From contig NZ_CP025472.1 of NCBI RefSeq assembly GCF_003957375.1, positions 1 through 58,171 of the forward strand: a stretch of DNA of 58,171 nt, written 5' to 3'. Each line of letters begins with the position of its first letter. Position 1 is the first letter of the stretch. The position numbers were made by a program, and so were the translations under genes. The notes under the pieces are model-generated. The model saw only the letters and a list, made by a program, of their open reading frames with translations. It did no database searches and had not been told where the DNA came from. Source of the DNA: Enterococcus mundtii (GTDB taxonomy: Bacteria > Bacillota > Bacilli > Lactobacillales > Enterococcaceae). This document shows, in pieces, positions 1 to 58,171 of the stretch.

Positions 1-611
1 GTTGTTGATTGGATTTCTGTCGCTTTTTCTTCTCTAAATTGTTTTATTTCTTTTTGATGACGGTCAAGTGCTTCTTTGATAGATTGTAGTTCACTTTTTG
101 AAATCTGCACGAATTCTTCATTGTTTTCTTCAGCTAAAACTTGTTCTTGCTCCATCTCTGAAGAGCTGCTAAGTACTGATTCTATTTCTGCCTCTGATTT
201 TTCCGGTTTATCTGTTTTTATTACTGGCTGAATATCGGCTTCAAAATCATCTAAAGTAAGGGATTGCTCTGAGTCTCCGGAAAAAATTGGTTCTGAATCA
301 TTCACAGACTCGACAATTGGCTCTTCTAAAAAATAGTCGATCGGCTTTTTCGTATAAAAATCAGCTAATTCTGCGACCCAATCAAATCCTTCTTCCTGTG
401 GTAGATGAATTCGCTTCGCATAATAAACTGTGCCTTCCAGATTATTCCTCACTTTAGTCACAACGACTGAACCTTTTAAATAGTCTCTTCGAAACCGGTA
501 ATCTTCCTCCTGAATAAATTGAAAGAGATCATCCGGATTAAAAATCTCTACTTCTTTCAATAAGGTACACTCAGATAGTTCATAGATAAACTTTGGCTTT
601 CTTCTAAACAT
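1..611 (-). CDS. Coiled-coil transfer-region protein, N-terminal part (continues across the plasmid junction at 58171)
   Basis: The 203 codons visible here start at an ATG that overlaps the stop of the upstream DUF3847 gene (ATGTTTAG). They begin MFRRKPKFIYELSE, become acidic and Ser/Glu-rich in the middle, and turn coiled-coil-like at the left edge with no stop. Codon phase at base 1 is exactly continued by the frame entering at 58171, so the whole protein would be about 429 aa. It has no signal peptide or membrane segment that I can see. As the last gene of the T4SS run and the first of the DNA-processing run, it probably serves conjugation; its exact role is unknown. Confidence 0.75.
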   Translation of the reverse strand, partial: MFRRKPKFIYELSECTLLKEVEIFNPDDLFQFIQEEDYRFRRDYLKGSVVVTKVRNNLEGTVYYAKRIHLPQEEGFDWVAELADFYTKKPIDYFLEEPIVESVNDSEPIFSGDSEQSLTLDDFEADIQPVIKTDKPEKSEAEIESVLSSSSEMEQEQVLAEENNEEFVQISKSELQSIKEALDRHQKEIKQFREEKATEIQST

Positions 612-894
612 TATTCTTCAGCTCCTTTCCTTCGGCATTTTGATAATCACTTGGTGGCGTTGCTTGATTAAATGAATGAGCCAACTGTGCTGCAGATGGT
701 CGATTTTTCTCTTTAAGAAAACTTATGGCCTCTTCAACAGACAAGTCTAATTCTGTCAGCGTCATTCGAAAACTTTTGGTCTCTTCTTCATTGATTTGAC
801 TTTGTAATCTTTTAATTGTTTTATCTAGCTGCACTCGTTTCTTTTCGGCATCTGCTAATTTTGATTTAAGTTTTTCTAATTTATTCTGAGTCAT
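604..894 (-). CDS. Small coiled-coil protein, DUF3847/PrgM-like
   Basis: A 96-aa protein starting MTQNKLEKLKSKL. This ATG is preferred because AAGGAG lies seven bases upstream, inside the end of the VirB8-like gene. The first half is a charged coiled coil; the second holds LDLSVEEAISFLKEKN. Proteins of this shape (DUF3847) sit after prgL in pCF10-type transfer operons, where prgM occupies this slot. Assignment rests on position and sequence character; function is unknown. It overlaps both neighbours, so it is translated as part of the operon. Confidence 0.6.
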   Translation of the reverse strand: MTQNKLEKLKSKLADAEKKRVQLDKTIKRLQSQINEEETKSFRMTLTELDLSVEEAISFLKEKNRPSAAQLAHSFNQATPPSDYQNAEGKELKNNV

Positions 895-1582
895 TTGTGC
901 CACTCCTTAATTGATCTTTTGGTCCGTCTAGATTAGTCACATGGTTATCTTCAAAGCGTAAATGGTACACTTCTTCTATCATAAAAGGTGCGTCTTGATA
1001 TGGTGCCTGCTTCGCTATACGTACAGTTACTCGATAAAGCGTCTCATCGTTGGTATCTTGATAAATCTGAGAAGAAAGATAGCGACTGGACAAGAGTTGC
1101 ATGGAATTGGAAGTATTTATTTCATTCGTTTCATTGAACGTATCAATCAACTCCTTCAAAACTTCACTATCCGCCTCTATTTCCTTCTCCTCATATAGTT
1201 TCTCTGTCATCAATTCTTGCAATAATTCAGCCCTTTCGGTCACTGAGTCTTCTTGCAATTCCCAGGTAAAGTAAACACTTAAAAAATTTCGGATATTAGA
1301 AACTTCATCTACTTCTCTCACTGGAGGCCTACTCGATTCAGTGGTCTGTATGGTCTCCTCTTTGCTTGATGACGAACCATCAACTAAAGCCACACGACTA
1401 CTTTCCTCCGTTCTTGTTTCTTGGGATTCAGTTTGAGAAGACTGAATCTGATTTGGTACTTCCAAGGTTGGTGGTTCAGCGTTCATAAAATGACCAACTA
1501 ATAAAATCAAACCGATAAAGATTAATGCTGAGATAACCACACCCAACCCTGCTAATAGCCTAAATTTCCGCTTATCTTGCAT
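881..1582 (-). CDS. VirB8/TcpC-like T4SS channel subunit (PrgL-like)
   Basis: A 233-aa bitopic protein: a short basic cytoplasmic N-terminus, one membrane helix (about residues 10-32, LAGLGVVISALIFIGLILLV), a Ser/Thr/Glu-rich linker to about residue 95, and an extracellular domain of about 130 aa. This layout matches Gram-positive VirB8 relatives (TcpC, PrgL), which form the scaffold between membrane ATPases and the cell-wall channel. It lies directly after the PrgK-like hydrolase gene, the same order as prgK-prgL in pCF10. The family call comes from topology and context more than from conserved motifs. Confidence 0.7.
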   Translation of the reverse strand: MQDKRKFRLLAGLGVVISALIFIGLILLVGHFMNAEPPTLEVPNQIQSSQTESQETRTEESSRVALVDGSSSSKEETIQTTESSRPPVREVDEVSNIRNFLSVYFTWELQEDSVTERAELLQELMTEKLYEEKEIEADSEVLKELIDTFNETNEINTSNSMQLLSSRYLSSQIYQDTNDETLYRVTVRIAKQAPYQDAPFMIEEVYHLRFEDNHVTNLDGPKDQLRSGTNDSE

Positions 1583-1598
1583 TCATTTTTCTCCTTGC

Positions 1599-3560
1599 TT
1601 AATTAGGTGGACGAACTACTGACGATACACTGCCAGAGTGAAAAGTCACTGTCCACGTTTTTAATGGTCCTGGATTTTGGTCATATAATACATACTGGTT
1701 GTTTCCTAACGTTTTTCCTACTACACCAGTATGACCGTACATCGAATGGGCAAACCAGGAACCCATATTTCCACCAGTATGGTAATTGATAATATCACCT
1801 GCTTTAATTTGGTTATAACTAGGATTTTTAATAACTGACCATCCCCAACTTTCCCATGGATAATCAGTACCAATATCACTAGCTTTAACCCCACCTCTTA
1901 AAATAATGGATGAATTGATAGAATTGGCGTAATAAGCCGAAACAGCATAGCATTCTCCTGTTAAACCACCAAACTCGCCACCAATCACTGTCCCAAGCCT
2001 TTGATCTAATACAGCTAAACCAGCGCCACCACCGCCAACAGGTCCATACCCACCAGGTGGTTCTGGTGTTCCACCATTATCATCAATCCATTGATTGAAT
2101 TTTTCTGCTGTCTCAGCTCTTGATTTTCCTGCATTTAATTTAGTCCAGTAAACAAATTCTCCTGGTTTTAATGTATTGTCATGAAAAGCTTTGGCACGTG
2201 CATCCATGATTGCTAAGGTTCGATTGCCATACGTATCGATCTGCGTATTTCGAAATTCAGTGACTGCTCGTGTATTGTCCCAAGAAGCTCCTTGATTAGG
2301 ATCATTGTCAAATGCACCATAGCCGAAAATGTTCGCTTTCGGAAACTGCAAGGCAACACCGGCTGTTCCGAAAGAACTTTCCCATTGGGCAAATGCTACA
2401 AGTTGACGGACGTCAATTCCTGATAACGATTGAAGACGCAAAAACTCTTGACCAGTTGCTCGCGAATCTACCTTGTACCCTTCATTGGCTATAAAACCAT
2501 CAATTTGTTCGGCGGTGATTCCATACCGTTGGGCTAAAAGTGAAGAGTTATAAGCATCGGGGCCGTCCCATTTTTCAACATAAAATACGCCATCCTCAGA
2601 AGACGCGCTGCTTTGGCTATTAAAGATAAAAAATAAACCAACAAACACAAGAAAAAGAAGTGCTATCCCTGTAATGATCCATCCAACTGGATTACTCACC
2701 GTGAAACTGCTAAGTGCTTTACTAGTTGCGCTTGTAATTGCCTGTTGGACTTTTAAAGAAGCTTTCGAGAATGCAGTCTGCTGAGTAGCCGTTTTGGTTG
2801 CTGCTTTCCCAGCTACATCTGACACTGGTTTTGCAGCCTTTACAATATTACTTGAAGTAAAACGTAAATCATCAAGTTTTCCAATGGTTACAGATTGAGA
2901 AAATTTCTGATTTTTTGTCAAAAATTTATTCGCTTGTTTCGTTCCTTTAAAAACACGTTCCCCATCTTTAATACTAGATTGAAATTGTTTTAGCTCTTCT
3001 GCATCTTCCTCTTGAGCCATCACATTGAATCCTTGATTGATCAATTGCTTCGTGGCCACCTGTTTGGCAGAAGAAGAAAAATTGCCTTTTGAGTCGGAAT
3101 TGATCGATTGATTTTTGCTAGTTGCTTGGTGAAAAGACTCTTTCTGCTTTGTATGAAATAGATCATCTTTCTTTTTCTTTAGATCATTTTCAAGTTCCTT
3201 CTTTTTATCATGATGCTTCTTTCTCTTTGCTTTTGATACTGAATCTAGTGTTTCAGACTCATTATCTGTAAGAAACGACTGTTTCGATGAACGTTTCTCA
3301 TGAATTTTTTGGCCTTTCTTTTCTAATTTTGAAAATGAAGACTCTTCTGACTTTAGTTTTTCTTCAGATTGTGCTTTTTTTCCTTTGAATGAGTTTATAC
3401 GGCTTTCATTCTTCTGCTTGCCGAGTGTATAGCCATATGCAGCTCGTTGATTGAATTTGGCGATTGTTCCCTTACGAACAGTTAAAGACCTCTGCTCTCC
3501 CTTAAAGCGAGTGCCTTTGGGTAATTTAAAGTACTCTTTAGGCCGGTTGTTGATCCGCAT
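1599..3560 (-). CDS. Conjugative peptidoglycan hydrolase, lysozyme-like plus CHAP domains (PrgK/VirB1-like)
   Basis: A 653-aa protein. Residues 1-150 are very basic and Lys/Ser-rich. A membrane helix (VGWIITGIALLFLVFVG) lies near residue 300. A glucosaminidase/lysozyme-like domain follows at about 340-490, with AFAQWESSFGTAG and IFGYGAFDNDPNQGA, then a Gly/Pro linker and a CHAP domain at about 525-653, with catalytic Cys in TGECYAVSAYYA and His in YGHTGVV. PrgK-type enzymes open the cell wall locally for the transfer channel. The start overlaps the virB4 stop by 23 bases, so translation is coupled. The gene is intact. Confidence 0.93.
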   Translation of the reverse strand: MRINNRPKEYFKLPKGTRFKGEQRSLTVRKGTIAKFNQRAAYGYTLGKQKNESRINSFKGKKAQSEEKLKSEESSFSKLEKKGQKIHEKRSSKQSFLTDNESETLDSVSKAKRKKHHDKKKELENDLKKKKDDLFHTKQKESFHQATSKNQSINSDSKGNFSSSAKQVATKQLINQGFNVMAQEEDAEELKQFQSSIKDGERVFKGTKQANKFLTKNQKFSQSVTIGKLDDLRFTSSNIVKAAKPVSDVAGKAATKTATQQTAFSKASLKVQQAITSATSKALSSFTVSNPVGWIITGIALLFLVFVGLFFIFNSQSSASSEDGVFYVEKWDGPDAYNSSLLAQRYGITAEQIDGFIANEGYKVDSRATGQEFLRLQSLSGIDVRQLVAFAQWESSFGTAGVALQFPKANIFGYGAFDNDPNQGASWDNTRAVTEFRNTQIDTYGNRTLAIMDARAKAFHDNTLKPGEFVYWTKLNAGKSRAETAEKFNQWIDDNGGTPEPPGGYGPVGGGGAGLAVLDQRLGTVIGGEFGGLTGECYAVSAYYANSINSSIILRGGVKASDIGTDYPWESWGWSVIKNPSYNQIKAGDIINYHTGGNMGSWFAHSMYGHTGVVGKTLGNNQYVLYDQNPGPLKTWTVTFHSGSVSSVVRPPN

Positions 3561-5900
3561 GACTTGTATTCATCAATTCAAACAGTTTTGTGTCTTTGGG
3601 GATTAGGTTTGAGAAGGGAATCACCTGACCACCAGCGATAATTAGCCCAGTTCCTACCTTATTATTTTCGAGATAGAGCGATTCTTTTTCCGTTAATTTA
3701 AATCGTTCGACTAACGCATCCAATACCTCTCCTTTTTGTTCAAGTAAAATCAAAAAGTCAGAGTTAAACAGGATCGAACGACCTTCTGGAGTTAAAAGCA
3801 TCGTTTCAGCTGACTGTGTCATAAAAGTGGGACAACCTTTATATTTACGAATCCGTGAGTAAATTTCAGCTGCTTGAACACGCAATATCTCAGGTTGTGA
3901 CTGATTGATGATAACTTGAAACTCATCAATATAGACCCTAGTCTCAATACCTTTCGCACGGTTTTCTACCACCTTATTCCAGATTCGATCTAGAATGGCT
4001 AAATAACCAAAGGTCGCCATTTGATTTTTCAATAAATACATATCATAAATCATTAAATTTTTTGAAGTATTGACGGTCGTTTCTTTGGCAAACATGTTTA
4101 ATGATCCCGTGACATACAACCCCATTGCATCGATCAGCTCTTTTGCTTCAAGACTGGTATCACGTTGCAACACTTTATACCAGTCTTGAAGTGTTGGTTT
4201 TTCAAGCTCACGAAAAGTTTGTTGTGTGACTGAATCAATTTTGGTTTGTTGCCCAGCTGAGACATGACCTACCAAATGAGAAATTAAACTGATTAAGAAG
4301 TTTGACTTGATGGAAACTGGATCATCCCCGATCTCTAGGTATTGTTCATCTGCTAGTTCCAAAATATTAATAGAGGTGCCACTTCCTGGAGCGACAGTGA
4401 CGATTTCGCCATCCAGTGCGTTCGCTAGTGGCAGATACTCACGCTCCATATCCAGGATGATAATTTCTGCTTCAGGTTTTCTCAATCGTGTCGCTATGAT
4501 TTCATTCTTAGCTGCAAACGACTTACCTCCTCCAGACACAGCCATAATGCCACCATTGGAATTCTTCATTTCACTACCCATTCGATTAATAAGAATGTTG
4601 TTCTTTGATAACTGATTGGTTCCATAGTACGTGCCATTTTTATGTTGTACATCTTGACTAGTAAACGGAGAATTGATTGAAATATTAGGCGTGATCAAGT
4701 CGCGCAAAAAGGTTCGTTCAAAATCTAAATAATTTTTACCAATCGGCAAACATGAGTTAAATCCCTGTTCCTGTGTAAGATATAACGGTTCAAATACCGC
4801 ACCGAACTTTTCACCTACTGCTTTCACTTTCTCAATCTGATGGTACAAAGCTTCCTTTGATTCATCCCATACATATATCAAAAAAGTAGAAGAAAGCTGT
4901 TTGTCACCAGTTTCTTCTACAAATTCTATTTGTTCATTGATATCTTGTTGATGTTCTCTTATAACGCGTGCAATATGCTGTCTCGAATATCCTCGCTCGC
5001 TAGCTTTCATTTCACGCTTGATTACGTCTGTTTCAAGGTTAGTCGCTTCTGTCCGTAATTTTTTTGTTGTTTGAGAGATTGAATACGGGCTTGCGTGAAT
5101 AGTGATTACCATTTCCATTTCTGCTTCTGTCAATTCTTTGCACATATGATCAGATAAGTTTCGAGGAAAATCACGCAGATACAGCACCTGTCCAAAGTTA
5201 TCGTCCACCTGAAAATCAATTTTCCCTGATTTTTAAAGTCTAAATAGCCTGGAGCAATCAAATCTTTGGTGGATCTTCTGCTTCGTTCAATATCTTCAAA
5301 ATTTCCAAACAGTGGTTTACCAGGTCGCAAGATTTTGTTCATCGTCCGTAATCGCTCCATGCCATCTTGTACATCAACTGTTCCTTTGATACTCATCAGT
5401 TCATCCGCAAACGACTCGCCAATATTTAATAATCTCTTTTGGGCATTGCGAAGGTTCGTTGCGTGTGTCGCTAAAGTCACAAAACGTTCAACTTTCCAAT
5501 TGTTTCTTCCAGAATCATAACTAGACTCGATTAGTTGGTTTAACTCTTCTCTAAGGGGATCGCCTGGATCGCCTTGTAAAGGATAGGCTGTTTTTTTCAT
5601 GTATTCACCTTTTGGATTTTTAGTTACCAATAGAGTGAGTTGAAAATGGTCTTTTTCAGACAATAAATTGATTGCCTTATTATATTGTGAAAGAATTTGT
5701 TTCTGCTTATCTACATGCGCGGTTGTGTAGTTAACTGCACCTAATGTATACGTACTAGAAAATAGGTCTTCTGTAACATGCATAACCCCATCTTCAAATA
5801 AAGAAGTATAGTACAACGAGTTTTGCGTACTAGCGGTTTGAATTTTTTGTCTTTTTGGTCGTTTCTTTGATTTTTTTTCCTTTTTTAAAGTCTTGAACAC
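3538..5900 (-). pseudogene. virB4: VirB4-type T4SS ATPase (PrgJ-like), split by an apparent 1-nt frameshift
   Basis: Two overlapping frames together encode about 787 aa, the normal size for VirB4/PrgJ. The N-terminal part (GTG start) reads to about 5215, and the rest continues in another frame with Walker A MAVSGGGKSF and Walker B TRVYIDEFQVI. Adding one A to the forward-strand A4 run at 5212-5215 restores the protein through the join (KLIFQVDDNFGQVLYLRDF). The enzyme powers pilus/channel assembly and substrate transfer at the inner membrane face. If the lesion is real, transfer would probably be lost; a homopolymer read error is more likely. The start lies inside the prgI-like gene. Confidence 0.88.
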
Positions 5901-6210
5901 GATAGATTCTCATCCTTTCTCCTTTTTTATAAGTTCTTACTTGAATCGTTGTTTGAAATTTAAAAAACAGTTTCACCCAAGTAGAAAAAGTATAGCCATG
6001 TGGTTTGTACATTGCGTTACACGCACTTAGTGCTAACAAGGGGAAAAATATCACTCGAAATAGCCCAACAGGCAAAACCGAATAGATAGCATTTCTAACA
6101 TCTAATCCGACCACTAAAAGGAGACTTACAATAAAAATCCACTGTGCGCCAGTTAAACCAATAAACGTTTTTTCCCTTTTTGAAGCATCTTTGAACACTT
6201 TGATTTCCAT
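5830..6210 (-). CDS. PrgI-family T4SS membrane protein
   Basis: A 126-aa protein starting MEIKVFKDASKREKTFIG, with two close membrane helices (WIFIVSLLLVVGLDV and VGLFRVIFFPLLALS) and a basic tail. This is the PrgI family (VirB3-like position), which always sits directly before the VirB4 ATPase and helps anchor it. The 71-base overlap with virB4 is long, so the last 20 or so residues may reflect a shifted frame; relatives are near 115 aa. Four bases separate it from the upstream VirB6-like gene. Confidence 0.85.
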   Translation of the reverse strand: MEIKVFKDASKREKTFIGLTGAQWIFIVSLLLVVGLDVRNAIYSVLPVGLFRVIFFPLLALSACNAMYKPHGYTFSTWVKLFFKFQTTIQVRTYKKGERMRIYRVQDFKKGKKIKETTKKTKNSNR

Positions 6211-6213
6211 CTC

Positions 6214-7041
6214 TTACACCCCAAACATTTCTGAAGATTTTTTATGTGTCTGCCACAAAACAATAATGAATACAATCGCTAAAATCAGATTCTGAAAGAA
6301 TTGTACTTCCATATCCAGATTCATTGGATTTCCTAAACCAGTCAGATCCAATACAATATTGGAAAGAAAATGATAAACACCGAAAACGATCATAATGACC
6401 GCAGGTTGAAAGGCATAGGCTAATATTCGCTTTAAATATCCTTTTCCTATATTGTCATGTTCTTCAGACGCAAAAGAGGCCATCGGAACTGGCATCAATG
6501 CTAACATGACATAGAGTTGAAAGAATCGAAGCATCACGATCACCCAAACCATTACATAAGCAGCTAATGTTACTAAAGCACCGATAACAACCAATAAAAG
6601 GACCATGATCCCTCTTCTTAGTGCCTCTGTCGGATTCAATAATGCACCGATTAATTCCCCCAAAATAGACAGTGTATCTGTTGGTACTTCCACACTTGGT
6701 AGAGTAAATACATCAAAAGCACCCCTTGCATTTCGGGAAATAAGATTTGCCATTCCTATACCGATAGATAAAATGAAATTTAACATGACACTCGAAAAAG
6801 TGACCATGATTCCCCCCAATGCCGCACGAAAAGAAAGACCTTGAAACATTTTCAAGGTCACAATTCCTGCGTTTGAAGAGTTCGCTTTTTCAAACATTTT
6901 TGCAATTTCTAAAATTAAGAGTATCCCTACTAAATAAAGACCAACTTCACGGGTTGATTTAGCCACGATATTGTTGACCCAATTTAATGTACTCTGGGAA
7001 AAATCCCCCATATTCTGAGTGAGGGCTTCAACTAAATCCAT
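6214..7041 (-). CDS. VirB6/TrbL-like polytopic T4SS channel protein (PrgH-like)
   Basis: A 275-aa protein with about six hydrophobic segments (for example LYLVGILLILEIAKMF, AALGGIMVTFSSVMLNFILS, IMVLLLVVIGALVTLAAYVM, FFQLYVMLALMPVPMASFA, AVIMIVFGVYHFL and ILAIVFIIVLW). The FQLYVMLALMPVPMA-type helix followed by a soluble loop is typical of the VirB6/TrbL/PrgH family, which forms the membrane channel for DNA. It sits between the pilin-like gene and prgI, as in pCF10 and other Gram-positive T4SS operons. Confidence 0.85.
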   Translation of the reverse strand: MDLVEALTQNMGDFSQSTLNWVNNIVAKSTREVGLYLVGILLILEIAKMFEKANSSNAGIVTLKMFQGLSFRAALGGIMVTFSSVMLNFILSIGIGMANLISRNARGAFDVFTLPSVEVPTDTLSILGELIGALLNPTEALRRGIMVLLLVVIGALVTLAAYVMVWVIVMLRFFQLYVMLALMPVPMASFASEEHDNIGKGYLKRILAYAFQPAVIMIVFGVYHFLSNIVLDLTGLGNPMNLDMEVQFFQNLILAIVFIIVLWQTHKKSSEMFGV

Positions 7042-7065
7042 ATGAATCCTCCTTTAATTTATTTA

Positions 7066-7350
7066 CTACATGCCTGGAGGATTTGAAAATACTCCAGTGA
7101 TCATGGTTCCCGCGCTAATCGCAAGCAACAGAATTCCACCAATGATCAACCAAGAGCCTTCCATTTTCCCTTGAGAGTCTCCTTGTCTCCCAGCTTGTGT
7201 GATCTGAACGATTCCCCAAACAGCTAACAAGGCGCCCCCACCGGCGATCAGCCACTGCAATCCTCCTGCAATTGTCTGAGCAGTTGCATTTGCATTTGCC
7301 ACAACTAGCGGTTCCAAACTTGTTGTTACATTCATTAAAAGTGATTTCAT
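7066..7350 (-). CDS. Pilin-like T4SS subunit (VirB2/TrbC-like, PrgF position)
   Basis: A 94-aa protein with two membrane helices (GLQWLIAGGGALLAVWGIVQI and SWLIIGGILLLAISAGTMITG) joined by a short charged loop (TQAGRQGDSQGKME). Two-helix proteins with this small basic loop are the VirB2/TrbC-like or Maff2-like subunits of Gram-positive conjugation systems. The start is supported by GGAGAATGAAAA just upstream. It lies between virD4 and prgH-like genes, where pCF10 has prgF/prgG. Confidence 0.75.
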   Translation of the reverse strand: MKSLLMNVTTSLEPLVVANANATAQTIAGGLQWLIAGGGALLAVWGIVQITQAGRQGDSQGKMEGSWLIIGGILLLAISAGTMITGVFSNPPGM

Positions 7351-7380
7351 TTTTCATTCTCCATTCAATTTAATATTTTA

Positions 7381-9165
7381 TTACGCCGCAAAATCAATAT
7401 CCAAAACCATTGGTTCTGAAAAAGATTCTTTTTTTACGTTTGATTCAAATTTTTCTAGGCTGTTTTTGTATCTTTTCACCTCGTACCAATTCGGATCGCC
7501 TTCTTTATGACCGAACTCTTTGGCATTTGGGTGATTTTTATAGTTGTATTTTGGTACTTTAAACATAGGTACTGAAGCAATTTTTACTAAGGCATGAAGT
7601 CGATCTAACTCCCCGACTTCACTAACTGAAATAACATCTTTTCCAACGGGTTCACTGCGAACAGAACCTTTATCACGCTTACGAATATAGATTGTCTTTT
7701 TTCCAGCTGCTTCAGAAAAAAACTTTGTGGTATCTGGTTCTGTCGATCCAGATAGATAAACCCAAGCGTCGCAGTTTCCAAAAAAGGATTTCCAATCCTC
7801 TTTGTACATAGCAACGATTTGATTGACGCTTTGTAATAAAATCGTGATACTCATCAAACGACTTCTAAATACAGACAAGGCCTGCTTGATATTTGGTACT
7901 TTTCCGAGATTGGCAAATTCGTCCATTAAAAATTCGATAGGGATATCTGCTTCTCCGCCCATTTCATTATCAATTTTGTGTTCAAGTGTTCGAAAAGAAA
8001 GTATAAAAATAAGGAGTGGTAAGAAGTTAAACGTCTCGTCCATATCCGGTATCTTCAAAAAGACCGCTGTCTTCTCCTCAACCCATTTTTCAATCTCTAG
8101 ATTATCCTCTTTGATAAAGTCTTTGACTTGTTCTAAATCAAATAAGGAGAAGCGGGTGATCGAAATAGCTAAAACACTGTCTCTAGTCTTTCCTTCAAAG
8201 TTTCGAAGGAAGTTTTGCCATTGGAGATAGGCATAATTTTCTTCGCCAAATTCTTCCGCAAAACTTTTAAACATAAATTCAAGCGGACTTTCTACGTCTT
8301 TATTCTCACGATTTAAAAGTCGAATCAAGGTACCGATTTGATCTAGGCTAGGCATAATACCGTCCCCTTTTACTTCTTCATTTCCTTTTCTTCCCCCACG
8401 ATAACGGTAATATAGATAAGCAAATAAGGAGGTAATCAACAACTCTTCAGCTTTGTCCCAAAAAGGTTCTCCTTTTTTCTCGTGATCCGCATTTGTCGCA
8501 TCAATCAATGCACTGATCACTTTTTTGAGTGTGATCTCGTCTTTAACATAAGCAAACGGGTTGAAATGATCAGTATTTGTCAACGTATCAAAATCAACAA
8601 CCTTGATCTTATACCCTCTACGTTCTAACATTTTCCCTACTCGATTGACTGTTCTCCCTTTTGGATCTGTCAGAACAAAACTAGACTTCATTTGAGCAAT
8701 ATTCGACATGATATAAGATGTCGTCTTCCACGATCCGGAACCTCCAATGACCATTACATTGTTGTTTCGATTTAATCGAGGATTTCTTCCCTCATAGAAA
8801 TTCTTATAGCAACCGTCCCCTAGAATAATATTGTCTGAAAAATTCTTTTTATTCCTGAACTTCTTCATTTCTTTCTTTGTTCCCCAGCGACCGCTTCCGT
8901 ATTCTTTCCCTGGCTCATACTCTCTTGTATCTCGCCCAAGATAGGTTAAAGACGCTAACGTTAAAACAGCGCCACAAGCAAGTAAGGAAGAATTTTCTAA
9001 TGAAAAATGGAATGGGTTATAAAATATTTCTTTATTCACCTGAAGTGCTGCTAAGAGCTTCTCCCCTTCTGGTGCATGCATAGCAAGCTCCGTTGCACGA
9101 TTGGCTACAAAACCTCCGACGCCACCAAAAAGCGCATAAGGAATAATTGACTGTTTTTTTGTCAT
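7381..9165 (-). CDS. virD4: VirD4/TraG type IV coupling ATPase (PcfC-like)
   Basis: A 594-aa protein with two N-terminal membrane helices (about residues 8-22 and 58-75), Walker A VIGGSGSWKTTS near residue 138, Walker B PIEFLMDEFANLGKVP, and the TraG-type motif ILLQSVNQI. It recruits the relaxase-bound plasmid strand at the membrane and feeds it to the channel. The PcfB-like gene upstream overlaps by 4 bases (ATGA-type), the same pair as pcfB-pcfC in pCF10. The Walker A has Trp where Gly/Ala is common, but the Lys-Thr pair is intact. Confidence 0.95.
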   Translation of the reverse strand: MTKKQSIIPYALFGGVGGFVANRATELAMHAPEGEKLLAALQVNKEIFYNPFHFSLENSSLLACGAVLTLASLTYLGRDTREYEPGKEYGSGRWGTKKEMKKFRNKKNFSDNIILGDGCYKNFYEGRNPRLNRNNNVMVIGGSGSWKTTSYIMSNIAQMKSSFVLTDPKGRTVNRVGKMLERRGYKIKVVDFDTLTNTDHFNPFAYVKDEITLKKVISALIDATNADHEKKGEPFWDKAEELLITSLFAYLYYRYRGGRKGNEEVKGDGIMPSLDQIGTLIRLLNRENKDVESPLEFMFKSFAEEFGEENYAYLQWQNFLRNFEGKTRDSVLAISITRFSLFDLEQVKDFIKEDNLEIEKWVEEKTAVFLKIPDMDETFNFLPLLIFILSFRTLEHKIDNEMGGEADIPIEFLMDEFANLGKVPNIKQALSVFRSRLMSITILLQSVNQIVAMYKEDWKSFFGNCDAWVYLSGSTEPDTTKFFSEAAGKKTIYIRKRDKGSVRSEPVGKDVISVSEVGELDRLHALVKIASVPMFKVPKYNYKNHPNAKEFGHKEGDPNWYEVKRYKNSLEKFESNVKKESFSEPMVLDIDFAA

Positions 9166-9896
9166 AGATCGATTCCTCCACTTATATCATCAAATAGAGA
9201 CAAAGCTTCTAGGCTTTCTTTTGCCTCTTTTGTGGTATCTACTGCAGTTTTTGTTCCATCTTTAATAGCAGTGACACTTGATTCTTTGGCCTCTTCGACT
9301 GCCGCAGCTTTTTCTTTCGTCTTTCCTTTCGCCTCTTCAATTAGCGCTTCAAGTGTTGGTTTTGTCACAGTTTCTGGATCGTTTATGATTGTTTCTACAG
9401 TCCTCTCAAGCGCACGAGCAGCAATGTTAGCATCTTTGGCATAAAAGTACATTTCTGAGGTCATGTCCGGAAATTCTTTTACGTGGAATTGTAAACCATA
9501 CTCTGTCATCATGTTTTTCAATTGGTCCAAATTTACCGCTTGATCTAAAAGTTGTGGCTCTGCTAGCATTTTATTTGAGGATAATAGGAACTCATAATCT
9601 TTTTCTCCAGCTTGTACAAGCAATTTTTTCTCACAATCACGAATCAATTCCATTTGTTTTTCTCTCGGCAATTGTTTAAATTTGAATTCTAATTCTGGAT
9701 TATCAGGAAGTCCAAGCTGTTCTCTAAGATTTTTAAACTTTTCCCAATTATCCGCTGTAAGTTGTTCTGCTTGTTGCTTCATTTCTTTACTTTTAGCTGC
9801 TTGCTTCAACATGGATAGTAAGCGAAACACTTGATATAACTTTTGTGGCGTCCCCTTACAAATCACTTGATAGGCTTCTTGTTGTGATTGACTCAT
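9162..9896 (-). CDS. PcfB-like (DUF3801) coupling-protein partner
   Basis: A 244-aa soluble protein. The first 180 residues form a compact helical domain ending in the DUF3801-type stretch YGLQFHVKEFPDMTSEMYFYAKD. The tail is a long charged helix rich in Lys, Glu and Ala (about 170-230). DUF3801/PcfB proteins are encoded immediately before the VirD4 coupling ATPase, as here, and are needed for plasmid transfer in pCF10. The stop overlaps the virD4 start. Confidence 0.82.
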   Translation of the reverse strand: MSQSQQEAYQVICKGTPQKLYQVFRLLSMLKQAAKSKEMKQQAEQLTADNWEKFKNLREQLGLPDNPELEFKFKQLPREKQMELIRDCEKKLLVQAGEKDYEFLLSSNKMLAEPQLLDQAVNLDQLKNMMTEYGLQFHVKEFPDMTSEMYFYAKDANIAARALERTVETIINDPETVTKPTLEALIEEAKGKTKEKAAAVEEAKESSVTAIKDGTKTAVDTTKEAKESLEALSLFDDISGGIDL

Positions 9897-9912
9897 ACTC
9901 TAGCCTCCTTCT

Positions 9913-10248
9913 TCAAAAATCATTAGGAAGGTGCGCTGTAATATCTGAATCTGCCAAGTGTTCTGATTCATCTTTTGATAAGTCGCCTTCTAAATGATTC
10001 TTTAAGGCTATTAAGAGGTTAGCCAACGTTTGATCAGTAAGTGTGATACCCTTTCGCATTTCCCCTTCAGGCGTCCAATTACGTAAATCATAAACAGCCT
10101 TACGGCCATTATAAGAAACTTTATTTAGTTCAACTGTAGTCCCCCATTTTGTACGATTGAGAATAGCAATCTCTTCTACCTTCTCAAATGATACATTTGG
10201 ATTCTTTTTTTCTTGGTCTGGTTGGTTTTGTGATAAATCCATTACCAT
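9913..10248 (-). CDS. YdbC/PC4-like single-stranded nucleic-acid-binding protein
   Basis: A 111-aa protein whose core (LNRTKWGTTVELNKVSYNG, KAVYDLRNWTPEG, RKGITLT) matches the YdbC family, bacterial relatives of the PC4 transcription coactivator that bind ssDNA as dimers. A perfect AGGAGGT precedes the ATG. Inside a transfer operon it probably coats or delivers the transferred strand, or acts in transcription; that role is inferred. It lies between sortase and pcfB-like genes, 17 bases before the latter. Confidence 0.85.
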   Translation of the reverse strand: MVMDLSQNQPDQEKKNPNVSFEKVEEIAILNRTKWGTTVELNKVSYNGRKAVYDLRNWTPEGEMRKGITLTDQTLANLLIALKNHLEGDLSKDESEHLADSDITAHLPNDF

Positions 10249-10280
10249 TGAAAATACCTCCTAAATTTTGATCATGTCTG

Positions 10281-10975
10281 TCACTCTGTCATTGTTGCTC
10301 GAACCATCAATCGATAATCCGTACCAGCCCGACTTCCATCACATGTCAGCAAGGTCAAGTAATGTGGTTCTTCCGGATTATCCAACATATACTGCCCTTC
10401 ACTTTGGTGGATAATTCTTGTCTCTTGTATCTCATACGTAGCTGTTTTTCCATAGAAAGTAATTTCTACTTGGTCGCCAACAGAAACATTCTTCAATCCA
10501 CCAAACAATAGTCCGCTATTGGTCATATAATGCCCCAACAGAGCAAAATTTCCTCGTCCGATTCGTTGATTCGGTTTCACAGTTCCTGCTCCAATACTAA
10601 GATTGGCCTGTGTCATACCTTCCAGAATTGGTAATTCCAACCCTATCGTTGGTATCCGTATAATTCCCACCCCATATTTTTGAATCAAATCCTTCGAATC
10701 GATCGAAAGATTTTGGGGCGTAAATCTTCAACATCGTCTCCTGAATAATCACCAATAACTCTTCTATATGGCGTTTTTCCACTCATTTCGCTTAGTCCAG
10801 CTTGTTGTAGATTTGAAATTTGTTGGTCAAACTGTCTCTGTCGATAGTGCATCGTGCCGATAATCGTTCCTATTAGTAAAACGACACTCAATATCCCAAG
10901 AATAATTTTCTTTTTGTGCGGGTGCTGCTTAAATTTTAATCGAATCCTTCTAAGCTTTATTTGTAATGCCTTCAA
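10281..10975 (-). pseudogene. Sortase, split by an apparent 1-nt frameshift
   Basis: An N-terminal membrane-anchored piece (HKKKIILGILSVVLLIGTII) and a catalytic piece overlap in different frames. Adding one T to the forward T4 run at 10711-10714 joins them as RPKNLSIDSKDLIQKYG and gives about 231 aa, a normal sortase. The fold motifs are present: substrate pocket GIIRIPTIGLELPILEG, His in FALLGHYM, Cys in TLLTCDG and Arg in TDYRLMVRA. The start is taken as TTG with AGGAG seven bases upstream. It follows the adhesin gene across a terminator and probably anchors plasmid-coded surface proteins. Confidence 0.85.
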
Positions 10976-11048
10976 TGCATTGCTCCTTTCCTTCGGAGAT
11001 AAATGAACCAAAATATTTTTTCGTTTTTTGGATCAAACTTACTAAAAA

Positions 11049-11082
11049 AGAGACAAGGAATTTCTTCCTTCGTCTCTTCTTA
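11049..11082 (-). terminator. Intrinsic terminator between adhesin and sortase genes
   Basis: On the minus strand, GAGACGAAGGAA pairs with TTCCTTGTCTC around a GAAA loop and is followed by six Ts. It would reduce expression of the transfer genes relative to the adhesin while letting some transcripts pass, because no separate promoter is obvious before the sortase gene. Confidence 0.75.
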
Positions 11083-11098
11083 ATCATCTATTTTGATT

Positions 11099-14000
11099 TT
11101 AAAATAGGTTCGAAAAAACAGCCTTAAGCTCTTCCAAAATACTTGCATTTCCTGCTTGTGGGATTGACGGAACTTGTGGTGTCTTTAGATCTTTTGGTAT
11201 AACTGGTAATTCAGGTTCTTCTTCTGGAGTTAAGAAGAGGACTGTTTGATCCTCATTTTCTAAGTCGAAATGCTCATTTACCAGATTCTCCATTTCAGGA
11301 TCATCATAGATCATATGAGTCGCTACCAATTCATATCCGCTCTCCATTGTGTTTGCTGGCAAATCTAATGTAATTGGTAATTCGTGTTCTTCGTCACCAG
11401 TGGATACAAACGATGAAGTATCTTCGGAAACAACTGCTACTTGCTCTTTTGTGTCTTTATTGACTTTAATGTATTGCGTAAGCATATAGTATTCATGGTC
11501 TTCTTTCCCCCACGAATCCAAGTAAAGTCGGTTAAATGATTGTCTTTTGTTGGATCTAAAACTTTACTTCCAGTTTCAGTTTCCACAAATAGCGTCTCCA
11601 CTTCTAAATCTAAACGGTGATTTTCTACTTCAAAGACAATAACTTCACCATCATTTTCTGGTGAAACTTCAAACGTATACTCTTCTTCGTTTGCATGATA
11701 CCAAGGTAGTTCTTGGGATTCTACCAACAAATAATGTCCAGTTGGCAATCCATCGATATTGATCTCACCATTTTCATCTGTCAAGAACGTTCCAATAAGA
11801 ACAGCTTCTTCAGGAGTTTCCTCATCGATTTCATCTTCACCTTCTAGATCCGTTGAGTCTTCTGACTCAGTTGAATCATCGGTATCGATTTCATCAGAAT
11901 TGGTTGTCTTTACAGCGTCTTCGTTCTCTTCAGTATCAGTATCTTCTTCAACGTCTTCACTTTCTTCAGGCGCTTCCTCGCTATCTTCTTCAGGATCAGT
12001 TTCTGGTGCTGGCACTCGATATAAATCAAAAGCAACACCTTCTAGCGGTTTTTGATCCATTCCATCGGTTTTAATAACTTGAACACCTGCACGAGCTAAA
12101 CGATTAATAATTGCGCCTGTCAGGTCCTCTTCTGGCTCTTCCTCCAGATCTATATCCTCTTCAGTACCAGGAGTTTCAGCATCTAAATTGGCATTAGTTG
12201 TCACTCCTTCTGCGTCGTCCTCCTCAGAATCAGCGTCAGGGTCTTCTTCTGCTTCGTCACCTTCAGCTTCGTCTTGACTTGCTTCTACTTGAATATCAAA
12301 AGAAACATCGTTGTTCTCTGGATCGTATACAAAATGGTGCTTCGTGTCATCCATTACATGATCGGGACCGGCATAGAGTTCTTGGATATACATAGGAATT
12401 GTTTGATTTGGCAATTTCAGCCCTTCAAAAGCAATTTTGCCTTCTTCGACTACTGAATAGCCTAACGTAGTATCAGCAGCTAATTCTTCTTCTCCAACAA
12501 GTAGTTCTTCTGCTAATCGTAGGGCAAATACTTGCCCGTTTTTCGCATTTTCTAATTCAACAACCGCTTTACCATCTTCCCAACCAGTTAGAACTTCTTG
12601 CATTTTTAGACCATAGATATTTAGGTCTTGTAGGAAGTTTTCTACTTCTAAAGAAGAGGACGTGATATCAACCGTTTGTCCTGCATAATCGATTGAGAAC
12701 GGAATTGGTTCGTCTAAAAGAACAACACCTGCGGGTGCAGAAACTTCAACGACTTCGTACTTACCGATAAACAGTAGTGGATCTGTCGTAAATTTACCAT
12801 CTTCGCCTGTAGTCCAAACGATATCTTCACCATCTGCTTGTAAGAATTTTCCTGCTTCATAACGCAGTGTACCGTCACCGGTCACGACATCTTCTGTTGG
12901 GCGAATCTTAAAGCCAAATCCATCCCCATTTCGTTGTTCGAATTCAATCGTCGTGTAGTCGCCATGATCACTTTCATTTACAACAGTAGAAACACCTGTT
13001 TCAACTGTTTTAGAAAGCTCTAGTTGTCCTTTTTGAGGCTTATTATCAAAAGTTGCCGTGACTGTTTCATTTACTTTGATTGTAATTGTTTGTGGCTTGC
13101 TGTTAATCACATAACCATTCGGTGATTGAATCTCTTCCATTGTCACCTTTTGATCATGGATTAAATCACGCCATTCACCAATTCCTTGATTGTTCGTTGT
13201 GATTTCTTTCGTTTTTCCATCATTTGTTGTAAAACGGAAAACTGCTCCTGCTAAAGGTTTTCCAGTAGTTTCATCTAATTTACGAACAGCTGCATGACCT
13301 TGTTTTTCAACTTTAACATTTAATGCAGCAATTCCTGGATCGGGTAAATGCAGACGAGAAAGATCTTGTGTTGTCCCATTCGTGTAAGCAAACGTGGTTC
13401 CTATCCCCGATCCATTAGGATCATATTTTGTTAGTCGAACTACTCCTGAATCATTAGAATTTGCAGAAGCAGCAATGACTAAATCATTTCCATCTTTTCG
13501 TACACTCACACCAGCCGTATTAGTTGAAACAGTACCATTCCAAGAAGAAAAACGGTTATGAGTATCTCGAACGCGTATTTCTTCGCCAGCTTTAACTGTT
13601 ACAGTAGTGTTGTGCCAAGAAGGATTTAGATCATGTTCAGCAATCTTTTTATCGACAGCAGCTTTGAACGAATCATATTTCGCTTTACCAAATGTTCCGT
13701 AATTGATAAAGCTACCTCCCATTTCATCCCACACTAGCATTTGTGTTAACGCATAATTTTCCATACTACGCTGGTTATAGTAACCAAAGTATCCGATAAA
13801 ACGAAGTCTTCTTGATCGACTTTCTGGAGATACTACATTATTAAGGTCTAATTTTTGATCGTATAAAATGCCAGCTTCTGTAAATACCCCTTCTTGAATA
13901 CAGAAAACATCTTCGCCATCAATTTGCCAACGAATGATCTTGTCATGCGTATAATGTAGACCAGAAGGTGTATAACGTGCGACATTAACATCTAAACGAC

Positions 14001-14448
14001 CATTTTCAGACAAACGATAAGAAGAACTTCTAGTCATTTTCTCTTCTTTAAGTTTTTGCCATTCATCTGATTGTGCAGCTAACTCCTGTTGCTCAGAATA
14101 CGATCCCAATTCATGAAGATCTTTTTCTCCGATAAAGAATTCTTTCATATTATCAGGGACTTCTTTAGTTATTAATTCCGGCCCGTCATTAGCTAGTTGA
14201 CTCTCTCCGGTTTGGATAGATCCAACAAAATCTCGATTGTTCATTAAGGGCAGCAACACTGGATCACTAACAGGTTCATTAGTTTCCTTATTGCTATCTA
14301 TTTCTTTCGTATCAGAACCATCATTGATTTTGATACTAGTTGATTGATCCAACAGTACCGTTGCCATACTATTTATCGGCAAACCTGTTGTAAGCAAAAC
14401 AGTCAGCAAGAACAAGCTGATCACTTTTTTCATTTTCTTATATTTCAT
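11099..14448 (-). pseudogene. Large thioester-domain surface adhesin with Cna-B repeats, split by an apparent 1-nt frameshift
   Basis: About 1116 aa once one G is restored in the G5 run at 11507-11511 (join IRGGKEDHEYYML). A signal peptide (VISLFLLTVLLTTGLPINSMA) is followed at about 175-240 by a thioester domain: Cys in EDVFCIQEG and Gln in YALTQMLVWDE can form the covalent-adhesion bond. Cna-B/SpaA-like modules come next (AAVRKLDETTGKPLAGAVF, VIKTDGMDQKPLEGVAFDL), with a long Asp/Glu-rich region between. The end reads VPSIPQAGNASILEELKAV, with an LPXTG-like IPQAG but no membrane helix or basic tail, so wall anchoring is uncertain. It probably promotes donor-recipient or host contact. GAGGAGACGATT precedes the start. 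Confidence 0.85.
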
Positions 14449-14477
14449 AATCGTCTCCTCATAAGCCTTTTAGCAAC

Positions 14478-14510
14478 AAAAAAAGACCAATGATTAGCTC
14501 ATTAGTCCTT
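14478..14510 (-). terminator. Attenuator-type terminator in the adhesin/transfer operon leader
   Basis: On the minus strand AGGACTAATGA pairs with TCATTGGTCT and is followed by seven Ts, ending 30 bases before the adhesin ATG. The rising arm contains the stop codon of a 17-codon leader ORF, the arrangement used in ribosome-controlled attenuation. A competing upstream hairpin (CCGAA...TTCGG, 14522-14541) lies within the ORF. Confidence 0.75.
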
Positions 14511-14555
14511 TACAACAATCTCCGAATATGACGGGCTTCGGCATCTACTATTCAT
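14502..14555 (-). CDS. Candidate 17-aa leader peptide of the transfer operon
   Basis: A minus-strand ORF encodes MNSRCRSPSYSEIVVKD. It has a good ribosome site (GAGGTG, seven bases before ATG), and its stop lies in the rising arm of the terminator at 14478-14510. Ribosome position on this ORF could decide whether transcription continues into the adhesin and T4SS genes. It is not a hydrophobic pheromone-type precursor like PrgQ. Coding function is inferred from the RBS and the overlap; the peptide resembles nothing I recognise. Confidence 0.5.
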   Translation of the reverse strand: MNSRCRSPSYSEIVVKD

Positions 14556-14573
14556 TTTTTATCACCTCAGTAC

Positions 14574-14606
14574 ATAAAAAAAAGGCAAGCTTTTCAGCTT
14601 TACCTC
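14574..14606 (-). terminator. Terminator after the LysM protein gene
   Basis: Minus-strand AGGTAAAGCT and AGCTTGCCT form an imperfect stem around GAAA, followed by a run of at least eight Ts. I see no good promoter between this hairpin and the leader ORF, so the adhesin operon may depend on read-through from the LysM gene. Confidence 0.7.
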
Positions 14607-14622
14607 TTTTTTACATTATTTT

Positions 14623-15495
14623 TTAATTATAAAATACAACTGTCCATCCAATTATATCGCCTTTAGCATTTAAGGCAGGATTTATTAAGAATCTAGTAAA
14701 CTCAACAAATTTATCCTCAGCCCATAATGCATATGCTTGTGCATTAGCCTCTTCTTGAGTAGCTGCAAAAATGCCGCTATTTCCAATATTAACAGGAATA
14801 TTATCAGTTTCATTGTCCTCGGAGCCATTGTCACCACCTGAACCATTATCCCCGCCTGTTGGAGGTGTTGTTTCTGTACCCCCACCAGAGGAACCGTTAT
14901 CGCCACCAGTTGGTGGTGTTACAGTGTTTTCTCCGCCAGTTGAGCCATTGTCTCCTCCCGCTGGTGGTGTCACGGTGTTTCCTCCGCCAGTTGAGCCATT
15001 TTCAGCACCTGTCGGCGGTGTTACTGTGTTTCCAGCATCCGTTGACCCACTATCTTCTGTTGCAGGAGGGGCAGGAACTGTCGCTGCTGGAGAACCTTGA
15101 TCAGTACTAGAACCAGTTGCTGGTGCTTGTCCGATTGGTTGCCCTGGATTGACTTTGTCGTTTTCGTTGATTACTGCTTGGCTAATAGTGTTCCCACTTT
15201 GATCTTGTACAGTAGCAATGTTTCCTTCAAATACTAACTTATTTCCCTCGAAAATGACATCTACATTCCCAATGCTATTCCATTCAGCTAATTTTTGAAC
15301 TGAAATATTTGTCGCTCCGCTAATGGCGCTTAGAGTATCGCCCCACTTTATCGTGTATTCATTGCCAGAAATTTCAGCTTTGATTTGTTCAACTGATCGA
15401 GGCGTCCATTCTGCGGCCTCTGCTTTTTCCGTCTGAATAGCTAACGCCACTCCTCCAACGGTTACACCGATTGCTAACACTTTTAACATTTTCAT
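14623..15495 (-). CDS. Secreted LysM-domain protein with Gly/Asn/Thr/Pro repeats
   Basis: A 290-aa protein with a signal peptide (VLAIGVTVGGVALAIQTEKAEA), a LysM peptidoglycan-binding domain at about 47-92 (NEYTIKWGDTLSAISGATN), a low-complexity linker at about 130-230 built from repeats of the GGDNGSTGGENTVTPPT type, and a C-terminal domain of about 55 aa ending IIGWTVVFYN. LysM enterococcal proteins with the same C-terminal domain are usually wall-associated. It is the first gene of the transfer-side transcription unit, so it may help mating contact; that is inference. Confidence 0.85.
   Translation of the reverse strand: MKMLKVLAIGVTVGGVALAIQTEKAEAAEWTPRSVEQIKAEISGNEYTIKWGDTLSAISGATNISVQKLAEWNSIGNVDVIFEGNKLVFEGNIATVQDQSGNTISQAVINENDKVNPGQPIGQAPATGSSTDQGSPAATVPAPPATEDSGSTDAGNTVTPPTGAENGSTGGGNTVTPPAGGDNGSTGGENTVTPPTGGDNGSSGGGTETTPPTGGDNGSGGDNGSEDNETDNIPVNIGNSGIFAATQEEANAQAYALWAEDKFVEFTRFLINPALNAKGDIIGWTVVFYN
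14826..15064 (-). repeat. Tandem repeat linker inside the LysM gene
   Basis: Degenerate repeats of about 16-17 codons encode Gly-Gly-Asp-Asn-Gly-Ser and Asn-Thr-Val-Thr-Pro-Pro-Thr blocks. At least four copies are visible. Length variation between strains would be expected here by slippage. Confidence 0.8.
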
Positions 15496-15559
15496 TTATT
15501 CTTCCTTCTTTCCTTTTTGTATTATATCAATATCATAATATACATATAATGATAGGTCA

Positions 15560-15629
15560 ACAATTATATCGTGGATTTTTTTCTTTTTTTCATCTATACT
15601 ACTTCTATAGATACTTAGGGGGTGTTAAC
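15560..15629 (+). promoter_or_regulatory. Divergent control region with a 7-bp inverted repeat
   Basis: This lies between the LysM/transfer operon (minus) and the small DNA-binding gene (plus). An inverted repeat ATCTATA...TATAGAT lies at about 15592-15612, and AGGGGG precedes the plus-strand ATG. It could be the operator through which the small protein controls itself and the transfer operon; no experiment supports this. Confidence 0.35.
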
Positions 15630-15869
15630 ATGAAAGATACCGATTCAAAAGAAATGCGAGAATGGATCTTAGATAATCTTGTTACAAAGCAAGGTGCTAT
15701 GAAAATTACGGGTCAGTCCGGACCTGCCTTTCAACAAGCAGTAAGAACGAACATGGTCACTCCTTTTGTTGAATACAATGAGTCTCCAGTAGTGCGTTTA
15801 TACTTAAAAAGTGAGATTGAAGCTTATGCAAAGCAAGTCGCACTTAGAAAGAATAAATTGAAAAAATGA
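15630..15869 (+). CDS. Small excisionase-like (MerR-fold) DNA-binding protein, candidate transfer regulator
   Basis: A 79-aa protein starting MKDTDSKEMREWILDN with a strong RBS (AGGGGG, seven bases before ATG). The helix-turn-helix-like stretch VTKQGAMKITGQSGPAFQQA followed by RLYLKSEIEAYAKQV is typical of small winged-helix excisionase-type proteins. It is divergent from the LysM/adhesin/transfer operon, the usual place for its regulator. Family and role are inferred from this short pattern and position. Confidence 0.6.
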   Translation: MKDTDSKEMREWILDNLVTKQGAMKITGQSGPAFQQAVRTNMVTPFVEYNESPVVRLYLKSEIEAYAKQVALRKNKLKK

Positions 15870-15919
15870 ATAATCAAAAGAACTATCATTCATTGGAAAC
15901 AAATGAATCCTAGCTTAGT

Positions 15920-16053
15920 AGTTACCAGGGAGGACGTCCTTCACGAAAAGGGCGCTTAGCGTTGAAATATTTCAAGAGTAAAGTATTCTTTGAGACTTTA
16001 AAAAGGAAAAACCTAAACCTAGAATTTGGATTGAAAAGATCTCCCTGGCAACT
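15920..16053. ncRNA. Inverted-repeat-bounded segment, candidate structured RNA
   Basis: AGTTACCAGGGAG at 15920-15932 pairs with CTCCCTGGCAACT at 16041-16053 (12 of 13). The one mismatch is A/C on the plus strand and a U-G wobble on the minus strand. Inside are shorter palindromes (GGACGTCC, TTGAAATATTTCAA, AAAGT...ACTTT). No ORF fits. It could be a minus-strand RNA or a binding site or small mobile element; I do not recognise the class. Confidence 0.4.
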
Positions 16054-16070
16054 ATTAAGATAGGATTTAC

Positions 16071-16283
16071 TTATTTATAATAACTATAAATTAAGCATAT
16101 CAAACCTGATAAATTTCGCCAAATGATATCCTGTGCATTTTCATACAATTTTAATAAAACGATTGATCGATATAGACCAAATATCTTTTTAGTCGAGAAA
16201 AACGGTTTAATATTGTATTTATTTAAAAATAATTTCCAACCATTTTGGTAAAGATAACATTTTAATTTTTTAATGAATTTCAA
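16071..16283 (-). CDS. Doubtful small basic ORF
   Basis: A 70-codon AT-rich frame with a TTG start and AAAGGA close upstream, encoding a basic, aromatic-rich peptide (LKCYLYQNGWKLFL, IWRNLSGLICLIYSYY). It follows the 16.3 kb membrane ORF and could be the end of a broken gene or chance. I recognise no family. Confidence 0.2.
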   Translation of the reverse strand: MKFIKKLKCYLYQNGWKLFLNKYNIKPFFSTKKIFGLYRSIVLLKLYENAQDIIWRNLSGLICLIYSYYK

Positions 16284-16311
16284 TATCCTTTTCTTGTAAA
16301 TTTTTTCACTA

Positions 16312-16533
16312 TCAAATCAACTTCAATGAAATCACTAAAAAACCAAACACAACAAAGTACCACAAAAATAATAGGACTAGCGGAAACCACAGAAGTCCGA
16401 AAAAATAATAATTCCAATAAACTACCGATCCTAAAATTAGAGTAACAAAACCACTGATAAAGATTCGCCAAAACCACATTGCTAGTTTTTCAAGTCGCCG
16501 TTCGTATTCTAGTGTCCATTCATTTGAAATCAT
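16312..16533 (-). CDS. Small two-helix membrane protein, unknown
   Basis: About 73 aa from ATG (MISNEWTLEYERRLEKL) with two hydrophobic segments (IFISGFVTLILGSVVYW and WFPLVLLFLWYFVVFGFLV). A GTG 12 bases upstream is an alternative start, with AAGGAG right next to it. It is followed by out-of-frame open sequence and precedes nothing recognisable. It may form a pair with the 127-aa membrane protein upstream. Confidence 0.45.
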   Translation of the reverse strand: MISNEWTLEYERRLEKLAMWFWRIFISGFVTLILGSVVYWNYYFFGLLWFPLVLLFLWYFVVFGFLVISLKLI

Positions 16534-16600
16534 AATTTGCGACACGCTCCTTCTACTGCTTCTATTTTCATCGAATTCATTTCTCCTATTAACCGATTGT

Positions 16601-16984
16601 TCAATGGTCCATTCGAAGCCCTAAATTAGTTTCTTTTTGTGCATAATCTTCGACAAGGCTCATTACATCTTGCCACACCTCATCAATACTTTTTTGATTT
16701 ACTTCTCTTTTGAACAAAACCCTACTTGAAATGCTCTCAGGATATACTAGAAGTGGATATGCTTTCCAGATAATTTGCTGAACATAATTTTTATCTACAT
16801 ATTCTTTAAGTTCATGATTGGAGTCATAAGCTAACTTTCGAGAAAATTGAACATTATTTATCGAATTATCAAAATTAGACTGCTCCATTTGTACTTTCAT
16901 TGCCATCGATATAATCCCAATAAACACAATCACATGAACCACTACTTTTAACAATCCCTCATATTTGTTTTTCAATATAAACAT
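16601..16984 (-). CDS. Bitopic membrane protein, unknown
   Basis: A 127-aa protein with one N-terminal membrane helix (LLKVVVHVIVFIGIISMAM) and a mostly helical outside domain that starts VQMEQSNFDNSINNVQFSR. GGAGG lies just before the ATG, so it is probably expressed. I recognise no family. It belongs to a run of small minus-strand genes of unknown role. Confidence 0.55.
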   Translation of the reverse strand: MFILKNKYEGLLKVVVHVIVFIGIISMAMKVQMEQSNFDNSINNVQFSRKLAYDSNHELKEYVDKNYVQQIIWKAYPLLVYPESISSRVLFKREVNQKSIDEVWQDVMSLVEDYAQKETNLGLRMDH

Positions 16985-17118
16985 TGCTATCCTCCTGATT
17001 CATTCTTAAGAATGCGATTAATTATTCTTCCGGCATACGTGTCAATTCATTCAGCGTTATAACCAAAGAGAAAAGATATTTATAATGAACAGCATCTATA
17101 ATTTTGGTGGTTAGTGGA

Positions 17119-17406
17119 CTAAACTAAAGCTCCGTCAAGAGCCAATAACGTTGATTCATTGTCATTAATGCAACTAAAAACCTGATTACCTGCCTCATGA
17201 AGACCTACTGGCTCAGCTGTCTCTTCACTCACTGTATTCGCAACTTTTGTAATGGCAACTGTCGTCTCAAGTTCTTTCATACTAGCCATAAAGTCCTCTT
17301 TGTCTTCTACGTCACACACTACTTCTTCATAAAATTCCATACATTTCCCTTCATTTTCAGCTGCTACAATTGCAAAATACGGGTCATTAATTTCAAAAAA
17401 TCTCAT
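17119..17406 (-). CDS. Hypothetical acidic protein
   Basis: A 95-aa acidic protein starting MRFFEINDPYFAIVAAENEG with a beta-alpha pattern (FFEINDPYFAIVAA, CMEFYEEVV). Small proteins with this opening are common in Firmicute plasmids and phages, without known function. An AGAGAGGAAG-type RBS precedes the ATG. Confidence 0.6.
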   Translation of the reverse strand: MRFFEINDPYFAIVAAENEGKCMEFYEEVVCDVEDKEDFMASMKELETTVAITKVANTVSEETAEPVGLHEAGNQVFSCINDNESTLLALDGALV

Positions 17407-17506
17407 TTGTTATCTTCCTCTCTAGTTTTTTATTTCTGTCGATACTAAACTATCTAATATTTATTCTTAAAAGCTCTATTGCTGTGCCACTTTTTGTGTT
17501 TTCTCC

Positions 17507-17671
17507 TCAATTTGCAGAAGTACGATTAGAATCTATATTAAGTTCAAAACCCTGTTTCTGAGCAAATGTTATTTCTTCTTCAAAAGCTTGTTGCGCCTTC
17601 ACTTTAGAACTATATAGCGTAGGTAAGTTTGACTCATTTGGGGTAATATTTATCGCCCAAACATATTTCAT
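17507..17671 (-). CDS. Small hypothetical protein (54 aa)
   Basis: An ORF starting MKYVWAINITPNESNLPTLY and ending in NRTSAN, preceded by GAGG ten bases before ATG. It fills the gap between two small genes on the same strand and has ordinary codon use. No family recognised. Confidence 0.45.
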   Translation of the reverse strand: MKYVWAINITPNESNLPTLYSSKVKAQQAFEEEITFAQKQGFELNIDSNRTSAN

Positions 17672-17709
17672 TGTCTTCGCCTCATTCCTTTATCTCTACC
17701 ATTAGTTGA

Positions 17710-17898
17710 CTAGTCTCCCTTGACCTCCTCTAAGTCGACAGGAGATACGTCTTGCGGGTATCTGCCTTCTAAATATTTCTGCTTGCCGATAACACATAAA
17801 ACGCCGTCCGGATAAGTACGAACATATTCGACGATCGTGCCTATTTCGAAGTTGTGATTATACCGGCTATTGCCTACGACTTTGAATTTTTTAGTCAT
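17710..17898 (-). CDS. Small hypothetical protein (62 aa)
   Basis: Starts MTKKFKVVGNSRYNHNFEIG; this ATG is preferred over one six bases upstream because AGGAGA has correct spacing only for it. Beta-rich sequence (GTIVEYVRTYPDGVLCVIG) suggests an SH3-like barrel, a guess only. Part of the same small-gene run. Confidence 0.5.
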   Translation of the reverse strand: MTKKFKVVGNSRYNHNFEIGTIVEYVRTYPDGVLCVIGKQKYLEGRYPQDVSPVDLEEVKGD

Positions 17899-17956
17899 TT
17901 TCATTCTCCTATTCCACAATCTCTTCCACTAATCAACTATTTGGGTGGATTACTGA

Positions 17957-18175
17957 CTAATTCAAGTTGCTGACTTCAATGCACAATGTAGGAATATCTT
18001 TTCCATCATGTGTACTAACACCTGCTTCTAGTAGCGTTACCTCATATTCTGCCGCTCGTGGGTAAGTTCCTATAATATCTTTAACTAAAATTCCTGTTGG
18101 GTAAGTCTCTTCTACAATTTCAAACGTTACATCGGCTTTGTCTGGGCAAAATTTCAATAATTCGTTTAGTTTCAT
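17957..18175 (-). CDS. Small hypothetical protein (72 aa)
   Basis: A 72-aa acidic protein (MKLNELLKFCPDKADVTFEI; ends TLCIEVSNLN) with GAGGAAC before the ATG. No family recognised. Expected to be co-transcribed with its small neighbours. Confidence 0.55.
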   Translation of the reverse strand: MKLNELLKFCPDKADVTFEIVEETYPTGILVKDIIGTYPRAAEYEVTLLEAGVSTHDGKDIPTLCIEVSNLN

Positions 18176-18236
18176 TTTCAGTTCCTCCTATTCGGATATT
18201 TCTGTCATAAAATTGCTTCTTTCAAACGTTCTGTTT

Positions 18237-18512
18237 CTAAAAATTCAACAGTAATTCAGGTTTTTTTAAAAACAGCAAAACATTTTTTTTGGATTTATGA
18301 ATTTTTCTTACATCAAATAGTTCTCCTGTTTCTAGAATCTCTATCCCCTTACCAGAACGAAGATTGTGAATGTCTACCGCTCCACTGTTGAAAATCCGGT
18401 ACTCGATTCCCAGATAGTACTCTCCCTTATCCACGAATTTACTTGTATGACCTGCCTTAAACACTTGGCAATGTTTCTTTTTAATTTGGCAATAAACTTC
18501 TTTTTGTTCCAT
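18237..18512 (-). CDS. Small basic hypothetical protein (91 aa)
   Basis: A basic, beta-rich protein (MEQKEVYCQIKKKHCQVF; KGEYYLGIEYRIFNSGAVDI). It lies just after a terminator and before a 72-aa gene. No family recognised; the short Cys/Lys-rich start does not form a clear zinc motif. Confidence 0.5.
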   Translation of the reverse strand: MEQKEVYCQIKKKHCQVFKAGHTSKFVDKGEYYLGIEYRIFNSGAVDIHNLRSGKGIEILETGELFDVRKIHKSKKNVLLFLKKPELLLNF

Positions 18513-18540
18513 AGCTATTAATCGTTCCTTTCTGATTGAA

Positions 18541-18580
18541 AAAAATAGAAGCTCATAGGAATTCCTACAAGCTTCTATTT
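18541..18580 (-). terminator. Intrinsic terminator
   Basis: AATAGAAGCT pairs with AGCTTCTATT across a 17-base loop, with a T run on the minus strand. It overlaps the last codons of the 86-aa gene and ends the 19.3-18.6 kb unit. Confidence 0.7.
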
Positions 18581-18825
18581 CTCTTACACGTATATTTTGG
18601 CTTAATTTTTAATAGTGTTTCTGTCTTCCAACTATCAATATCGACTCGTTTTTTAATGTAAGTAACTTCAAAATAAGGCGAACCACTGATTTCACGGCGT
18701 AAATCAATTGACCTTTTATTGTTCCATGTTCCTTTTTGTTCTTGTAATTCAAAGTAGTCAGCTAACAAAATCTTTTTTCTTCTGCCAGAATCCATAAATG
18801 ACAACAATTTTTCAATTTCACTCAT
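18565..18825 (-). CDS. Small hypothetical protein (86 aa)
   Basis: A basic protein starting MSEIEKLLSFMDSGRRKKIL. Its start overlaps the stop of the upstream membrane gene by 8 bases, so the two form an operon. The C-terminus (TLLKIKPKYTCKRNRSL) is very basic, possibly nucleic-acid or membrane-surface binding. No family recognised. Confidence 0.55.
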   Translation of the reverse strand: MSEIEKLLSFMDSGRRKKILLADYFELQEQKGTWNNKRSIDLRREISGSPYFEVTYIKKRVDIDSWKTETLLKIKPKYTCKRNRSL

Positions 18826-19345
18826 GAGATTCTCCTAAAAAAGAGAAACTTTGTTCAGAAAATAACCTATTCACTTCTTCAATCTCCGAATCTATTATTC
18901 CAACTTCCATTCCCAGTTCTCGAATTATCTTGATATATTCTGATTTTATATAGGCATTCTTTAGTAATACTACCAAACAACCAATAAGACAAATAGCTGT
19001 AAAAAAAATAATAATCGAATACCTATAAATTCCACCCAAATCGCCACTCTCCGTGTAGATCAAAATTAGGATTTGGGTTATACAATAGATTAAACATACA
19101 ATAGAAATTGGAATCATAGCAATGAACTCCGGAAAGATATAACGTATTAAACATTTAATTCGTTTGGAAATGTTATCATCAATCGCTGATGACATTCTGT
19201 TCATAATTTCAATTGTTTTTAACCTTTTAAATCTCAAATTCTTTAACTTTATCTCACAATCATTTCTTATTTCATCTGCCTCGAGACGACTTATTTTTGA
19301 CATAGTCTCCCTGTACTTCTGATCAGCGTCAAATGATTTTTGCAT
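18818..19345 (-). CDS. Two-helix membrane protein with coiled-coil ends
   Basis: A 175-aa protein: charged coiled-coil N-terminus (MQKSFDADQKYRETMSKISR), two membrane helices (FIAMIPISIVCLIYCITQIL and YSIIIFFTAICLIGCLVVLL), then a second coiled coil. The topology recalls small phage or plasmid membrane proteins without known role. It is coupled to the 86-aa gene downstream. Confidence 0.55.
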   Translation of the reverse strand: MQKSFDADQKYRETMSKISRLEADEIRNDCEIKLKNLRFKRLKTIEIMNRMSSAIDDNISKRIKCLIRYIFPEFIAMIPISIVCLIYCITQILILIYTESGDLGGIYRYSIIIFFTAICLIGCLVVLLKNAYIKSEYIKIIRELGMEVGIIDSEIEEVNRLFSEQSFSFLGESHE

Positions 19346-19501
19346 ATCTTTTCTCCTTCGACAAATTTGTTAACATCTTCGGAAACCTCTCGATTATTCT
19401 TAAATAACTGCTCCTTTGGACCACCTCTATTGTTATAAATAAAAGAGAAGAACAACTTCTTTAAGCTTTATCGATTGATCAAAGAAGATACTTGGCTTGA
19501 T

Positions 19502-19830
19502 CAATTAAAAAATATTTTTACTTACAAATGATATTGGAATCACTTTTAGGATAAGTGAGAACCTGCCGGTTTAGGGTTCCGAGCTACCTCACATATTTCT
19601 CACTCCCAGTGCTACCAAGCCCAGATATCCATCTGTAAGCCGTCTGAAAGAAATAAATATGAACTTCAATGCTTGAGGTGTTCCAATAGTCACCTCAAGC
19701 CCTGTCCTTTATGGGTGAATAGCAACGTGTTATAGACAGTCAGATTCCCACGTCTTTTCTGCTATTCTTGATATTCTCTTTTCAAAGGACACACAAGTTT
19801 TCACTTGCAAGTAGAAATATTTTTTAATCG
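19502..19830 (-). ncRNA. Candidate large structured RNA closed by a 28-bp terminal helix
   Basis: 19502-19529 pairs with 19803-19830 over 28 bp (24 identical complements). Three of the four mismatches become U-G wobbles only in a minus-strand transcript. Inside, nested helices pair 19704-19710 with 19784-19790, 19717-19723 with 19761-19767 and 19725-19729 with 19749-19753; local hairpins pair 19672-19680 with 19691-19699, 19622-19626 with 19631-19635 and 19555-19561 with 19597-19603. No ORF fits. A weak terminator-like AAGAAG...CTTCTCTTTT lies near 19445 on the minus strand. I do not recognise the RNA class. It begins eight bases after the stop of the broken gene at 19838. Confidence 0.55.
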
Positions 19831-19837
19831 TTTAATT

Positions 19838-20353
19838 CTAAGAGCGTATTTTATAAGGAAACTCAACTAAGCAAAGAGGATCAGATCGCTTCGATCGTTT
19901 AGCAAAAATGACTTTTCCTGGCAATGCGGCAGTCCTAATATCCTCAAATCTTTTACTTAACGAATCGATTTGTCTTGTTTGCGGATTAAATATTTGACCA
20001 TCCCCAGCATTGATCCAAATTGAACGATCGAACAAACGAATCGACTGTGATCGATTTTCAATTTCTGTTAGTGAACAAACCGAAGTAACAGCCCTCACTC
20101 GTCTGTTTTTGCTTTTATCAACTACCAATTCAACCAATCCTCTCTTATGAAATAATTTGAAGTATATTTTCCAGCTCCAATCTCGTGGTCAATAATCACG
20201 TCGAACACGATTGGTGTATCCTAATAATGCTAAAAAGTTAGCTACCTCCACTTCGGCAAGCCTACTTTCTTGTCTCTGCTGTTTTAACTGCTCGATCGTT
20301 AAACCTTTTCCTCGGTTTTTATTAAAAAATTCTTGAAATTCCCGCTAAGTCAT
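19838..20353 (-). pseudogene. Unknown 171-aa basic protein interrupted by two in-frame stop codons
   Basis: A single continuous frame starts at ATG with an excellent ribosome site (GGGAGGTGATTAG). It contains TAG at codon 3 and TGA at codon 55 and otherwise reads as a coherent basic protein: REFQEFFNKNRGKGLTIEQL, LAEVEVANFLALLGYTNRV, then PRDWSWKIYFKLFHKRGLVE and DRSIWINAGDGQIF, ending LVEFPYKIRS. Frame is kept throughout, unlike the frameshifted genes of this plasmid, so these look like substitutions (or recoding). It sits between two structured segments. I recognise no family; the Arg/Lys content fits nucleic-acid binding. Confidence 0.55.
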
Positions 20354-20368
20354 TCTAATCACCTCCCG

Positions 20369-20741
20369 TTTTGGCAAAAATTTGCTAAAATATATTTCAG
20401 ACAAACAAAAAAGGGTGCCACGTGACCTAAATCACGTGGCACCCCTTACTGTTCAGCTATTTCCAACGAGATATTTAACTAGAAAAGTCGACAGTCTTCC
20501 CCATTTGGGCGTGACTAAGAAGCTATTCTATGCTAAACTAAACCTCGTTGGGCGCAGCCCAACAGAGGGGTATGCACCATGATATTAGAGCCTTGAAATC
20601 TAATATTCATGCATACATGTGCTCAGGTGTAGGAGCCTGATCGCATGTCGCATCCCCTTTTTTGATTGCCTGAAAATATATCTCAACCTGCGCAATCAAA
20701 AAAACTATATTTAAACATTAATTTTTTTCTTTTTGCCAAAA
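20369..20741. ncRNA. Second inverted-repeat-bounded structured segment, candidate leader or stand-alone RNA
   Basis: TTTTGGCAAAAA at 20369-20380 and its exact inverse at 20730-20741 bound this segment. Inside, GTTGGGC/GCCCAAC (20547-20563), GTATGCA/TGCATAC (20570-20576 with 20610-20616), ATATTAGA/TCTAATAT (20582-20606), CAGG/CCTG and a closing GGGG/CCCC form a branched fold, followed toward 20406 by a strong minus-strand terminator. A T run after CCCC on the plus strand (20658-20663) leaves the orientation open. No real ORF is present. On the minus strand it would be the leader of the gene at 19838. Confidence 0.5.
20406..20445 (-). terminator. Strong intrinsic terminator upstream of the broken gene
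   Basis: GGGTGCCACGTGA pairs perfectly with TCACGTGGCACCC around a 7-base loop, followed by six Ts on the minus strand. Located 53 bases before the ATG at 20353, it could either end a stand-alone RNA or act as an attenuator for that gene. Confidence 0.8.
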
Positions 20742-20871
20742 TTATCATTTTCACAAAAAGCATAGCATTGTTCTGTTCTTTTCGCAAGGAATTTCCGAAA
20801 ATACAGAATTGCATGCTTTTTTTAGTTTTGATGAATTAGTATTCTATGTCCGCTCAAAATTTATTTATAAT

Positions 20872-20931
20872 CTATTTATTACAAAGGTATATAGCCTTTA
20901 TATTAGATACTTTGAACAGAAAAGTTAACAG
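20872..20931 (-). CDS. Very tentative short hydrophobic peptide ORF opposite the Rgg-like gene
   Basis: AGGAGGA at 20938-20944 is followed six bases later by a possible CTG start and 19 codons, LLTFLFKVSNIKAIYLCNK. A hydrophobic short peptide divergent from an Rgg-type gene is the usual SHP-pheromone layout. The lack of ATG, GTG or TTG makes coding doubtful. Confidence 0.2.
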   Translation of the reverse strand: MLTFLFKVSNIKAIYLCNK

Positions 20932-21025
20932 TCGAAATCCTCCTTTGGATTTGTGCACAAATAAATTTGATATCTAAGTTAATTATTACAATTTAATCAA
21001 TAATCTTCAAGTAAAACTTTTGGAT

Positions 21026-21040
21026 ATGCCAATTTGGCAT
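21026..21040. promoter_or_regulatory. 15-bp palindrome upstream of the Rgg-like gene, candidate operator
   Basis: ATGCCAATTTGGCAT is a perfect palindrome around a central T, 33 bases before the Rgg-like ATG in the divergent intergenic region. A regulator-binding site is the natural guess; a TATAAT lies just after it (21056-21061), though it is too close to the start to leave a full leader. Confidence 0.45.
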
Positions 21041-21073
21041 TTTTAAATAAACAAATATAATCGGAGTGAAATT

Positions 21074-22045
21074 ATGCGATTCCATGAAACGATAAAATAT
21101 ATACGAATCAAGTTGAATCTTACACAAAAGGACATTTACGAAGGAATAGTATCACAATCAACATATTCACGATTCGAAAATGGTCTGCGAATACTTCCAA
21201 TCGAAGATATAGAAGTATTCGCGAACCGTTTAGGTATGCAACTATCCGACGTATACACTATCCAAAAAGAACAAGACAACTGCATGACTTACATTATCAA
21301 TCAAACTAAAAAATGCCTTAATCAAAAAAACGATCCTATGCAAGAACTAAACATCCATAGTTTAGAGCATTTATTCAAAACTGCGAATAAGTATAAAAAT
21401 AGTTCTTTAGAATTTCTGCGGTACTTTTACTTAATTCGACAACACTTCCACAAGTTTAGTCCTAACATACCAAAGATAACCTCCAAAGATACGGATCGTA
21501 TTTATTTTGAATTAAAAAAACGGAAACTGATAACTCGGATACACCATCAATTCATCATAGATTTTACTGTACATTTTTCGGACGAACAAATTTTAGACAT
21601 CTCTAATTTTTTTAAAGAATATGATTTTAATCAAATCTCATCGTTCAACTCACAATACTCTTATCAATTACCCGAAGCGTTGTCCAATTTAGCAGATAGC
21701 TCTATTGATCGAGCATTATACCGAACAGACAATATAAAAGGTAAATTATTAGATAATGCAAATGAACTTCTGTCAATGTTGTTTAAATACCAAAATATAA
21801 AATATTCTTCAGACCATGTAATCTTATACAAAGTATCAAAATACCGATATGATTACTACATAGCAGACAATGAACAAGATAAAGCATCCGCTAGACAAAA
21901 CTTAGAAGATTTTTTAGAAGAATTAAAATATTACATCAGCAAAGCCCCCGTACGACACATCTACGCAGAAGGCTGTATCCCATCTGTAGAAAATACACTA
22001 GCTGGTAAGCTGCCACTAAAAGAAATAAATTATATAATCACCTAA
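21074..22045 (+). CDS. Rgg/PrgX-family (RRNPP-type) transcriptional regulator
   Basis: A 323-aa protein with an N-terminal helix-turn-helix at about 5-60 (IRIKLNLTQKDIYEGIVSQ, TYSRFENGLRILPIEDIEVF), followed by about 250 aa of helices as in the peptide-sensing repeat domain of Rgg and PrgX. Length and layout match these peptide-responsive regulators, whose cues are short exported peptides. It is one of few plus-strand genes, between replication and the small-gene region. GGAGTG precedes the ATG. Its target could be transfer, adhesion or copy control; nothing in the sequence decides this. Confidence 0.8.
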   Translation: MRFHETIKYIRIKLNLTQKDIYEGIVSQSTYSRFENGLRILPIEDIEVFANRLGMQLSDVYTIQKEQDNCMTYIINQTKKCLNQKNDPMQELNIHSLEHLFKTANKYKNSSLEFLRYFYLIRQHFHKFSPNIPKITSKDTDRIYFELKKRKLITRIHHQFIIDFTVHFSDEQILDISNFFKEYDFNQISSFNSQYSYQLPEALSNLADSSIDRALYRTDNIKGKLLDNANELLSMLFKYQNIKYSSDHVILYKVSKYRYDYYIADNEQDKASARQNLEDFLEELKYYISKAPVRHIYAEGCIPSVENTLAGKLPLKEINYIIT

Positions 22046-22055
22046 CCCATGAAAG

Positions 22056-22083
22056 ACACACAGAACCCCAATCATCTGTGTGT
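22056..22083 (+). terminator. Hairpin after the Rgg-like gene
   Basis: ACACACAG pairs with CTGTGTGT ten bases after the stop codon; the following T run is weak (TGTATTC). Probable end of the regulator transcript. Confidence 0.5.
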
Positions 22084-22232
22084 TGTATTCTAAAAACAAA
22101 ATATTCTAACGTTAATGCCCTCATTCACAAGCTCATATAGCCCTCGACGTTATCAATGCCTTACCCTCACTTCGTTCAGTCCTAGACATCGATAAGCTTT
22201 CCGGACAATTCCACCTTCAACTCCTCTTAAAA

Positions 22233-22520
22233 TTAATCTACATACTTCTTTTCTTTTTTAGGATCTATACTCAAAAGAAACTGTTCTTCTAACTGTAACA
22301 ACTCTTTATAAACCTTATCCATTGTCCATCCTGAAGACAGACTTAAACAATACAAAAAGTCACATGGTAACAATCCAACAGGACGATTCCGATAAGCCCA
22401 AGTTGCTACAGTACTTTGTTTATAATCATGTAACTCACAAAATTCCTCTACTGACATCCCTAGCTGCTTAATAATAAAAACACTGACAGGATAGGGATAA
22501 ACAAAAGTATTTACTGACAT
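22233..22520 (-). CDS. Small HTH-like protein downstream of rep
   Basis: A 95-aa protein with a probable helix-turn-helix (MSVEEFCELHDYKQSTVATW) and an acidic tail. GGGAGG lies ten bases before the ATG. It follows rep on the same strand across the presumed origin; a copy-control or regulatory role is possible but not shown by the sequence. The 22084-22232 stretch beyond it has no gene that I can see. Confidence 0.55.
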   Translation of the reverse strand: MSVNTFVYPYPVSVFIIKQLGMSVEEFCELHDYKQSTVATWAYRNRPVGLLPCDFLYCLSLSSGWTMDKVYKELLQLEEQFLLSIDPKKEKKYVD

Positions 22521-22529
22521 AGACGGTAA

Positions 22530-22682
22530 ACCTCCCCCAGCATATTATCGCGCATGTGATAATAATAGTCCTCTTCTTAAAACCAGGCAAGCAAGGAAAT
22601 ACTAAACAAGACATATCCGGCACGTAAGAAAGGACAGACGTATCATAGATATAATGTAAAAGGCAGTTTGCGGGTTTTAAAT
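22530..22682. other. Presumed theta replication origin (by Inc18 position)
   Basis: In Inc18 plasmids (pAMbeta1, pIP501, pSM19035) the origin lies immediately after the rep stop codon. The gene-free stretch here holds an AAACTGCCTTTT-type sequence (minus strand) next to the rep stop and a short palindrome near 22545-22560 (TTATCGCGCATGTGATAA). Identification is by position; the initiation site is not provable here. Confidence 0.45.
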
Positions 22683-24181
22683 TTATCCGGAATCGAGTTG
22701 CAATAAATCCATTTGTACGCCGGTTCTCTTGGGCTCTATCAGCTGCTTAAATGTCTCTTGTATAAATGTCCGGCCCAAGCCAAAGGCCTCAGAGATCTCA
22801 TGGAAATACGCTTCTTGCACCTCTTTGTTTACTCGAATGATTGATCGCATCAAGGCGTGAACAGAGGCTAAAGTAATTCCGCCATTGCGGCCGGTCCTAA
22901 CTCGGAAGTAGATCTTATTTTCGTTCTTCAGTTGCTTCAGCACTTTATCTAGGGATCGTTCCGGAATCTTTAATTCTTCTCTCAACTCTTTTTTTGTAGA
23001 AACGATATACGGTTTGTAGGTATAGGACTGTTCGTTCAAATAAGCCAGCAAATCAGCTGCCCATTCATGACTATGCGAATACTTGCGTACAGCTCTTTCC
23101 TTCTTGAACTTCCACCATCCACGCTTTTTATTGAATAGCTGCTCTTCAGAGAGATTAGTATCGACCCACTCCTGGCACAATACAACAATTTTTTCTCTAT
23201 GTGCGGCTTGATACTTTCCTGAATAAGCCGATCGAATAATCCTAGTCAGTTCTCGGTCAGTCAATGGACTTGCTAATCGATCATTGAACTCAAGCATAGC
23301 CAACTCACACTCTTCGATCTCATATCCTGAAGAAAAGTAGGCCAAAGACAGGGTAAATATGACGTTATTTCGGCCATAAATCCCCTTCTCTCCTTGAATT
23401 TTTGACTCCGTAATAGCAGCTGAAACCACGGCTCATCGACTTGGCGGAACTCCTGGTTTGATGGCAAGACAAAAACATTCTTACTCTCAGTACTCTTATC
23501 AGCATCCACACGCATTGACCAATTGATCCACTCTTCAAAAGAGTAGCGATATTGTGGTTCAAAGAACAAAACATTCTCTTCAGAAGGCATCCGTGTGATC
23601 CCAAAGTGATTCGCATTCACATCTACCGGAAAACGATATTCGTTCGCTAACTTGTTTCGCAGATTATTGGAGATCATTTTAGCCACGTTGATCACTTTGA
23701 AGTTCGATTTCTTTGTCACATAGGCAGGTTTCTCTAACACATAAAATGCCTGGTATCCGTGAGTAGTCCGCAATACCATCGTTGGCATAAAGCCAAGCTC
23801 GTTACTGGCCAGAATGATTTCTCCGTAATCAAAATTTGGATCTAGCGTGTCAAAATCAACAAAAAACGTATTAATCTGACGTAAATTGTCCTCAGAATGG
23901 CCTTTAGTGAACATTCTCCCTTCATCAGCATATGTCCCATACCGGAAAACATTAGGGGTCCAATGGCTAAATGCATTGTTGTTCTCAATGATTCCTTCTT
24001 CAGAAGTGATCACTAAGCCAATTCCCTCAACCATATGTTCTTTCGAACGGTACGCGAAAATAGCCCCTTTCCCCGACTGATCACTGAAAGAGACTGGTTT
24101 AAGGTGGCTATTTTTATATTTAAATTTACGGATACCGTTTTGTAAGATCGTTGAATAAATGACGTCTAAAGAAGCTGCCAT
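22683..24181 (-). pseudogene. Inc18-family replication initiator (RepE/RepR/RepS-like), split by an apparent 1-nt frameshift
   Basis: Together the two frames encode about 499 aa, the size of Inc18 Rep. Recognisable family sequence includes KGAIFAYRSKEHMVEGIGLV, ENNNAFSHWTPNVFRYGTYA, NNVIFTLSLAYFSSGYEIEE and ERTFIQE-like ends (GRTFIQETFKQL). The join is restored by one G in the run at 23392-23393 (KFKGEKGIYGRNN). Rep opens the theta origin and directs Pol I priming. Rep is essential and no other initiator is visible, so the frameshift is probably a read error. AAAGGA precedes the ATG. Confidence 0.9.
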
Positions 24182-24202
24182 GCTTACTAATCCTTTCTAA
24201 AC

Positions 24203-24242
24203 AAAAAAAGAGAACACAAATTATCTTTCGATTTGTGTTCTC
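24203..24242 (-). terminator. rep attenuator terminator
   Basis: GAGAACACAAAT pairs with ATTTGTGTTCTC and is followed by seven Ts, only 22 bases before the rep ATG. In Inc18 plasmids such a terminator in the rep leader forms when antisense RNA binds, stopping rep transcription; the layout here is the same. Confidence 0.8.
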
Positions 24243-24301
24243 CCAATGGCTAGATATGTCAAAAACATTTTAAGAAAGCATGACAAATAAGCGTGTATAT
24301 A

Positions 24302-24330
24302 TTGAGTTGCCCGTCAAAAAGTGGTAAGAT
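24302..24330 (+). promoter_or_regulatory. Promoter of the rep antisense RNA
   Basis: TTGAGT and TAAGAT are separated by exactly 17 bases on the plus strand, inside the rep leader and reading away from rep. Start of transcription is expected near 24337. Confidence 0.65.
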
Positions 24331-24336
24331 AAGCTT

Positions 24337-24492
24337 GTAAGTTCGGATTGTCAGTCCGAATAGCTTATCAAATTACATAAGTGGTTTCCAGCCACTTACA
24401 TAACTTCCGAGACGAGCGAGAACACATAGTTATTGTATGTGATTCAGAAAAATAGGTGAGGTCCAATTCACTTATTTTTCCGTCTCTTTTTT
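24337..24492 (+). ncRNA. Antisense copy-control RNA (Inc18 RNAIII-like)
   Basis: Complementary to the rep mRNA leader. It would fold into a TTCGGA/TCCGAA hairpin (24343-24361), an AAGTGG/CCACTT hairpin (24379-24398) and a terminator formed by AATAGGTGAG and CACTTATT followed by a T-rich stretch near 24485. Inc18 plasmids use such an RNA of about 140 nt to force attenuation of rep transcription. Size, position and folds agree. Confidence 0.7.
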
Positions 24493-24531
24493 ATTTTTTA
24501 TTTTTTCCAGTTCTAAATTAAACACAAATCT

Positions 24532-24560
24532 AGCATATCTTACTTTTTTCATCTTGTAAA
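24532..24560 (-). promoter_or_regulatory. rep promoter
   Basis: On the minus strand TTTACA (24560-24555) and TATGCT (24537-24532) are 17 bases apart, giving a leader of about 345 nt before rep that includes the antisense target and attenuator. Confidence 0.7.
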
Positions 24561-24622
24561 CTCTTATTTTCTGCAATTTAATATAGTTATTGTCGCATAA
24601 ACCTGTTAATATCAACAATCAC

Positions 24623-24840
24623 AAAAGGCACTAAAATACTTAAGTACTTAAGTATTTTAGTGCCTTTTTTAAGTACTTAAGTACTATGACGTTTTAAAGT
24701 CGCATTTAATCACTGATAGATCACCTTGTAAACACAAACGTAATAAAAGTACTTAAATACTAAAGTTTCTATTGACCCGTAACTTTCAAGGTGGTATTAT
24801 TATTGCAAACAAGTATTTTAACACTTTAGTACTTATTTAA
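24623..24840. repeat. Left partition-site repeat cluster (AAGTACTTAAGTA-type)
   Basis: Many copies of ACTTAAGTA, AAGTACTT or ACTTTAGTACT lie on both sides of the parA promoter. The first copies build a 48-base hairpin with T run (24623-24670) that also acts as a terminator in both directions. Palindromic iterons around parAB are the usual centromere and autorepression site for RHH-type ParB proteins. Confidence 0.75.
24772..24800 (+). promoter_or_regulatory. parA promoter
   Basis: TTGACC and TATTAT with a 17-base spacer on the plus strand, within the repeat cluster, so bound ParB would probably repress it. The ATG follows 53 bases later with AAGGAGG. Confidence 0.8.
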
Positions 24841-24852
24841 GGAGGTAGAAAA

Positions 24853-25718
24853 ATGAAAAAAAATCGCTCGAATTCAGAAGAAATTATTTCGCTAGTGAAA
24901 CAAGTCAAGGATCTCGTTGCTGAAAAAGGTGCTCCAATTGTAATTTCTGTTGCGAATCAAAAAGGCGGCGTTGGCAAAAGTGCTACCGTTGATAATTTAG
25001 CGGAACTGTTCGCCAGTTTCGATCTTGTAACAGATATCGTAGACATAGACGCACAGTCAAGTATAACTAACCTAAAAACTGACCTCAGAAATATCATCGA
25101 TGAAAATCTACCAGAAATGACTCAGGTAATGCTAGAGGAAGAAACGTTAGAGAACATTACTTATCAGATTAAGAATAATCTGTTTATTCTCCAACAACCT
25201 TGCGTCTATCAGATGCCGAACTTAACCTAGTTAATGCTACCTTAAGAGAACTGATTCTGAAGAAGAACATAGAAAGCCTCGAGACAAAATTTGATATCAT
25301 TCTGATCGATTGCCCTCCTTCAAGAGGCCTGCTTACTGTAAATGCTCTTAGTGCATCAGATTTTATCTTGATTCCTGTTCAATCCGAATATCAAGCTCTC
25401 GTAAGTATCGAATTGCTTTTTTCTACAATTAATAAAGTGAAAAATTCAATTAATCCTAATCTAAAGGAACTTGGGTATGTAGTCACTATGGCAACTAATA
25501 CAAACCACAGCGACGAAATTATTGAGGAAGTTAAATCTGACGATAAAGCAGAAGTTATTTCTATCATCGATAGAAGCATCGTAGTATCCGACGCTGGTGT
25601 TGCTAACATGTCAGCATACGAATTTGATTCAAATAATAAAGCTGGTATTGCTTACTATAATCTTGCAGTGACAGTTCTACAGAAAATAGTATCAGAAGGA
25701 GTTGTTCAAAATGGCTAA
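24853..25718 (+). pseudogene. parA: ParA-type partition ATPase (RepB/PrgP-like), split by an apparent 1-nt frameshift
   Basis: About 288 aa when one C is restored in CC at 25191-25192 (join LFILPTTLRLSDAELNL). It has the deviant Walker A ANQKGGVGKSATVDNLAEL, Walker A-prime VDIDAQSS, and Walker B FDIILIDCPPSRG. It belongs to the small ParA class used by enterococcal plasmids (pAD1 RepB, pCF10 PrgP). It segregates plasmid copies with the downstream RHH protein, whose ATG overlaps its stop (ATGGCTAA). Confidence 0.92.
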
Positions 25719-26067
25719 ACGCGTATCTATCAAGGATAAAAATATAGCTAAAACAAATGATATCGACACACTATTTCCTACTTCAAACCCACAAACTTCC
25801 GATCAAAATGGGACTAAAAAGAAAGTTAATGTTCTTAGAAAAATTGAAGATATAATTTCATATTACAAAAATTTTAAAGGCGGTAAACAAGTTTCAATAT
25901 ACTTGCCTGAAGAGATTCATCGGATGGTTAAAATGAAAGCTGCACAAGACGATCGTAATATGAAAGACGTAATGAAAGATTTAATTCTTGATAACTATCT
26001 AACTGAGTCAGAAATCAAAGAAGCCTACCGTTCATACGTTGATAAATTAGAAGAAGACAGCAAATAA
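25711..26067 (+). CDS. ParB-analog partition protein with RHH-like DNA-binding domain
   Basis: A 118-aa protein: basic, flexible N-terminus, then a ribbon-helix-helix-like core (KQVSIYLPEEIHRMVKMKAA, MKDVMKDLILDNYL). It pairs with the ParA-type ATPase, as RepC with RepB in pAD1 or PrgO with PrgP. GAAGGAG supports the ATG nine codon-phase bases after an alternative TTG. It probably binds the palindromic repeats on either side of the operon. Confidence 0.82.
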   Translation: MAKRVSIKDKNIAKTNDIDTLFPTSNPQTSDQNGTKKKVNVLRKIEDIISYYKNFKGGKQVSIYLPEEIHRMVKMKAAQDDRNMKDVMKDLILDNYLTESEIKEAYRSYVDKLEEDSK

Positions 26068-26073
26068 GCCTGA

Positions 26074-26126
26074 GACACTTTAGTACTAAAACACTTTAAT
26101 TGTTTAGTGCTTAGGTGTCTTTTTTA
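26074..26126 (+). terminator. parAB terminator built from partition repeats
   Basis: GACACTTTAGTACTAAAACA folds back on TGTTTAGTGCTTAGGTGTC and is followed by seven Ts. Both arms carry the same ACTTTAGTACT-like words as the flanking clusters. Confidence 0.75.
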
Positions 26127-26134
26127 TGGCATCA

Positions 26135-26360
26135 TATCAAATCGGACTTTTTAATATTAAAGTACTTAAACATTTAAGTGTTTAACGATTAAAACGTTTT
26201 GTTGCTGCCTTCTTCGACTAAGACAATCGAAACTTCGTAGCATAAATTTTCTTGATTAACTTTAGGGGGCCTCCGTTCCTTATTGTAATCAGAACCTTTA
26301 ACGTTTAAGTGGTTAAGTACTTTATTACTAAAACACTTTAGACCTTTAGGACTTATAGGG
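26135..26360. repeat. Right partition-site repeat cluster
   Basis: Further ACTTAAA, TTTAAGTG, GGTTAAGTACTT and ACACTTTAG words are spread after the parAB terminator, including AAAGTACTTAAACATTTAAG near 26158. No gene is convincing here; an ORF on the minus strand reads only through these repeats. Confidence 0.6.
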
Positions 26361-26382
26361 TAGTAATTAATTGGGTACATGG

Positions 26383-26448
26383 AACATAGAAACGAAATAG
26401 TGCGGTAGTGTACAAAAGACGAACATTACTAGAAATCCTCTATATTTA
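26383..26448. repeat. Imperfect direct repeat, copy 1, at the edge of the SOS cassette
   Basis: About 80% identical by eye (roughly 12 mismatches in 66) to 29060-29125, in the same orientation. Both contain GTAGTGTACAA and end CTCTATATTT. The two copies bracket the polymerase operon and the zinc-ribbon gene. Confidence 0.6.
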
Positions 26449-26792
26449 ATGGGGTAATTCCCCATTGGATAGCCCGTCTTCATATCGAAACGTATACTTG
26501 CCGACAAAATTAATATGATCACTTATTAATGGAGATTGCTTTCGTATCACTTCTTCAGAACAGTCGTATCCTTCGGCTTTCATTTGTTCAAAGACTTTTT
26601 TTTACTTCTCTAACTCTTTTCATACGGTGCAATATAATAGTAGAAACTATGATACCCTGCGCTAGCTTCCACATAAAAGGTAACGCATTCAACGCCAACC
26701 TCGTTAATCAATTGTTGCCCATATCCCCAAATTTCCTCTAGTAATTCTTCATAGCAAATATAGCGCCATTCGTACTGCTGAATGATATTCAT
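26446..26792 (-). pseudogene. Third gene of the SOS polymerase operon, small unknown protein, apparently broken
   Basis: Reads MNIIQQYEWRYICYEELLEE and on to HSFYYYIAPYEK, then meets a stop. A continuous downstream frame (VFEQMKAEGYDCSEEVI to SNGELPH) continues it if one A is added near 26617 and one T/A is corrected near 26606. The full protein would be about 115 aa. It is coupled to the YolD-like gene and probably belongs to the same damage response; its function is unknown. Confidence 0.5.
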
Positions 26793-27136
26793 AGCTGACT
26801 CCATTTATCTAACTCCTGGATTCCAACATGGCGAATTTCATCGTAGTGGACTTTATGATCACCAACAAAGATTCCTAGTTCATCATGTCCTTTGATTTCA
26901 CCAATAATATCATCCGGATAGTAACCTTCAGAATCTCGTTCTTCTTTTTGAATACAAACAACTTTTCTTTTCAGGACAGCAGCGTTCAATACTTCCGTAA
27001 TCTCTTCCGTTGTCATCTGCTCTTTGGCCAAGTTTTGATTGGCTCGTTGCTCGACGTCTGCATCGATCTTTTCTGTGTGATCCGAGAGATAAAAACCTGC
27101 CCACTTTAGACGACCTCGATCGTTGTAATCAATCAT
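26789..27136 (-). CDS. YolD-like protein
   Basis: A 115-aa protein (MIDYNDRGRLKWAGFYLSDH; later GEIKGHDELGIFVGDHKVHY). YolD-family proteins follow UvrX-type Y-family polymerases in many Firmicute mobile elements. The start is chosen because GGAGGG has good spacing for this ATG rather than the one 15 bases upstream. It overlaps the polymerase gene end by 8 bases. Confidence 0.85.
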   Translation of the reverse strand: MIDYNDRGRLKWAGFYLSDHTEKIDADVEQRANQNLAKEQMTTEEITEVLNAAVLKRKVVCIQKEERDSEGYYPDDIIGEIKGHDELGIFVGDHKVHYDEIRHVGIQELDKWSQL

Positions 27137-28454
27137 TATTAAGCCCTCCATTACCGCCCGGATGCCCTCCGACTAACGTACTTCTAGTAATACTACGTGC
27201 GCCTTCTAACTTAGAAGAAGCGTGGACAATCGACGTAAATCCATATTTCTGTCGGATCTTGTCGATAATCTTATCTAGTTTTTCCTCATTGATCTGTTGT
27301 TGTGGATCACTAAACAAATCAAGCTGAAGCGAATCGGTATAAACGAGCTTACTATAGGTAATTCCAACGTGCCTTACTTCTTGTCCTTCATAATATTTGT
27401 TGAATAAATACAGGCAATAGTACTGAAGCTCTTTCGTATTATCAGTGAGTGGGATCTTCATTTGGTGCGAAAACCCTGACTTTGTTTCCAGGATCGACGT
27501 ACCTATATACAAGCGAACACAACCAGTCTTGCACTTATGTTGTCGAATACGTGCAGCCACTTGTTCCGCCATTTCTTTTACCACGATCTCTACTTCTTCT
27601 TTCCTCGTATAATCCTTCGGTAGCACCTGAGAATTGCCATAAGATTTCTCTTTCGTTGGTTCTGGTGGTTCTGCGATATCCGTTCGATCAATCCCATTCG
27701 CATGAAAATAGAGCTGTAGTCCAATAACCCCTAATTGCCTCTTGAGCGCGTATGGGTCCCAATTGGCTAAATCTTTAATACTCAGGATTCCCATATGGTT
27801 CAATCTTTTTTTCATGCGTGATCCGATACCCCAAAAGTCCGTCATTTCTTTAATCGCCCAAATTTTTTCTGGCACATTTTGATACGTCCATTCCGCTATA
27901 AATCCCTTATTATGCTTGGCTTCATTATCTAAGGCTAATTTAGCTAAAACAGGATTATCACCAATCCCGACAGTTGCGATCAAACCAGTTTGACGGTAAA
28001 CGTGTAACTGTATCTGTCTTGCGAGCTGTTTTCGTCTCTCACTTCTTGTACCTGGTGTTGTAAATAAGTTCAGCGATTTTGTTACCTTTAGAATCGATTC
28101 ATCGATGGAATAGATCAATAAGTCTTCATCTGCGACGTATTGCCGAAAAATACTGTTTACTTCCATATTTTTTTTAATATATAAGTTCATCCTTGGTGGT
28201 ACAATGTGCAGTTCTTTAGGCAAAGGATAAGGTAGATCACGCGGTCTACTAACATTCGTGATCCCATATTTACTTTTGGCAGTTGGTGAAGCGGCCAAAG
28301 TAAGCCCTGACCCTGTATTATCTGCTCGACTCATCACGACCAATTCAGCCGTTAACGGATCTAAGTTTCTTTCAACACATTCCACCGAACTATAAAAGCT
28401 TTTCATGTCGATTAGAAAGTAATCATTGACTGGCTCATTTGAGTAATCAAGCAT
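27129..28454 (-). CDS. Y-family translesion DNA polymerase (UvrX/UmuC-like)
   Basis: A 441-aa protein with palm motif YFLIDMKSFYSSVEC, catalytic acidic pair in IYSIDESILKV, helix-hairpin-helix region FWGIGSRMKKRLNHMGI, and a little-finger domain to the C-terminus. It copies past DNA lesions and causes mutations under SOS. The ATG with GGGGAG upstream is used; a longer frame would start inside the promoter. Under a LexA-type box it heads an operon with the YolD-like gene. Confidence 0.93.
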   Translation of the reverse strand: MLDYSNEPVNDYFLIDMKSFYSSVECVERNLDPLTAELVVMSRADNTGSGLTLAASPTAKSKYGITNVSRPRDLPYPLPKELHIVPPRMNLYIKKNMEVNSIFRQYVADEDLLIYSIDESILKVTKSLNLFTTPGTRSERRKQLARQIQLHVYRQTGLIATVGIGDNPVLAKLALDNEAKHNKGFIAEWTYQNVPEKIWAIKEMTDFWGIGSRMKKRLNHMGILSIKDLANWDPYALKRQLGVIGLQLYFHANGIDRTDIAEPPEPTKEKSYGNSQVLPKDYTRKEEVEIVVKEMAEQVAARIRQHKCKTGCVRLYIGTSILETKSGFSHQMKIPLTDNTKELQYYCLYLFNKYYEGQEVRHVGITYSKLVYTDSLQLDLFSDPQQQINEEKLDKIIDKIRQKYGFTSIVHASSKLEGARSITRSTLVGGHPGGNGGLNND

Positions 28455-28478
28455 GTTGTTCTCCCCCATTCCAATTCG

Positions 28479-28507
28479 ATTATACAAACATACGTTCGCT
28501 TTTGTAA
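28479..28507 (-). promoter_or_regulatory. SOS promoter with LexA/DinR box
   Basis: On the minus strand TTACAA and TATAAT are separated by 17 bases. The spacer carries CGAACGTATGTTTG (28498-28485), one mismatch from the Gram-positive LexA box CGAACN4GTTCG. LexA binding here would block the polymerase operon until DNA damage. Confidence 0.8.
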
Positions 28508-28528
28508 AGGGGAACATTCTAAAATAAC

Positions 28529-28554
28529 AAAAAAGTCAGACTAATTGTCTGACT
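28529..28554 (-). terminator. Terminator between zinc-ribbon gene and SOS promoter
   Basis: AGTCAGAC pairs with GTCTGACT around five bases, then six Ts on the minus strand. It isolates the polymerase operon from upstream transcription. Confidence 0.8.
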
Positions 28555-28580
28555 ATAATAAACCTACTTATTTTTTTCAT

Positions 28581-28893
28581 TTAGCAATTGGAAGTCTTGA
28601 TCAATGAATTGATAACAATTCCACAATTTTCACAATGATATTGTTTCGTTTGAATATTTTGCTGAATCAGCTCACCGCAAGCACAATCGATCGATACAGC
28701 CGTTCTTCGTTCTAATCCATATAATGGACGTCCCCAAAAAGTATAGCCCACAATTTTCACAATGATATTGTTTCGTTTGAATATTTTGCTGAATCAGCTC
28801 ACCGCAAGCACAATCGATCGATACAGCCGTTCTTCGTTCTAATCCATATAATGGACGTCCCCAAAAAGTATAGCCTACTTGTTGTTCTTTCAT
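28581..28893 (-). pseudogene. Small zinc-ribbon protein disrupted by a 127-bp tandem duplication
   Basis: The ancestral protein can be read by removing one repeat copy: about 58 aa with Cys pairs (DCACGELIQ and YHCENCG), a typical zinc ribbon, ending INSLIKTSNC. Because 127 is not a multiple of three, the duplication throws the frame after YHCENCG into the second copy, giving a different 73-aa product. AGGGAGGAAC precedes the ATG. Function unknown. Confidence 0.7.
28621..28874. repeat. Perfect 127-bp tandem duplication
   Basis: 28621-28747 and 28748-28874 appear identical base for base. The unit contains most of the zinc-ribbon gene. Perfect identity means a recent event or an assembly artefact. 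Confidence 0.9.
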
Positions 28894-29059
28894 TTACTTC
28901 GTTCCTCCCTAAAAATATGTCTATTCGTAGCTGGTATGACGCTCCGTTCGACCAATGATACCTCTTAACGTGTGAATCTGACCTTAGAATGCTCGTATGA
29001 ACACGCTTTTTATATAATAGTTCTCTCTTTTGCTAAATAAACATTACTATCAATTTTAT

Positions 29060-29125
29060 AACATAAAAACAAAATACTGAAGTAGTGTACAAGAGACGTA
29101 CATAACTAAAGTCCCTCTATATTTT
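29060..29125. repeat. Imperfect direct repeat, copy 2
   Basis: Partner of 26383-26448; both contain GTAGTGTACAA followed by GACG and end CTCTATATTT. It lies between the zinc-ribbon gene promoter region and the lipoprotein terminator. Confidence 0.6.
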
Positions 29126-29154
29126 CTCGCGAGTTCAAAGAAGCCTTCTTTCAA

Positions 29155-29191
29155 AATAAAAATTGTCTACCGAAACTCTTACGGTAGACAA
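29155..29191 (-). terminator. Terminator of the lipoprotein gene
   Basis: TTGTCTACCG pairs perfectly with CGGTAGACAA, followed on the minus strand by a T-rich tail; ten bases after the lipoprotein stop. Confidence 0.85.
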
Positions 29192-29201
29192 AATTAGTAA
29201 A

Positions 29202-30281
29202 TTATTCTTCGACTCGCTTATATCCGTATCCCTCATATAGTTGGATAACAGATTCCACGGAATAAGTCGAATCCTTAGTATCTGTGATAGATACTAGGTC
29301 AGCAACGTTAACTTTGTTTTCTTCATCAAGAAATAAGTCTGAGTAGCCAATTATAGCAGTAAATTCAGAATTCAACTTGTTCTCAGTTCCACCGTAATAC
29401 CTCTTTACGCTGACAATCTTTATCAGATTTCCATTGTTTGTTGCAGAATTAAAACTAAACTGTGAGTCATTGTTATTTCTAGTAAATTGTCGATAAAATA
29501 GGCCCTCCTCTTTTATCTCAAATCGAGATCCGTAAGATTTTTCCGGGCTCCAGTCTTTATATGATCTATTCACTTCTTCATCGATCATACGTTTAATATC
29601 GTCTAAATTAACAATATCAGTAGCTTTTTCGGCAACTTCATCTAATCCTTTAACTTCAAAACTAGGATCAAAAGCATCATCTAAAAGATAACCCCTATCT
29701 GCCAAACGATTCTCTAAATCTTCTGATATATCAATTTTTGCTAGATCTCCATTCTTAAATTTCCCATCATCAACTAAAGTAAATTGAACATAACGTAAAT
29801 CGTCCGGAAGAGTATTATCAATTGTTGCAGCCCCAAGTCCACTAACACCATTAAAGTTAACAACTAAATGCTTTTCAGCTTCTCCTGTTGTTAACTTCTT
29901 CGGTTCATCAAGACCTTTAACAACTATTTCTTTATCTCCACCGACTAAATTTTTAACTTTTGAAGAATCAACTTCAAGTGTTAATTTAACACTATCTCCA
30001 TTTGATAACTCTGAATTTTTATCTAAATTTATACCTAACATTTCTTCAAGTTGTTTATCATCATAGTAGGCGTTGCTACTTTCAAAGGCTAACTCCTTGT
30101 CATTCTCATTCAAATAACTACGAAGACGGTCATGATCAACAAAATAACTAGCAGTTCCTCTGGTATCTAACCCCTTAAAATTGACATCAACAAAATCTAG
30201 CATCTCGATATTTCCTTGCCCACAAGCCGACAACAGAAATACACTCACAATAGTACCTAAAAACAAAACAAACTTTTTCAT
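29202..30281 (-). CDS. Secreted lipoprotein, unknown function
   Basis: A 359-aa protein with a type II signal peptide and lipobox LLSACGQG (Cys near residue 20). The mature part has repeated beta-rich units containing NGDSVKLTLEVD and NGDLAKIDISEDL, which suggests two immunoglobulin-like domains, then a helical linker (DDIKRMIDEEVNRSYKDWSP) and a C-terminal domain that contains IGYSDLFLDEENKVN. Related lipoproteins occur in enterococci without known role. The second of two adjacent ATGs is used because AGGAG is too close to the first. Confidence 0.8.
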   Translation of the reverse strand: MKKFVLFLGTIVSVFLLSACGQGNIEMLDFVDVNFKGLDTRGTASYFVDHDRLRSYLNENDKELAFESSNAYYDDKQLEEMLGINLDKNSELSNGDSVKLTLEVDSSKVKNLVGGDKEIVVKGLDEPKKLTTGEAEKHLVVNFNGVSGLGAATIDNTLPDDLRYVQFTLVDDGKFKNGDLAKIDISEDLENRLADRGYLLDDAFDPSFEVKGLDEVAEKATDIVNLDDIKRMIDEEVNRSYKDWSPEKSYGSRFEIKEEGLFYRQFTRNNNDSQFSFNSATNNGNLIKIVSVKRYYGGTENKLNSEFTAIIGYSDLFLDEENKVNVADLVSITDTKDSTYSVESVIQLYEGYGYKRVEE

Positions 30282-30299
30282 CATTCACTCCTTACAATT

Positions 30300-30780
30300 T
30301 TCATAAAAATAACAATATTTTAAAATATTACTGATTTTATGATATTTAACTATAATTATATCATAAGGGGTTAATATAACATAAAAATAACCTGATAGAA
30401 ATATATGAATTGACTATTAGAACGCTATTCAAAACACACTTGCTCCACTATCTACATTGATAAAATAAAATTCTTAATAGCTCAAATAGTGTTAGGAAAG
30501 ATACTAAAAATTTTTTTCTTTTTAGGATCAATATTTAGAGTATATGAACATAAAACGATAACACATGTTGGGACTAAAAAATAAATATTTCCAGACCATC
30601 TGTTTATTTTGAACGTCCTTTTAACAAATAAAATTGGGTAAACTGAGATGATAAAGTTAGGCTCTTCTATTTAAATTTATATGCTATAATAAATACAGTT
30701 AGATATAGCTTACGCTTCTTTAGATTACTTCTATATAAAATACCATACAACAAGTATGGAATAAGAAGAGGGAGCTGATA
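30300..30780. other. Gene-free AT-rich stretch
   Basis: No convincing ORF or RNA gene on either strand. It separates the minus-strand lipoprotein gene from the plus-strand small ORF pair and probably holds both promoters, but I cannot place them confidently. Confidence 0.4.
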
Positions 30781-30782
30781 GA

Positions 30783-30848
30783 GTGATAAAAGAAACAGAT
30801 TTTATCAAAACATATTCTCCTTCTAGAGGAGAAAAAGGTGAACAATAA
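30783..30848 (+). CDS. 21-codon ORF coupled to a small membrane protein gene
   Basis: A GTG start with GGGAGCTG upstream encodes VIKETDFIKTYSPSRGEKGE-Gln. Its end overlaps the GTG of the next ORF by 11 bases, and the second ribosome site (AGGAG) lies inside it, so it may serve as a leader peptide for translational coupling. Confidence 0.35.
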   Translation: MIKETDFIKTYSPSRGEKGEQ

Positions 30849-31026
30849 AGCTAAGGCATTATTGCTTGGAGTACTTTCTTTTATAAGCACGATATTAAAA
30901 GACCTTCTTGCATTGCCGATGCCTAATATGTTGATTGCAACACTTTGCATAGTGATTATTTTAATAGTAGTCACATTTTGTGTAATTTGTTTACTAGTAG
31001 TCAACAAAAAAAACTCATTCGATTAA
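30838..31026 (+). CDS. Small hydrophobic membrane protein (62 aa)
   Basis: A GTG start, MNNKAKALLLGVLSFISTIL, then a long membrane helix (MLIATLCIVIILIVVTFCVI) and basic tail VNKKNSFD. AGGAG lies upstream. The size and two-helix layout resemble small membrane toxins or holin-like peptides, but it matches no family I recognise. Confidence 0.5.
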   Translation: MNNKAKALLLGVLSFISTILKDLLALPMPNMLIATLCIVIILIVVTFCVICLLVVNKKNSFD

Positions 31027-31124
31027 GAATGAGTCAATAAGAACCGACTGTTAAACAATGCTTGGTAGGCCAGGTTTAACATGTCTTAGTAATTGGTTAG
31101 AAGCTAAGCTTACACCTAACTTAT

Positions 31125-31155
31125 GACTACGATATTCGACTATCGTAGTCTTTTT
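31125..31155 (+). terminator. Intrinsic terminator
   Basis: GACTACGATA pairs perfectly with TATCGTAGTC around six bases, followed by five Ts. About 100 bases after the membrane-protein stop, so the transcript may carry a structured tail. A near-pure AT tract follows (31156-31200). Confidence 0.85.
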
Positions 31156-31268
31156 ATATTATATATATATTGTATATATATATATAATATATATCATAAC
31201 TAAATCCTAACACTTATACAACTGTTTGTAAATAAAATCCTATGGCACTTACTTTATCGTATAGTGTA

Positions 31269-31892
31269 CTATATATTTTTTTCATCTTCATGATATTTAT
31301 TTCTCTTGTCATTAGTAATGCCGTTCTTCATTCTATACCTCCGAAATGTTCTTCGATTAATTCCAGTTTGCTGTTCTACTTCTTTGTCTGTAGATCCTTC
31401 TAAAAATAATTTAAATGCTAACTGAAGCCTTGGATCATCTTCTCTGTACTTTGGTTTCCCACCTTTGTATTTTCCTTTTGCTTTAGCAAACACAATTCCC
31501 TGTTGCTGCGTTTCACGAATGTATCGACGTTCTTCTTCCGCCTGGTACTTGTACAGTTCGATAATTAGATTATTGAGTAGACGACGTAAATTATCATCAG
31601 TTATACCTGTCAACGCTGGTAAGTTCAAAACTTCCAGTGTAGCTTTCTTCAGCTGAATCAAATTCATCGTTTCCGTTAGCTCTTTATTATTTCGCCCAAG
31701 ACGTTTTAATTCTGTCACAACGACAATATCACCTTCACGTATGAATTTCATCATTTCTTGAAATCCTTCACGATTGGTATCTTTCCCACTTGCCTTATCA
31801 GTAAAAATTTTATCACACTTTGATAACAGTTCTAACTGTCGATCTAAATTTTGATCAATACTGCTCACTCGAGCATATCCAATTTTAGCCAT
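31269..31892 (-). CDS. Serine recombinase (resolvase/invertase family)
   Basis: A 207-aa protein: MAKIGYARVSSIDQNLDRQL with the catalytic Ser in the ARVS motif, VVTELKRLGRNN, and a C-terminal helix-turn-helix (STDKEVEQQTGINRRTFRRY). It resembles plasmid multimer resolvases of Gram-positive bacteria. The gene-free region just upstream (31893-32040) holds likely recognition repeats. A second resolvase at 34.8 kb is clearly different. Confidence 0.9.
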   Translation of the reverse strand: MAKIGYARVSSIDQNLDRQLELLSKCDKIFTDKASGKDTNREGFQEMMKFIREGDIVVVTELKRLGRNNKELTETMNLIQLKKATLEVLNLPALTGITDDNLRRLLNNLIIELYKYQAEEERRYIRETQQQGIVFAKAKGKYKGGKPKYREDDPRLQLAFKLFLEGSTDKEVEQQTGINRRTFRRYRMKNGITNDKRNKYHEDEKNI

Positions 31893-31990
31893 AGAAAAAA
31901 ACTCCTTTAAAATTCAAAAACTTGGATCAATTTTAAAATCCTGTTGCCCAACTCTGTTGACCTCTTAGAAATCCAAGTATATCACGAACA
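31893..31990. promoter_or_regulatory. Candidate res site of the adjacent resolvase
   Basis: Upstream of the resolvase gene are paired words ACTTGGAT and ATCCAAGT, and two CTGTTG-containing blocks (CCTGTTGCCC, CTCTGTTGACC). Resolvase genes are usually next to their res site, which has repeated inverted subsites; the exact crossover cannot be set from sequence alone. Confidence 0.4.
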
Positions 31991-31993
31991 CAC

Positions 31994-32022
31994 AAAAAGT
32001 CCAACAGGGTATACCCTGTTGG
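31994..32022 (-). terminator. Terminator downstream of the pectate lyase
   Basis: CCAACAGGGTATACCCTGTTGG is a perfect 22-bp palindrome followed on the minus strand by ACTTTTT. It sits about 90 bases after the pectate lyase stop. Confidence 0.7.
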
Positions 32023-32111
32023 TCTATTATTAAACATCTAAATCTAACTAATTATGTGAACTTTCAAATAAATCAAAATAATAACACATCTTAAGGTATG
32101 TTATACATGAC

Positions 32112-33220
32112 TTACTCAGTATATTGTCCAGCATTCGCCTTCACATATACTTCAACTTCATTTACAGGAATTGAGGGTAGCTTATAGTAGACGGACGGAT
32201 TCCAATTGATACCATATGAAGGTACTTCTTGGTATTTTCCAGTTTGATCTTGATCATAACTACTATTGATCAAAAGATTATTTTTATTCAATAGGTATCC
32301 CATTGGTGAAGGAGGGCCATCTGGGTGCCCCAAGATCGGCGCGTATTAATAAAGGTGTTCTCTTCAGCAATGACCTGTGCACTTACTCCCACACCAATTC
32401 CATAGCTTGAGATATCTGTATATAGGTTATTTAAAACATGTACTTCACCAAAACGAACCCGAGGATTTCTTTGTTCTGTCCCTTTAAACCAGTTATAAGC
32501 AAATGTAACTTTCAATTTATCTAAATCTTGCGCTGCATTTGAATCAGAGTGTCCTACCAAAATCGTTTTATTATGATTAGTAAAAATATTATTTGAAATG
32601 GTGACCCAATTTGACCCTCTTTTGATGTCGATTAACCCATCATGACGATTGCTGCCGGTAGGCACATCAGCTGCAATCCAAGGCTCATCCGAAAAATAAT
32701 TATGATCAACCCAAACATGTTGGCTATTTTCGATGGTGATCGCATCAATTTCGGTGAAATCACCTGGATTCAAACGGCTTTGCAAATTTGTTTGGATTCC
32801 CCCGTTTCCATCGGGATACTCCCCCTCATCAAAAGATAGGGCATTTGTTAACTTCAAATTACGGATAATCACCTGCTCTTGGCCGCGAATTCTCAAACCA
32901 CCGCCTGTAATTTCAGATTCAGAGCTAATACCAATAATTGATTTGTTTGAGCCAACATCCACGATTACTCCAGGAGAAGAGACAAACAAATCTGTTAAAT
33001 CAATTTTACTGTTAACATAAATTGTCGCAGGTAAATCACCACGCACGGCATCTCGAAAATCATGTGCTGTTTCAACGAACAGTTGAATACCATTTTGTCC
33101 ACCTACTGTTCCTGGACCATAACTAGCAAATCCCAAACTATTATCTGGCATTTCTACCGCTTCAACATTTGAAGTCATACCACCTAAAGCCAACAGACAG
33201 AATATAATTAGTTTTCTCAT
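32112..33220 (-). pseudogene. Secreted pectate lyase, polysaccharide lyase family 1, split by an apparent 1-nt frameshift
   Basis: About 369 aa when one G is restored in the G4 run at 32328-32331 (join TRRSWGHPDGPPSPMGY). A signal peptide (LIIFCLLALGGMTSNVEA) precedes a right-handed beta-helix of the PL1 type: SQHVWVDHNYFSD, HDGLIDIKRGSNWVTISNN, NHNKTILVGHSDS, and the catalytic Arg region GTEQRNPRVRFGEVHVLNN. It cleaves pectate by elimination outside the cell. It stands alone with its own terminator. Rare on enterococcal plasmids as far as I know; it points to plant-associated life. Confidence 0.88.
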
Positions 33221-33432
33221 ACTGTTCTCCTATTCTTTTTTATAGAAATCGGCCGATCTTCTAACTAAAATTATACACAGCATTTATATAATTTGATAAT
33301 CAATTATTTTGGGAGGCTGCAATTATTGATTTTCTTGTCTGACACTTTTCTGGTAAAATTATAGTGATAATTAAAAATATAATGATTTTATATTTTGATA
33401 ATCATTCACTTAATGTGTGATAAAATATACTT

Positions 33433-33466
33433 AAAAAGAGCAAATCATCTATGGATTTGCTCTTTT
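33433..33466 (-). terminator. Terminator overlapping the end of a small gene
   Basis: AAAGAGCAAATC pairs with GATTTGCTCTTT around seven bases, followed by Ts on both strands. Its arms include the last codons of the gene at 33449. Confidence 0.7.
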
Positions 33467-33670
33467 ATTATGATGATGTTTAATTTTATCTAGGATCAAT
33501 TCAAATGTTTCAAAGGTATCTATATCTAACTGGCACAGCCAAAGCAAGTATTTCTTTTCCTTACATGTCCAGTCAACAGTGGGGTAGGAGGACATCAAAT
33601 TATTATATCTTGCTCTTTGTTCACTTGATGCTAGCTGCCAGCGTTTCTCAAATATTTTTTCTTCTTCCAT
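33449..33670 (-). CDS. Small hypothetical protein (73 aa)
   Basis: Starts MEEEKIFEKRWQLASSEQRA with GGGGGATC upstream; helical, charged, with TVDWTCKEKKYLLWLCQLD. No family recognised. It is alone between two gene-poor stretches. Confidence 0.5.
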   Translation of the reverse strand: MEEEKIFEKRWQLASSEQRARYNNLMSSYPTVDWTCKEKKYLLWLCQLDIDTFETFELILDKIKHHHNKRANP

Positions 33671-33773
33671 TATTGATCCCCCAAAAAGAGTGCTGCCTGA
33701 AACTTCAATAACGGGCAGCGCAAGTCTAATTACGCAGATCTAAGTATAGCATAGCAAACAATTATGAAAAATC

Positions 33774-34019
33774 TTAGAAGGTGCTAAATGTTCTACCGTC
33801 TTTTGCTTTGCTTCTATTCTTAATATGTTTTGTTATGGTTGCTCTACATAATTTTTCATTGATCACACACTCTCTTATTGTTGTGTACTCTCTGACGTTG
33901 CTTTCTTGATCAAGTACCTTTATTCCATTTGCATCCCGATAGTTCATAGGAGACGCTCTTCCATCAGAATTAGTTGACCCAATCGCTTGAACCTCCTTTA
34001 CAATTTCGGGACGATTCAA
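33774..34019 (-). CDS. Hypothetical small basic protein, start uncertain
   Basis: An 81-codon frame (NRPEIVKEVQAIGSTNSDG to RSKAKDGRTFSTF) with a TTG start right after AAGAGGGGG, which is too close for a normal ribosome site. The C-terminal half could hold a helix-turn-helix (TTIRECVINEKLCRATITK), as in phage or plasmid regulators. Possibly a fragment. Confidence 0.35.
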   Translation of the reverse strand: MNRPEIVKEVQAIGSTNSDGRASPMNYRDANGIKVLDQESNVREYTTIRECVINEKLCRATITKHIKNRSKAKDGRTFSTF

Positions 34020-34099
34020 CCCCCTCTTCAGCTGTTAAAAGTAAAATTTTATAATAGCTTCTCTTGTCTTACATTTCTAGGCGCTCACCAACTTAGATG

Positions 34100-34761
34100 C
34101 TATTCGTATTGCTCTAAAATGTTTTGCAAATCGTGAATTTTAAATCGTACGTCTTGGTATCTGTAGTCAAATTCGCTAAATTCAGAAATAGAGGTTTCCA
34201 GCTCATCTATCTTACTTTTAATGTGCTGTTTCCTTTCTTCAATATATTCATCGAAATAGTCTTGGTTTTTATCAAAAAATCTCTAGCTATCGGCTGCAGC
34301 ACATACGAAAAACCTGATACTGGATCCCCATATTCGCCACTAGAAATAATACCTTGACTATTCAATTTCTTTACAGCAGCATCTCTTATTCCATCGAAAT
34401 TGTAAGTATCGTTCCGGAATATTTTATAGACTATATCTTTTTCCGTGTCAGTCAGCGTATCCATATTTTTAGCAAATTATTTCTTAAACTTCCATTTTTT
34501 ATACATAGACTTAAATTTCTTAGAACCTATATGAAGCCAATCAATTATTACTATTGATATACTAATCCAAAATACAACGGGAACCCATGTTCCAACTGAA
34601 GAATTTTTTATCGATAACAGACGCATATGTTGTAACCAGTCATCAGAAAAAAATGTAGTTACTCCAGTTGTAATGACTAGATATTTTGCAAATTTTCTTA
34701 ATGCTTCAATTGCTGTTGTAACTGTTACAGGTATATCTTTTACCTTCGTAATATCGCTCAT
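34100..34761 (-). pseudogene. SieB-like superinfection exclusion protein, interrupted
   Basis: Two N-terminal hydrophobic segments (FAKYLVITTGVTTFF, GTWVPVVFWISISIVIIDWL) are followed by a soluble domain (LTDTEKDIVYKIFRNDTYNF, GFSYVLQPIARDFL) and a coiled C-terminus. That order matches SieB-type membrane proteins, which block infection by other phages. An in-frame TAA (34477-34479) separates the halves, and one A is missing near 34266-34270, after which the frame continues to a stop at 34100 (about 219 aa in all). The TAA may be a real mutation. Family call is moderate. Confidence 0.55.
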
Positions 34762-34797
34762 AAAATTCCCTTCCTGAATTGTGGTTTTTGTCTGTTT

Positions 34798-35373
34798 CTA
34801 AACACTTTCTTCTATTTGTTTCTTTATTCTGTAAAGCGTACTTCGACTGAAACCGGTTATGGATTCAACTTCTTTATATGATTTACCTGAAATGAGAAGT
34901 TCATAGGCATGCTGTTTCTTTGGAGTGATTGTAGCTTTCGGACGTCCTTCTTTAAAGTTCGGATTATTCTTTTTAGCAAATATTTTTCCTTCTTGGGTAC
35001 GTTCAACAATCATGTCACGTTCCATTTCAGCAACACTCAACAAGGTACGAACGATCATTCTCCCCATCGAAGTATTTTCAATCGATCCTAAATTCAAAAC
35101 CTTAATTGTAACGTTATCATCGAGTAGAGGCTCAATGATTTCTAATGCCTCCCGTGTATTACGAGCGAATCGATCAAGTTTAGTAACGACAATCTCATCT
35201 CCAGGTTTCAGACTATCCAACAACTGATTAAACTTTGGCCGATCTCGTTTTGTACCTGTAAATTTTTCAGAAAAAATATTTTTCTTCTCAACACCGTTCT
35301 CAAGTAGCTGCTGAATCTGTTCCATTGTACTTTGAGAAGCAGTTGAAACACGTGCATAGCCATATTTTGTCAT
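34798..35373 (-). CDS. Serine recombinase (Pin/resolvase family)
   Basis: A 191-aa protein: MTKYGYARVSTASQSTMEQI with catalytic Ser, VVTKLDRFARNTREALEII, SVAEMERDMIVERTQEGK, and a C-terminal helix-turn-helix (KSYKEVESITGFSRSTLYRI). It follows fic by 15 bases. This fic-resolvase pair is common on Lactobacillales plasmids, where the pair supports multimer resolution and stability. Confidence 0.93.
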   Translation of the reverse strand: MTKYGYARVSTASQSTMEQIQQLLENGVEKKNIFSEKFTGTKRDRPKFNQLLDSLKPGDEIVVTKLDRFARNTREALEIIEPLLDDNVTIKVLNLGSIENTSMGRMIVRTLLSVAEMERDMIVERTQEGKIFAKKNNPNFKEGRPKATITPKKQHAYELLISGKSYKEVESITGFSRSTLYRIKKQIEESV

Positions 35374-35388
35374 TTAATCCACCTGCTC

Positions 35389-35992
35389 TTACAAATCATC
35401 TATCGTATACTCAGAGTATCCTTCATAAAAATAGCTAATATCAATTCCTTTCATATATAACTCACGATCGTCAATCTTATCAGTCAGGGCGTTAGAAATC
35501 AGATAGCGTATTTCCAAGTCGTTTATTGGACTGCGCTCCATTGCAGAAAGGTAGTCTGCTTTATCGATCAAGTTCCAATCAACAACTTTTTGCAATTCTT
35601 CCTTTAATATGAGATCCAGCCAAATTCTAGTACTGCGTCCATTTCCTTCGCGAAAAGGGTGAGCAATATTCATCTCCACGTATTTCTTAATAATCTCTTC
35701 AAAAGAAGTTTGTGGCATCTGATCAATATGCTTTAACGATTGCTCCAGATACATAACCGGCGCAAAACGAAAATTTCCTTTTGCAATATTAACCGTCCGA
35801 ATTTTTCCTGCAAAGTCATAAATTTCTGAAAAGAGAAAATCATGAATTTCAGATAAGCCTTTAAACGTGCCGACTTCGATTTCATTAATTTTTCCAGAAT
35901 CATATAATTTTTGCTTTTTGCTTACTGAGTTTCTCTTCAGCCTTGGCCAACTCAACCTGATTCGTTAAACCCAATTTATTCTCTAAAATCAT
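35389..35992 (-). pseudogene. Fic-family AMP transferase (toxin-like), split by an apparent small indel
   Basis: The full Fic motif [20 protein letters not shown] is present, along with [16 protein letters not shown]. The true N-terminus ([20 protein letters not shown]) lies in another frame. A length change in the forward T5 run at 35908-35912 (T4, or two more) joins them through KQKAKLYDSG. The enzyme would be about 200 aa and transfer AMP to proteins. An antitoxin is not obvious next to it. It forms a unit with the resolvase downstream. Confidence 0.85.
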
Positions 35993-35999
35993 GGAAAAT

Positions 36000-36276
36000 C
36001 CCTTAACTTTTTGACATAAGTTTATGAAACACTATAAATCCTATTATATCGCGAATTTAACCATGTGTCAAAAACTATTAAGTTTCTGACTCTTCAGAAG
36101 AATTATTTTGAAAAACAGCGAATATGTCGCTTAACTGAACAGTTTCTTTTTTGATGAGTTTCGAGAAAAAATAATTTTTTAATTATGTGCATTCAAAAAG
36201 ATTATCCAGAAAACAATTTAATTAGAACAATGATTCATTGACACAAAACATAATGAAGTCGTCCAAACAAAACTTA
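36000..36276. other. Gene-free stretch upstream of fic
   Basis: Between the fic start and the WxL operon terminator I see no ORF with a ribosome site. AT-rich, probably contains the fic promoter. Confidence 0.4.
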
Positions 36277-36318
36277 TAAAAAAGAGTGTCCAGAAAATAA
36301 TTTTCTGAACACTTTTTT
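36277..36318 (-). terminator. Terminator of the WxL operon
   Basis: AGTGTTCAGAAAAT pairs with ATTTTCTGGACACT, with T-rich tails on both strands, 25 bases after the last operon gene. Confidence 0.85.
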
Positions 36319-36343
36319 ACAATGACCTAATGCTAGGCTCACT

Positions 36344-36691
36344 CTATACGACATGAAATACTAGTGAGTGATTGGTCTCCGCACTTAACTCATTGCCACA
36401 AAGTTCTTTAAGGTACGTGCGATAATCTGTTTCAACGAGTCGCAGAATCTCTTGCGTCGAAAAATCGTCATACCGAATCAGTTCTGCAATGAGTGTTAGT
36501 TTTGCATCGATACCCAGGACTTCAGGAAGTGTCTCCCAAAAGTTGTCTGGCGAGACCTCACTCGTCAATTGATTCAGTCGTTCGAATTGTTGCACCAGAT
36601 ACTCCTCCAGTTCCCTGGTCTCTCTTTTAGCTTGTGTCACGGTGTCTTGAAACTGACGCATATATTCGTCCTTCATTAGAGGTGTTTCCAT
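36344..36691 (-). CDS. Small acidic helical protein at the end of the WxL operon
   Basis: A 115-aa protein (METPLMKDEYMRQFQDTVTQ; SPDNFWETLPEVLGIDAKLT), predicted helical with no signal peptide, so it stays inside the cell. AAAGGAG precedes its ATG 73 bases after the giant WxL gene. It is not a known part of csc clusters. No family recognised. Confidence 0.6.
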   Translation of the reverse strand: METPLMKDEYMRQFQDTVTQAKRETRELEEYLVQQFERLNQLTSEVSPDNFWETLPEVLGIDAKLTLIAELIRYDDFSTQEILRLVETDYRTYLKELCGNELSAETNHSLVFHVV

Positions 36692-36764
36692 CCTACCCGC
36701 TCCTTTCTCGTCTTCATCCGTTCTAAGTGTAAAAGAGGAAAAATCTTACGCTCTGTTCCTATTT

Positions 36765-39700
36765 TTAATTGTCAGGAACGGCGCTAAGTTCCCACGTCAA
36801 GGTTGTTTCATAGCGAGTGGCTTCAGGGTTTGCGCCTTTTGGCACATCTAAAGCCACACTTTTATTAGCCGTTTCTTGATCGCCAAACCGATAGATCCAG
36901 GTACCAGTCCCTTCCGTTCCTTGGGCCATTAACAGAATCCGTCGGTTTCCTGGAACCAGTGCCAATGGATTGGTTTGTTGGAATTCCGGTGCACTGCCGC
37001 CTTGGGCGGTCGCCAGTTGCTGGTTTGTCAGGCGCAAACGCGCCCCGTTCAATTCTCGATTATTGGTTGAGGTAAATGGATTATTTTGTGTCACAGCAAG
37101 CTGCCAGCCATTGCGATCATTTTCTGGTCGCCGATCGCTGATTTGAACATAGTTTGGCCGTTCTTCTGTCTCATTGACCGTCCCATCTTCATTCAATAAT
37201 CGCTGCGGTTGCGCATAATAGGTTTGATCAGTTACTGAAATGCCTTGCGTACCAAATTGTAACTGTGAGACAAAATCAATACTTAACCTTCCCTGATCTT
37301 CAGGAAGCTGTGGTTTGTTTTCTGGATTGATTTCTGTTTCTGGATCTAATGGATCCACAGGTGAAACAGGTCGCAGGTCCTGGACCATTAAAACCGTTGC
37401 TTCATCAAACAATTTATCACGAAAAGAAAGCGGTGATTTTGGATTGATATTCCCTTGTTCATCATTCGTTATAGGCGGATTCATAACCCCTGAAGCTGCA
37501 GCAGATCCCTCACGGTCTTTTAAGAACACTTGAATTTTATCGTCTTCTTGTAATATTCGATCACTTAAGTCTAATGTGAAGGTGCCATCATTTTCAACAA
37601 CTACATTTTCTGTATTTATCGGTTCGTCATTATGGGTAGCAGTAACCGTTACTTCTTTGTTTTCCGTGAAACCTTGAATCGTTGTACTATCATTTGAAAC
37701 CACAGAAGAAGAAAACTTCGCTGGTGTTGGCGGAATGATGGGAAAGACTTCTACTGTATCTGTTAAGATAATATTTTCATATCCTTGTGTTAACTCTCCA
37801 GAAGTTAAGCGAACGTCTTTAATTTTGACCTTATCTCCTTTTTGTAGGTACTCTTCTAACTCTACTTCAAATAATCCAGCACGTGGTTCTTCGCCATAGA
37901 TACTGATGCCTGGTTCTTCATTTGAGTGTCCCACAGTTTTAGCAGTATGTTCTGTTTTCGTTCCATTAGCACGTTCAACTTCTACAATGACTGTAGCTTC
38001 CCCCTCCCAAGCAGAACGGCTTTCTTCTAATCCAACTGGAATGCTGATATGTCCATGAATCTTTTTGTCGGCATTTGTTGGGACCCTGAGTTCATCTGCA
38101 ATTGCCCACCGGGCATTATTTGAACTTAATCTAGAATATGTTGTCAATCCTGTGGTACCAAAAGTCCCAGTATTTAATACGTCTGGTTGACTAGTGGCTC
38201 CTAAAGTATTGAAATTTGTCCCAGAGAAAGAAAAATCTAAAGTTGGAAAATTCAAATCTGGATCACCGTCTAAGTTTGACCCATTTTTCCAGACTGCTAG
38301 ATCACTATTTAATGCCTTTAAACTAGATCCGCTTGCGACATTAAATAGATTTCCTCCTCCAGATCGATTATTTCTGAAGTCCATAAATAAAGGATTGTCA
38401 AATTCTACATCTAGCACACCTGCTCTAAATACTCCACCATTTGCAGTAGCAGTACGAGAGCTAGCATGAAAATACCCACTATTCGTCGTTGCAATTTCTC
38501 CTGCACTATTTTCCATATCAATAGCTGGCCCATTTTCAGCAATTACCCGCACCTCAGCACCTTTACCTGACACATTAAAACTACCCCCACCAGATGTATA
38601 ATGTATCCCTATATTTCCTCCTGAGGTAACATTTCCATCATGAGGAATGCCGTTACCTTTATTATAAACATTAAATTTTGCTCCTTCCTTCAGATTGACT
38701 ACATTATTCCCCCCAAACATCCTAATTGTGGGAGCATCACCTCCATTTTTTGAAATATTCATTTCTGCATGTTCTAGCTGAAAGATATAATCTCCAAATG
38801 TTCTGAATCTGAGTGTAGCAAATTGGCCATTTGAGCTTTCAGTACTCAAATTTATTTTACTGCCTGATTCAATTAAAAACTCACTACCTTTACTTAAAAG
38901 AGTTAGTGCAGAAGCACTTTGAGAGTTTATATCCATCAATGAATTGTCATGAATTTTTATTGTTCCTCCTGAACTAGTCTCATTTCTTTCACCTAAGAAG
39001 AAACCTGCTGAATCAAGATGCCCTGAGACAACTGTATCTACATATACCTTAGAATTTGATGCCACTTCAAAAAGAGTAGCACTCCCTGCTTGCTCAATTC
39101 CATTCGCCTCTCTAGTTGATACGGAAATTTCTGATTTTTCAAGTACTTTTATTTTATTTTCAGATCCCGAATTAAAAAGCCTCTTTTAGAGCCACTTTCT
39201 ATCGTAACATCAATTGTAGAAGCATTACCTACTTCTACTAAAGCTGTACTTCCTTCAACCCTAATTGCGTTATTTCCCATGTCACTTACGGCAGATGATC
39301 CACTTGTTGTTCTTACAGATAACTTAGAGCCATCATTGACTGAAATTTTAGGACGCGCGTTATTATTCCCAATTTGGATATTCTCTGTCGTTCCCATCCC
39401 TGCACCTATAATGGCCATTTCACTCTGATTACTTAAAGAAAGCAACGCATCTGTTCCTTGCAAAATTATTCCTTGTGAAGCCCCCGTATCTGTCATAACT
39501 AACTGACTATCGTCTAAAAGAATTTGTGGACTTGTACCCTGTAAATAAATCCCTCGTCCTGTTATAGAACTCATTTCCAAGATAGTATTATTTAAATAGA
39601 AAGAGGAATAATTACCTAATATATTAATCCTAGGTCCTGTCGTAGTATCTATTTCTACCTCTGAATTAGTAAATTTTATTATTGGATTATTTCCCGAGAA

Positions 39701-41367
39701 ATTCATACCAGTACCACTGTTAGATTTTACTTTTATACTAGCTCCATTATTAGATTCAACTCTGATATTCTCCCCATTCATATTAATACCTGATCCAGTA
39801 TCAGTATTCACTACTAGTTCAGAGTTATTAATCTCTAGAATAGAATTCGGTCCAATCATATTGATACCTCTTTTGAGCCCCACTACTGATATATCAATTT
39901 TAGATTTTTCATTAATTATGATGCTACTATTTTGGCCACTCAACGATAGTGCTAAATTGCTTGTGTTTGTAACAGAACTTCCAGATCCGGCTGCTACAAC
40001 AAAAAAGAAGAGTAGTTTTTCACATTAATTAATGGTGAATCACCTCGGAAATCAACTGCTAGGCTAGTTCCGACCGTTGTAGTGATTATTAAGCTTGATC
40101 CATTTTCTACAACAATCTTTGGACTTGATACAGTGGCAGAAGAAAAGAAGACCGTTGCATTCCCTCGACTAATAGTGACCTCTGCTTGATTTGTTGCTAC
40201 GACTTCTTTTGCTACGATGAAAGTTTGTGCAGAAGCTGTACGTGTGAAGTTTGATACGCCACCTGTAAAATGAATGTTTCCTTCAGGAAGAGAAGCTAAT
40301 CGCATGGTATTCGCATTCACCTCGGTAATGTTTTCTAATTCAACCGTCCAATTTTTACTGCTTTCTACCGTTGCGTTGATCAATGGTGTTGTGCCAACTT
40401 TTGTAAGTCTTGTATTTTCAATTCGAAAAACACTTGGTTCCACTACTTCTGCTAGTTGAAAATAAAAGCCATTTATGCCAAATGTTAAGGTATATCCGTT
40501 TCCTTGGATAAGTAACGGACGATCAACAGTTAGAACATTTGCTGTAGCCTCCGTCAGATTGGCTTGAACGGAAATGATCCCAATATCAGGATTGCCAACT
40601 GCTTCTCTAAATTGCGCCATCGTAGTGACTTCTGCCGTCTCACCATCAAAGACTGTCGACTCCTCTGTTGCCTCATCGGTCTCTTCCTCATCTTTTTGTT
40701 GCTCCTGCGGCGCTTCTGCCACAGGCTCACGTACGTCTTCTGCCGGTTGTTGATTCTCTTGCTCTTCTTCTATTCCATTTTCTTCTTCTTTTAAATCCTC
40801 TTGTCCTGCTGAATCCTCATCGGAAGATTCTGTTTCTTCGACCGGAACTTCCTCACTAGTCTCTTCTGGTTCTTGCACCTCAATAGTCGCTGTCGCACCT
40901 TCCACAGCGACTTCATAATTTCCTATCGAGTCAAATACTACTGGAAGGACAAAGGTATTTCGTACACGTTCGGTCTGGATTATCCATTCATGAGAGTACG
41001 TTCCTTGTTTTGCAGTAAGACCCGCTGGCAACTGCTCTTTTAGTAGTTTCGCCTCGTTAGGTAAGGTGACTCGTGCTTCTGACACTTCTTGGTCAGAAAA
41101 GAAAAGCACTTTTATTGGTTCTTCGATCGTTCCGTTCATACGCGATTGTGTAAAGAAAAACCGTGGTTCACTTGTTTCTCCTTCTTCTAAATAATTTTTT
41201 ATGCTCGGAAGTTCCAATGGTTCCAGATCTTCTTCTGTCTCATGTATAGGTACCTCAACCGTTTCTGCATAAATCATGCTTACCGGCAGGAAGAGTACGT
41301 GCAGAACTACTAAAGTCGCACTTAGAAGCACCCTCGTTTTTCTCCAGGTCATCGTCATCAAACGCAC
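36765..41367 (-). pseudogene. Giant WxL-domain surface protein (CscC-type), split by two apparent 1-nt frameshifts
   Basis: Three frames join into about 1534 aa when one A is added at each of the runs 40001-40006 and 39174-39178 (joins NYSSFFVVAAG and KRGFFNSGSEN). Order: signal peptide (VLLSATLVVLHVLFLPVSM), Glu/Pro-rich region to about 240, a long repetitive beta-helix-like domain (NNARPKISVNDGS-type turns), Ig-like modules, and a C-terminal WxL domain with motifs NGWQLAV and TLTWELSAVPDN. WxL domains bind the cell wall without covalent link. It partners the DUF916 protein encoded upstream. Confidence 0.88.
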
Positions 41368-41373
41368 TCCTTT

Positions 41374-42435
41374 CTACTTCTCTGATTCATTTTCACGCAC
41401 CTTCTTCTTCTGAACCATCAGATAAATCACTAAGGCTAGTAAAAGCAGAATTAGAATCATCGTCCCAATCATCCACCAGTTGATACTCGTATCAATCGTG
41501 ACGTCTTCTCGGTTAAAGCTGCGGGCTTCGTCGGCTTCAATCGTAAACCCCCGTTCCCACGACCATTCTTCTTCTCCTGAAGTAGCTTTTAGTTTTAACA
41601 CATAGTCGCCTGCTTGGAAACGATCCCCTTCTAACGAGATTGGAAAATTGAAGTTTGAGTTTGGCGCCATCTGCATCATTTCTTCATTCGCTGTGTAGAG
41701 CACCTCGTCTTCTCCTGCACGTTGAACCGTGGCTTCGACAGCCAGTTGATTCACAAAAGCGGGTGTAAAGTTTTGTAGGTTCGCACTGATCACATTACGG
41801 TAGTTCAATTGATCCGCAAACACATCGTTCAGCTCTAAATCTGGCTGAACCGAATTGCGCGTATTACTGACCACGACGCCTACGACGTAGGCAAACTCAT
41901 TTTGGATTGCCACGCCCTCTTCTTCACTTGTCGGTTCTTCTTCTGCTTCTCTGACTTCCTTGATGCGTAAGCCGCCGGCTAGAAATCCCTCAAAAGAAGC
42001 CGCCGGCATACGTAAAGCGACCTCGACTGTTTTCGTTTCATTACCAGCTAAGTCAATCACTTCAGAAGCCTCAATCAACCCATCCACTGAATAAGGTAAC
42101 GTTGGATCGGGTTTCTCCGCATCTTTTCCGTATTCCACCACTCCATGAACATTCGTATAGGCGGTGTGGGGAGTAATTTGAACTTGGATAGGTTCACTAC
42201 TGGCGTTTTGTAGTTTTAATGACAACCTTTCGGTTTCCCCAGCAGCCAGATTCAAATCAAAGTAACTACTCGAACCTTCCACCTGGCTCTCAGGAAATTC
42301 TGGCGTCACATAAAAATTTAAGGTCCCCTCCTCGGCATGTCCGATCACGGGCACGAAAAGTATGACCAGTGTAAAGAGCATCAATAGCCAGCGAATCCCG
42401 TTGTTCAATGGTCTCAATCGTATTTGTTTATTCAT
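41374..42435 (-). CDS. DUF916/DUF3324 WxL-associated membrane protein (CscA-type)
   Basis: A 353-aa protein: signal peptide (RWLLMLFTLVILFVPVIGHA), DUF916 domain at about 30-150 (LNFYVTPEFPESQVEGSSSY), DUF3324 domain at about 170-310, C-terminal membrane helix (WWMIGTMILILLLLALVIYL) and basic tail. Proteins of this type hold WxL proteins at the surface. GGAAGGAATC fits this ATG rather than one 48 bases upstream. Six bases separate it from the giant WxL gene. Confidence 0.9.
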   Translation of the reverse strand: MNKQIRLRPLNNGIRWLLMLFTLVILFVPVIGHAEEGTLNFYVTPEFPESQVEGSSSYFDLNLAAGETERLSLKLQNASSEPIQVQITPHTAYTNVHGVVEYGKDAEKPDPTLPYSVDGLIEASEVIDLAGNETKTVEVALRMPAASFEGFLAGGLRIKEVREAEEEPTSEEEGVAIQNEFAYVVGVVVSNTRNSVQPDLELNDVFADQLNYRNVISANLQNFTPAFVNQLAVEATVQRAGEDEVLYTANEEMMQMAPNSNFNFPISLEGDRFQAGDYVLKLKATSGEEEWSWERGFTIEADEARSFNREDVTIDTSINWWMIGTMILILLLLALVIYLMVQKKKVRENESEK

Positions 42436-42454
42436 CGCATGATTCCTTCCTTTT

Positions 42455-42489
42455 AAAAAAAACAGCGCTACAAATAGCTGCAACGCTGT
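42455..42489 (-). terminator. Intra-operon terminator after the small WxL gene
   Basis: ACAGCG...CGCTGT forms an imperfect hairpin with an inner GCAGCT/AGC stem, followed by eight Ts on the minus strand, directly before the DUF916 ribosome site. Partial termination would make more small WxL protein than downstream products. Confidence 0.65.
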
Positions 42490-42517
42490 CGAGAGTCAAT
42501 TCATCTGTTCAGAAGGC

Positions 42518-43381
42518 TTATACACCTGCTGGTTGTTCAGTATCCTCTGGCTTTTCCTCTTCTTTATCATCATCACCGGCAGGTGGTTGATTTCCTGGAG
42601 TAGTAGTCAATTCCCATGTCAGAGTTGATTTATAGGTTGTCGCATCTTTGGCGGTTGACCCTGGGATCGATAAGCGAATCGCGTTGTTTTCGACTACCTC
42701 TTTTTGAGGATCCGCAAATTGAGCATTCAATTCCGCTTGATTCCCCCATACAACGGAAGAAGCACCCGCACCTTTATCTTTTTCAGCGGTCATCACAGAT
42801 TGTGCCGCACCGTTAGGAATCAGTTTCAATCCGTCTGCATGTGCCGTTGGAGCATTAGCGGCAGTTGACCCTTCGTATTGAATACGAGAACCCACTAATT
42901 CAATCTCCGCTCCGGTCAATGTTTTATTAAGAGTTTCAGATTCAAAAGCACTTAAGCTTAATTTTAGATCCCAGCCAGCATTGCTTCCTCGTAAGTCTTG
43001 GACTTGGGCAAAGCTGACATAAGGAACATGCGTTGGCCCATCTGCGACTGGATTCTTTAGTTTCTGTGTTTCAGCTACCATGTTATATGTTTGATTTTGA
43101 TTCGAGATAATTTGTGTACCGAAGTTCATGGTCGCAGCTTTCATAATAGACAAAGGACCCGTCGTTCCCGGTACCTCAGGAGCAATCTCGACATCTGGCG
43201 CTCCTGGACCCGTTTCAGGTGGAATGACTTCTAGCGGTCCATCATCTTCTCCAGCCGGTCGAAATTCGATTTTCCCCTCGGTTGTCACCTTCCTTACTTC
43301 ATCGGCAAAAACAGCTGAAGAGCCTCCTACTAATACAGTGGTTGATAGTGCGACAATTGTTGCTAAACGGATTAATTTCAT
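42518..43381 (-). CDS. WxL-domain cell-wall protein (CscB-type)
   Basis: A 287-aa secreted protein: signal peptide (TIVALSTTVLVGGSSAVFA), Pro/Glu-rich linker, then a WxL domain with both motifs (AGWDLKLSLSAF and STLTWELTTTPGN) and a short acidic tail. WxL proteins attach to peptidoglycan by charge and shape. Its ATG overlaps the upstream LPXTG gene's stop (ATGA), so translation is coupled. Confidence 0.92.
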   Translation of the reverse strand: MKLIRLATIVALSTTVLVGGSSAVFADEVRKVTTEGKIEFRPAGEDDGPLEVIPPETGPGAPDVEIAPEVPGTTGPLSIMKAATMNFGTQIISNQNQTYNMVAETQKLKNPVADGPTHVPYVSFAQVQDLRGSNAGWDLKLSLSAFESETLNKTLTGAEIELVGSRIQYEGSTAANAPTAHADGLKLIPNGAAQSVMTAEKDKGAGASSVVWGNQAELNAQFADPQKEVVENNAIRLSIPGSTAKDATTYKSTLTWELTTTPGNQPPAGDDDKEEEKPEDTEQPAGV

Positions 43382-43730
43382 TGAATAAGTCCTACTTTTT
43401 TGTTAGTTTCTATGTGTGCTTGTTTCTTTTGTTTCCAGATAAAGAAAACCAAACTAAGCATTAGGAGCCCTAGCCCGATCAGCCAATGATTGGTGATCGT
43501 ATTGGTCTTGGGCAATGCGCCTTCTGGTTTGGCTATTTCAGTGACTGGTGGTTCTTTGATGCTTTCAGGTGGTGTGGGATCTGGGGCCCCGATGGCACGT
43601 AAGTGCCCGTAAAACGAATTGATCCTTCGGTTTCTACTTGTTGGACTTCTTTCGCACTCACTGAAGTCAGTGAAAAGAAAAAGAAGAATACCAGTACGCC
43701 CATCAAAGTGAATTGTTTCTTCCTAATCAT
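43378..43730 (-). pseudogene. Small LPXTG protein of the WxL cluster (CscD-type), apparent 1-nt frameshift
   Basis: The first frame gives a signal peptide (FTLMGVLVFFFFFSLTSVSA) and EVQQVETEGSIRFTGTYVP. After one G is restored in GGGGCCCC near 43583-43590 it continues APDPTPPESIKEPPVTE, the sorting signal LPKTN, a membrane helix (HWLIGLGLLMLSLVFFIW) and tail KQKKQ. About 117 aa, normal for CscD. It opens the four-gene csc-type operon, and a sortase could anchor it. Confidence 0.85.
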
Positions 43731-43778
43731 GTCCCTCCCCCTTGATTTTTCTCAAAACTCTTCGTTTTTAAGGAGACG

Positions 43779-43811
43779 AAAAAAAAGACATCCGATCGCA
43801 TCAGATGTCTT
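43779..43811 (-). terminator. Terminator in the WxL operon leader or end of upstream transcript
   Basis: AGACATC pairs with GATGTCT around an 11-base loop, followed by eight Ts on the minus strand, 49 bases before the first operon start. No gene lies upstream on this strand for several hundred bases, so attenuation of the operon is plausible. Confidence 0.6.
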
Positions 43812-43819
43812 GAAAAAGT

Positions 43820-44200
43820 GATTAAATTAGGTTTCCTATTAAAGAAGATAAATAACATATTATCATTATCAAAAACGAAGGTTTTCGAGAATAAACATGC
43901 AAGAATAATCCTATAAGGACATTTCTTACTTTAGCAATAATAACATGTTGAATCTTTTTAAAAAAAACAATTTTTTCATATGGTAGTGAAAAAATTGTTT
44001 TTATCTTTTATATCTATTATATTCACTCATTATTTTGTAGAAATTTTACTATCTTCTATCAGTTTCCTTAGCAAGTCTAAGTAAATTCAGCTAACTAATT
44101 ATTATTTGATTCAAAAGAAATATAATTATCAACTAAAAAAAGTTATTGAAAACGCATTCTTTATCGTGTTATAATAAAATTGAATAACATAATAAAAGGA
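43820..44200. other. Gene-free AT-rich divergent region
   Basis: No ORF of note. It must hold the promoters of the WxL operon (minus) and the secreted orphan (plus). A short hairpin of TTTTTTC/GAAAAAA type near 43965-44000 could be chance in AT-rich DNA. Confidence 0.4.
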
Positions 44201-44209
44201 GGCAGAATC

Positions 44210-44749
44210 ATGAAAAAACTAGTTTTCTCACTTGTTTGTCTGTTAAGTTTCTTATCATTAGGTCTATTAGGACCAAAAATTCAAGCAAGCGAAATACTGA
44301 CTGAAAACACAAATTTGATCGCAGATATCCCAATCAATAATCCACGTATTATGGCGTCTGTTAACACGAATAATGATTATCACTCTATGCTATTCTTAAA
44401 TCAGACAAGATATGCTGGTTGGTATTATCCAACAATGCAAGAGCAGAGAGAACAATGGTATGATCAAATCGTTTTTGAAAAATCACCTCGAGGAGTATAC
44501 ATTCGCGTGTTACAATCAAAAGGAAATAATAACAGATTATACTTTAATATTTCTAATAGAGGATATGTTTATTTAGATATAAAAGAGAACGCTAGAGAGT
44601 TTTCTGTAACTAAGCTACCACCAACAAGTAATTTATATTATGATACCTACAGAGTAACAGATCTATCTACAAACCAGTCATTGGGAATTTATAATAATTA
44701 TATTACTATCGGTTCAGGTACTATTCCAAGAAACTGGATTTTTGTTTGA
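44210..44749 (+). CDS. Secreted orphan protein, unknown
   Basis: A 179-aa protein with signal peptide (MKKLVFSLVCLLSFLSLGLL, cleavage after QAS) and a mature part of about 150 aa that is rich in Tyr, Asn and Arg (RYAGWYYPTMQEQREQWYDQ; RLYFNISNRGYVYLDIKEN). AAGGAGG precedes this ATG. The beta-rich pattern suggests a small extracellular domain; I recognise no family. Divergent from the WxL operon. Confidence 0.7.
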   Translation: MKKLVFSLVCLLSFLSLGLLGPKIQASEILTENTNLIADIPINNPRIMASVNTNNDYHSMLFLNQTRYAGWYYPTMQEQREQWYDQIVFEKSPRGVYIRVLQSKGNNNRLYFNISNRGYVYLDIKENAREFSVTKLPPTSNLYYDTYRVTDLSTNQSLGIYNNYITIGSGTIPRNWIFV

Positions 44750-44820
44750 ATAACTCAAAATAAATATTAGAGATTTATTTTTATTTAGTATTATTTTTAA
44801 CTTTGATTCTATAATATCTG

Positions 44821-44863
44821 GTGTTGGTGGAAAACAATTTTGTTTTTTGCTAACACTATTTTT
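44821..44863 (+). terminator. Probable terminator of the secreted orphan
   Basis: GTGTT...AACAC with an inner AAAACA/TGTTTT stem, followed by ATTTTT on the plus strand. From here to about 45190 I see no gene. Confidence 0.5.
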
Positions 44864-45190
44864 CTGTGAACAAAAATGGAAAAAGAGATATTCAAATTTA
44901 TGGAATTAGGTTATTTAAAACCACCGCTCTAAAAAAAGATTAACTACATAGATGCCTTGATTTTACCTCTTGCTATACAAATTCTGGGATTTAATGAAAG
45001 AAAAGGTATTTCTTTGTAAATAATGTGGTACTACTTTCTCAGTTAAATTTCTTTCAACTTGAAACGAAAAATCATGTCAGAATTAACGATCAATGAATTA
45101 TTTTTAATTCCTCGTTTTGCTTCTTGATCATGAAATAATCTTTAAATATATCCAATGAATTGTAAATAATATTACTTGGTGTAACGTAAA

Positions 45191-45703
45191 TTAACTAAGT
45201 ATTCTTTTTTTGGTGAGCAACCTAAGATACTTTGGAAAAATTGCTTTCGTATATCTATTTTGTAATTTAAGTGTTAATTCAATTTCAAAATGCCAGGTAC
45301 TAATTTCTGCCAGTTGATTTTCAAATCTCAAAACATAATCTGAAATATTACAAAGTTTTTTATTACTTTGGATATATTCTTTTTCTAAGACAACATATTT
45401 GCTATATAGTAATTCTCGAATTCTTACCACCCTTTCCTTCAGATTAGACTCAATCATTTCGATCATCTCTTTTGGATTTATGTTCCGTAACAGTCTCTCA
45501 AGACTTGGTGAAGGGGCGCAGGCACAAGGGTAGTTGTTATCATCGAATATGTTTTTTTGAATCCTCGGAGTAGCTGGAATCCCAACTTTTTCTCGTAAAT
45601 TTTTATACTCTGATAGAAATATACTGAATTTTTCTTTGGTGGTTTCCCATTCTATATCCACATCCTTGGGCAATTGATATTTGGTCACATCAAAAAGTTC
45701 CAT
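45191..45703 (-). CDS. Hypothetical helical protein (170 aa)
   Basis: Starts MELFDVTKYQLPKDVDIEWE; this ATG has GGAGGG upstream, while the longer frame begins inside the preceding terminator. It contains a Cys-rich turn (NYPCACAPSPSLERLLR) and long helices. The opening loosely recalls ArpU-type phage regulators, but the rest does not fit well. It follows fic on the same strand across a terminator. Confidence 0.5.
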   Translation of the reverse strand: MELFDVTKYQLPKDVDIEWETTKEKFSIFLSEYKNLREKVGIPATPRIQKNIFDDNNYPCACAPSPSLERLLRNINPKEMIEMIESNLKERVVRIRELLYSKYVVLEKEYIQSNKKLCNISDYVLRFENQLAEISTWHFEIELTLKLQNRYTKAIFPKYLRLLTKKRILS

Positions 45704-45720
45704 TCGTCCCTCCATAATAC

Positions 45721-45760
45721 AAAAAGCATTACCTCTCAAAAATGAGTAGGCAATGCTTTT
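45721..45760 (-). terminator. Terminator after the hicAB-fic unit
   Basis: AAAAGCATT pairs with AATGCTTTT around a 20-base loop with a T run on the minus strand. Located about 45 bases after the fic stop. Confidence 0.7.
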
Positions 45761-45804
45761 ATGTCATCATTATTTTTATTATCAGTTGTACCATAATTTT
45801 TCCT

Positions 45805-46585
45805 TCACAGCTCTGGCTCATTGTTTTTTTTCATTGATCGAAGTTCAGATTTTACTCGAAAAGTAGAAAGATCTTGGCCCACATTGCGCTCTTCAATCGG
45901 TTGACGCAAATACAACTCACGTTCTTTTTTCGAAGGTAATGTACGATACAATCCCTCAAATGCTTGTTCTTCTTCTAAATGATCCTTTGCTCGATAGAAT
46001 GACATCAGATTAAAAGTAAACTCTAAACGTTTTATATCATGAAAAGGAACCATCAAATAGTTTTCGCTGTCCAATGTGCCGTATGCAGCATTGGCTGAAA
46101 TTAACGCTGTGCGCTTTTGCCATCTTGAAAAGCCTGTAATTTAGCCAGTCTAGCGAAAACCCACCAGGCATCTTTTTCTGTTCGTTCAGATTGTTCAAAC
46201 TGATCCACGATTTCTTGTAAATCGTTCCTAGAAATAATCTCTTTAGGGAAATAGTGTTCTTGACTAGCTTGATCAAGAACAATAGCTATCCGATCATCTT
46301 CATTGTAATATGAATTTCGCAAATGACCAGGTAATTTGGGCTGTTCTTCAGACGGTGAATCAAATTGCTTGTTCACTTCGATAATACCATCTACAGAAAA
46401 ACCTTTTCTTTTATCGCATTGATCCCTTTTAAACTATCTACAAAAATAGCTATATCATCTCTATTTTGACGGAGTGGTTTCGTAGATTTCAAATCTAACG
46501 CTTTTTTCGTTTGATAAACAGAGCTGCCGTAATTATTCAAACTACCCAACGATTGAATGAATTTTGCGAGTGCCGTAGTATCCAT
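45805..46585 (-). pseudogene. Fic/Doc-fold protein lacking the catalytic His, two apparent frameshifts
   Basis: Three frames join into about 260 aa when one G is added near 46402 (KEKGFSVDGIIEVNKQF) and one A near 46115 (QAFQDGKKRTALISANAAY). The Fic loop reads LQAFQDGKKRTAL, where active enzymes have HPFxDGNxR; Gln replaces the catalytic His and Lys the Asn. The start at MDTTALAKF is chosen for its GGAGGTGG site. It follows hicB closely. A non-catalytic or altered Fic is likely. Confidence 0.7.
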
Positions 46586-46604
46586 ATGTTGACCACCTCC
46601 ATTA

Positions 46605-46991
46605 TCAGACATTTAATTTTTGAGCTAATGCTTCAGTCATCGTTTTAGAAAAATTAATTCCTTCATTCGTCGCACGCACGTTCAACCAATGTGGAATTTT
46701 GATTGTTTTTTTTATCAAGTTGGACATCTTTTAAATAATCATTTAAGTCGACAGAAATCAATGTCGCAAATTCTGTTTCAGGGTTTACAGAAAGGGCATT
46801 GATAGCCGTAGGTGTTGGCAAAGGCATGTTTTTTCAACTAGGTCTCCAAGCATAATACCTAACGCATCTGCCGCAAGTTCTAATCCTTGGGCGATATCTT
46901 CCGATTGCGTGACCGCTCCTTCAACATCAGGAAAATAAATTCCGTATCCAACAGGATCTTTTTCAAATATAGCTGGATAAACTTTTTTCAT
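46605..46991 (-). pseudogene. hicB: HicB-type antitoxin, two apparent compensating indels
   Basis: About 128 aa after adding one T to the run at 46829-46834 and removing one from the T8 run at 46706-46713. N-terminal HicB fold MKKVYPAIFEKDPVGYGIYF, then LAADALGIMLGDLVEK, and C-terminal RHH-like IPHWLNVRATNEGINFSKTM. It neutralises HicA and represses the operon. GAGAGGG precedes the ATG. Confidence 0.85.
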
Positions 46992-47025
46992 TTCTATCCC
47001 TCTCTTTCTTATAGACACAGTGGGC

Positions 47026-47214
47026 TTATTTGCCCACTGCTTTTCGAACAGAATCCTCTACTCTTCTAGATAACTCTTTTGAATGACTGGTAAGAATAAC
47101 TGGTCTAGGAAAATTTTTCTTTATAAATTTCCTGTGTGACCCCTTTCCACCCTTCACTTCAACAAAGCCAGCATCTTTGAGTAATTTCTCTGCTTCTCTA
47201 ATTGTCATGGGCAT
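47026..47214 (-). CDS. hicA: HicA-type mRNA interferase toxin
   Basis: A 62-aa dsRBD-fold protein: MTIREAEKLLKDAGFVEVKG, catalytic His in GGKGSHRKFIK, and KNFPRPVILTSHSKEL. HicA cuts mRNA and is neutralised by HicB encoded 34 bases downstream. GGAGGT precedes the ATG. This plasmid-stabilising pair lies at the end of the relaxase operon. Confidence 0.9.
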   Translation of the reverse strand: MPMTIREAEKLLKDAGFVEVKGGKGSHRKFIKKNFPRPVILTSHSKELSRRVEDSVRKAVGK

Positions 47215-47279
47215 TTCAAGCTACCTCCTGACAATAATATTGTAGCACGTACAGGGCGTACTGTAAAGTTTTTTCGTGT

Positions 47280-48782
47280 CTATTTATCAAGATCAACCGA
47301 ATCGGATACTGCCTTTTCTGTCAAAATACTCAATGCTGCATCGTAAGTTTTTAATTGTTTCTCAAGCAACTTTACTTGTTTTTCAAGTTCTTTTTTCTCA
47401 CCATATAAGGATTTTACTTTCTCTATTTGTTCAAGATTGGACGGATCATACTTTAGTTTTTCGTTCGCTCGAAATAACTTGTCGTCCAAAGTTTCTCTTG
47501 CCTCTTGCACAATTTCATAATTATCATAAAAGTCTTTCCCTAAAACATGTGGTAGTTGATCGCTGCTTACTTGACGGGTTGACAAAATATTTAAAGCTGT
47601 AACCATTTCTCGGACGTTTTGAATAGCAGAATTTTTTCGTTTTGGAAACAGTCCGCTTTCTCCAGAAAGATAATTTGCTAAAGACGCTCCCTTAACAAAT
47701 TTATTTTTTTGTCCTTTTTCATCACTCCAAAAATAAAAAATATCTTTGTAATTAAAATGCGCCTCGTAGCGTCCGTCTTCCAATTTCTCTAACATGTAAT
47801 CAGGAACTTTGACCACACCTGTTTCATACCGACCATAGGCAATCTCAACATAAATCCCTGTCATGGTGTCTCTTTGTATTTGCCAGGGTTCAATGACAAA
47901 GGTTAGATCGGGTAGAGATTCTTTTTCTGCTTTTTGTTCTACATATTTTTTTGCAATATCCATTGTATTGAAAACCGCTTCCGGTTTATTTTTACTTACC
48001 CGCTCGATAATATTTTCTTCATTGTAGATCCGTTGTTTTTTATTTATCGTATAATCACGAGCTGGACGTTTTTGTGGCAGATCCAATAATTTGTAGTTGA
48101 TCACTTTCCCATATTCTTCTGAATTATGATTAGGGTCAACATCAATATTTAGAAGCCTTGCCTTCACTAAAAAATCATCCCAGCTTGTACTATGGGTAAG
48201 CAAAAAATTTAACCGTTCTTTTAATTCAACTCGATACGCATTCTTTCTTCGATATTCTTGATACTTTTTATGTGAGTTTCTTTTAGGCGTATCGAGGATC
48301 ATTGCGCCGTGATAGTCCGCTACCTTATCGGAGTAATTTCTTAAATGAGCCGCTGTTCCTCGTTGCCAGCGAAACTTCGTTAAATCGACACTTGAGGTTG
48401 TATTAAAAATAATATGGTTATGCAAGTGTTCTTTATCTACATGGGTCGCAATGATAAATTCATAGTCTTCACCTAAAAAGTCGAGCGCTGTCTGTCTTCC
48501 AATTTCATGAACTTCTGCAGCTGTTAAATTATCTTCTGGATCAAAGGATTGGATAATATGTCGAGCGATAACTTCTTCGTTAGATTTTTTATTTTTTTGA
48601 CCTTTTATATTTTTTGCTAACATTCTGGTCAGATTCATTTCAAAAAAGGCATTATTTACCGAATTAATTTTATGACCACTTGTCAATGTTTGATTTTCCG
48701 TTTTTTCTGGATTTAGAATATACTCAATTGCTCGAAGTAAATTTTTTTCTTGTTTAATTGAAATCGTTCTTGTTGTAGGCAT
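47280..48782 (-). CDS. Conjugative relaxase (MobP-type, PcfG-like)
   Basis: A 500-aa protein. The N-terminal relaxase domain (about 1-250) has the three-His metal motif HVDKEHLHNHIIFN; the putative catalytic Tyr lies in the N-terminal AIEYILNPEKTE region. The C-terminus is a long coiled coil (EKVKSLYGEKKELEKQVKLL). It nicks oriT and stays bound to the 5 prime end for transfer. The pcfF-like gene lies directly upstream, only one base away, matching pcfF-pcfG order in pCF10. Confidence 0.93.
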   Translation of the reverse strand: MPTTRTISIKQEKNLLRAIEYILNPEKTENQTLTSGHKINSVNNAFFEMNLTRMLAKNIKGQKNKKSNEEVIARHIIQSFDPEDNLTAAEVHEIGRQTALDFLGEDYEFIIATHVDKEHLHNHIIFNTTSSVDLTKFRWQRGTAAHLRNYSDKVADYHGAMILDTPKRNSHKKYQEYRRKNAYRVELKERLNFLLTHSTSWDDFLVKARLLNIDVDPNHNSEEYGKVINYKLLDLPQKRPARDYTINKKQRIYNEENIIERVSKNKPEAVFNTMDIAKKYVEQKAEKESLPDLTFVIEPWQIQRDTMTGIYVEIAYGRYETGVVKVPDYMLEKLEDGRYEAHFNYKDIFYFWSDEKGQKNKFVKGASLANYLSGESGLFPKRKNSAIQNVREMVTALNILSTRQVSSDQLPHVLGKDFYDNYEIVQEARETLDDKLFRANEKLKYDPSNLEQIEKVKSLYGEKKELEKQVKLLEKQLKTYDAALSILTEKAVSDSVDLDK

Positions 48783-48783
48783 A

Positions 48784-49170
48784 CTATTGTTGTCTCGTTA
48801 ATTTACTTATTTCTTGGAGCAATACTTTCTGAGCTTTCAAATAGTTGTTCTGCATTTTCGCGAACTCAGAAACAAGATACTGGATATCTTCTGTTTCTAC
48901 AATATCTGTCTGATTTAATTTATGAGCAATCTGGTTGATATTATTGCCAATCATATTCAACTCAGAAACATATTGGCCAGTTTCAACTAATGCTTCTTTC
49001 ATATCTGCAAAATCTATATTGACTATAAAACCATTAAGCGCCATTAAACGAATATAATTTGTCATTGTCCCCTGTCCGGATAGCTTCATATTTTCTTTTA
49101 TCCGCTTCTTTTCTTCCTTGGTCAAATAGACTTGGATAAATTCGTCTCTAAATAATTTCTTTTTTCTCAT
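48784..49170 (-). CDS. Relaxosome accessory protein (PcfF/MobC-like)
   Basis: A 128-aa protein: MRKKKLFRDEFIQVYLTKEE, an RHH-like basic start, followed by the MobC-type stretch LNMIGNNINQIAHKLNQT and a coiled C-terminus. Such proteins bind oriT and recruit the relaxase. A longer frame upstream runs only through the oriT palindromes, so this ATG is used even though its ribosome site is modest. Confidence 0.88.
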   Translation of the reverse strand: MRKKKLFRDEFIQVYLTKEEKKRIKENMKLSGQGTMTNYIRLMALNGFIVNIDFADMKEALVETGQYVSELNMIGNNINQIAHKLNQTDIVETEDIQYLVSEFAKMQNNYLKAQKVLLQEISKLTRQQ

Positions 49171-49179
49171 ATAATTACC

Positions 49180-49400
49180 GCTTTCTAAGATAAAAATCAG
49201 CCAGCAAGGCTGTGCCTTGCCCAGAGTCGATCCCGAAAACCAACAGCCCCAATGGGGCTGGGTCTCGCCTCTGGCAAGCATAGCGAGGTACATGTACCTC
49301 ACGAAAAAATAAAAAAGAAGGAAATCCCGAAAATCTATGATTTTCGAGTTTCCTCTTTTTGTTTTTAAACTTGGGGCATGCCCCAAACCCCATTTTCTTT
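49180..49400. other. oriT candidate: palindrome-rich intergenic region
   Basis: At least five hairpins: AGCAAGGC/GCCTTGC (49203-49220), CAGCCCCAATGGGGCTG (49245-49261), GAGGTACATGTACCTC (49284-49299), CGAAAATC/GATTTTCG (49327-49348) and TTGGGGCATGCCCCAA (49370-49385). The location just before a PcfF-like and relaxase pair is where pCF10-type plasmids have oriT. GC content is above its surroundings. The nick site cannot be placed from sequence alone. Confidence 0.7.
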
Positions 49401-49407
49401 CATTACA

Positions 49408-49689
49408 TCATTGACCTTTTCCGAATTCTTCAAGATCTGAAATAAGCTTTCTGAATGATTGTTCAGATTCATTTTTTAGTATTTCTTCTAACAAAGCAAG
49501 GCTAGAAATGTGAATAGCGATTGATTCTTTCTCCACTTTTTCTAAGTTTCGTCTTTCTGATTGCAACTGACCAATCACTGCTTTTAATGGTGGAAGAATA
49601 AGTTCTTGAGATTCGTCTCGTTCAAATCGCTGACAAACTTTCCAAAGATAATACAGACACAAAGGTCGCTTTTTAATCAGTTTTATCAT
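49408..49689 (-). CDS. Small transfer-region protein, unknown
   Basis: A 93-aa helical protein (MIKLIKKRPLCLYYLWKVCQ; ILPPLKAVIGQLQSERRNLE). Its start overlaps the end of the upstream gene by 17 bases. Position between the ArdC/LtrC-like gene and oriT suggests a DNA-processing role; no family recognised. Confidence 0.6.
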   Translation of the reverse strand: MIKLIKKRPLCLYYLWKVCQRFERDESQELILPPLKAVIGQLQSERRNLEKVEKESIAIHISSLALLEEILKNESEQSFRKLISDLEEFGKGQ

Positions 49690-51344
49690 CTTCGCTACTT
49701 TCTGAATTACCTTTTAATTTTTCTAAAGTATCCGCTAAACTATAATCTTCCTCAGATCGTTCTTCTTTTTATTCGCCTTGTCTGTTGCGACATTGTCCAT
49801 TGCTCGACTTTGGAGTTCTCGCGCACGTTTGATTTCTTCTTCCAATGTTGGTCGAACTTGCTCTGTTTCCTTTTCATACATATGCGCAGCAATCTTTTGT
49901 AAAAAGGTATCGCTTCGAACAATCAAGTCAGTAAACAATTGTTGTAATTTCACTTTTCCGTTATTCATCGATCGTAACTGAGTTAACAAACTCAAATTAA
50001 TCGGCAAAGGATTAAAAGAAAAAACAGTCATCACAATAGAAGCGACACTTTCATTTTCAAATCGAATAATCTCTTCTGATGATTGTTTCTCTTTTTCTAA
50101 AAGACAAACAATCAAATCAGCAAGTGTTTGTTCTTCTCCCTGATTCGCTTTTATTCGAATGGTATGCTCTTCAAGAATTGATTCTTCTCTTTCTTCAAAA
50201 ACGATTGTCTGATTCGCAATCTTTTCCAAGATAGCGAAAACTTCTTTCGGACTCGTTTCTATTTTTTTAGTTTCTTCTTTTCCTTGCGTTTCTGTTTTTT
50301 CAAAATATGGAACGATTGGGGCATGAGTGATTTGTGTAAGCTGCGTTTGTTTTTCTTTAGGATCTCCCCAGTTTCACTATTCACTTTTTGTTGGTTTCCT
50401 CCAAATAGAAAGACAGGCTCCGCATTATTCTTCAACGTCCTATTTTCTCGAATCCAATCATGAACTTCTTTGGATTCAACTGCTTCTGCACGTTGATAAA
50501 GAAGCAACAACTGATTCACTAACGATAAATTTTTTGTCTTAGGTATACTTCTTAAAAAGCGTAGATAATTTTTTTCATCTGTCCAGTCAGTTAAGTGATC
50601 AATAACATAGGAACTGATACTATTTGAATCTCCTTCATCTAACAACTTTTGTAAATGAGCATCAATAACAAAATCTTCTTCTACTTGTTCCGCTATTTTA
50701 TTTTCTAACAAACCAAGCAACATATCCTGCGTTTCTTTTCGATAAAACTTTTGATCATTTCGATAAAAATATGCCAAAAACATCTGACGTGCTTTCTCAA
50801 TTTCATTCCCTTCAGGGTTTCCTATGCTTTCTTTTGTCTTCAACCATACTTGTTGGACAAACGCTTGCAAGAGCTTTTCAAGATCATAAGCATCCAATTT
50901 TGTTTCAGGCAGTAATGCCCCTGCCTTTACGTATTCCTTCCAAAATGAAGCGGGAAGTTCTTCAAACAGGGCAAGGCACATCGAATAAAAATCGATGGTT
51001 ATCGGAACGATTGGTAAATCTTGTTTGTCAATAATTTTTGCGTTTGGATTGAACAAATAAGAAACAGCAAATAACTCTTCTTCTGAAAGAGGCGTTTGTG
51101 TAAAAAACGCCTCTTCAATTGTTTCATATGGTACGCCTAACGCCTCTGCCCCATATTGAAACAATGAAACAAATGCACTATTCAGTCTTTCTACTCCGTG
51201 TCCCGTTAGATAATCGAAAATATCATGGGCATGTAAAGCAATGTCTAAAGCTGACAATTCATTCTTAAGTTTTAAATTTCTGGCCAACTTTTTTCTTTTT
51301 GCTATATTCGCTATTTCGTAATTGTCAGGAAACAATGTTGGCAT
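49673..51344 (-). pseudogene. Large helical transfer-region protein (LtrC/ArdC-like), two apparent frameshifts
   Basis: About 557 aa after adding one A near 50358 (LKKKTQLTQITHAPIVPY) and one near 49770 (NKKEERSEEDYSLADTL). The N-terminal 300 residues are helical (LSALDIALHAHDIFDYLTGH); a stretch SLVNQLLLLYQRAEAVESKE then VHDWIRENRTLKNNAEPVFL resembles the ssDNA-binding N-domain of ArdC/LtrC-type conjugation proteins. The C-terminus is acidic and low-complexity. GGAGG precedes the ATG. Confidence 0.6.
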
Positions 51345-51359
51345 TCTTTGTGACCTCCT

Positions 51360-51569
51360 TTATCCCACTTCAAGTTCCGTCTCTGTCTCTTTAACGGAAA
51401 CAGATTTGTTTTTTTCTTCAACAGCTACTTCCATTGATCGAATCAATTCTGATTTTTGGGTCTGCGTTAAATCTTTAATCGTATCCTTTTCTTTCTCACT
51501 CGCTTTAAGTCCCAACTGATTGCTTAAATCTTCGATTCGTATCAATTGTTGTAACTCGATATTATTCAT
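51360..51569 (-). CDS. Small hypothetical protein (69 aa)
   Basis: An acidic helical peptide (MNNIELQQLIRIEDLSNQLG, ends VKETETELEVG). It sits between two large transfer genes with short gaps. No family recognised. Confidence 0.5.
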   Translation of the reverse strand: MNNIELQQLIRIEDLSNQLGLKASEKEKDTIKDLTQTQKSELIRSMEVAVEEKNKSVSVKETETELEVG

Positions 51570-51573
51570 TTTC

Positions 51574-54500
51574 TTATCCGTTTGTTTCTGATGCTACTGT
51601 TACAGAATTTTTAGCTGTTGATTGTTCAGCCTCTTCAGCCATTACCGGAGCATTTCCCTCATCTGATAGTTTAGGTTATTCTGTTGTATAGGTTCTTCCG
51701 AATGCTGTTTATTTTGATCACTCACTGATTCAGCTGTATTTATAGTGGGCTGTGTTTCAGGTGCAGCAGCTGGCGCTTGATTTTCAGATACAACCGAACT
51801 CTCTGAAACCTTCTCTTGTTCTTTTTGAGTTGCTTCTTTTGAATCGTTTTCCTGTACCTCTTTTGTTTTCTCAGCTAAAGGTGATTGATTTCTTTTTTCC
51901 TCAATGACAAATTTTCGATCAATTGTATTTGAGAATTGTTTTAACAAGCCATTGATTGATAAAAGTTTGCGATTAAATGAATTTTTCAAACCTAAACGAA
52001 TATCATCCATTGTGTTCGTCACTTGATACACTGTATTATTTTTTTGTGTTCTAACATACTGTTTTAAGTTCTCTTTGAAATCAGACAAGATTTGACCGAT
52101 TGTTCGTTTTACTTTGGTTGTTTCTTCTTTTATCTGATTCTCAGTCGGCACGCTCAAAGCATCCACTGCCTCTATTGACTGTTTAACAATGGTTTCAACT
52201 TGCTTTAAATGTGTGGCTAGAATATTCTCTATATCAGCCATGCTACCGAATTGCTCTCCTTTATATCCCACTTGCTTAAGAAAGGCATCGACTTCCTGCT
52301 TCGTTTCATCAAATGAAACATTGATCTCTTGGATAAAAGAGTGATTAGAAGTTGAAGCTGTTCGTCCGAAGAATCAATACTGCTCGACTGATCTTTTTCT
52401 TGCTGTTCTTCTTTTGGTAAACTATTTGAGCCTCGTGGTGAAGATTTGATCTCTTCCTCAAGTCCTTTCTGATAAAAGTTAGAATAGTCGTCCTTCATTT
52501 CTTTTAGCTCTTCAATGTAACCCTTTGAACGATTAATTCTTTCCAATATAGAGTTGGAATGTTCTAAATTAACATTGGATTTATCGATACTTTCCAATCC
52601 AGCAATGTCTATTTCAAATTCAGCTATTTCACTTAAAATAGGCTCGATAGTATTCTTTTCTAGTGTTTCCACAGCTAAATTTAACTTCCGTAGTTCCCAA
52701 TCGGTTTCAGAAACTTTTTCCCAATTGGATTGATTTCTAAAATCAATACGTTCTTTCTTCAATGTCTCAATTTTATTGCCTAACTCAATATACTTCTTAC
52801 TTTTTCTCTCTTCTAAAACTTGTACTTCTGCCATATCATTCACTCCTTGTACTCGTTTGACTGGTTGATTGCCTATTTTATTATTATGGTTTCGTCTAAC
52901 TTTAATATCCCCTACTTCATTTTTTCGTAGTAAAGCCCCTATCACTTCTTTTTCTGTCTCTGTTTGAGGTTTATATTTCTCGGATGGAAGAAAATCGCCA
53001 GTTTCTTGTAGCTCTAAGGCCACTGTATTCAATCCTTTAACAAAATAAAGTGTTGGATTTTTCTCCCCTGGCGTAACTGCCTTACTGTCGATGAGCGCTT
53101 GTGCATGTGCGCTAATGTTTTGGTGCGCTTGTTCAGCTTTCACCTCTACTTCTAACAGTACTTCCTGCAACGAATTTCCATAAACATCATTGAATACTGC
53201 CCTTTCTGTAATCATTGTCAGCATTTCATTCAAATCTGTTGAATAGTCAGCAAGTTCAGATCCATCAAATAAAAAAGCGTCTCTTCAGACTGCTCCTTCA
53301 TTTCTTCCAAGGAATCCTTGAGAATCGCTGTAATTTGTTCCATCGTATCCGTTTGAGGAATAGCGTTCATATATAAATGAATAGCTTCCTCTTGCTTCTG
53401 AATAGCTGAAGCTTGATCTATTAAAGAAAGTTCGCAAGTTTCCAAAGCGTCTCCAACATTCAGTTCTTCGTTCTCATGAATAAATTTGACCGATTTGATA
53501 CTTTCTATTTTTGTATCAACTTGTGTCTTAAGTAACTCTTGATCAAACCTTGTTCCTTGTTCTACATCAATATGTTCTTTATTTGATTCTAAGACTGCCG
53601 TTTTCAAATTCGGAAAGGCACGGTCAAAAAAAGTTGTGAGCTTATCACGCATATTTTGATCAAATAAAGCATATTCAATATTTGTTGCATAAGTCTCTTT
53701 TGATTTAAGAAAAATACTATTCAGTCCAGCTTCGTTCACATATAACTCAAAAGCTCTGGCGAATACTTCTGTTGGAGCAGTGTAATATCCTGCCTTCTCG
53801 GCTACGTAGCTGCCTTTACCGTTAAGTGAAAGGTTTTCTCTATATCTTGTAACAATTGGCTTAAAATCGTCTCTCATGCTCAATAAACGACCATTGTCTG
53901 TACCATAATCTAATGCATGACCATACTCGTGAACAAATGATTGTATACCTACACCACCAATTTCATCGTTTGTATCTCTAAAGTCTATAGCAATCGTATT
54001 CTTGTTAGGTACATACAGTCCAAGAGCTTTATGATTACCGAGCTTCCTCAAACGCAACTCTGGTAGTTTATCGCCAGTTTTCGGTAGAATGTCGTGCATA
54101 CGTTCCATTTCCTTCTCAAACTGTGAAAACAGCGTTAGATCCACATCGTTATCTATTTCAACAAATTGGAAATACTTATTTAACGACGTTGATTCCATTA
54201 TTTTACGCGTATCTTTATTGATATTCTTTTTTGTCTGCCATGCAGAAGCCCTGGTTTGCTTATCAATATCTTTTTCATACTCTCGTTGAAGAAAAATATC
54301 GTAGGTACTTTGAATATATTCTTCTACAAAACTGATTAACTCGTTTTGTTTCCGAGCGTTCTGAATCGTTTTCGGATAGAGATAGGTTGTTCGGTTTCCC
54401 TCTTTGAGCAGATACGGAGACTTATCTAGATTTACTTTTACTGGATTTGTCGGATCATTTGATAAATCTCCCCAATTGGCAGCAATTTGTTCCTCTAGCA

Positions 54501-55287
54501 ATCGACGTTCTTCACCTTGTACCTCATTATTTTCTAGCATTGATTTCATTTGTGAGGGATTATCAAGATACTTTTCTCTTTCATCTCTAGGAAGTGTGTC
54601 CAAAAAAGTATTCGTCAATTCTCCATGAGGATTCTTTTGGAATAAATGAGCATTCTTTTTTCCGGTATAACTTGCAATTGACAGCCTCTCCAGTAATCGT
54701 TCTAAGTCTCTTCTGTCAAACTTAAGCTCCTGAACAGTATCATCAAATTCTTTTAAAATATCTCGCTGTAATTTATCATATCCAATCGCTCGATTCATAT
54801 TCCCTAATGCGTAATAACTTGGATCTGTAGAATTGTTAGACGAAAAATAATAGAATTTACCGTGTTTTGTGCCACTCTTATTCTTTGGATCTAAAAGTAC
54901 ATCAACACTTTTGACGTGTTCCTCAGATCCATTGATTTTTCTTCTGATAGCAGTAGCTGAGTAAATTTTCTTTCCCTCGGCTTCACTTCTAAGAAAAGAA
55001 CTTTCAACTACATCAATCGCTCTTACCTTAACTTCCGTTGACCAGGGTTGGCCATTCCAGTCATGAAACGTTGCGTCTTCCTTGCCCACCGGATAACCAT
55101 CTCTATTCCGAATAAACGTGTCTACTGCTCTCAGCTCATCTTCTTGCGTCCACGTGCCATTCTTATAAATATTATCGGCCAGCTTTCGAAATGCGGTATA
55201 TAAAGTATCCTTTTCAGTAAACACTAGCGGAGACGAAGTGGTTGTCCCATATTTCTTTTTAAGTAACGAAGTTAACTGATTTTCCAC
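51574..55287 (-). pseudogene. Giant polyvalent protein with a zincin-like metallopeptidase domain (LPD-type), three apparent frameshifts
   Basis: Three frames join into about 1237 aa: one A added to the run at 53271-53276 (EETLFLFDGSELADYS), one base near 52365 (SDETASTSNHSFIQE) and one near 51675 (QNNPKLSDEGNAPVM). The N-terminal half has LPD-type domains; a protease-like site FVHEYGHALDYG lies near residue 450 with TAPTEVFARAFELYVN after it. The middle and C-terminus are coiled coil and acidic low complexity. Such polyvalent proteins are thought to enter the recipient or act in establishment. GTG start with GGGAG upstream. Confidence 0.75.
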
Positions 55288-55305
55288 TTAACATAGCTCC
55301 CTTCC

Positions 55306-55536
55306 TTAGTCTCTATCAAAAGCTTGCTTGGTATCTAGATATTCACCCTTTCTTAAGTCGATTAAATTCTCAGTAGAGGACGTTTCTATCACCATTTTTT
55401 GGAATTGATCTGAAACTTGTAAAAGAGCTGAAACAGCTCCTCTTTTGTATTCAGTCAGTTCTCCTTCTTGATAGTCCTTGATCAACCGAAAAATAAAGTT
55501 ACTGAACTGTGTTTCATTAAATGTGTTTTCTTCCAT
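55306..55536 (-). CDS. Small hypothetical protein (76 aa)
   Basis: An acidic helical protein (MEENTFNETQFSNFIFRLIK; ends DTKQAFDRD). AGGAGG lies before the ATG. It is 9 bases from the Toprim gene and belongs to the DNA-processing run. No family recognised. Confidence 0.55.
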   Translation of the reverse strand: MEENTFNETQFSNFIFRLIKDYQEGELTEYKRGAVSALLQVSDQFQKMVIETSSTENLIDLRKGEYLDTKQAFDRD

Positions 55537-55545
55537 AATTTCCTC

Positions 55546-56751
55546 CTATCGCTGGATTGCTGCTAGATCTTTCGTTGCAACATCTTGTTGAACATTGTTA
55601 ATCATTTGTTGTAGGGAAGCTGTTGCTTCTATTCCCTTCAGTAAGCCTTTTTGGTACTTCAACTCATCGTTCCAATCATTTTTCTTCATTCCTTCGTGGC
55701 ATTTTGGAAAGTGTGGGATTACATCGATGTTGTTTATACCAAAACTGTTATAAAAGTCTTTCGCTGGCCTCTCGATTTTCCCTCTTTCTGGATTAAATTT
55801 TGCTGCATCATTATCCAAAGCAAGAACAATTTTTAACTTTTCATGTCTTACACCTGCAGATCCTGCTAAATCATCAATTTTTTGTAGCCAGCGATCGACA
55901 CTCACTTTTTCTTCAATTTTCTTTACATAACTTTTATCTGCACAAAGTGCCTCAACGACTGCACGTGAAATAATTCCTTTGTTTAAGCCATTCATGGCGA
56001 CTAATCGACAGTTGCTTAATTGATTTTTGTGCAATTCGTAATAACTCATCATATCGATAGGAGCTTCAAAAGCGTAGACTGTGAAAGGATTTTCTGATGT
56101 AGCTTTACTAAATTGTGCCTTATCACCAATATCCACAATCACGCCACTAGTCCCCTCACTATTGTAGAGAGTCTTTTTTAATCGACCTTTTTCCGGATAA
56201 AGTTGCTTATTATACCAGATTCCTTGTCTAGCTCCTCCAACAATCTTTCCTTCGATATCTACGTGCTTAAATACAATCATTGGTTCGGTTTTACCTGTAT
56301 CGAAATCTTTATGAATGCCCTGTACCATGATCCCTTTATTCAGAAAAAAATCGATTGTTTCATCCGATAAGCCGCGTTCTTCTCGTAAATACTTCCTGGC
56401 ATAATCAAATGTATTCGCTTCTCTCACTCGATAAATAAATGGTTCTTTCTTTGGAATCTTCGCCCCATCAAAGACGCCAGCTTCTGTTTCAAGGAGATAA
56501 TGTAGCGCTTCTTTGAACGACATATTATTGATCACCTCAACCATCTTGATCACATCTTGGTTACGAAGTTCATTCCCTTTTGAATACCAAGAAAAGGTGT
56601 TTTTTCTCGGATGAATTTTAAAACTTGGATGTTCAATCCATACATACTGATGACCTGCACGTTTTAACTCTAGTCCTAAAGAACTAGCCACATCCAAAAT
56701 ATTCTTTTGTTTGGCCATCTCCATCAATCGATTTGGATTGTAGTTAGCCAT
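55546..56751 (-). CDS. DUF3991/Toprim-domain primase-like protein
   Basis: A 401-aa protein: N-terminal DUF3991-like part (ILDVASSLGLELKRAGHQYV, HPRKNTFSWYSKGNELRNQD), then a Toprim fold at about 200-330 with acidic motifs VYAFEAPIDMMSYYE and KIVLALDNDAAKF. These proteins resemble DnaG-type primases without the zinc finger and occur in Gram-positive transfer modules, where they may prime the transferred strand. GGAAGGAG precedes the ATG. Confidence 0.85.
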   Translation of the reverse strand: MANYNPNRLMEMAKQKNILDVASSLGLELKRAGHQYVWIEHPSFKIHPRKNTFSWYSKGNELRNQDVIKMVEVINNMSFKEALHYLLETEAGVFDGAKIPKKEPFIYRVREANTFDYARKYLREERGLSDETIDFFLNKGIMVQGIHKDFDTGKTEPMIVFKHVDIEGKIVGGARQGIWYNKQLYPEKGRLKKTLYNSEGTSGVIVDIGDKAQFSKATSENPFTVYAFEAPIDMMSYYELHKNQLSNCRLVAMNGLNKGIISRAVVEALCADKSYVKKIEEKVSVDRWLQKIDDLAGSAGVRHEKLKIVLALDNDAAKFNPERGKIERPAKDFYNSFGINNIDVIPHFPKCHEGMKKNDWNDELKYQKGLLKGIEATASLQQMINNVQQDVATKDLAAIQR

Positions 56752-56815
56752 AAATATGCTCCTTCCTTAATGAAAATAATTATTTTTTCTGAGGTAATAT
56801 TAGATCCAAACAAAA

Positions 56816-56863
56816 AGAAGTCAGATACATTCCTTGAAAATTAAGGATTGGATCTGACTTCTT
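56816..56863 (-). terminator. Strong terminator between the 165-aa gene and the Toprim gene
   Basis: AAGAAGTCAGAT pairs perfectly with ATCTGACTTCTT around a loop that holds its own CCTT/AAGG stem; a T run follows on the minus strand. It splits the transfer run into two units or limits downstream expression. Confidence 0.85.
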
Positions 56864-56882
56864 GAACAATAATTTAATCATA

Positions 56883-57368
56883 TTAATCGATACTTGATTC
56901 TTTCTTTTGTAACGGTACCCGCTTTCGTTTCCATCCAATTGATCCGTCTTCTAGAACTGTTTCATAGTACGTTGTTGCGCCATACTTGTTTAAATACTGC
57001 GTGCGTAAGGATCGATATTCCTGGATTAATTCTTGTAAATCTTCAATTTTTCTCATTTTACTTGTTACATGAATAAAACGATTTGACGTTGAGGTAACTG
57101 TAAAATTCGAGTCCGAAAACAAATTAGTTAGGTACACTCGTTCTTCCATTGATTGTGGTGAAAAAGGTAATGCTTCATTAGAAATTTCTATAATACCGTC
57201 TCTGTACAAACAAATATCTACACTATCGTCACTGACATCCTCGTACTTATTCTCAAACAATGTAAATAATTTTAGCGCTTCATCGTTTATTAGTTCTTCA
57301 CTTCGATCTTCGGAAATTCCAAGTTGATCTAAATCTCCCTTAATTTGTTCAACAAATTTTTTGTCCAT
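56883..57368 (-). CDS. Hypothetical transfer-region protein (161 aa)
   Basis: Starts MDKKFVEQIKGDLDQLGISE, with AGGTGG six or more bases upstream. The frame contains IIEISNEALPFSPQSMEERV and a basic C-terminus ending RKRVPLQKKESSID. It sits between a 32-codon ORF and a strong terminator. No family recognised. Confidence 0.6.
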   Translation of the reverse strand: MDKKFVEQIKGDLDQLGISEDRSEELINDEALKLFTLFENKYEDVSDDSVDICLYRDGIIEISNEALPFSPQSMEERVYLTNLFSDSNFTVTSTSNRFIHVTSKMRKIEDLQELIQEYRSLRTQYLNKYGATTYYETVLEDGSIGWKRKRVPLQKKESSID

Positions 57369-57369
57369 T

Positions 57370-57468
57370 TCATTCTCCACCTCTTATTACATCTACGATT
57401 GCTCGTTTTTTAGGAATCGATGCCAGTAACGGATTTTCTAAAATAAGATATTTTGTTTTGCCAGCCAT
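57370..57468 (-). CDS. Small ORF (32 aa) coupled to the 161-aa gene
   Basis: MAGKTKYLILENPLLASIPK, then a basic tail ending VIRGGE. AGGGGAAAG precedes the ATG, and the stop almost touches the next start (TGAAATG). Probably a real small gene or a translational leader. Confidence 0.45.
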   Translation of the reverse strand: MAGKTKYLILENPLLASIPKKRAIVDVIRGGE

Positions 57469-57492
57469 CTAAATCTTTCCCCTTTTATCAAT

Positions 57493-58171
57493 TTAAGCCT
57501 GTAATCTCAATCTCCTTTCTTCTAAAATGATCGGCGACTGTTGCTTTTTTTGCTCCACCTCATGAATCACTTGTGTATGCTCACGGTTAAATGTTTCCAA
57601 AATTTCCTTAAAGTTCGCTTCTAAACCTGTATTCACCGTATGTTGCCGAAGTTTTAGTTCATCCATTTTCCCTTGTAATACACGAGACAGCTGTTCTGTT
57701 TGTTGTTCATACTCTTTTTTGATTGTCTGATCAACCGTTTCTTTATAGCTATTTTGAATTGCTTCAGTTTCTCCTTCAAGCTGTGTGGTAAAGGACTTTT
57801 CTATATTCTGTAACGCTTGCTGGTGTCGCAATTTTTCTTCTTGTACTTGTTGCTGCTTTTGATTGATCAACTGACTTTCTAAATTAGCTAATTCTTCTTG
57901 TTTCTTTGCTTCTAAACGCTTCGTAACTGATTCCTCGATCAAATGACGCTTATCTAATTGTTGGATCTCTTGGTTGATTTTCTTCGTCTCTGTCTCAATA
58001 AATTTGGTCAATGCTTGTCCAAACTCCACTTTCGTAGATTGAAGAACCTCTTGTACAATCTCATCTGTAGCAACTTCAATGTCGATTGGTTCACCTTTTA
58101 CAGGCTCTGAATCCAAATGTTTAGTCATTTTCTCTAACATATTTTCTTCTGACAATGTTTCTGCAGAAGCA
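57493..58171 (-). CDS. Coiled-coil transfer-region protein, C-terminal part (continues from base 1)
   Basis: The frame is open at the right edge and matches the phase of the gene leaving at base 1. Reading through the join gives EIQSTTASAETLSEENM. This part is a long charged coiled coil (KRLEAKKQEELANLESQLIN; EYEQQTEQLSRVLQGKM) ending RRLRLQA. A TTG at 58155 is an internal codon, not a start. With 1-611 it makes about 429 aa, possibly a structural or regulatory partner of the transfer channel; function unknown. Confidence 0.75.
   Translation of the reverse strand, partial: ASAETLSEENMLEKMTKHLDSEPVKGEPIDIEVATDEIVQEVLQSTKVEFGQALTKFIETETKKINQEIQQLDKRHLIEESVTKRLEAKKQEELANLESQLINQKQQQVQEEKLRHQQALQNIEKSFTTQLEGETEAIQNSYKETVDQTIKKEYEQQTEQLSRVLQGKMDELKLRQHTVNTGLEANFKEILETFNREHTQVIHEVEQKKQQSPIILEERRLRLQA

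Follow-up and report, generated by a model that had tools for sequence, protein, structure and literature searches.

RESULTS

A small gene between two folded segments precedes conjugation genes

The window, i.e. the whole stretch of DNA analysed here, is a 58,171-base contig (G000:C2) of an Enterococcus mundtii genome that comprises two contigs. Its minus strand carries a compact module consisting of a structured leader (segment A), a 96-codon gene and a second folded segment (B), and a gene for a PrgX-like regulator diverges from it (Table 1). Nearest to the module on its 3' side are small ORFs, a LysM protein and a SpaA-type adhesin; genes for a type IV coupling protein, a HerA-domain ATPase that is probably VirB4-like, and a relaxase all lie on the module's strand. 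An earlier note on this DNA had held that the arrangement fits none of the other plasmid functions and could be a regulatory, defence or maintenance system. The first of these views is not supported: the module precedes conjugation genes, its protein matches an annotated ConAn1, segment A has the anatomy of the pCF10 leader, and the whole looks like transfer control and not like defence or maintenance.

The E. mundtii plasmid pPe10301 matches the 2.7 kb surrounding the module at 100.0 percent (99.8 percent for segment A alone). Three further Enterococcus plasmids match this region partially, with 75.6–79.7 percent identity over the whole matches as compared to 87.6–90.8 percent in A and 85.8–86.7 percent in B. 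Positions 1–19500 contain 21 terminator-like sites on both strands versus 12.1 (sd 3.6) in shuffles; 11 of the 21 are on the operon strand, and three of those 11 have at least 10 pairs.

Two frames follow B. The product of the gene at 18565–18825 gave tblastn matches in 9 of the 14 loci searched, E. hirae among them, and this small protein seemingly belongs to the module. The 175-aa frame at 18818–19345, between B and that gene, has no Pfam match and gave no tblastn match in the 14 loci.

Table 1. Features of the module and its surroundings in the window
Feature	Position	Strand	Basis
HerA-domain ATPase gene	3541–5208	minus	
Type IV coupling protein gene	7384–9165	minus	
Segment B, conAn2-like RNA with 30-bp terminal helix (19801–19830 with 19502–19531)	19502–19830	minus	0/200 shuffles as good; covariation in 10 sequences; folding z -5.8
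B core: hairpin and two tandem H-type pseudoknots	19532–19645	minus	11/18 pairs changed on both sides, 0/500 shuffles; model R1
ConAn1-like gene, 96 aa, TTG start at 20128	19838–20128	minus	Profile match; weak PF17362 match; RefSeq CDS (WP_241234751.1) in pPe10301
Remnant of separate small gene, ~70 codons, TAG at codon 3, TGA at codon 55	20141–20353	minus	Intact homolog in L032
Segment A, structured leader RNA ending in intrinsic terminator	20395–20750	minus	Folding; closed multi-branch core in 11/12 leaders
P0 3' strand, overlapping terminator U-tract	20395–20413	minus	Helix search
Intrinsic terminator at end of A	20410–20447	minus	17-pair stem and T tract
Candidate antisense (anti-Q/PX-like) promoter GTGACT-17-TAAACT, TG before -10	20511–20539	plus	Extended -10 in 10/12 leaders
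Three-way-junction core of A and following hairpin	20546–20657	minus	Folding
P0 long-range helix, 5' strand	20657–20675	minus	19-bp helix to 20395–20413
P1 local hairpin, 5' strand (partner 20657–20669), mutually exclusive with P0	20692–20704	minus	13-bp helix
Candidate main operon promoter TTGCGA-17-TATGCT, PQ/Pc equivalent	20759–20787	minus	By eye; conserved in four-plasmid alignment
Imperfect palindrome around leader promoter -35, candidate operator	20759–20817		Conserved in four-plasmid alignment (by eye); putative function
PrgX-like helix-turn-helix regulator gene, 323 aa, divergent from module	21074–22045	plus	phmmer to PrgX structures, E 6.4e-5; Pfam HTH_3, 4.7e-9
Relaxase gene	47283–48782	minus	

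The 96-codon gene encodes a relative of ConAn1

The frame between A and B had been described in the earlier note as a single 171-codon gene with a perfect ribosome site. Two stop codons divide it, and only its last part is the conserved gene. The first part is a decayed small gene that shares its reading frame with the 96-codon gene; the ribosome site is present, but it belongs to the decayed gene and not to the conserved one. In related loci (given by L numbers where they have to be told apart) the ~70-codon gene is intact in L032, open with a CTG start in L005 and L006, and mostly deleted in L004.

Ten plasmid records contain relatives found with the window protein as query. When an E. hirae relative served as the tblastn query against 72,556 plasmid records the number was 31, of which 19 are from Listeria, 11 from Enterococcus and one from Bacillus. 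The protein in the Bacillus record, pBatNRS213, is annotated 'Antiterminator protein ConAn1' (27 percent, E 2e-3). A profile of 11 Enterococcus relatives scored pBatNRS213 ConAn1 at 43 bits (E 6.7e-15 in a five-sequence set), the 11 rows having been aligned jointly with that protein beforehand; the same profile gave 42 bits both for a Listeria innocua plasmid protein and for a protein of Enterococcus sp. LX10. ConAn1 of pBatNRS213 has 170 aa and can be aligned to the Enterococcus relatives over its first ~80 only. The Pfam family PF17362 (pXO2-34, of unknown function) has a match below its cut-off in the window protein (E 1.5e-4) and exceeds the cut-off in two of seven proteins, those of L034 and L035. 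Sequence comparison relates the 96-codon gene to ConAn1, which is the protein component of the pLS20-type antitermination system conAn. Of the 105 family genomes examined, 12 carry relatives, at 16 places in all; a sample of 395 genomes from the order also has 12 with relatives, eight of these being shared with the family set.

An AlphaFold2 model of the 96-aa protein has a mean pLDDT of 86, with block means above 90 at residues 21–90. Its structural matches are weak (Z at most 3.5) and mixed, including NlpC/P60 peptidases, KOW, CarD, Lsm, Hfq and others, and we draw no family from them. The small barrels among them (Lsm/Hfq, KOW) and the tight flanking of a small basic protein by folded RNAs would suit a feedback loop in which the protein regulates its own expression by binding the leader and trailer of its RNA, with B acting only as an mRNA-stability or translation element. 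We consider this improbable, given that the pBatNRS213 relative is annotated as ConAn1, that an antitermination role is reported for ConAn1/conAn2 (PMC8955417), and that the module lies ahead of conjugation genes, which is the reported place for conAn-type systems.

Segment B is closed by a long helix that is maintained between distant lineages

The earlier note placed a structured RNA eight bases past the stop codon and called both segments folded, and both observations are borne out: the closing helix of B begins at the eighth base after the stop, and the minus strand of 19502–19830 folds at -100.4 kcal/mol against a shuffle mean of -72.2 (z -5.8, 0/100 as low). For A (20395–20741, minus) the corresponding values are -135.4 and -85.5 kcal/mol (z -9.6, 0/100).

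In 25 loci, not all of which are independent, we looked for ungapped pairing of the initial 70 nt past the stop codon with sequence at least 150 nt downstream, with a reach of up to 520 nt (720–760 nt for L064, pCF10, L071 and L072). A closing helix is found in 17 of the 25, pBatNRS213 included: in 15 loci none of 200 dinucleotide shuffles is as good, and in two (L059 and L060) one is. In the remaining eight more of the shuffles are as good (of 200: L056, 9; L062, 12; L054, 38, where the contig ends early; L063, 64; L058, 80; L035, 94; L055, 130; L057, 187). Across 11 representatives the strands of one locus score 39.5–65.5 with each other and mostly 10–30 when swapped between loci, with higher swapped scores among related loci (up to 41 for L034, L013 and L059; 47.5–53 for pCF10 versus L071).

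A covariance search of both segments was the check that the earlier note proposed, and in B changes on both sides of pairs exceed shuffles in the closing helix as well as in the core. In ten aligned sequences of the closing helix 17 of 35 pairs vary on both sides, compared to 8.7 in shuffles (0/500), and shifting the partner by 1–3 columns lowers pairing from 95.9 to 42–54 percent; one of five measures, further pair types, is not unusual (68/500 shuffles). The closing-helix pairing is kept between distant lineages although the sequence has changed.

Inside the helix lies a core of one hairpin and two pseudoknots in tandem, each of the form AGG..X..CCU..X'. In this core 11 of 18 pairs change on both sides versus 4.5 in shuffles (0/500), a test that favours the structure, since the structure was drawn up after inspection of the same sequences; here too, further pair types is the one of five measures that is not unusual (42/500).

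The core of B is linked to the ConAn1-like gene

From ten rows, one of them the window, we built a model of the B core (R1) and applied it to 19 sources, among which the window is itself a row and L007, L014 and L031 are near copies of rows. R1 finds a core adjoining the protein in L035 and L055–L058, and a cut-off part of one in L054, a locus similar to the E. hirae rows. Nothing credible turns up in L061, L062, L063, L064, L065, L070, L071 and L072, and the single R1 match in L037 lies elsewhere and is not credible (E 0.67). R1 misses the B segments of pBatNRS213, Listeria, pCF10, LX10, L061 and the E. faecium PrgR plasmids, so that subtypes have different inner RNAs.

In the 105 family genomes, with up to 35 first-look candidates scored per genome, R1 finds at least 13 sites in at least 10 genomes. 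Six of the 13 are model rows and one (G048:C13) is a near copy, all chosen for the adjoining protein; of the other six, five lie 201–257 bp from a ConAn1-like match, and the one in G077 is in a genome with no such match. In the 395 order genomes (up to nine candidates scored in each) there are sites in at least eight. As to the possibility, raised in the earlier note, that the protein occurs widely without the segments, 12 of its 16 sites in the family genomes have a B core 195–257 bp away, six of them being model rows and one a near copy. At the other sites, the L054 contig ends inside the core, L061 has the closing helix only, and two weak protein hits, G093 and G001, have neither core nor closing helix. 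In these genomes the ConAn1-like protein rarely occurs without B RNA.

Weak B-core matches were seen in L088 (G077:C2:3201–3322; E 1.5e-5) and L089 (G264:C1; E 7.8e-4), and G264 is not among the order genomes with a ConAn1-like match. In L057 (2200–3050), and also in L055 and L056, a ConAn1-like gene and B core lie seemingly outside a conjugation operon; by eye, the L057 pair has ribokinase/transporter-like frames 5' and a small protein and an adhesin-like frame 3', and L055 sits on a 2.8-Mb contig. The module has possibly been taken over at such loci to control surface proteins.

Segment A resembles a countertranscript attenuator

The terminator that the earlier note saw at the end of the first segment is present; to judge from the sequence alone, it lies ~350 nt from the predicted leader start and before the operon genes. 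The candidate leader promoter (Table 1) was not listed by a consensus promoter scan. We folded 12 leader cores with boundaries cut by eye. Eleven of them, all except L060, take up a closed multi-branch core as their minimum-energy fold, and a hairpin follows in all 12. Directly after this hairpin, on the opposite strand, 10 of the 12 leaders, including those of the window and pCF10, carry an extended -10 (TGnTAnnnT) versus 0.43 expected, the motif having been noticed before it was counted. The exceptions are L034, with a TATAAT lacking the TG, and pBatNRS213, without an extended -10.

When six A cores were given to RNAalifold, 10 of 34 pairs showed changes on both sides, but the covariation term is unfavourable (+0.84), and the three-way junction is not returned. 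The long-range helix P0, in which the 5' part of A pairs with the terminator U-tract and sequence past it, is better than all 200 shuffles in 12 of 17 loci, with a narrow margin in the window (35.5 versus 32.5 for the best shuffle) and in L004 (35.5 versus 35.0). It is weaker in L005 (2/200) and L032 (24/200), and does not exceed chance in pCF10 (191/200), L058 (159/200) and pBatNRS213 (138/200).

Segment A might be a mere structured 5' UTR with an insulating terminator and no antisense control, the -10 matches being due to chance or some other cause. The antisense promoter of the window is a modest consensus match that the scan did not list, and the pBatNRS213 leader has neither the extended -10 nor P0; yet the motif recurs at one and the same place far above expectation, and pCF10, where anti-Q is studied, is among the ten. 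We regard the plain 5' UTR as rather unlikely. That A and B are stand-alone, trans-acting non-coding RNAs, serving for example plasmid maintenance or copy control and unrelated to read-through, is in our judgement highly improbable: both are large folded domains, and since A ends in a terminator a free RNA of ~350 nt is to be expected from it, but the B core is tied to the protein gene, an Rfam search of the region gave no relevant match, and the order A, ConAn1-like gene, B recurs at other loci ahead of adhesin and conjugation genes. The countertranscript attenuator remains our preferred reading of A.

Two further observations concern individual leaders. In the E. hirae leader hairpin, L013 and L014 differ from L015 in that the apical loop is swapped for its reverse complement (GTTGGCGC versus GCGCCAAC), as expected if the specificity of sense and antisense loops diversifies. 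Upstream of the ConAn1-like frame of L058, which carries a TGA, lies a palindromic CTGTCTCTTATACACATCTAGATGTGTATAAGAGACAG; it resembles a library-adapter sequence, and contig G014:C1 may therefore be misassembled there.

The pCF10 leader shares the architecture of A

In pCF10 the leader ends at IRS1 and anti-Q is reported to favour termination (PMC7117660, PMC6540685, PMC8265641); anti-Q arises from the antisense promoter PX (PMC7117660, PMC6540685), and Q and anti-Q have been modelled (PMC3161895). The extended -10 that we find opposite the pCF10 leader is, in our reading, PX. The window shares with prgX/prgQ/anti-Q the divergent PrgX-type gene, the folded leader core, the following hairpin, the position of a candidate antisense -10, and a terminator that precedes the operon genes. 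It differs in having P0, which pCF10 lacks, and in showing, by eye, no conserved inhibitor-peptide frame in its leader alignment.

In primary sequence the window core does not match that of pCF10 (z 1.1, 23/150 shuffles as good). The cores of L013, L071, L061, L065, L059 and pCF10 form one connected set (L065–pCF10, z 9.6; L061–pCF10, 8.9; L071–L061, 8.4; L013–L071, 6.2; L059–pCF10, 5.0). The window and L032 cores match each other (z 13.8) and do not match that set, the best pair being L032–L059 (z 2.4). A model of the leader core built from six leaders (R2) finds L054, a near copy, and L058 (E 2e-4), reaches pCF10 at E 0.28 only, and does not find the window leader. We therefore assign the window leader by architecture and gene order, not by sequence: it is said to work like the pCF10 prgQ leader, and is not filed as a member of that group.

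A helix also closes a segment 3' of prgR in pCF10 (L070, NC_006827.2; segment 3143–3563), where 27 bp pair between record positions 9142–9168 and 9536–9562 (0/200 shuffles). It begins at the 17th base past the prgR stop and closes ~420 nt, within which lies the whole of the next frame (record 9176–9397, annotated as hypothetical), by gene order prgS. Two similar E. faecium plasmids, one of them L071, carry PrgR relatives, 42 and 39 percent identical. In both, prgR is followed by a helix of this kind, and the leader contains a P0 of 24 bp; the L071 leader core matches the E. hirae type. L061 combines a pCF10-matching leader core, a ConAn1-like protein and a B-type closing helix.

On the plasmid of Enterococcus sp. 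LX10 (L065, 2089–2983) an inhibitor-peptide-like frame (MRKFNKQSILKIIPFVISLSLVLAG, by eye) comes first, then a leader of the Q type, and after it a ConAn1-like gene with a closing helix of the B type. This locus is a bridge between pheromone plasmids and the window-type module.

DISCUSSION

The locus described here probably heads a conjugation operon, which it would control first by a countertranscript attenuator and then by an antiterminator of the conAn type. As we picture it, a PrgX-like repressor would gate a minus-strand promoter at ~20760–20790. In a first step, leader A would act as a countertranscript attenuator like that of pCF10 prgQ, nascent RNA either stopping at 20447–20410 or reading on; termination should become more likely when a short antisense RNA is made from the opposite strand, with its start near 20545, and the P1 5' strand could alternatively pair with the terminator U-tract region (P0), telling terminated from read-through RNA. 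In a second step, polymerase that has passed the terminator would transcribe the ConAn1-like gene and then B, which is predicted to fold into a closed domain with tandem pseudoknots, to stay with the polymerase and to make it ignore downstream terminators. The ConAn1-like protein would maintain this antiterminated state over the long minus-strand operon through the coupling-protein and ATPase genes. What the sequences show is the relation of the protein, the pairing and covariation in B, the pairing of P0, the antisense -10 motif and the linkage of the B core to the protein gene; the activities in the scheme are assigned by analogy with work on pLS20 and pCF10.

Comparison with conAn bears on the second step. 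In pLS20 plasmids conAn is reported to sit at the start of a >30 kb conjugation operon, the conAn2 RNA bringing about antitermination and the ConAn1 protein processivity, and the Inc18 plasmids pIP501, pAMbeta1 and pRE25 seem to be without conAn (PMC8955417). The pLS20 promoter is placed 461 bp upstream of gene 28, with a long 5' UTR predicted to form complex structures (PMC4207663), and gene 28 is conAn1 (PMC11730352). The window has a similar layout: a related protein near the operon start, a folded segment with a long terminal helix directly 3' of it, and a position ahead of conjugation genes and after a long structured 5' UTR. Segment B occupies the slot of conAn2, and a long closing helix is shared with pBatNRS213, although R1 has no match there. 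The systems differ in the length of the protein (96 aa in the window versus 170 in pBatNRS213), in the leader, that of pBatNRS213 being without the extended antisense -10 and P0 of the window, and in the regulator, which is PrgX-like here and Rco in the conAn system. The canT RNA of Tn916 is a cis-acting antiterminator (PMC11658703), and it has in common with EAR of the eps operon and put of phage HK022 that a structured cis-acting RNA mediates antitermination; as far as the cited descriptions go, these three work without an element-encoded protein, and it is by those descriptions that we set them apart (PMC11658703, PMC8955417).

The earlier note's proposal of a regulatory RNA-protein module is supported by the compensated pairs in B, the long-range helix in A in most loci tested and the rarity of the protein without its RNA. 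Its suggestion that the module is something undescribed is not supported for the parts, given that the protein matches an annotated ConAn1 and A shares the anatomy of the pCF10 leader; the coupling of conAn-type and pCF10-type controls may be undescribed so far. What is new here is best read as a variant built from known kinds of control, combined ahead of conjugation genes.

A broader reading, to which we give an even chance, is that conjugation operons of diverse Gram-positive plasmids begin with one and the same RNA-controlled module, in which an attenuator leader of the Q/anti-Q type precedes a ConAn1-like protein and this in turn a closed antitermination RNA. On this reading pCF10 would have the module too, PrgR taking the place of ConAn1 and the prgS frame lying within an RNA of the conAn2 kind. 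The case for pCF10 is made by gene order, the leader relation and the helix; sequence homology between PrgR and ConAn1 is not established, and R1 has no match in the pCF10 segment.

Conjugative plasmids spread antibiotic resistance, and layered control holds their transfer operons off. The locus described here suggests that countertranscript attenuation, as in pCF10, and RNA-protein processive antitermination, as in pLS20, are successive parts of one module. If this is true, there would be a concrete, testable mechanism for how the positive control region of pCF10 acts at a distance, and an annotated protein frame (prgS) would have to be counted as RNA instead. With its tandem pseudoknots, the core of B would, in addition, offer a compact structural target for understanding how an RNA makes polymerase ignore terminators.
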